From positions 1-22,607 of the IMG/VR virus record IMGVR_UViG_3300030107_002661: DNA of 22,607 nucleotides, one strand, 5' to 3'. The notes beneath the pieces are model-generated. The model was given only the letters and a program-made list of their open reading frames with translations. It did not search any database and was not told the origin of the DNA. The position numbers and the translations under genes are program-made. Within the stretch, counting starts at the first letter, position 1. Each line of letters starts with the position of its first letter. Below are positions 1 to 22,607 of this stretch, piece by piece. This stretch comes from a virus.

Positions 1-1
1 A

Positions 2-67
2 AGACGAGAACTACATAATATTGAGAAAGAGAATAAATTAGTGGAGGAATTGTGTAGTGACTTATAG
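2..67 (+). CDS. C-terminal end of a small unknown protein (partial)
   Basis: An open frame enters from the left edge and stops with TAG at 65-67, giving a 21-residue tail rich in Glu, Lys and Leu (ending EELCSDL). It overlaps the next GTG start by 11 bases, the same kind of overlap seen between other genes here (for example 3513-3523). That is the main reason to believe it is coding. Nothing can be said about function. It could also be a chance open frame. Confidence 0.4.
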   Translation, partial: RRELHNIEKENKLVEELCSDL

Positions 68-266
68 AGACTTACTGGAACATATTAAGTCCTTAACTGT
101 TAGAGATTTAGACACAGAAGTATGTGTTTATGATAACGAAAAAGGAAGAATACATCCAGCGAAAGATTTAGTGGTCGAAGATATTGACCCTAATTTTCCA
201 CCTCTGATATATCTTACACTCTTTGAGGATAAATTACAAGTGGTAGATGAGGTGACAAATGGTTAA
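57..266 (+). CDS. Small hypothetical protein, MTYxDLL family
   Basis: A 69-residue acidic protein of unknown function. The start is GTG at 57, chosen because a strong GGAGG ribosome site sits at 43-47 with 9 bases of spacing; no ATG is available. It begins MTYRDLLEHIKSL, continues with a VCVYDNEKG strand and ends with a hydrophobic PLIYLTLFEDK strand. The same plan (MTYxDLL, a Leu-rich helix, VxxYD, PYLxI) appears in the protein coded at 3067-3303, so the two look paralogous. It overlaps the preceding and following genes and probably shares their transcript. No signal peptide, membrane segment or catalytic motif is visible. Confidence 0.8.
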   Translation: MTYRDLLEHIKSLTVRDLDTEVCVYDNEKGRIHPAKDLVVEDIDPNFPPLIYLTLFEDKLQVVDEVTNG

Positions 267-411
267 ATTAGAGTTGGAAGATACAGAGGTTAAGTATATA
301 ATAGATGCTATACAGAAAGAAGCAAATAGTTATTCTTTCAGGACATATCGTTACCCTATTCTTAAACATTTAGTAACCAAATTGCAATTAGCACTATGCC
401 TTTCACAGTAG
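259..411 (+). CDS. Small hypothetical protein (50 aa)
   Basis: A 50-residue protein starting MVKLELEDTE and ending ALCLSQ. The start ATG overlaps the previous gene by 8 bases and has a GAGGTG ribosome site at 249-254, which supports translation. The first half is acidic and probably helical (VKYIIDAIQKEAN); the second is basic and hydrophobic. It has no recognisable domain. Its 3' end overlaps the next small gene by 16 bases, so the run from 57 to 566 is likely one early transcript ended by the terminator at 580-605. Confidence 0.65.
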   Translation: MVKLELEDTEVKYIIDAIQKEANSYSFRTYRYPILKHLVTKLQLALCLSQ

Positions 412-566
412 AAACTGACTATCATACGATAGATTTTACAGACAAGATTGCACATAAGTTAGTGTTAGAAAAGTGTGAAGAATTGGGTGTTAACATAGAT
501 TATTATTTCTTTGAATTTGATACTACAGACACAGAACCAGAAAACTATGATTGGGGTGCCAGTTAG
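396..566 (+). CDS. Small acidic hypothetical protein (56 aa)
   Basis: A 56-residue, strongly acidic protein (MPFTVETDYH ... DTEPENYDWGAS) with a Tyr/Phe-rich stretch DYYFFEFD. No function is recognised. The start overlaps the previous gene by 16 bases and has no clear ribosome site, so translation is probably coupled. Its TAG stop (564-566) lies inside the conserved promoter-upstream element at 556-578, so the coding end doubles as regulatory DNA. A strong terminator follows 13 bases later. Confidence 0.65.
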   Translation: MPFTVETDYHTIDFTDKIAHKLVLEKCEELGVNIDYYFFEFDTTDTEPENYDWGAS

Positions 567-613
567 CAAAGTGTCCACTAATCCCCCTATTTGGGGGATT
601 TTTTGTTTATAAT
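556..613 (+). promoter_or_regulatory. Promoter with upstream dyad-like element, copy 1
   Basis: The element GTGCCAGT-N3-CAAA occupies 556-578. Thirty bases from its first base lies CCTATT (586-591) at the -35 position, and 52 bases away is a consensus -10 TATAAT (608-613). The other copies (1481, 1748, 4112) keep the same spacing. The -35 is poor, which fits a promoter needing an activator at the upstream element. It would drive the genes from 642 onward. The promoter overlaps the terminator of the upstream transcript. Confidence 0.6.
580..605 (+). terminator. Intrinsic terminator
   Basis: A perfect 8-bp stem AATCCCCC (580-587) / GGGGGATT (593-600) with loop TATTT is followed by a T tract. 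It ends the run of small genes from 57 to 566 and lies partly inside the promoter for the next run. Confidence 0.9.
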
Positions 614-641
614 AAGAAGGTAAACAAATGAGGTTAACCTT

Positions 642-902
642 ATGAATCAAAAGACTTCAAAGATTATGCAAAGAATCTTACAAGTTGAAAACTTCCAGAA
701 CGTAGCATGTGTATGTGCTAACTGGCAAGAATTCACACAAGAATTAGAAGAATGGGGAGTATATGGGTGTGCTAAAATAGATTTTGATGATGAAGATCTT
801 GACGTTTCAGTATTAGATAAGTTCATCAGTTCTGAAAATGGATATATCAGAACTGGTGACGATTGGAACCTTATCTATAACTTAGGTGAGGTATTCGCAT
901 GA
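642..902 (+). CDS. Small acidic hypothetical protein (86 aa)
   Basis: An 86-residue protein of unknown function. The start ATG at 642 is favoured over the internal ATG at 666 because GAGG (630-633) lies 8 bases upstream. The N-terminal third is mixed-charge and helical. The centre is very acidic (KIDFDDEDLDVSVLDKF), followed by a Gly/Trp-containing strand region (GDDWNLIYNLGEVFA). It is first in a run of four overlapping or closely spaced genes (642-1484) behind the TATAAT promoter at 608. No known domain, membrane segment or catalytic signature is visible. Confidence 0.85.
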   Translation: MNQKTSKIMQRILQVENFQNVACVCANWQEFTQELEEWGVYGCAKIDFDDEDLDVSVLDKFISSENGYIRTGDDWNLIYNLGEVFA

Positions 903-1135
903 ATTCATTACAAGAATTTGTTGACTATGTTTGGTCATTCTATTCACCTAGTAGCGATCTTTATCCTATTAAAGGTTTAACTAAGTCAGACATCTTTGAT
1001 GCCTTTTATGTCTACAAACATAGACTATTACACACCCAAAATGATAACTTTACATGGGGTTACGGTGATAGTTTAGACAGAGAAAGAGTCAGAGATATTA
1101 TACTTGAAAGTCCACAATTCACCTTTGGAGGTTAA
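899..1135 (+). CDS. Small hypothetical protein (78 aa)
   Basis: A 78-residue protein rich in aromatic residues (VWSFYSPSSDLYP, FDAFYVYKHRLL, FTWGYGDS) with a C-terminal helix containing RERVRDIILES. The ATGA overlap with the previous stop indicates translational coupling, and GGTGAGG upstream can act as a ribosome site. Function is not recognised. Length and style match the many short conserved-unknown genes of cyanomyovirus accessory regions. Confidence 0.85.
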   Translation: MNSLQEFVDYVWSFYSPSSDLYPIKGLTKSDIFDAFYVYKHRLLHTQNDNFTWGYGDSLDRERVRDIILESPQFTFGG

Positions 1136-1140
1136 CACAA

Positions 1141-1356
1141 ATGTCACTACAATCAGACTACGAATTTGAACAGAATCATAGAAAGATTGACATCTATGAT
1201 TATCTAACTCCTGATGAATTAGATCAGGTTACTGATATTTTACTCGAAGCATTAGCAAGAGAAGAAGGTATCACACCAGACGTATTTGAGATTGAAACTA
1301 ACATTTTAGTTGAACCAGTTTACTTTCAAGATAATACTAAAGAGGTGAAAGTATGA
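1141..1356 (+). CDS. Small acidic hypothetical protein (71 aa)
   Basis: A 71-residue acidic protein, probably mainly helical, with a central segment LTPDELDQVTDILLEALAREEG and a hydrophobic C-terminal part ILVEPVYF. A GGAGG ribosome site at 1127-1131 overlaps the end of the previous gene. Its stop overlaps the next start (ATGA, 1353-1356), so it belongs to the same coupled run. No recognisable function. Confidence 0.85.
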   Translation: MSLQSDYEFEQNHRKIDIYDYLTPDELDQVTDILLEALAREEGITPDVFEIETNILVEPVYFQDNTKEVKV

Positions 1357-1484
1357 GGACAATTCATGTTACAAATGACGAACTATATGAGTTCACTAAG
1401 TTATACGATCTCTTAAGAGATATGGATATTGAACTAACACCTAATCAGGAAAGTGTGTTTGAAAAAGTATTAGAAATTGTGTGA
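1353..1484 (+). CDS. Small hypothetical protein (43 aa)
   Basis: A 43-residue protein, MRTIHVTNDELYEF ... VFEKVLEIV. GAGGTG sits just upstream of the ATG, and the start overlaps the previous stop by four bases, so it is likely translated despite its size. It looks like a short strand followed by helices, with no known motif. Its TGA stop (1482-1484) lies inside the 5' arm of the following hairpin, which is also promoter element copy 2, so the gene end, terminator and promoter element share bases. Confidence 0.7.
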   Translation: MRTIHVTNDELYEFTKLYDLLRDMDIELTPNQESVFEKVLEIV

Positions 1485-1511
1485 CGGTCTACAAACTGTC
1501 ACACATTTTTC
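1478..1511 (+). terminator. Intrinsic terminator overlapping a stop codon
   Basis: An 8-bp perfect stem TGTGTGAC (1478-1485) / GTCACACA (1498-1505) extends by a G-T, a G-C and a T-A pair, leaving a 6-base loop, then ATTTTT. It ends the 642-1484 run. The same bases contain promoter element copy 2. Confidence 0.85.
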
Positions 1512-1538
1512 CTATTTGGGGTAATCCTTCCCTATAAT
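1481..1538 (+). promoter_or_regulatory. Promoter with upstream dyad-like element, copy 2
   Basis: The element GTGACGGT-N3-CAAA occupies 1481-1503. CCTATTTGGGG (1511-1521) starts 30 bases from its first base and TATAAT (1533-1538) starts 52 bases away. This matches copy 1 base for base in spacing, including the identical 11-mer CCTATTTGGGG. It should drive the gene at 1569. Confidence 0.6.
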
Positions 1539-1568
1539 AAGGATATAAGAAACAAATGGATTTTTAAA

Positions 1569-1757
1569 ATGTCATCACTACATCACGAAGCACTATTAGA
1601 GACTTGCCACGATCAGGCATGGGAGGAATTCAGAATACATAACAAATTAACTGAAGATCAGTTAAACGAGTTATGCTGGATGAATCCTAACGGATCGGGA
1701 ACTCTATTAGCAATAGAAAGAACAGCACAGAAAATGTTCGAGGACTTGTGCCAGTAG
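1569..1757 (+). CDS. Small hypothetical protein (62 aa)
   Basis: A 62-residue, probably all-helical protein (MSSLHHEALLETCHDQAWEEF ... LLAIERTAQKMFEDLCQ). No good ribosome site is visible. A four-codon mini frame (ATG GAT TTT TAA, 1556-1567) ends one base before the ATG and might help load ribosomes or be incidental. It is a single-gene transcription unit, with promoter copy 2 before it and hairpin/promoter copy 4 after it; its TAG stop falls inside that element. Function unknown. Confidence 0.8.
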   Translation: MSSLHHEALLETCHDQAWEEFRIHNKLTEDQLNELCWMNPNGSGTLLAIERTAQKMFEDLCQ

Positions 1758-1786
1758 ACAAACAGGTACAAGGTCGCTTGATTTTT
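1745..1786 (+). terminator. Possible terminator hairpin overlapping a stop codon
   Basis: An 8-bp stem CTTGTGCC (1745-1752) / GGTACAAG (1765-1772) with one G-T pair surrounds a 12-base loop. The T tract (1782-1786) starts about nine bases after the stem, so termination is plausible but weaker than at 580 or 2193. The hairpin coincides with promoter element copy 4. Confidence 0.45.
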
Positions 1787-1806
1787 GCCCCGATCTGTGT
1801 TATATT
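1748..1806 (+). promoter_or_regulatory. Promoter with upstream dyad-like element, copy 4
   Basis: The element GTGCCAGT-N3-CAAA occupies 1748-1770. TTGATT (1778-1783) begins exactly 30 bases from its first base, and after a 17-bp spacer comes TATATT (1801-1806). This is a good sigma70-type promoter. It leaves a leader of about 55 bases before the ATG at 1868. Confidence 0.65.
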
Positions 1807-1867
1807 AAGTACATAATCAAGGAAGGGCAAATTTCTTCCACTAGCACAAACATTCAATTTCAAAATT

Positions 1868-2176
1868 ATGTCAAATTCTAAAACTCTTTTTTCACAATCT
1901 CTAAACCTATGTGATGATTACCTAGGTTTCGAGTGGACTCAGGGAGTCCGCACTTCTATTTTCGATTCTTACAGACGTGAGAACGATCTAGATCCAAATC
2001 TTTCAATCTACCACTACGGTGGAGACCGTTTTGAGGTTCGTTCTATGAACTATGATGACTCTAAGGGGTGCATTATAGGCACTCAGGTCGATCTCGGTTC
2101 TTTTGATAACATCTATGATGCACAAGATTGTGCAGAAGATTATCTGAAAGATCTTCTACTTGCTATCGGTGTTTAA
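1868..2176 (+). CDS. Hypothetical protein (102 aa)
   Basis: A 102-residue acidic protein of unknown function. The N-terminal part is helical (LFSQSLNLCDDYLGFEW). A strand-rich middle follows (LSIYHYGGDRFEVRSMNY, GCIIGTQVDLGSF), then a C-terminal helix (AQDCAEDYLKDLLLAIGV). No Shine-Dalgarno site is seen before the ATG. It has its own promoter (copy 4) and its own strong terminator at 2193, so it is a self-contained single-gene unit. Codon choice uses more C-ending codons (ttc, gac, atc) than its neighbours, which may point to a different recent origin. Confidence 0.85.
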   Translation: MSNSKTLFSQSLNLCDDYLGFEWTQGVRTSIFDSYRRENDLDPNLSIYHYGGDRFEVRSMNYDDSKGCIIGTQVDLGSFDNIYDAQDCAEDYLKDLLLAIGV

Positions 2177-2192
2177 CACATAGCAAGCATCA

Positions 2193-2218
2193 ATTGTGGA
2201 TCTCGCCACGATTTTTTT
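2193..2218 (+). terminator. Intrinsic terminator
   Basis: A 7-bp stem ATTGTGG / CCACGAT (one T-G pair) with loop ATCTCG is followed by seven T residues. It lies 16 bases after the stop of the 102-residue gene. Confidence 0.9.
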
Positions 2219-2237
2219 CACTAATTGTCCTTTAATT

Positions 2238-2372
2238 ATGTTCACTATGACCCCTGAAGTTTACGCACAATTAGTTAATCCAACTCCTGTAATTAAGTAT
2301 TACTTCTTATCTACATTCCCGAAGAATACTACAGGCAAAGTAACAACAATTCATTCAAAAAAAGGTTCTTAA
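2238..2372 (+). CDS. Small hypothetical protein (44 aa)
   Basis: A 44-residue protein, MFTMTPEVYAQLV ... IHSKKGS, with a basic C-terminal end. A second in-frame ATG at codon 4 is possible. No ribosome site is visible; the start is preceded by TTTAATT, a context also found before the starts at 2375 and 8296. The next gene begins two bases after its stop. Because a strong terminator ends only 20 bases upstream and no promoter is clear between, expression may depend on read-through. Function unknown. Confidence 0.6.
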   Translation: MFTMTPEVYAQLVNPTPVIKYYFLSTFPKNTTGKVTTIHSKKGS

Positions 2373-2374
2373 TT

Positions 2375-2635
2375 ATGCAACTTTCATCCAAAAAAGGTCA
2401 CATGGTATGTGATTATTATCCTGTAAAAACATGGGATAATGTACAACATCCCGACAAAGTTCTCAGGATCTTAACATTTATGGGACAAACTATGTCCAAA
2501 AGAATAATGTCAACTGAGAAGTATGTCAACGAAGTGTATGATAAAATTCATACATTTCAATACGTTGATAACAACGTAGATCACACAAATTGCCCACAAT
2601 TCGTATCATCTTTGGAGGAAACTTATCATGTCTAA
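2375..2635 (+). CDS. Small basic hypothetical protein (86 aa)
   Basis: An 86-residue protein (MQLSSKKGHMVCDYYPVKTW ... VSSLEETYHV) with a Met-rich middle (TFMGQTMSKRIMSTEKY). No domain is recognised. The start follows the previous stop by two bases. Its last 8 bases overlap the start of the next gene, and GGAGG inside its own end serves as that gene's ribosome site. It is part of the closely packed run 2238-3680. Confidence 0.8.
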   Translation: MQLSSKKGHMVCDYYPVKTWDNVQHPDKVLRILTFMGQTMSKRIMSTEKYVNEVYDKIHTFQYVDNNVDHTNCPQFVSSLEETYHV

Positions 2636-2828
2636 TGTATCACCAGAATTACTAAAAACAGCAAATGATGTTACTGACCTTATCGAAGATATGGTTGAAT
2701 ATTATTGCCGAGAAGAGCGAGTTTCAGGTGAGAGAGTATATACTATGATCGCAACATTATGTGCTATTAAGTTAAGTGAGTTCCCAGAATCTCGCTTTTA
2801 CGGTGATAACGAAGAGGAGGAAATATAA
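2628..2828 (+). CDS. Small acidic hypothetical protein (66 aa)
   Basis: A 66-residue, mostly helical protein (MSNVSPELLKTANDVTDLIEDMVEYYCREERV ... GDNEEEEI) with a very acidic C-terminal tail. GGAGG lies upstream within the preceding gene, and the start overlaps that gene by 8 bases. Its terminal bases (GAGGAGGAAATATAATG) provide the ribosome site and start of the next gene, indicating coupled translation. Function not recognised. Confidence 0.85.
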   Translation: MSNVSPELLKTANDVTDLIEDMVEYYCREERVSGERVYTMIATLCAIKLSEFPESRFYGDNEEEEI

Positions 2829-3055
2829 TGTATAAAAGTGAACATTTCGGAAGAATCTTCTGGGTTGATGATAACAACGATTTCAAATCATGCCCACAAA
2901 ATGTTGATGGGACGGGTGATTTTGATGTAGAAGATTATGTATCAGAGTGGACAGATTGGGAGGGAGTTAATTATGACTTACTCTTTAATATCCATCAGTC
3001 ATGTGTACTTAACAAGAATAATTACGCTGGTTCATTAACAATTAATGGAGTATAA
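2828..3055 (+). CDS. Small acidic hypothetical protein (75 aa)
   Basis: A 75-residue acidic protein (MYKSEHFGRIFWVDDNNDF ... YAGSLTINGV) rich in Asp, Asn and Trp (EDYVSEWTDWEGVNYD). TAATG overlap with the previous gene and a strong GAGGAGG site support the start. The Asp/Asn stretch DDNNDF resembles acidic loops, but no metal-binding motif can be claimed. Function unknown. Confidence 0.85.
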   Translation: MYKSEHFGRIFWVDDNNDFKSCPQNVDGTGDFDVEDYVSEWTDWEGVNYDLLFNIHQSCVLNKNNYAGSLTINGV

Positions 3056-3066
3056 TATGAGGTGAT

Positions 3067-3303
3067 ATGTCAACACATTTCCAGTTAATCCCTTGGACAA
3101 TCTTAACACATTACTACGACACATTACGTCACCAAAAGTTACAACGAACCCCTATGACTTACCTTGATTTATTAACTGAATTACAGAATCTTGATGAGGA
3201 TTCTTTACTCAAACCAGTTACAATTTATGATGAAGATGTAGAAGATTATTGCAAAGGTTACTCTTTTAATAGTAAAGAAGAAACCCCTTATTTGGTCATA
3301 TAA
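3067..3303 (+). CDS. Small hypothetical protein, MTYxDLL family, possibly extended
   Basis: A 78-residue reading frame whose second part (from the internal ATG at 3154) reads MTYLDLLTELQNL ... PVTIYDEDVED ... PYLVI. This matches the protein coded at 57-266, so the two are probably paralogs. The first 29 residues (MSTHFQLIPWTILTHYYDTL ...) have no counterpart there and may be a fused or read-in segment. GAGGTG at 3059-3064 is very close to the first ATG, and no ribosome site precedes the internal one, so the true start is uncertain. Confidence 0.7.
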   Translation: MSTHFQLIPWTILTHYYDTLRHQKLQRTPMTYLDLLTELQNLDEDSLLKPVTIYDEDVEDYCKGYSFNSKEETPYLVI

Positions 3304-3328
3304 GTAATAACGAACTTCACCTAATTAC

Positions 3329-3523
3329 ATGCAACAAAAGTTTATTAAAGGTGAGAAGATTACCTATCAAGATGATACTGGACATGTTAACTTTATAGGT
3401 GATAAGTATATAACTATGAGTCTTAATCGTAGGAAGGATAGTAATAGTATGCATGGATATAAGGAGACTAATTTATTAATTTACAGACAATATTGGGAGG
3501 GTATTATATACCATGACAGATAA
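3329..3523 (+). CDS. Small basic hypothetical protein (64 aa)
   Basis: A 64-residue, strand-rich protein with the pattern KGEKITYQDDTGHVNFIGDKYITMSL, suggesting a small beta-barrel (SH3- or OB-like), followed by a basic stretch (NRRKDSNSMHGYKETN). That would fit a nucleic-acid or protein-binding accessory factor, but this is inference from sequence style only. No ribosome site is obvious. It overlaps the next gene by 11 bases. Confidence 0.75.
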   Translation: MQQKFIKGEKITYQDDTGHVNFIGDKYITMSLNRRKDSNSMHGYKETNLLIYRQYWEGIIYHDR

Positions 3524-3680
3524 TAACAAAGAGGTAAGTGTTACTTCCGCAGAACAGATTAACTACGTTTGGATAACACTTAAGGAACTAACTTGTATCA
3601 TGTGGGAAACAATTAGAGAACGAAGATTATGGACAGTTTCTAACAACGTTGTGGAAAACTTTGATGATTATGTGGAATAA
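3513..3680 (+). CDS. Small hypothetical protein (55 aa)
   Basis: A 55-residue protein (MTDNNKEVSVTSAEQINYVW ... VVENFDDYVE), Trp-rich and probably helical. GGGAGGG lies upstream of the ATG with about 12 bases of spacing, and the start overlaps the previous gene by 11 bases. It is last in the 2238-3680 run. Its 3' half contains TGTGGAAAA and close variants, which resemble cyanobacterial DnaA boxes. Function unknown. Confidence 0.7.
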   Translation: MTDNNKEVSVTSAEQINYVWITLKELTCIMWETIRERRLWTVSNNVVENFDDYVE

Positions 3681-3800
3681 ATTAAATGGTAATATAAATG
3701 TATTAGTGTGTTTAATAGGTCTCTAATTAATCTCATATTTGTAACACTCTTAGCACGCAATCTACCGAAAGTCAAGTTATATCCAGGAATTCAGATTTAC

Positions 3801-3830
3801 TTGACAGATTATAAACAATTATGGTATAAT
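3801..3830 (+). promoter_or_regulatory. Consensus sigma70 promoter
   Basis: TTGACA (3801-3806) and TATAAT (3825-3830) are both perfect consensus hexamers with an 18-bp spacer, in a 217-base intergenic region (3681-3897) that contains no open frame. It should drive the gene at 3898. Unlike the other early promoters here, it lacks the GTG-M-C-R-GT element upstream. Confidence 0.85.
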
Positions 3831-3839
3831 TACCTTGTA

Positions 3840-3858
3840 AGAGGTTCAGAAACCCTCT
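3840..3858 (+). other. Hairpin in the 5' leader
   Basis: AGAGGTT (3840-3846) pairs with AACCCTCT (3851-3858) with one bulged C and a CAGA loop, just downstream of the expected start of transcription. It may stabilise the leader or influence translation. It has no T tract, so it is not a terminator. Confidence 0.45.
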
Positions 3859-3876
3859 ATAAACATTTCTGATAAG

Positions 3877-3898
3877 TTATCAACAACCCTGTGGAAAA
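3877..3898. promoter_or_regulatory. Pair of DnaA-box-like 9-mers
   Basis: TTATCAACA (3877-3885) differs by one base from the E. coli box. TGTGGAAAA (3890-3898) is the exact complement of TTTTCCACA, the box reported for cyanobacteria. The second overlaps the start codon of the next gene. Whether they bind anything is unknown. Confidence 0.3.
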
Positions 3899-4095
3899 TG
3901 CAGTATCTAATTGAAGATGAACACGGAAAACTTCATGGGACGTTTACATCAGTAACTGACCTTGAATTATACATGGACGGTGTTAGAAACTCTAGGGGAG
4001 ATAGGTATAAAGAATTGCCCAGATATTCATGCTTTGATTATATCAAATCGATTGGATGGTATCTAACAATTAAGGATGAACATTTACCCCCTTAA
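3898..4095 (+). CDS. Small hypothetical protein (65 aa)
   Basis: A 65-residue protein beginning MQYLIEDEHGKLHGTFTSVTDLELYMDG and ending IGWYLTIKDEHLPP, an alternation of short strands and a helix. It is transcribed from the consensus promoter at 3801-3830 as a single gene, with a leader of about 60 bases containing a hairpin. Only GTGGAA precedes the ATG, so the ribosome site is weak. Function not recognised. Confidence 0.8.
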   Translation: MQYLIEDEHGKLHGTFTSVTDLELYMDGVRNSRGDRYKELPRYSCFDYIKSIGWYLTIKDEHLPP

Positions 4096-4111
4096 GTATA
4101 AACAAATGGTT

Positions 4112-4170
4112 GTGACGGTCTACAAAGTGGCACACAGGGGGTTGTAACTTAGTCCAAATGATTGTATACT
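4112..4170 (+). promoter_or_regulatory. Promoter with upstream dyad-like element, copy 3
   Basis: The element GTGACGGT-N3-CAAA occupies 4112-4134; 16 bases (4111-4126) are identical to those at 1480-1495. TTGTAA (4142-4147) starts 30 bases from its first base, and a 17-bp spacer leads to TATACT (4165-4170). It drives the gene at 4202. Confidence 0.7.
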
Positions 4171-4201
4171 ATTAGTATAAATCAATCAAGGAATTAATTC
4201 C

Positions 4202-4432
4202 ATGAAACTAACACCTATCGCAGCAAATCAGAACGAAGTTTCTATTAACGACGGAACACAAATCTTCTTCAGTTATAGAACACCAGTTGCAGCATATTTG
4301 CCCGAAAAAGGTTATGTTAGAACATCTAAATTCTGGTCAGTAACTACATCTCGCCACATAAATAAGTGGTTGAAAAATGTTACAAACGTCCAAGAGATTG
4401 ACCAGTCAGTTCTTGACAATCTAGCAAACTAA
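4202..4432 (+). CDS. Small conserved-type phage protein (76 aa)
   Basis: A 76-residue basic protein. The N-terminal part is strand-rich (MKLTPIAANQNEVSINDGTQIFFSYRTPVAAYLP). A segment SKFWSVTTSRHINKWLKN follows, a pattern I recall from short proteins in many phages though I cannot name its function. The start is well supported: AAGGAA at 4188-4193 with 8-base spacing and a good promoter (copy 3) 30 bases further up. It has its own terminator at 4443, making it a self-contained cassette. Confidence 0.85.
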   Translation: MKLTPIAANQNEVSINDGTQIFFSYRTPVAAYLPEKGYVRTSKFWSVTTSRHINKWLKNVTNVQEIDQSVLDNLAN

Positions 4433-4442
4433 TTGTATAATG

Positions 4443-4469
4443 GGGGTAACACTTAGTTGCCCCTTTTTC
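4443..4469 (+). terminator. Intrinsic terminator
   Basis: An 8-bp stem GGGGTAAC (4443-4450) / GTTGCCCC (4456-4463) with one T-G pair and loop ACTTA is followed by TTTTT. It ends the early-type region. Confidence 0.9.
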
Positions 4470-4505
4470 ATGCCTATGTAACACACAAGACAGTTAATTG
4501 ATCTA

Positions 4506-4512
4506 CTAAATA
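4506..4512 (+). promoter_or_regulatory. Late promoter motif CTAAATA, first copy
   Basis: CTAAATA, within CTAAATATAAAG, resembles the T4 late promoter (TATAAATA) and the CTAAATA form I recall for cyanomyoviruses. It lies in non-coding DNA between the last early terminator and the first gene of the structural run. Confidence 0.5.
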
Positions 4513-4515
4513 TAA

Positions 4516-4590
4516 AGAACTCGCCCCAAAAGGCAGTCATAGCGGGGGTTCTGGATATAAAACCGGCCACTACCCTAACCTACAAAGGTT
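4516..4590 (+). other. Untranslated stretch with two small hairpins
   Basis: AGAAC (4516-4520) and CCCC (4524-4527) can pair with GGGG and GTTCT (4544-4552). AACCT (4577-4581) pairs with AGGTT (4586-4590) around an ACAA loop. No open frame or tRNA fold was found between 4470 and 4645. The structures would lie in the leader of a transcript started at the first CTAAATA. Their role is unknown. Confidence 0.3.
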
Positions 4591-4602
4591 CCCAAACGCC
4601 AT

Positions 4603-4609
4603 CTAAATA
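4603..4609 (+). promoter_or_regulatory. Late promoter motif CTAAATA, second copy
   Basis: CTAAATATAAA is repeated 97 bases after the first copy, 36 bases before the ATG at 4646. This is the expected place for a late promoter serving the structural gene run. Confidence 0.55.
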
Positions 4610-4645
4610 TAAAATATTTCAAAAATTTTTCCAAGGTAAAAAAAC

Positions 4646-4864
4646 ATGACACCAGAATTTCGCCAAGACTACCAAGATAATCGTACATGGTGCTTAGAGC
4701 AGATGATAGTGAAAGAAAGGTGGTTAGACCCTAGAATGTATGAGTGTGCTGACTATTGTGTAAGTGAAGGTATTATAAATGATGTTAAAGATGTCCTTAA
4801 GGCATGGGAGAGTTGGCAAAAAACTCATCCACTAAAAGAAGGAGTATCTACAAATCGTTTATGA
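4646..4864 (+). CDS. Small hypothetical protein (72 aa)
   Basis: A 72-residue, helical protein with many Trp and charged residues (FRQDYQDNRTWCLEQMIVKERWLDPRMYECADYCVSEG ... WESWQKTHPLKEG). AAGG about 10 bases upstream serves as ribosome site. It is the first gene after the two late promoter motifs and so probably the first of the late run. It has three Cys residues but no clear metal motif. Function unknown. Confidence 0.8.
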   Translation: MTPEFRQDYQDNRTWCLEQMIVKERWLDPRMYECADYCVSEGIINDVKDVLKAWESWQKTHPLKEGVSTNRL

Positions 4865-4871
4865 ACAAAAC

Positions 4872-5033
4872 ATGTCACACAGATTTACCGTTTCCCTAGA
4901 GGAAAATGAATTCGGGGATACCGTAATTACCCTTCCAGTAGAATTAACCGATGAGCTATTGTGGAATATCGGAGACCAACTAGACTATGATATAAAAGAT
5001 GACACTCTTTCCTTCAAAAAATATGACGAATAG
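4872..5033 (+). CDS. Small AbrB/MazE-like protein (53 aa)
   Basis: A 53-residue acidic protein: MSHRFTVSLEENEFGD, then TVITLPVELTDELLWNIGDQLDYDI, then KDDTLSFKKYDE. The order 'LPxEL - Leu-rich turn - GDxLxY - DxxLxFKK' is the usual pattern of swapped-hairpin AbrB/MazE-type DNA-binding domains (residues about 18-50). I infer such a fold, possibly a small DNA-binding regulator or antitoxin-like protein; no toxin partner is seen beside it. It starts seven bases after the previous stop, without a clear ribosome site, and overlaps the next gene by 11 bases. Confidence 0.7.
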   Translation: MSHRFTVSLEENEFGDTVITLPVELTDELLWNIGDQLDYDIKDDTLSFKKYDE

Positions 5034-5334
5034 CGAATACTCTTTTGAGCAAGACTATAACGAAGCTATGGATACTATTAATAGTTGTCTTATCAGCATC
5101 GGTAAGCGTCTAGAAGACCTCGAAAAACATGTACAAGAGATTCCTACCCCTGACAAGACGTATTATAAACCAAAGGGATATAAGGACTACCTTGACATGA
5201 GACAGAATTATGATGAGTTATATAAAAGAATAACCAAGTTGGAAGAGATGGCACACCCTAAACCAACAGGTGCTACTCAAAAACGCAACGAAGATCGGTT
5301 AAATAGATTAGAGGAATTAGTTAATAATAAGTAA
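5023..5334 (+). CDS. Coiled-coil protein (103 aa)
   Basis: A 103-residue charged protein with a probable N-terminal coiled coil (residues about 8-40, INSCLISIGKRLEDLEKHV), a Pro/Lys/Tyr linker (TPDKTYYKPKGYKDYLD) and a second coil (YDELYKRITKLEEM ... RLNRLEELVNNK). I chose the ATG at 5023 because it gives the 11-base overlap typical here; an in-frame ATG at 4999 would add eight residues. Neither has a ribosome site. Its stop overlaps the next start (TAATG). Its place directly before structural genes suggests a small virion or assembly protein. Confidence 0.8.
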   Translation: MTNSEYSFEQDYNEAMDTINSCLISIGKRLEDLEKHVQEIPTPDKTYYKPKGYKDYLDMRQNYDELYKRITKLEEMAHPKPTGATQKRNEDRLNRLEELVNNK

Positions 5335-7742
5335 TGGGATGCGATCCATACAATACAAGAGCAACAGATGCATGTATAGCATACCAATCTGGTACTGCTG
5401 ATGGTGTTACTATAGAGTTTCAGGAATATCCCTTAAATGTAATCAGAAGTAACGGAGCATACAATATACCTGAACGAGAAGGTGTTGCAGTAATGTATCC
5501 TTCTGTAGTAGTATGTGGCGATCCTATTCCGAGTAGTGCAGGTAACTGTGGAAAACTATCACGTGTAGTTCCTCACAACAACTTCGGAGAAGACTGCCAA
5601 TTCATCTACGACTATTACCCAACAGGTTTATCGTATGATTTTGGGTATAGTGACACTTGGTTCTCTTATTTGTATGATACTTCAAATGATCAGGGTATTA
5701 TAGGTAAACCTTGCTTCTTCTACGAGACAGAATCATCGTCAACTACTAATAATACTAGTGGTGACGAAACAAGTTCTTCAGGAGATGGTAATTGTTTTCC
5801 TTGTAGTTCATTTACCTGCTCCCCCGCAGCGACCACATTATCATATACTATCCCAGAAGGCAATTTTACTGGTGATCAGGACTGCCCTCATCCTACTTTA
5901 TTTGGATTTGGGTCTGATAGAAACAAACTAGCATTCTCCTACAACTCTTTATCCACTACACTCCCTAATGGAGTCACAGACTTTAGTCTATCCTATGATG
6001 GGGTAACTTATACCGATGCGTGGAATCAACAGGAAGTAACAGGAATATTATATACGACTACCCAAAACCCACCTTACCAGAGTGGCGACGAAGCATTAGA
6101 TGACTTCCAAGTATTTGAATTAAACGATGTAGGTAATAATAAGACTGGATTACGAGTAAAGTTAGAGATTAAGTCTGTATATGACGATTCAGGAGCGTCC
6201 ACAGTCTTCTCAGGTACTTCATGGTTAGCGACAGAGGTGTTATCACCAGGAACAGGGTATGCTAATGGTGATACATTTACTCTACAGTACACACATACTC
6301 ATCCAGATAATTCAACTAGCACTCTAACAGTTAATTTAAAGGTTACTGGTGTTGGTCCTTATGAAGGAGTAGGCGATGCAACTGGATTTGATATACTTAG
6401 AAAGGGTGATACTATTAATGGACATGAGATAACCCGTGCCTTCCACACAGATATAGACAACTTTCCATACCATATCATCTATTTGGATGGGAATGGTAGT
6501 GATTTTACTAAAGATACCCAATATACATCTAATAGAAACCATGTAATTACCGCAAAAGCAGGTAAAGGTATTAAAGATAGGGCAATATTGATAGGGAAGT
6601 ACGAATTTATGGATAAATCTATCCAATTTGTTACTGCTGACATCGATAAAAACGCACCAGACATTTTTAATGTACTTGTACAACCTAAAATAACACCAAC
6701 TTTGACTAATGGTGTACTAACATCTATTGCTATTAACGATGGAGGGTCTGGTTGGAACCAATATGGACGGGAACCTAGGATGATTGTTACGGATCCTATG
6801 ATTGATACTGGTAGAACAGCAGTAGTTGAAGGTACATTTACTGCAGGAGTACTTACTTCATTAGCAATTAAGGACGGTGGAGCAGGTTATAGTGATACAA
6901 ACTTACCATCGATTGTAGTAACAAATGTTCATAAGAGAGAAACTGCTGTTTATTCTAATACAATTCGAGGAACTGAGTTAAAAGAAAGGGCAGTTGACCT
7001 AATTAATGCGTTTCCAAAGGGTGATATGGTCATTACCCCAGAAGAATCTAAGGAATTTCAAGATAGTGTTGACGGAAATATGGAAGAAATGGTAATGCAG
7101 AACCCCGCAGTTAGCTTTAATATTAAACAAGACCCTAATAATCAGAGAATTGACCAATTACCACAAAGGGGATATAGGAAAACTGCTACAGATCCTTTAA
7201 AAGAGGCTACTTCTATTAAGTATAATTTGGATTATTTGAATGATAGTGACCTAACAAGTGAGATAAAGGGATTATATACGGATGAAAAGGAGCGTTCTGC
7301 CGCAAATAGGTTGAGTGATATTGCTGCAATTACGCAAGAAGTGGTACCAGAGTTCGATAAAAGAGACCAATCCTTTATAGAAACCGTGCAAGGTACGACA
7401 AATGACTTACCACATGCGTCAACCTATACTAAATACATGATGAAACAGTACCGTCCTGATCCTCAACAGTCCACTGATATTACTGTTACTCTTTCTTGTA
7501 CCCCAGTAAATGCGGGATGCTCTCATTTTGCATGTTCAACACCTGCAGGAAGTTCGGGAAGTACGGTAGATAATGGAGATGGTACAACTACTACAATAAC
7601 ATATAGTATGTCAGGTCTTCTAGGAGATGGATGTAAAGCGTGGACTGCAACAGGAGATATGAAAATGTGGAACGATATGACTGCAGCAGCTAGACAATTC
7701 AGCCTAGCAAACGAAGCAAACGGAAATCCTTATTCGGAGTAA
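5334..7742 (+). CDS. Large virion structural protein, tail/baseplate type (802 aa)
   Basis: An 802-residue protein, acidic, Gly/Thr/Ser-rich and beta-rich. Residues 1-184 hold ten Cys, including a CxxCxxxxC cluster (NCFPCSSFTC, 154-162). No Cys occurs from there to residue 722, where four more follow to 767. Residues around 305-320 (LSPGTGYANGDTF) and 455-535 (SIAINDGGSGW, SLAIKDGGAGYSDTNLP) are GxGY beta repeats of the kind found in large numbers in the giant protein starting at 12046. The C-terminal half has charged helices (ITPEESKEFQDSVDGNMEEM). It lies between a coiled-coil protein and the PAAR tip protein, so a tail or baseplate role is likely. No enzymatic motif is visible. It matches no T4 protein I can name. 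Confidence 0.8.
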   Translation: MGCDPYNTRATDACIAYQSGTADGVTIEFQEYPLNVIRSNGAYNIPEREGVAVMYPSVVVCGDPIPSSAGNCGKLSRVVPHNNFGEDCQFIYDYYPTGLSYDFGYSDTWFSYLYDTSNDQGIIGKPCFFYETESSSTTNNTSGDETSSSGDGNCFPCSSFTCSPAATTLSYTIPEGNFTGDQDCPHPTLFGFGSDRNKLAFSYNSLSTTLPNGVTDFSLSYDGVTYTDAWNQQEVTGILYTTTQNPPYQSGDEALDDFQVFELNDVGNNKTGLRVKLEIKSVYDDSGASTVFSGTSWLATEVLSPGTGYANGDTFTLQYTHTHPDNSTSTLTVNLKVTGVGPYEGVGDATGFDILRKGDTINGHEITRAFHTDIDNFPYHIIYLDGNGSDFTKDTQYTSNRNHVITAKAGKGIKDRAILIGKYEFMDKSIQFVTADIDKNAPDIFNVLVQPKITPTLTNGVLTSIAINDGGSGWNQYGREPRMIVTDPMIDTGRTAVVEGTFTAGVLTSLAIKDGGAGYSDTNLPSIVVTNVHKRETAVYSNTIRGTELKERAVDLINAFPKGDMVITPEESKEFQDSVDGNMEEMVMQNPAVSFNIKQDPNNQRIDQLPQRGYRKTATDPLKEATSIKYNLDYLNDSDLTSEIKGLYTDEKERSAANRLSDIAAITQEVVPEFDKRDQSFIETVQGTTNDLPHASTYTKYMMKQYRPDPQQSTDITVTLSCTPVNAGCSHFACSTPAGSSGSTVDNGDGTTTTITYSMSGLLGDGCKAWTATGDMKMWNDMTAAARQFSLANEANGNPYSE

Positions 7743-7747
7743 TTAAT

Positions 7748-8293
7748 ATGGCAGGTCCAAGAGGAGCAGCATTATACATGGGTACTTGTAGTGGTCATGG
7801 TGTAGGGTGTGGATCATCACATCATCCAGGATTAGGTGGTGGTATGTTAGCTCCATGTCCTCATCCACCATTATCACCTATGGTTGTGCCAAAAACAGTA
7901 CTAGAGATGAATGCTACTACAATATGGCCACCTATGGCACAACTTCCGTTGACAGGAGGGGTTACGAATGTTATAATCAATAAGATGATCCCGATACTTG
8001 ACCAAGACATACTAACACCCCATCCTACACCAGTTGTACATACTACAAGTTCTGTAGGGTATAAATGTGCTGTAACCCTAGGAACACCCGCTTGGTGGTG
8101 TACAATAGGTATAGAGGGTGGTAGAGAAACCGCAAAAGGTCATGCTCGAAAGTTAATGGCAACTTCAGCAACAGTTTTCATTAATAAAAGAAGAGCAGGT
8201 AGAATTGGGGATCCATTAGGGGATCAAACTCCTGCGTTCCCTTGTAGCTCACTTGTTGTGGGTGGTAGTCCAAATGTATTCATAGGTCTTTAA
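7748..8293 (+). CDS. PAAR-like baseplate tip protein (181 aa)
   Basis: A 181-residue Gly/Pro/His-rich protein. The N-terminus (MAGPRGAALYMGTCSGHG, with HH at 25-26 and CPH at 37-39) and the C-terminus (SATVFINKRRAGRIGDPLG ... PCSSLVVGGSPNVFIGL) match the PAAR plan: 'VfINgkxaaRxGD' followed by a Cys and a final 'GSPNVFIG' strand. PAAR proteins form a metal-stabilised spike point on the tail-tube tip, as T4 gp5.4 does. The several His and Cys could hold the metal ion. At 181 residues it is about twice the minimal PAAR length, with an insertion in the middle. GGAGT upstream and a five-base gap after the structural gene support the start. Confidence 0.85.
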   Translation: MAGPRGAALYMGTCSGHGVGCGSSHHPGLGGGMLAPCPHPPLSPMVVPKTVLEMNATTIWPPMAQLPLTGGVTNVIINKMIPILDQDILTPHPTPVVHTTSSVGYKCAVTLGTPAWWCTIGIEGGRETAKGHARKLMATSATVFINKRRAGRIGDPLGDQTPAFPCSSLVVGGSPNVFIGL

Positions 8294-8295
8294 TT

Positions 8296-8442
8296 ATGGC
8301 AAAATCAGTAAATTGGAACTCTGGCGAGAGTAAAATGGAGGCAAAACCTAAAAAAACACGTCAAGGTATGTCGATGCGTACTAAATTTGCATCTTCTTCA
8401 CGAAATGGTGCTAAAAAACGGTATAGAGGTCAAGGAAGGTAA
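8296..8442 (+). CDS. Very basic small protein (48 aa)
   Basis: A 48-residue protein (MAKSVNWNSGESK ... KKRYRGQGR) with many Lys and Arg residues and few acidic ones, probably unstructured. It begins two bases after the PAAR stop and ends in a TAATG overlap with the heme oxygenase start, so all three are likely translated together. Such a charge pattern suits binding to nucleic acid, or an acidic protein or membrane surface, but no family is recognised. GGAAGG in its last codons serves as the ribosome site of the next gene. Confidence 0.75.
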   Translation: MAKSVNWNSGESKMEAKPKKTRQGMSMRTKFASSSRNGAKKRYRGQGR

Positions 8443-9125
8443 TGGGATTAGCGTTAGATCTTAAGCAAGGGACTAAAAAGTCCCATTCTGCTGCGGAAAA
8501 TACCAAATTTGTTGCTGGATTCCTTAGAGGTGTACTAGATCCAGAGCAATATCGCCAATTATTGACTAATTTCTATTATGTCTACGACACAATGGAGCAA
8601 AGGATTCGAGAATCTACGGATCCTTTAGTTAATATGATACATTATCCCGAATTGGAGCGTGTTAATGCTCTTGAAAGGGATCTTAGGTACTATTATGGTC
8701 CTAATTGGAGGGCATTACAGACACCTACTGAAGCATGTAATACATATTGCTATAGAATTAACGAAATTGCTAATGATAATCCGTATTTGCTTATAGCACA
8801 TCACTATACACGGTATATTGGTGATCTATCAGGTGGACAAATATTGAAAGGTATTGCGGAGAACGCATTAAATCCTCCAAAAGGCGAAGGATTGTATTTT
8901 TATGAATTTGATAAGATTGCCGATGCGAAAGAATTTAAAACTGGATATCGTGCAACATTAGATTCTCTTGATATTGATGAATCTCAAGTAAACGCTTTAA
9001 TCGCAGAAGCAAATTATGCTTTTAGGTTAAATATGTACATTTTTGATGAATTGCAAGGAGATGCATCAAAATCACTTTTTAAAGTCCTTTTTGGACTAAT
9101 TAAATCCAAATTATTTAAATCATGA
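8442..9125 (+). CDS. ho1: Heme oxygenase
   Basis: A 227-residue biliverdin-forming heme oxygenase. It opens heme to biliverdin IX-alpha, iron and CO using reduced ferredoxin, the first step of phycobilin synthesis. His15 in KKSHSAAEN matches the proximal heme ligand. HHYTRYIGDLSGGQ (120-133) is the distal helix signature with its flexible Gly residues. Length and the helical C-terminal region (NYAFRLNMYIFDELQ) fit cyanobacterial HO1, and cyanophage homologs are known. The start overlaps the previous stop (TAATG) with GGAAGG just before it; the end overlaps the next gene (ATGA). It is embedded in structural genes, which suggests late expression. No pebS or pcyA is in the window. Confidence 0.97.
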   Translation: MGLALDLKQGTKKSHSAAENTKFVAGFLRGVLDPEQYRQLLTNFYYVYDTMEQRIRESTDPLVNMIHYPELERVNALERDLRYYYGPNWRALQTPTEACNTYCYRINEIANDNPYLLIAHHYTRYIGDLSGGQILKGIAENALNPPKGEGLYFYEFDKIADAKEFKTGYRATLDSLDIDESQVNALIAEANYAFRLNMYIFDELQGDASKSLFKVLFGLIKSKLFKS

Positions 9126-9271
9126 GCGAAGAATTTACACGAATTGCAAATGCCCTTGAAAGGATTGCTAATTCTTTGGAACATTTGCATATTGAGAAGA
9201 TAGATCATGCACATATTGATGATATTGGAGAAATTCATGGAGATGTAGTTACTCATCCCAAAAACTTCTAG
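9122..9271 (+). CDS. Histidine-rich small protein (49 aa)
   Basis: A 49-residue protein with an N-terminal amphipathic helix (FTRIANALERIANSLEHL) and six His residues (21, 23, 29, 31, 39, 45), including HLH and HAH pairs. The start overlaps the ho1 stop by four bases, so the two are coupled. The 'ERIANSLE' helix is a style I recall in short phage proteins. The His pattern could bind metal or heme, which would suit its neighbour, but this is inference; it may simply be a small structural or assembly factor. Confidence 0.75.
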   Translation: MSEEFTRIANALERIANSLEHLHIEKIDHAHIDDIGEIHGDVVTHPKNF

Positions 9272-9279
9272 AAAAGACA

Positions 9280-9286
9280 CTAAATA
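9280..9286 (+). promoter_or_regulatory. Late promoter motif CTAAATA, third copy
   Basis: CTAAATA lies in the only non-coding gap (9272-9309) between 8442 and 12038, 24 bases before the GTG start of the SET gene. It could give the SET-gp25-gp6-giant block its own late promoter. Single copies of the 7-mer also occur inside coding sequence, so chance is possible. Confidence 0.4.
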
Positions 9287-9309
9287 GTAGATAGATTAGT
9301 AATGTTAAC

Positions 9310-9594
9310 GTGACTTATAGGGCATTACCCGAAGGATTGTTTATTAAAGACAGTCCTATCGCTGGTCAAGGAGTTTTTACTAAAAAACCTCTTGGAATTG
9401 GAACTGAATTGGGTCTTTCTCATATTATTAATGGGAAAGATATGTATAGGACACCTTTAGGTGGATTCATTAATCATAGTGAATATCCTAATTGTGAAAA
9501 ATACAGAGATAACATGAAATATTATATAAAGGTTATTAGACCAATCGACCCTATGGAAGAACTGTTTTTGAAATACACCTTCTATAAAGTTTAA
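9310..9594 (+). CDS. SET-domain protein (probable lysine methyltransferase, 94 aa)
   Basis: A 94-residue minimal SET domain. GQGVF (19-23) fits the first SET motif, FINHSEYPNC (53-62) is the 'NHSxxPNC' cofactor-binding and pseudoknot motif, and EELFLKYTFY (83-92) matches the 'GEELxxDY' end with its catalytic Tyr. SET proteins transfer methyl from S-adenosylmethionine to lysine. No pre-SET, post-SET or substrate-binding region is present, so the target is unknown. The start is GTG at 9310 because no in-frame ATG exists upstream of the domain; no ribosome site is visible. The stop overlaps the gp25 start (TAATG), so it is coupled to baseplate genes and a virion protein is a possible substrate. 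Confidence 0.88.
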   Translation: MTYRALPEGLFIKDSPIAGQGVFTKKPLGIGTELGLSHIINGKDMYRTPLGGFINHSEYPNCEKYRDNMKYYIKVIRPIDPMEELFLKYTFYKV

Positions 9595-10013
9595 TGGCAA
9601 TAAAGGAAATAAGTGGAAAGGATCTGAAAAAGTCTCAGGCTTTTAAGGATATTGGTATGGCGTTTTCTAAAAATGCTTTTACTGGTGATGTTGGTGTAAC
9701 TAAGAATGATAATGCTATAAAACAAGCAATAAAGAATTTAGTTTTAACAATTCCTGGAGAAAAACCCTTTAACCCTAATGTTGGGTGTGCAGTTCGGGAA
9801 ATGTTATTTGAACCTCTGGATGCCTTTGTAGCTGACGCTATTCAAGATGAGATCATAAATACCATTAATCAGTATGAACCTAGGGTAGAATTGAATGCCG
9901 TTGTTGTAAAACCTTTTCCTGATGGAAATAAACTTGCGGTAACTGTTGAATATAGAATTGTAGGCTTACCTATTAGGGAAACTATCAACTTTGTCTTACA
10001 GAGACCTGAGTAA
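9594..10013 (+). CDS. 25: Baseplate wedge protein gp25
   Basis: A 139-residue homolog of T4 gp25 (132 residues), the sheath-initiating baseplate protein of the GPW_gp25 family. The helical start is followed by AIKNLVLTIPGEKPFNPNVGCAVREMLFEPLD (43-76) and the conserved EPR triad (95-97, in INQYEPRVEL), then beta strands. gp25 joins gp6 and gp53 in the wedge core and contacts the first sheath ring. It begins on the last base of the SET gene and the gp6 ATG follows its stop directly, the 25-6 order I recall for cyanomyoviruses. Confidence 0.95.
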   Translation: MAIKEISGKDLKKSQAFKDIGMAFSKNAFTGDVGVTKNDNAIKQAIKNLVLTIPGEKPFNPNVGCAVREMLFEPLDAFVADAIQDEIINTINQYEPRVELNAVVVKPFPDGNKLAVTVEYRIVGLPIRETINFVLQRPE

Positions 10014-12038
10014 ATGCAACCGAATAATTTAACCGCATTAGATTTTGATGATATCAAATCTTCTATTAAATCATATCTAAGAACTCGATCAGAGTTTACC
10101 GATTATGATTTTGAGGGATCTGGTTTATCATATTTAATTGATACTTTAGCGTATAATAGTTATTATACCGCATTTAATGCTAATATGGCGTTAAATGAGG
10201 CATTTTTGCCGTCATCTACGGTTAGAGACAACGTTGTTAATATTGCAAAGCTCTTAAATTACGTTCCTCGATCAATTCTTGCTTCTAAGGGATGTTTAAA
10301 GTTAGAATTGCAGACAACACAGACAAATGGTGCATATCCAAGTAGTGTTACTTTACAAAAAGGTGCTGTAGCTACAGGTGGTAATTATGTTTGGAATATT
10401 TTAACAGATAGGACTGTAGAAGTCAATACAACTACAGGAGTTGCTATATTTGACAATTTATTGGTGCAGGAAGGATCTATAGTTAATTTCCAGTATATTG
10501 TTAATACATTTACAAATCAGACTTACAAAATTCCTTCTGAAGATGCTGATTTATCTACTTTATCCGTAAAGGTAAAAGCGAACGAATCTGCGACTGCTTC
10601 TGACCTCTACAACCAAGTAGATACTGTTACCAACCTAACTGCTACCACAAGGGTTTACTTCCTTGCTGAGGGCGAGGATATGAGGTATGAGATAAGATTT
10701 GGAGATGATAGTGTTGGTAGATCAGTTAAAGATGGTGAGGTTATTGTTCTTGAGTATTTGGTTACTTCTGGTGCTGAGGCAAATGAAGTAAATAAGTTTG
10801 CATTTATTGGTAAATTTACTGATAATTTGGGTATTAGTTATACTAGTGCTGATTCTATATTAACAACAAAAGAAAGGTCTCAATTAGGTTCTGATGCAGA
10901 AACTATTGAATCTATTAAGTATAATGCTCCTAGATACTATTCTTCCCAATATAGAGCAGTTACTGCACAAGATTATGCTGTAATTACTAAAAAAGTTTAT
11001 GCTAATGCAGAATCTGTAGTTGCATACGGTGGAGATTCTCTTAATCCTCCTATCTACGGTAAAGTTTATATTGCAATTAAAACTAAGACAGGTTCTCTTC
11101 TAAACGATCAAACTAAGAAGGAAGTTGCTGCAGATTTAAGAACATATGCTATGGCATCTATCGAACCTGTAGTTATTGACCCAGATCAGGTCTATATCTA
11201 TAGTAAGATTTTTGCTTTATATGATACTGGATGTGGATCTAGTACATCTCAAATTAAAACCGATATTTCGTCTTCTATTACATCTTGGGCGGAACAAACT
11301 CAAATTAATAATTTCAATTCTACATTTAGAAGTCAGAGTTTTGAAAAAGCAATTACACTTTCTAATAAGTGTATTAGTGACGTTTCTCTTCAAACAACTA
11401 TTCTAAAATATATTAATCCAGCAGTTAATCAGACCAATACCTATTGTGTATCTACTGGTGGTGCTCTTTATAATAGTGCTCCAAGTAATGCAGGTGGTGC
11501 TTGTAAGAAAGAACCTATTCTATTATCTGGAACTTTCAGAACACTTGATAGACCAGGTATTGATCAGCAATTTGAAGATGATGGATTTGGTAATTTAAGG
11601 ACTTTCTATAATACTGGTAATAAAAAAGTATATACAAATGACAAAGCTGGTACAGTAAATTATGATACTGGTGAGGTTTGTTTTGGTCCAGTTAATATTA
11701 TTGGTGCAGGTGATGATGTTCCTTCATCTACCAATTTAACTATTACTGATGCGGTTACTGGGGTAGGTACGGTTATTGATCCTTCTTTATTACCTAGTAC
11801 TTTACAAATTCCAGTTTTATTCATTCCATCAAATAATTCGACTATTCCTGCTTCAACTCCAGGTACAATTATTAATATTGTTAATCCAGAGGTTACGGTA
11901 TCGCCAATTGGCACAGTACCACCTGGTACTATCCCTCTAAATAGTCTTACGCCAAACGTCTTCAATCAGACACCAACTCTAATTGAAGTACCAACAATCA
12001 CCAACGCTGGCACAGTTAACACTTCGACTTGCTTCTAA
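10014..12038 (+). CDS. 6: Baseplate wedge protein gp6
   Basis: A 674-residue homolog of T4 gp6 (about 660 residues), which forms the inner ring of the baseplate. The N-terminal segment (ALDFDDIKSSIKSYLRTRSEFTDYDFEGSGLSYLIDTLAYNSYY, then NVVNIAKLLNYVPRS) is the typical gp6 helical start. The central part (ARYYFLAEG-type strands, KYNAPRYYSSQYRAVTAQDYAVITKKVYANAESVVAYGGD) belongs to the baseplate J fold. After VNYDTGEVCFGP the last 110 residues or so are Pro/Thr/Asn-rich, probably a flexible tail absent from the core family. It starts directly after the gp25 stop and is followed seven bases later by the giant gene. Confidence 0.95.
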   Translation: MQPNNLTALDFDDIKSSIKSYLRTRSEFTDYDFEGSGLSYLIDTLAYNSYYTAFNANMALNEAFLPSSTVRDNVVNIAKLLNYVPRSILASKGCLKLELQTTQTNGAYPSSVTLQKGAVATGGNYVWNILTDRTVEVNTTTGVAIFDNLLVQEGSIVNFQYIVNTFTNQTYKIPSEDADLSTLSVKVKANESATASDLYNQVDTVTNLTATTRVYFLAEGEDMRYEIRFGDDSVGRSVKDGEVIVLEYLVTSGAEANEVNKFAFIGKFTDNLGISYTSADSILTTKERSQLGSDAETIESIKYNAPRYYSSQYRAVTAQDYAVITKKVYANAESVVAYGGDSLNPPIYGKVYIAIKTKTGSLLNDQTKKEVAADLRTYAMASIEPVVIDPDQVYIYSKIFALYDTGCGSSTSQIKTDISSSITSWAEQTQINNFNSTFRSQSFEKAITLSNKCISDVSLQTTILKYINPAVNQTNTYCVSTGGALYNSAPSNAGGACKKEPILLSGTFRTLDRPGIDQQFEDDGFGNLRTFYNTGNKKVYTNDKAGTVNYDTGEVCFGPVNIIGAGDDVPSSTNLTITDAVTGVGTVIDPSLLPSTLQIPVLFIPSNNSTIPASTPGTIINIVNPEVTVSPIGTVPPGTIPLNSLTPNVFNQTPTLIEVPTITNAGTVNTSTCF

Positions 12039-12045
12039 AAGTTAG

Positions 12046-15000
12046 ATGTATAATATCAACAAGGTTTCACAGGCGGTTTCTTCCCAAACCCCTGATTTTA
12101 TAGGGTCTGAGTATCCTTTATTCAATAAATTTATTGAATATTACTATAGATCTCAGGAAAAGCAAGGTTTAGGGCAGAATATTGTTAATAATTTCCTTCA
12201 ATATCTAGATATTGATAAACTAGATATTGGAATACTTGATGGTGCCTCAAAAGTTGTAGAAGCAGTTAGTGTTACTGATGATAAGATTGTTGTAGAGTCT
12301 GTTGATGATTTTTTAACTGAGAATGGTAGTATTCTTATTGGTGATGAAGTAATTTACTATGAAAAGACAACTGCTGCTCCTAGTATTGCGTTAAGTCCAG
12401 GTATTTCATATGAGCAGGTAAAATTAAAGTGGACTGGTCTTGCTAGTCCTATAAACTCTTTTGATGGTAGCACAGTAAGGTTTGGACTTACATCACAAGA
12501 GAATCCTATTGCTCCTGTATCGGCACAACACCTAATTGTTAGTGTATATGGCGAATTGCAGGTTCCTAATATTGATTATACTGTAGATGGGACAAATATT
12601 GTATTTACAACTGCTCCTAGAACAAAAATACCTGCTGATAATGCTTCTGAGACATATATTACATTTTTAAGCGGTTTTATTGAAAATACTATTGTTGGTA
12701 TCGATAATCTATCCAATTCCTTTGGAGATGGTAAAAGACAATTTTCTATTACTAGAAATGGTGCAGGATATGAACCAATTGTTGATGAATATGTAATTGC
12801 AGTTTATGATAATCGTCTTCTTACTCCAAAAGTTGATTTTTGGATTGATGGAACCAATTTTATATTTAGAGATGCTCCATTAAACGGTAGATTCTTATCA
12901 CTATATGCTATTGAGGCACCTGTTCCTTCTTTTGGTTCTGGTGCTATTGGATATGCTCGTGTTAGTGATACAGGTAGTTTAACTGGAATTAATACCAGTA
13001 CAACGGGTTCTAATTATAGATTTGAATATCCACCTAAAGTTTCTATTAGTTCTACAGAAGGTTCTGGTGGTGCTGCAACTGCTTTGGTTAATGGTCTTAA
13101 ATCTGTTTCTCTACTAGATGGTGGTAAAGGTTATAGTTCCACAAACCCACCAGTTGTTCAAGTAGAATCTCCAACAAAGGCAGGATCTAGTCAGGCAACT
13201 CTTACAGCTACAGTTGCTGATGGTTCTGTAACTGGTCTAGAAATCACTAATTCTGGTAGTGGATATACATTCACACCTAGACTTACTTTTAGGCAACCTG
13301 GAGGTGCTATACTAGGCACTCCAACCGTTACTAATGGTCAGATTACTGGTACAATACCTATTACGGAACAGGGATTTGGATACACTACTATTCCAGAAGT
13401 TTATATTGATGAACCTACTGGTGCTAATGGAATTAAGGCAGCATTACGAGCAACGATAACAGAAGGTCAAGTTACTGGCATTACTATTGCTAATGCAGGA
13501 CAAGGATACGAAGTTACACCAAGAATTGCTATTATAGACCCTGTTGGTGCTCAAATTTTAGAAACAAAGGTTGACGGAGATGGACGTGTAATTAATATTG
13601 AACTTTTAAGTGGTGGAAGTGGATATGATGATGTTCCTTCTGTTTATATTGTTGATGAAAGAGTAAATGACCAAGGAACCTATATTGGTGGTAGCGGAGC
13701 ATTAGCATCAGCATCAATTTTCAACGGTAGGATTATTGATATTAATATCAGTAATTTTGGAACTGGATATAGTGCAGCCAACCCTCCAAAAGTTGTTATT
13801 CAAGATCCTCCTTCAGCAAAAGCATCTGCTGAGATTGGTTTAAATGAAATTACTGGATTTACAGTAAATCAAGCAGGTATTGGATATAGTAAAGCACAAT
13901 TTGAAGGATGTGCTAGAGCAGCAAGTGGTATTACTTCATATACTGAAGATGGTAATGCAGTATTTTCAAATGACACTACTGCAGCAGCTGCAATCGTAAA
14001 TACTCCAGTTAAATGTCTAGATTCTCTTTTTGTTAAGAGATTGCTTGATAAGTACACAGAACAGTTTTTACCAGATGTTCCTGAATTAGATTATAGTAAA
14101 ATTGATGTTCGTACTTCAATTAAGACAATTAAGGATTTTTACTCTTCTAAGGGTACATCTTTTAGTATTGCTTACTTGTTTAAACTTCTATATGGAGAAA
14201 CTGTAAGTATTTCATATCCAAAAGACCAAATCATCAAACCTTCTGATGCTACTTGGTCTATTGACACTATTCTTCGAGCAACTATAGTTAGTGGTGATCC
14301 AACTAATATCAAAGATGCTTTATTAGTACAAGAAGCAGATGTTGCAGATCCTAACGTTGCTGCAGCAAGTGCTTTAGTAGAAAATTATATTTCAATCAAA
14401 ACTTCTGAAGTTGAGATCTTTGAACTTATTCTTTCAGAAGAAACTATTAATGGAACGTTTACCGTACCTTATAAGACAAATCTTGCAGAACCTTTAAATA
14501 CAACCGACTCAATTATTACGGTTGACTCTACAATTGGTTGGCCAGAAAGGAACGGTGAGTTTATTATAGGTAATAGCGAAGTTGTTCAATATAAAGAGAA
14601 ATCACTAAACCAGTTTATTGAGTGTACACGTTCTTTCAATAATGTTGTTGAAGATTGGGATGCTGCTACTGAAGTAAAATCAAACTTTAAAGTTTACCTT
14701 AATAAAGGTACATTACAAGAAGTTGTAATGAATATTGTTGGTATTGTTGATGCTCAACAGACAACATTAACAGATACTGGTTCTTATTACCTTCCTGGTG
14801 ATAAATTAACAGTTTCTAAACTTGGTGGTACTGGTATTGGACCAGAATTGACAACTTGGTTGTATAATGTTAAAAAATTAATTCAAGTTTCTACTGTAAC
14901 GTTTGGTGGTGTTAATAACCAATCTGCTACTATTACTTGTGCTAATCCTCACGGTCTGTTGGTGGGAGATCAGGTTACCATCTATGGTGCTAACCCAATC

Positions 15001-18000
15001 ATCTATAACGGAACTTTCTTAGTTACATCTAGGGATAGTGAGACAGTTTTCCAATATAATCTTCCTCAACCTGCTACAGTTGTTCCACAGGGTAATATTC
15101 TAGTATCTATTGACCTTAATAAAGGAAAATCTACTAATAGTGCTATTTTAAATGTTATTGGACCTTATACAACTAACGTTCAGAATACATTCTTTAACGA
15201 TAATTACACTTACGTTGCTTCTACAGGTATTCCTAACTATGAAATTGGACCTTTCCCAGGTTCTGCTCTTCTTCCAGGTAACCAACGTAAATTAAATAGA
15301 TTTCCTAAAACTCCTGTTACAATTTCGACTAAGAATGCTATTAGTTCTGGTCCTATTGGTACATGGGTTAATGGTGTTTCTATATGGTCTTATAAATCAA
15401 AACTTACTAAAACTTTCGGTGCTGTAACTGCAGTTTCTATCAGTAATGCTGGTGCTGGTTATGATGCTGCATCTCCTCCTGCTATTACTATTGCTGGTGG
15501 CGGTGGAACAGGAGCAACTGCTAACGTAACTGTTAACGGTTCTATCTCTGAAATCACAGTCACTGCAGGGGGTTCTGGGTACACTACTTCTCCACTTGTT
15601 TCTATTGTTGGTGGAGGCGGTTCAGGTGCTGCTGCAACTGCTATTATCACTAAAGGTGTTGTATCAAGGATTTTGATCAATACTGGTGGTACTGGATATA
15701 CTTCACAACCTTCAATTACGATTGTTGGTGGTGGGGGAACTGGAGCAAATGGTACTGCATCTGTTAGAGGTCCAATTAAAGCAATTACTGTATCTAATGG
15801 TGGTGCTTCTTACACTTCAACTCCAACAGTAACATTAAGTTCTGGTACTGGTGCTGTTGCTCAGGCAATTGTAAATAACGGAAGAATTATTTCTATTGCT
15901 ATTATTTCTGCTGGTTCAGGATATACTACAGCACCTGAAGTTACTATCCAAGGTATTGGTTTTGGTGCTGTAGCAAGAGCAACTATTGATACGGATGGTG
16001 AAAATGCTGGTAGAGTAACTGGTATCACTATTATTAATAAGGGTATTGGATATACACAAGGAACTACAATTATCAATTTGAACTCCGTTGGTCAAGGTGC
16101 TACATTTACACCATCAGTATTCCAATGGACTTATAACCTTCAGACACAATCTACATTTGATGATGCTAAAGGTGCTGTATTTGAAGGATTTAATAATGAG
16201 TATGGTGGCGAGTATGCTCACCTATCAAACCCTCAAAAGATGAGGTATATCCTTGGTGACAACTTATATGAAGATGCCAATAGTAATATCCTTGAACAGG
16301 AAGATCAATTAACACACTCACCTATTATTGGTTGGGCATTTGATGGTAACCCAATTTATGGACCTTATGGATATTCTGACCCAACTAATCAAGCATCTGC
16401 TGTTACTAGGTTAAATTCATCTTATAGAGTAAAACCTGCATTAGTTTATGATGTTACAACCAATCCATATCCTGTTAGATCTGCTGGACCTCTTTTAACT
16501 GAAGAAACAGCAGGTAATTTTGTTGAAGATTATGAATATAGTTTTGGTTTAGGTGATCTAGACCAATATAATGGTCGTTTCTGTAAAACTCCAGAGTTTT
16601 CTGCTGGTAGATATTGTTATTTCGTAACTGTTGATGCTACAGAAAATGGTAATCCAGTATTCCCATATGTTTTAGGTCCAAGTTTCAACTCTGTTGTAGA
16701 TACTTGGAACTTAAATGATGGTGCAACACAGCAAAATATTCCTACTGGTGTTGTTAGATATCGTGATCCTTATGAGAATGTTGATATTGATGTTACTAGG
16801 GTTCCAAATGCTTCTACAAATGCTTTAACTACAGAAGATGGAGATATTATTCTATTTGAAGTAGAAGATACTAATAGAGACGGTGTTGTGGATGCAGATG
16901 AAACTGCTAATCCTGCTCAATTATTTGAGGAATCTCCTCTACAGTTATTTGACTACTTCCCTAAAGTTAAATTTGACTCTAAGGTTGATATTGAAGTTGA
17001 GACTACTACTAAATTTGAAGATGCCTCTGTAACTGGATTTACCGTTGAAAACCCAGGTAAAAACTATCAGGTTAATGACCGTTTAGTATTTGATAATACT
17101 GATACTGATGGTACTGGTGTTTCTGCACGTGTTTCAAGAATTAAGGGTGAAACAGTCTCCACTTATGGATTTGAAAATATTGGTGGAAATAATTTTGGTG
17201 TATTAAAGACTTCTGTACCTCATAACTTAGTTGCTGGTGATAGTGTCTTTGTTGACTATACACCTATTATGACTAACACAAATAAGACATTTGTTGTTCG
17301 TCAATTTAGAGGTATTGAAGAAATTACAGTAAATCAGACTGGATCTGGTTATAACTCTGATATTCCTCCAACTATCACTATTGATGGTGTTGGTACACAA
17401 GCAAGTTTAGAGGCAGTTGTAACAAGTGTTGGATCTATTGATACTGTTAATATATTAAATTCTGGTTCTGGATATACTACAAATCCTCGTGTTATCTTAA
17501 GTCATCCTCAGGTCTTTAAAAAGGCAGATTATTATATTTCTAAGATTGTAAATAACGATTATGTCAGAGTTAATGACATATACATCAATACAAATAAAGA
17601 AGTCTTTACTTGTGGTGTAACTAAGAAATCTAATGGTGATGAGGTTGCATTTGTAGCAAAATTATCTGCTACTGGTGTTAAAGAATGGGAGAAGACATTA
17701 GAAAGTTCTGATGGTCAAAAATATACTGAATTCTCAAAAATTGAGGTAGATGGTAATAATATTTGGGTAGTTGGTATTAATAAACCAAATAGCACTTTAC
17801 TTGCTGCATATAACCCTGATATTATACTTTGTAAGTATGTTCAAGCTTCTAACGGATTAAGTGCTTCGTTAAGTTTCCAGAGAGCATATGCTGGTATCTC
17901 TGGTGCAACTCGTGCTGATAATGTAACCGCAATTAAGAAATATTCCGATACTCGTTTTATTATTGGAGGTTATACCAATACTAACTCTAGTTCACCTTAT

Positions 18001-21000
18001 GATGCATATATTGCTTCTATAGATACCGCAGGTAGTTTCTCAGTTAAGAGAAAGTTAGCATCTGCATCTAGTTCGGAGAAAGTTACAGATCTTCTTGTTG
18101 ATGGAACTGATGTTTACTTTAGTCTGGAGACTGCTGCAGATACAAATGCATCTGACGTTAACGTTGCATTTGGTAAGGCAACTATAGGTACTAGTGTAAT
18201 TACAGTAGAATTCATTAAAGAATACAGTAATTCATTATATTCCTTAATTGATAGTAGTCTTTGTATTGATGAATTTAAGGAAATTTATCTAGTTTCTACT
18301 TGCAGACTTAAGTCTAATGCTACTGATAGAGATAGTTTCTGGATTGGTAAAGTTGATACTTCTGGTGATTTAATATGGAATTATCGTTATGTTGCTCCAG
18401 GTAGAGATATTACGATGGCAAGTTCTTGTGCTATCGATATTTTTGGAGATCTTAACGTTGCATATACAAGAACAAATAATACTAACCAACATAAGACAGT
18501 AGGTACTGTTAAACTTGGGTATGATGGTAAGATCAAGAATCATACAACAAATGAATTTGATAAGAATAATATTGAAGGTATAACAGTACATGCTTTAGAA
18601 GTTGATACTTCTGGTGATATACATGTATTTGGTCAAACTTCTTGGAATAGAAATGAATTTATATTCAACTTTGATGGTGGTGAACAAGTTGATACTACAG
18701 GTCATTATACTATAACTTCTGTTGGTGCTAGTTCTGCTATCACATATGGTGATAATGTTGCTAAGATTTTAGGTTATCAACCAGCTGGAGCTAATTCTAC
18801 TTGGGAAAATTCTTACTTAAAGGTAGCAGGAACAGATTTAACAACTAAACTTGCTGGTGATTGGACTATAGAGTTCTTTATCTTTAAAAATGCTTCTGAA
18901 TCTCAGACTTTATCACAGGATGTACAGACTTTAATAGGTATAGGTGGAGCACAAGATGCTACTGGTGGACTATGGTTAGGTTATAGTTCAGGAACTGGTG
19001 GTAATGGTAAATTACAATTAGCAATTACTAATAGCTCAACAGCATTAAACTCTGCAACTCCAACAGAATCTACTCAAACAACTATGTTTGCTGATAATTC
19101 TTGGCAAGTTATTGGTTTAACTAAGTCTGGAAATGATTTTAAAGCATATGTTAATGGTATCCAAGTTATTTCTGGTACATTAGCAGGTACATCTTTAGGT
19201 AATAAAGATCTTTATTTTGGTAATCAGATTGGATGGGGTTCTGGAGCAACAGATTTTGCTAAGGCAAAACAAGGTCAGTATTATATCGATAACTTAAGAT
19301 TGAGAAATAGAGCTGTAGTACCTACAGTTCCTACTGATATTGCAACATTACCTCCAGTTGCAACCTTTGCATTTACATATGATTGGACTGATGATGCTTG
19401 GTTTACTACTAACTTAAATCGTTATGATTATATTGATTATGATGCATGGGGTTTAAAGATAGATAAGAACGCTGATTCTGCTAGAATTGGAGATAAAGGT
19501 TTACAAACTAATACACAATTAGGACTTAAGAGAACTTCTGTAACTCCTGTAACTGGATCTGTATTAACTGTTGCTAATGTTGGATATTCTCTTGGTGAAG
19601 CTGGATTCCAGTCATTAGACTTTGATGATACTACAACAACGATGTCACAGGATACTGAGACATTAACATATACTAATGATATTTGGAGTTCTAGAACAGC
19701 AACTGTACCTTCTCCTGGTTCTCAAAAACTATCAGTAAATGCTGTAGTTAAGGATAGGTATTACTTTAAGGTTACAAATACAGTTAAGATTGATAATATT
19801 CAAGAATTAACAATTAATCAGGCATTTAACTTCCAAGTTGGTACAAAATTAGTACTGAATAATAACGCTGGATCATTTGTTAATAGCGGTTATATTATTA
19901 GAAAGGATACTACTAATAATAAGATATATCTTGCAGTTAATAATAATGCATGGAGTAATGATCTTAATACAGGTATTTTAACAACTGAACAGTTTAATGA
20001 GCAATCAACTTATAAGATTGTTGGTCCTATTCCTAATGATATTAATGAAATTGTAGGATATACATTTGCTCAGGTTAACAATACAACTCCTGGAACATTT
20101 GATCTAGATCTTGATGATTATGATCTAGATGGTACTGTTGCAGATATTCCTGCAACCTTAAGTGCTTTAACTGCTGCAGGTACTGGTTATGCAAATACAG
20201 GTGATAATGTTGCCACAACAACTAACGGATCTGGAACAGGATTAACTGTTGACTTTACTGCTTCTGGCGGTAATGTTTCTGCTGTTTCAATTGATACTCC
20301 AGGATCAGGTTATAAAATTGGTGATATAGTTACTATTACTACTGGTGGTGCAAATGCAACATTTACAATTGCTACTTGCACAGGAGATCTTGATAGTTTT
20401 GCTACATTTAAACCATATTCTGATGATGATTATTCTGTAAGAATTGATGAAGTTGCTGGTGGATCTGCATATATTGTTGGATCTGTTATTACTATTAACT
20501 CTGGTAACATAACATTTAATGCTGCTTACAGTACTGCTCAAATTACTGGATTAACTGGTGTTCTAAAAATCAGTTTAATTACTACTCTTAAAAAGATTCT
20601 CCAAGTAACTGCTGTTGCTAATAGTAATGAAGTTTATGTAATTACAGGAACAAATCATTATCTGAATGCAGGTGAGATGATTTACGTTGATGGAAACCCA
20701 TCACAAACTGTTGATAGTGTTGTTTATGATGAATATGATGGTGCTTTCCCAGTTGATACTATTGTAAGTCCATTAGAATTTACATACAAATTACCTCAAG
20801 CTGCTGTATCAGATCCTGCTACATCTGCAAGTAGTGTGAATATATTTGTTAAATCTCCTGTCTTGAAGATGTATTATGGTCATCAGTATTTGTTTGACCT
20901 AAGTCACTCTTCACTTGTTGGTGGTAACTTATCATTCTCTAAAGACAATCTCTATAAACTAGAATATTCATTTAACTCTATAGAAAGAGTTGGAACTCCT

Positions 21001-22607
21001 GGTGTAACTGGTGAGGGACAACCTAGTCCAACAGTTAAGTTGAAAGTTGATAATACTGTTGTAACTAATATTTCATATTACTTCGATCCTTCTAGAACTG
21101 GTTCTGATTCTCCTGTAATTGCTGGTAGTTACTTAGATGTTGTAGATTCTCCATATAAGGGTACATTTGCTATTTCTAGTACTGCTGGAGAGACTATTAC
21201 CAAAGGACCAGATATATTTAAATTCCCTCTACTTAATGAACCAGAAGGTGATGCTCAAGTTTCAACTGCATCATACAGTACAAGTTCTGTAAAAGCAGTT
21301 GGTTCCATTAATAATATTCGTATCGTTAATCCAGGTGGTTTCTATACTAAATTACCAGTTGTAACTAATATTGTATCAACTAGAATAATTGAGAGAGTTG
21401 CAATTAATGCTCCAGGTACTGAATATGCAGTTGGACAATATAATGCTGTTCCTATTGCTGGAGATGGTGAAGGTGGTTTAGTTGCTATTACTGTAGCAGA
21501 TGGACAAGATGATGATGGTGTAACTATTCCTGGTCAAATACAGAAAGTTGAAGTTACTTCTCCAGGTAAAGGATATACAACTGCTACTATTGATGTTGAA
21601 GCAATTCCTGGTATTCTTGGATCTGGTTTAAGTGGATCAGGTGCTGAACTCGTAGTTATTATTCCTGCTGTTGGTACTGCTGCATCTATATTCACTAAAG
21701 GTGATAAAGTTGGTAAGATTAAGAAACTTAAGAACAATAACTTTGGTTATGATTATCCTCATGACTATACTTTACGTCCTGAGATTACATTCCCACTTAA
21801 CTGCCAATTAACAAGTACAAGTATTCTTTCAAGTATCACAGTAACCAACCCAGGTTCTGGATATTCATTAGCACCTGCTGTAGTTATTACAGGTGGTGGT
21901 GGTAGTGGAGCAATTGCAGAGGCAAGTATTAAGAATGGTCGTCTGGATACAGTTGTAGTTAAGGATCCTGGTGCTGGATATTCTTCTACACCAACAGTAA
22001 GTCTAAGATCATCATTCAACTATGTTGTTAACCTTGACTTGGGTTTATTGCAGTTTGCTTATCCTCACGGTATTGTTAATGGATCTGAAATCAGTCTTAA
22101 TGTAGTAGATACTGGAGATGGTGCTGAATACCCTCTTGCTGCTGGTGCGACTGGTCGTCTTAATTCAACTACTACTTACTATGCAATTTCTGGATCTGCT
22201 AATTCATTAGAAGATGATCAGTTAAAAATTGCTATTACTGCATCTAACGCTTCTCTTGGTGATGCTCTTTCCTTTGTTAACGCTGGAACAGGTCGTCAAC
22301 AGGTATTAACAGAATCATTTGGTGGTTCTGCAGAGGCAAATGTTATCACTTCTACATTCCTAGAAGGTGAATTAGTTTATCAGGGTGATACTTTAGATGT
22401 TGCTACTGCAACTGGATATGTTTCTACAAACTCTGGTTGGCAAATTGGACCTAGAATTCTTAAGGTTGTTGATTATACTGGTGAATTTGCAGATGGTCAA
22501 AAAATAACTGGTGTTATTTCTAAGTCTTCTGGTATTATTAGTGACCTTAAAGTTGCTCGTGGTGTTCTTGAAATTGGTTCTATTACCAAAACAACAGGTC
22601 AGTTTAT
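12046..22607 (+). CDS. Giant mosaic tail/baseplate adhesin (at least 3520 aa, 3' end missing)
   Basis: A single frame stays open to the window edge. It sits directly after gp6, the place of T4 gp7, though I see no T4 gp7 motif. Residues 1-60 are a helical head (FIEYYYRSQEKQGLGQNIV). GxGY beta repeats form five clusters (about 314-620, 1129-1345, 1663-1822, 2706-2820, 3086-3324). Residues 655-725 (LLDKYTEQFLPDVPELDY ... IKDFYSSKGTSFSIAYLFKLLYGE) look like an anchoring helical domain. HGL/GD modules recur near 960, 1730, 2865 and 3335. A YHYH domain covers 1360-1545 (GWAFDGNPIYGPYGYSD, 1429-1445; later FCKTPEFSAGRYCYF). Residues 1826-2215 look like a seven-bladed propeller and 2268-2425 like a LamG lectin domain (WTIEFFIF ... 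NSWQVIGLTKSG). This suggests a baseplate-anchored host-recognition fibre. No ribosome site precedes the ATG. The protein is not gp7 by any motif I can show. Confidence 0.9.
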   Translation, partial: MYNINKVSQAVSSQTPDFIGSEYPLFNKFIEYYYRSQEKQGLGQNIVNNFLQYLDIDKLDIGILDGASKVVEAVSVTDDKIVVESVDDFLTENGSILIGDEVIYYEKTTAAPSIALSPGISYEQVKLKWTGLASPINSFDGSTVRFGLTSQENPIAPVSAQHLIVSVYGELQVPNIDYTVDGTNIVFTTAPRTKIPADNASETYITFLSGFIENTIVGIDNLSNSFGDGKRQFSITRNGAGYEPIVDEYVIAVYDNRLLTPKVDFWIDGTNFIFRDAPLNGRFLSLYAIEAPVPSFGSGAIGYARVSDTGSLTGINTSTTGSNYRFEYPPKVSISSTEGSGGAATALVNGLKSVSLLDGGKGYSSTNPPVVQVESPTKAGSSQATLTATVADGSVTGLEITNSGSGYTFTPRLTFRQPGGAILGTPTVTNGQITGTIPITEQGFGYTTIPEVYIDEPTGANGIKAALRATITEGQVTGITIANAGQGYEVTPRIAIIDPVGAQILETKVDGDGRVINIELLSGGSGYDDVPSVYIVDERVNDQGTYIGGSGALASASIFNGRIIDINISNFGTGYSAANPPKVVIQDPPSAKASAEIGLNEITGFTVNQAGIGYSKAQFEGCARAASGITSYTEDGNAVFSNDTTAAAAIVNTPVKCLDSLFVKRLLDKYTEQFLPDVPELDYSKIDVRTSIKTIKDFYSSKGTSFSIAYLFKLLYGETVSISYPKDQIIKPSDATWSIDTILRATIVSGDPTNIKDALLVQEADVADPNVAAASALVENYISIKTSEVEIFELILSEETINGTFTVPYKTNLAEPLNTTDSIITVDSTIGWPERNGEFIIGNSEVVQYKEKSLNQFIECTRSFNNVVEDWDAATEVKSNFKVYLNKGTLQEVVMNIVGIVDAQQTTLTDTGSYYLPGDKLTVSKLGGTGIGPELTTWLYNVKKLIQVSTVTFGGVNNQSATITCANPHGLLVGDQVTIYGANPIIYNGTFLVTSRDSETVFQYNLPQPATVVPQGNILVSIDLNKGKSTNSAILNVIGPYTTNVQNTFFNDNYTYVASTGIPNYEIGPFPGSALLPGNQRKLNRFPKTPVTISTKNAISSGPIGTWVNGVSIWSYKSKLTKTFGAVTAVSISNAGAGYDAASPPAITIAGGGGTGATANVTVNGSISEITVTAGGSGYTTSPLVSIVGGGGSGAAATAIITKGVVSRILINTGGTGYTSQPSITIVGGGGTGANGTASVRGPIKAITVSNGGASYTSTPTVTLSSGTGAVAQAIVNNGRIISIAIISAGSGYTTAPEVTIQGIGFGAVARATIDTDGENAGRVTGITIINKGIGYTQGTTIINLNSVGQGATFTPSVFQWTYNLQTQSTFDDAKGAVFEGFNNEYGGEYAHLSNPQKMRYILGDNLYEDANSNILEQEDQLTHSPIIGWAFDGNPIYGPYGYSDPTNQASAVTRLNSSYRVKPALVYDVTTNPYPVRSAGPLLTEETAGNFVEDYEYSFGLGDLDQYNGRFCKTPEFSAGRYCYFVTVDATENGNPVFPYVLGPSFNSVVDTWNLNDGATQQNIPTGVVRYRDPYENVDIDVTRVPNASTNALTTEDGDIILFEVEDTNRDGVVDADETANPAQLFEESPLQLFDYFPKVKFDSKVDIEVETTTKFEDASVTGFTVENPGKNYQVNDRLVFDNTDTDGTGVSARVSRIKGETVSTYGFENIGGNNFGVLKTSVPHNLVAGDSVFVDYTPIMTNTNKTFVVRQFRGIEEITVNQTGSGYNSDIPPTITIDGVGTQASLEAVVTSVGSIDTVNILNSGSGYTTNPRVILSHPQVFKKADYYISKIVNNDYVRVNDIYINTNKEVFTCGVTKKSNGDEVAFVAKLSATGVKEWEKTLESSDGQKYTEFSKIEVDGNNIWVVGINKPNSTLLAAYNPDIILCKYVQASNGLSASLSFQRAYAGISGATRADNVTAIKKYSDTRFIIGGYTNTNSSSPYDAYIASIDTAGSFSVKRKLASASSSEKVTDLLVDGTDVYFSLETAADTNASDVNVAFGKATIGTSVITVEFIKEYSNSLYSLIDSSLCIDEFKEIYLVSTCRLKSNATDRDSFWIGKVDTSGDLIWNYRYVAPGRDITMASSCAIDIFGDLNVAYTRTNNTNQHKTVGTVKLGYDGKIKNHTTNEFDKNNIEGITVHALEVDTSGDIHVFGQTSWNRNEFIFNFDGGEQVDTTGHYTITSVGASSAITYGDNVAKILGYQPAGANSTWENSYLKVAGTDLTTKLAGDWTIEFFIFKNASESQTLSQDVQTLIGIGGAQDATGGLWLGYSSGTGGNGKLQLAITNSSTALNSATPTESTQTTMFADNSWQVIGLTKSGNDFKAYVNGIQVISGTLAGTSLGNKDLYFGNQIGWGSGATDFAKAKQGQYYIDNLRLRNRAVVPTVPTDIATLPPVATFAFTYDWTDDAWFTTNLNRYDYIDYDAWGLKIDKNADSARIGDKGLQTNTQLGLKRTSVTPVTGSVLTVANVGYSLGEAGFQSLDFDDTTTTMSQDTETLTYTNDIWSSRTATVPSPGSQKLSVNAVVKDRYYFKVTNTVKIDNIQELTINQAFNFQVGTKLVLNNNAGSFVNSGYIIRKDTTNNKIYLAVNNNAWSNDLNTGILTTEQFNEQSTYKIVGPIPNDINEIVGYTFAQVNNTTPGTFDLDLDDYDLDGTVADIPATLSALTAAGTGYANTGDNVATTTNGSGTGLTVDFTASGGNVSAVSIDTPGSGYKIGDIVTITTGGANATFTIATCTGDLDSFATFKPYSDDDYSVRIDEVAGGSAYIVGSVITINSGNITFNAAYSTAQITGLTGVLKISLITTLKKILQVTAVANSNEVYVITGTNHYLNAGEMIYVDGNPSQTVDSVVYDEYDGAFPVDTIVSPLEFTYKLPQAAVSDPATSASSVNIFVKSPVLKMYYGHQYLFDLSHSSLVGGNLSFSKDNLYKLEYSFNSIERVGTPGVTGEGQPSPTVKLKVDNTVVTNISYYFDPSRTGSDSPVIAGSYLDVVDSPYKGTFAISSTAGETITKGPDIFKFPLLNEPEGDAQVSTASYSTSSVKAVGSINNIRIVNPGGFYTKLPVVTNIVSTRIIERVAINAPGTEYAVGQYNAVPIAGDGEGGLVAITVADGQDDDGVTIPGQIQKVEVTSPGKGYTTATIDVEAIPGILGSGLSGSGAELVVIIPAVGTAASIFTKGDKVGKIKKLKNNNFGYDYPHDYTLRPEITFPLNCQLTSTSILSSITVTNPGSGYSLAPAVVITGGGGSGAIAEASIKNGRLDTVVVKDPGAGYSSTPTVSLRSSFNYVVNLDLGLLQFAYPHGIVNGSEISLNVVDTGDGAEYPLAAGATGRLNSTTTYYAISGSANSLEDDQLKIAITASNASLGDALSFVNAGTGRQQVLTESFGGSAEANVITSTFLEGELVYQGDTLDVATATGYVSTNSGWQIGPRILKVVDYTGEFADGQKITGVISKSSGIISDLKVARGVLEIGSITKTTGQF
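12985..13905 (+). repeat. GxGY beta repeats, cluster I (8 units)
   Basis: Eight degenerate protein-level units of the form 'xIxxGGxGYxxxPxVxI', spaced about 30-45 residues apart. Examples are LLDGGKGYSSTNPP, ITNSGSGYTFTP, LLSGGSGYDDVPSV and ISNFGTGYSAANPP. They lie between the N-terminal head and the putative anchoring helical domain. Confidence 0.8.
15430..16080 (+). repeat. GxGY beta repeats, cluster II (6 units)
   Basis: The most regular block: about 35-residue units 'GAGYxxxPPxITIxGGGGxGAxAxVxNGxIxxIxV' (GAGYDAASPPAITIAGGGG, GSGYTTSPLVSIVGGGG, GTGYTSQPSITIVGGGG and others). The DNA also repeats in GGTGG-rich stretches, so unequal recombination could change the copy number. Confidence 0.85.
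17032..17511 (+). repeat. GxGY beta repeats, cluster III (3 units)
   Basis: Units VENPGKNYQVND, VNQTGSGYNSDIPPTITI and LNSGSGYTTNPRVILS. An HGL/GD-type module (PHNLVAGDSVFVDY) lies between the first and second. The cluster directly precedes the probable beta-propeller. Confidence 0.75.
20161..20508 (+). repeat. GxGY beta repeats, cluster IV (3 units)
   Basis: Divergent units AAGTGYANTGDNV, TPGSGYKIGDIVTITTGG and VAGGSAYIVGSVITI, using the 'GYxxGDxVTI' variant rather than 'GYxxxPxVTI'. They follow an acidic linker (DLDLDDYDLDG). Confidence 0.7.
21301..22017 (+). repeat. GxGY beta repeats, cluster V (5 units)
   Basis: Units VNPGGFYTKLPVV, NAPGTEYAVGQYN, TSPGKGYTTATI, TNPGSGYSLAPAVVITGGGG and KDPGAGYSSTPTVSL. 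The central glycines are mostly preceded by Pro here (NPG, SPG, DPG), unlike cluster II. Confidence 0.75.

Follow-up and report, generated by a model that had tools for sequence, protein, structure and literature searches.

The window analysed here is a 22.6-kb stretch of DNA (22,607 nucleotides) that forms the start of a 42,754-bp IMG/VR record of a T4-like cyanophage, the near matches of which are Synechococcus and Prochlorococcus myoviruses such as Syn33 and S-RIM12. Positions 1–5300 contain many small ORFs, with genes for PAAR, heme oxygenase, gp25 and gp6 directly downstream, and a comparable small-ORF region occupies the same location in Syn33. Consistent with the original observation, the motif GTGMCRGTNNNCAAA has four exact matches in the window, all on the plus strand (556, 1481, 1748 and 4112), against a chance expectation of 0.03 (mean of 100 dinucleotide shuffles, none of which reached four), and no further exact copies were found across the whole 42,754-bp record. 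Counting from the first base of the motif, all four copies have a -35 position at +30 and a -10 hexamer at +52 or +53 (Table 1), as had been described. Hexamers resembling a -10 (at most one mismatch) occur at that offset for only ~2.7% of early-region positions, so that a correctly placed -10 behind four of four copies is not explained by chance. The promoter with perfect consensus hexamers was also rightly said to have no such element upstream.

Table 1 Dyad elements, associated promoter hexamers and other features of the small-ORF region (window coordinates)
Feature	Position	Strand	Details
Dyad copy 1	556–578	+	GTGCCAGT-TAGCAA-AGTGTCCAC; score 23.4
Terminator-like hairpin with T-run	580–604	+	AATCCCCC-TATTT-GGGGGATT-TTTT; between dyad 1 and its -10
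Promoter 1, -10	608–613	+	TATAAT at +52; predicted start about 620
Dyad copy 2	1480–1503	+	T-GTGACGGT-CTACAA-ACTGTCAC-A; score 36.1
Promoter 2	1511–1538	+	-35 position CCTATT 1511–1516; -10 TATAAT 1533–1538 (+52)
Dyad copy 3	1747–1770	+	T-GTGCCAGT-AGACAA-ACAGGTAC-A; proximal half weaker; score 30.5
Promoter 3	1778–1806	+	-35 TTGATT 1778–1783; -10 TATATT 1801–1806 (+53)
Comparison promoter without dyad	3801–3830	+	Consensus TTGACA-N18-TATAAT
Dyad copy 4	4111–4134	+	T-GTGACGGT-CTACAA-AGTGGCAC-A; score 34.3
Promoter 4	4142–4170	+	-35 TTGTAA 4142–4147; -10 TATACT 4165–4170 (+53)

The motif as first delimited is the left part of a larger element, a 24-bp dyad with the form TGTGmCAsTt-N4-aAsTGkCACA, in which the half-sites TGTGmCAsT and AsTGkCACA are N6 apart and their centres are separated by 14 bp. 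The left part was thus correctly recognized and the second half-site, ending A[C/G]TG[G/T]CACA, was missed; the CAAA that closes the original motif belongs largely to the spacer and otherwise supplies the opening A of that second half-site. The promoter-proximal half-site includes ACTGGCACA, and in copy 1 this half has one extra base. The first three copies overlap the stop codons of the preceding ORFs (TAG of ORF 396–566, TGA of ORF 1353–1484 and TAG of ORF 1569–1757, respectively), and copy 4 is located closely 3' of ORF 3898–4095. The next ORFs, 642–902 (phrog_9580), 1569–1757, 1868–2176 and 4202–4432 (phrog_5643), follow at element-to-ORF distances of 86, 88, 120 and 90 bp. Copies 1 and 2 have a poor -35; for copy 1, the position assigned to it (CCTATT, 586–591) is right, and most of it falls in the loop of the intrinsic terminator hairpin, which makes it either a signal with a double duty or not a genuine -35.

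The fixed geometry is real and general. Viral contigs were first searched for GTGCCAGT-N4..8-ACTGNCAC with no promoter condition. Of the 169 matches, 140 had a spacer length of 6, and among 196 oriented dyads TATAAT (at most one mismatch) peaked at +52 (25) and +53 (24) over a background of 2.7, with TTGAC at +30 in 44 (background 2.9). When only GTGCCAGT was fixed and TATAAT was allowed anywhere from +45 to +61, the hexamer again peaked at +51, +52 and +53 (10, 21 and 11 cases), and the second half-site was found mainly at those offsets. A third scan used the asymmetric form CAGT-N6-AGTG (142 dyads) and placed a -10 at +51 to +54 in 60 cases in the forward and 27 in the reverse orientation; equal offsets in both orientations of an asymmetric dyad are what a two-fold symmetric dimer site would give. 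Altogether, 226 of 363 distinct dyads in virus contigs have a correctly placed -10 on at least one side (27 of them on each side), compared to 24 when control offsets are used. The anticipated coupling of the element to a -10 at +52/53 in the genome and in related cyanophages is therefore upheld, and the TATAAT-like -10 and TTGACA-like -35 (+30) that recur at hundreds of sites are those of host-type sigma-70 (SigA-type) promoters, whose hexamers stand 16–18 bp apart.

A logo of 240 promoters reads tGTGmCAsTt-n4-aAsTGkCACA, n7, a weak TTgAaa, n16-17 and cTATAATa, followed by A then T at the predicted +1/+2. Strong conservation is confined to the dyad, the -10 and this A+T; the -35 is weakly conserved (at most 0.36 bit per position) and the stretches that separate dyad, -35 and -10 show no conservation. 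With the start of transcription predicted 12 bases downstream of the initial -10 base, the element spans about -65 to -42, close to the -64 to -42 originally given, and is centred near -53.5. Its promoter-proximal half is the better conserved (7.65 of 8 vs 6.94 for the distal half), and in whole-genome sites the start codon mostly lies 79–91 bp after the element, leaving a short leader.

The element occurs in 12 of the 13 cyanomyovirus genomes examined with a matrix that was trained only on IMG/VR sites and called dyads without a promoter term. Numbers of dyad places were 23 in S-CRM01, 20 in S-SSM7, 15 in P-SSM2, 14 in S-PM2, 11 each in P-HM2 and Syn19, 9 in S-H25, 7 each in Syn9 and S-RSM4, 6 each in P-SSM4 and Syn33, and 3 in the IMG/VR record itself, where copy 1 falls below the cut-off because of its extra base; reversed-sequence controls gave 0–4. 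For 242 oriented dyads in isolate genomes, the -10 was at +52 in 51 and at +53 in 19 (1.8 expected per offset) and TTGAC of the -35 was at +30 in 27 (3.4 expected). By the same matrix scan, T4, RB49, most of KVP40, the podovirus Syn5, the siphovirus PSS2 and the cyanomyovirus S-SM2 have no dyads, and Ma-LMM01 has two, neither with a promoter; a replacement motif was sought in S-SM2 and none was found. Contig loci combining dyad and promoter carry ORFs whose best match within the test set is a cyanomyovirus in 138 of 142 cases. The perfect 24-mer, the only form searched for in host genomes, is absent from all cyanobacterial genomes in a collection of 84,980 species (genome_contigs), with five scattered matches elsewhere, and a plasmid search gave no matches; this perfect form is rare even in phages (1 of 12 dyad-bearing genomes), which limits the argument from its absence in hosts.

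Most of the 113 promoter-oriented sites in the genomes lie in the hypervariable small-ORF region. In P-HM2, PHM2_053, PHM2_068, PHM2_135 and PHM2_136 are among the genes that have an element upstream. ORFs following copies 1, 2 and 4 have relatives that are likewise found behind dyads in other phages, including, for the phrog_5643 ORF, those in P-HM2, P-SSM2 and P-SSM4. Several orthologous genes retain the element across divergent phages: it precedes a peptidase gene (T4-GC 146) in six genomes, to which S-H25 adds a weaker match and S-SM2 a decayed copy; cobS, which heads the gp45-gp44-gp62-regA (clamp/clamp-loader/regA) cluster, in five; a helicase gene in six (strong in three and weak in three); and gp32 in three. 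T4-GC 71 also has the element upstream in six genomes, and in P-SSM2 and Syn33 gene and element are at differing genome positions. This gene content suggests that the downstream genes are prereplicative, and since the element also precedes gp32, the cobS cluster, the helicase and the peptidase, 'prereplicative (early and/or middle)' is a safer description than the 'early' first proposed.

A shared regulatory factor for these promoters, as originally suggested, is a reasonable inference. The alternative also considered originally, that the RNA polymerase alpha subunit as such binds here, is not supported; UP elements bound by alpha-CTD are A/T-tracts at -40 to -60, whereas the dyad is a conserved, sequence-specific and G/C-containing element. 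We lean towards the view that the dyad is the site of a dimeric sequence-specific protein, probably phage-encoded, that activates prereplicative cyanomyovirus promoters. Such a protein would occupy both half-sites between about -65 and -42, adjacent to and upstream of a -35 that is weak in most cases. It would most likely recruit the host sigma-70-type RNA polymerase, and could in this way switch on the hypervariable region of small genes, along with several operons related to replication, ahead of late transcription. Activation is suggested by the upstream position together with the weak -35; set against other candidate promoters, a contaminated comparison set, dyad promoters show no demonstrable -35 weakness. 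To our knowledge, a centre at about -53.5 is not among the classical class I/II activator positions of CRP.

The main competitor is a repressor operator, through which a phage or host protein would shut the promoters off later or keep them low. The dyad and its fixed geometry fit this equally well, and many dyad promoters have a good -10 and may fire unaided. However, the site is fixed upstream and never overlaps the -35, the -10 or the start, the -35 is weak on average in the 240 promoters, and activator binding is commoner than repressor binding in the upstream region concerned. We regard repression as unlikely.

An activator could also be supplied by the host, with phages exploiting a cyanobacterial regulator as proposed for NtcA sites. 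Prereplicative genes need to be transcribed before much phage protein exists, and NtcA sites have been reported in cyanophages (PMC3037559). Against this, the perfect 24-mer is missing from the cyanobacterial genomes, Syn5 and PSS2 infect the same host groups without having sites, and the consensus TGTGmCAsT-N6-AsTGkCACA matches neither the Pho box nor the GTA-N8-TAC of NtcA-activated promoters, the GTA/TAC arms of which it lacks. A host regulator appears rather improbable. A phage origin of the protein is instead favoured because the element is restricted to cyanomyoviruses, is absent from a podovirus of the same strain (dyad-less Syn5 and dyad-bearing Syn19 share host strain WH8109) and has its perfect form in no cyanobacterial genome of the collection searched. 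More specifically, we tentatively propose, with slightly more doubt than confidence, that cyanomyoviruses encode a dimeric activator dedicated to this task, of unknown family and with no relation to MotA/AsiA, which would control prereplicative genes from a two-half-site operator at -53.5. S-SM2 is a cyanomyovirus that is viable without the element. A comparison of ORF-family presence and absence with this dyad-less phage found no family fitting the pattern of a binder and returned oxygenases, hli proteins and similar, with no convincing DNA-binding protein among them. An AbrB/MazE-like ORF of the window (4872–5033) was rejected as it is missing from dyad-bearing S-SSM7, P-HM2 and S-CRM01, and so was the 'DNA binding protein' T4-GC 147, missing from S-H25, Syn9, Syn19 and S-PM2.

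The dyad might alternatively act as RNA, being the stem-loop or terminator of a mobile cassette whose spacing is fixed by whole-cassette copying. The model for this is the PeSL (promoter early stem-loop), said to have been described by Arbiol in 2010 and Comeau in 2014 and reportedly a composite terminator/promoter cassette of T4-type phages. In the window, all copies but the fourth overlap the preceding ORF's stop codon, as would suit such a cassette, and a terminator hairpin with T-run lies between dyad and -10, its loop on the -35, at 33 of 386 sites (~9%), compared to 5.1 ± 2.0 in shuffles. Copy 1 belongs to this subset, as does the S-PM2 stem-loop at 11369–11391, which has been discussed as a possible PeSL (PMC4503421) and directly adjoins a dyad at 11348. 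Where present, however, the true terminator is a separate hairpin, and most copies of the element are without one. The dyad halves do not covary. A position-by-position score, which gives covariation no advantage, was used to collect 85 whole-genome sites with a spacer of 6; their variable positions 3/18, 6/15 and 8/13 pair in 40, 29 and 43 sites, where independence predicts 40.9, 37.4 and 42.7. The halves are mismatched in many copies (for example GTGCCAGT/AGTGGCAC), no T-run follows the dyad (T fraction 0–0.31 at +22 to +29), and in most genomes generic palindromicity is not raised at the element position, which indicates that sequence and not pairing is conserved. The absent covariation and T-run speak against the dyad as an RNA terminator and argue for a DNA site for a dimer, and copying of whole cassettes does not account for the spacing given the unconserved sequence between dyad, -35 and -10. 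We consider an RNA role very improbable; from the conservation pattern we infer two half-sites in double-stranded DNA read by a dimer. Chance resemblance among AT-rich promoters, conceivable from the small number of copies in the window, is refuted by the whole-genome and contig scans, shuffles and control offsets and can be practically dismissed.

In the terminator-bearing subset, the upstream gene's terminator would be built into the module, the -35 forming part of its loop, and every gene block would thereby have its own stop and start. In this respect the module may work like a PeSL, reportedly a compact terminator-plus-promoter module between small genes in hyperplastic regions of T4-like phages. 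PeSL cassettes would also mediate the exchange of neighbouring genes by homologous recombination, and the one observation bearing on this is T4-GC 71 with its element at two different genome positions; ~9% of the cyanophage elements, including copy 1, similarly merge a terminator hairpin with a promoter. The dyad differs in that it is a DNA site of its own, which does not covary and precedes any terminator, and is absent from RB49, reportedly the PeSL model phage. It would itself function like an activator box and not as a terminator.

T4 middle promoters combine a MotA box with sigma-70-AsiA, and gp32 and the clamp/clamp-loader/regA genes are involved. The dyad resembles this system in being specific to phages, in preceding a sigma-70 -10 and in marking prereplicative genes, with those genes common to both. 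It is nevertheless not a MotA box, which is located at about -30 and replaces the -35, whereas the dyad is centred at about -53.5 and the -35 position is kept. According to a review (PMC2984593), cyanomyoviruses lack alt, modA/B, motA and asiA, the unmodified host polymerase is presumed to transcribe their early genes, and how early and middle transcription works in them is unclear. Host-like sigma-70 early promoters of S-PM2 and Syn9 have host-type -35/-10 hexamers in common with the dyad promoters; a comparative study (Sullivan 2010) searched only for sigma-70, T4 late, Pho and NtcA motifs (PMC3037559). The dyad is unmentioned in the accessible literature, a scope outside which Doron 2016 (Syn9 transcriptome), Arbiol 2010 and Comeau 2014 fall, and we regard it as provisionally novel.

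A family-wide operator provides a sequence handle on early/middle transcription in cyanomyoviruses: it predicts regulon membership and transcript starts, offers bait DNA for the regulator and marks prereplicative operons in contigs of uncultured phages. T4-like cyanophages are abundant viruses of the ocean. The distribution of the element suggests that in ocean and freshwater cyanophages one, probably viral, protein may turn on many genes before the structural genes. If this activator is indeed phage-encoded, it would explain how cyanomyoviruses manage early/middle transcription in the absence of MotA, and the regulon so defined would be family-wide, reaching from the hypervariable region of small genes as far as the replication operons.

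Among the 363 dyads (24-bp elements with two half-sites) found on viral contigs, 27 have a -10 hexamer at the right offset, starting at +52/53 from the first base of the element, on both sides, and their sequence arrangement suggests divergent promoters that share one common site. A second, conserved class of promoters lacking the dyad occurs in the cyanomyoviruses Syn33, S-RSM4 and P-SSM4, with near-perfect TTGACA and TATAAT hexamers and downstream sequence that is common to its members.

A small AbrB/MazE-like protein encoded in the window was tested as a candidate for the putative dimeric protein reading the dyad and was rejected, as its occurrence does not match the distribution of the dyad. 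Further downstream, the baseplate cluster contains a heme oxygenase gene, a metabolic gene of host origin, and a small SET-domain ORF lies between this gene and the baseplate gene gp25. Within a very long tail ORF, a short run of N, read as XXXX in the reading frame, is apparently present in the record about where the window ends.

Coordinates of the features discussed
Feature	Source	Position	Details
AbrB/MazE-like ORF	window	4872-5033	53 aa; phrog_661; synteny with Syn33_085
Heme oxygenase gene	window	8442-9125	PF01126, E 2.5e-69
SET-domain ORF	window	9310-9594	PF00856, E 2.3e-9
Tail ORF	window	start 12046	
Apparent N run	window	near 22607	
Two-sided dyads (examples)	viral contigs	L044:4754; L058:10206	
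Dyad-less promoter	Syn33	160910	
Dyad-less promoter	S-RSM4	10823 (-)	
Dyad-less promoter	P-SSM4	168592	
Decayed dyad	S-SM2 (NC_015279)	112239	upstream of peptidase gene

The cyanomyovirus S-SM2 has no regular dyads and retains a single decayed copy, at the equivalent position ahead of its peptidase gene. The S-SM2 genome looks like a case of regulon-wide loss of dyad sites.
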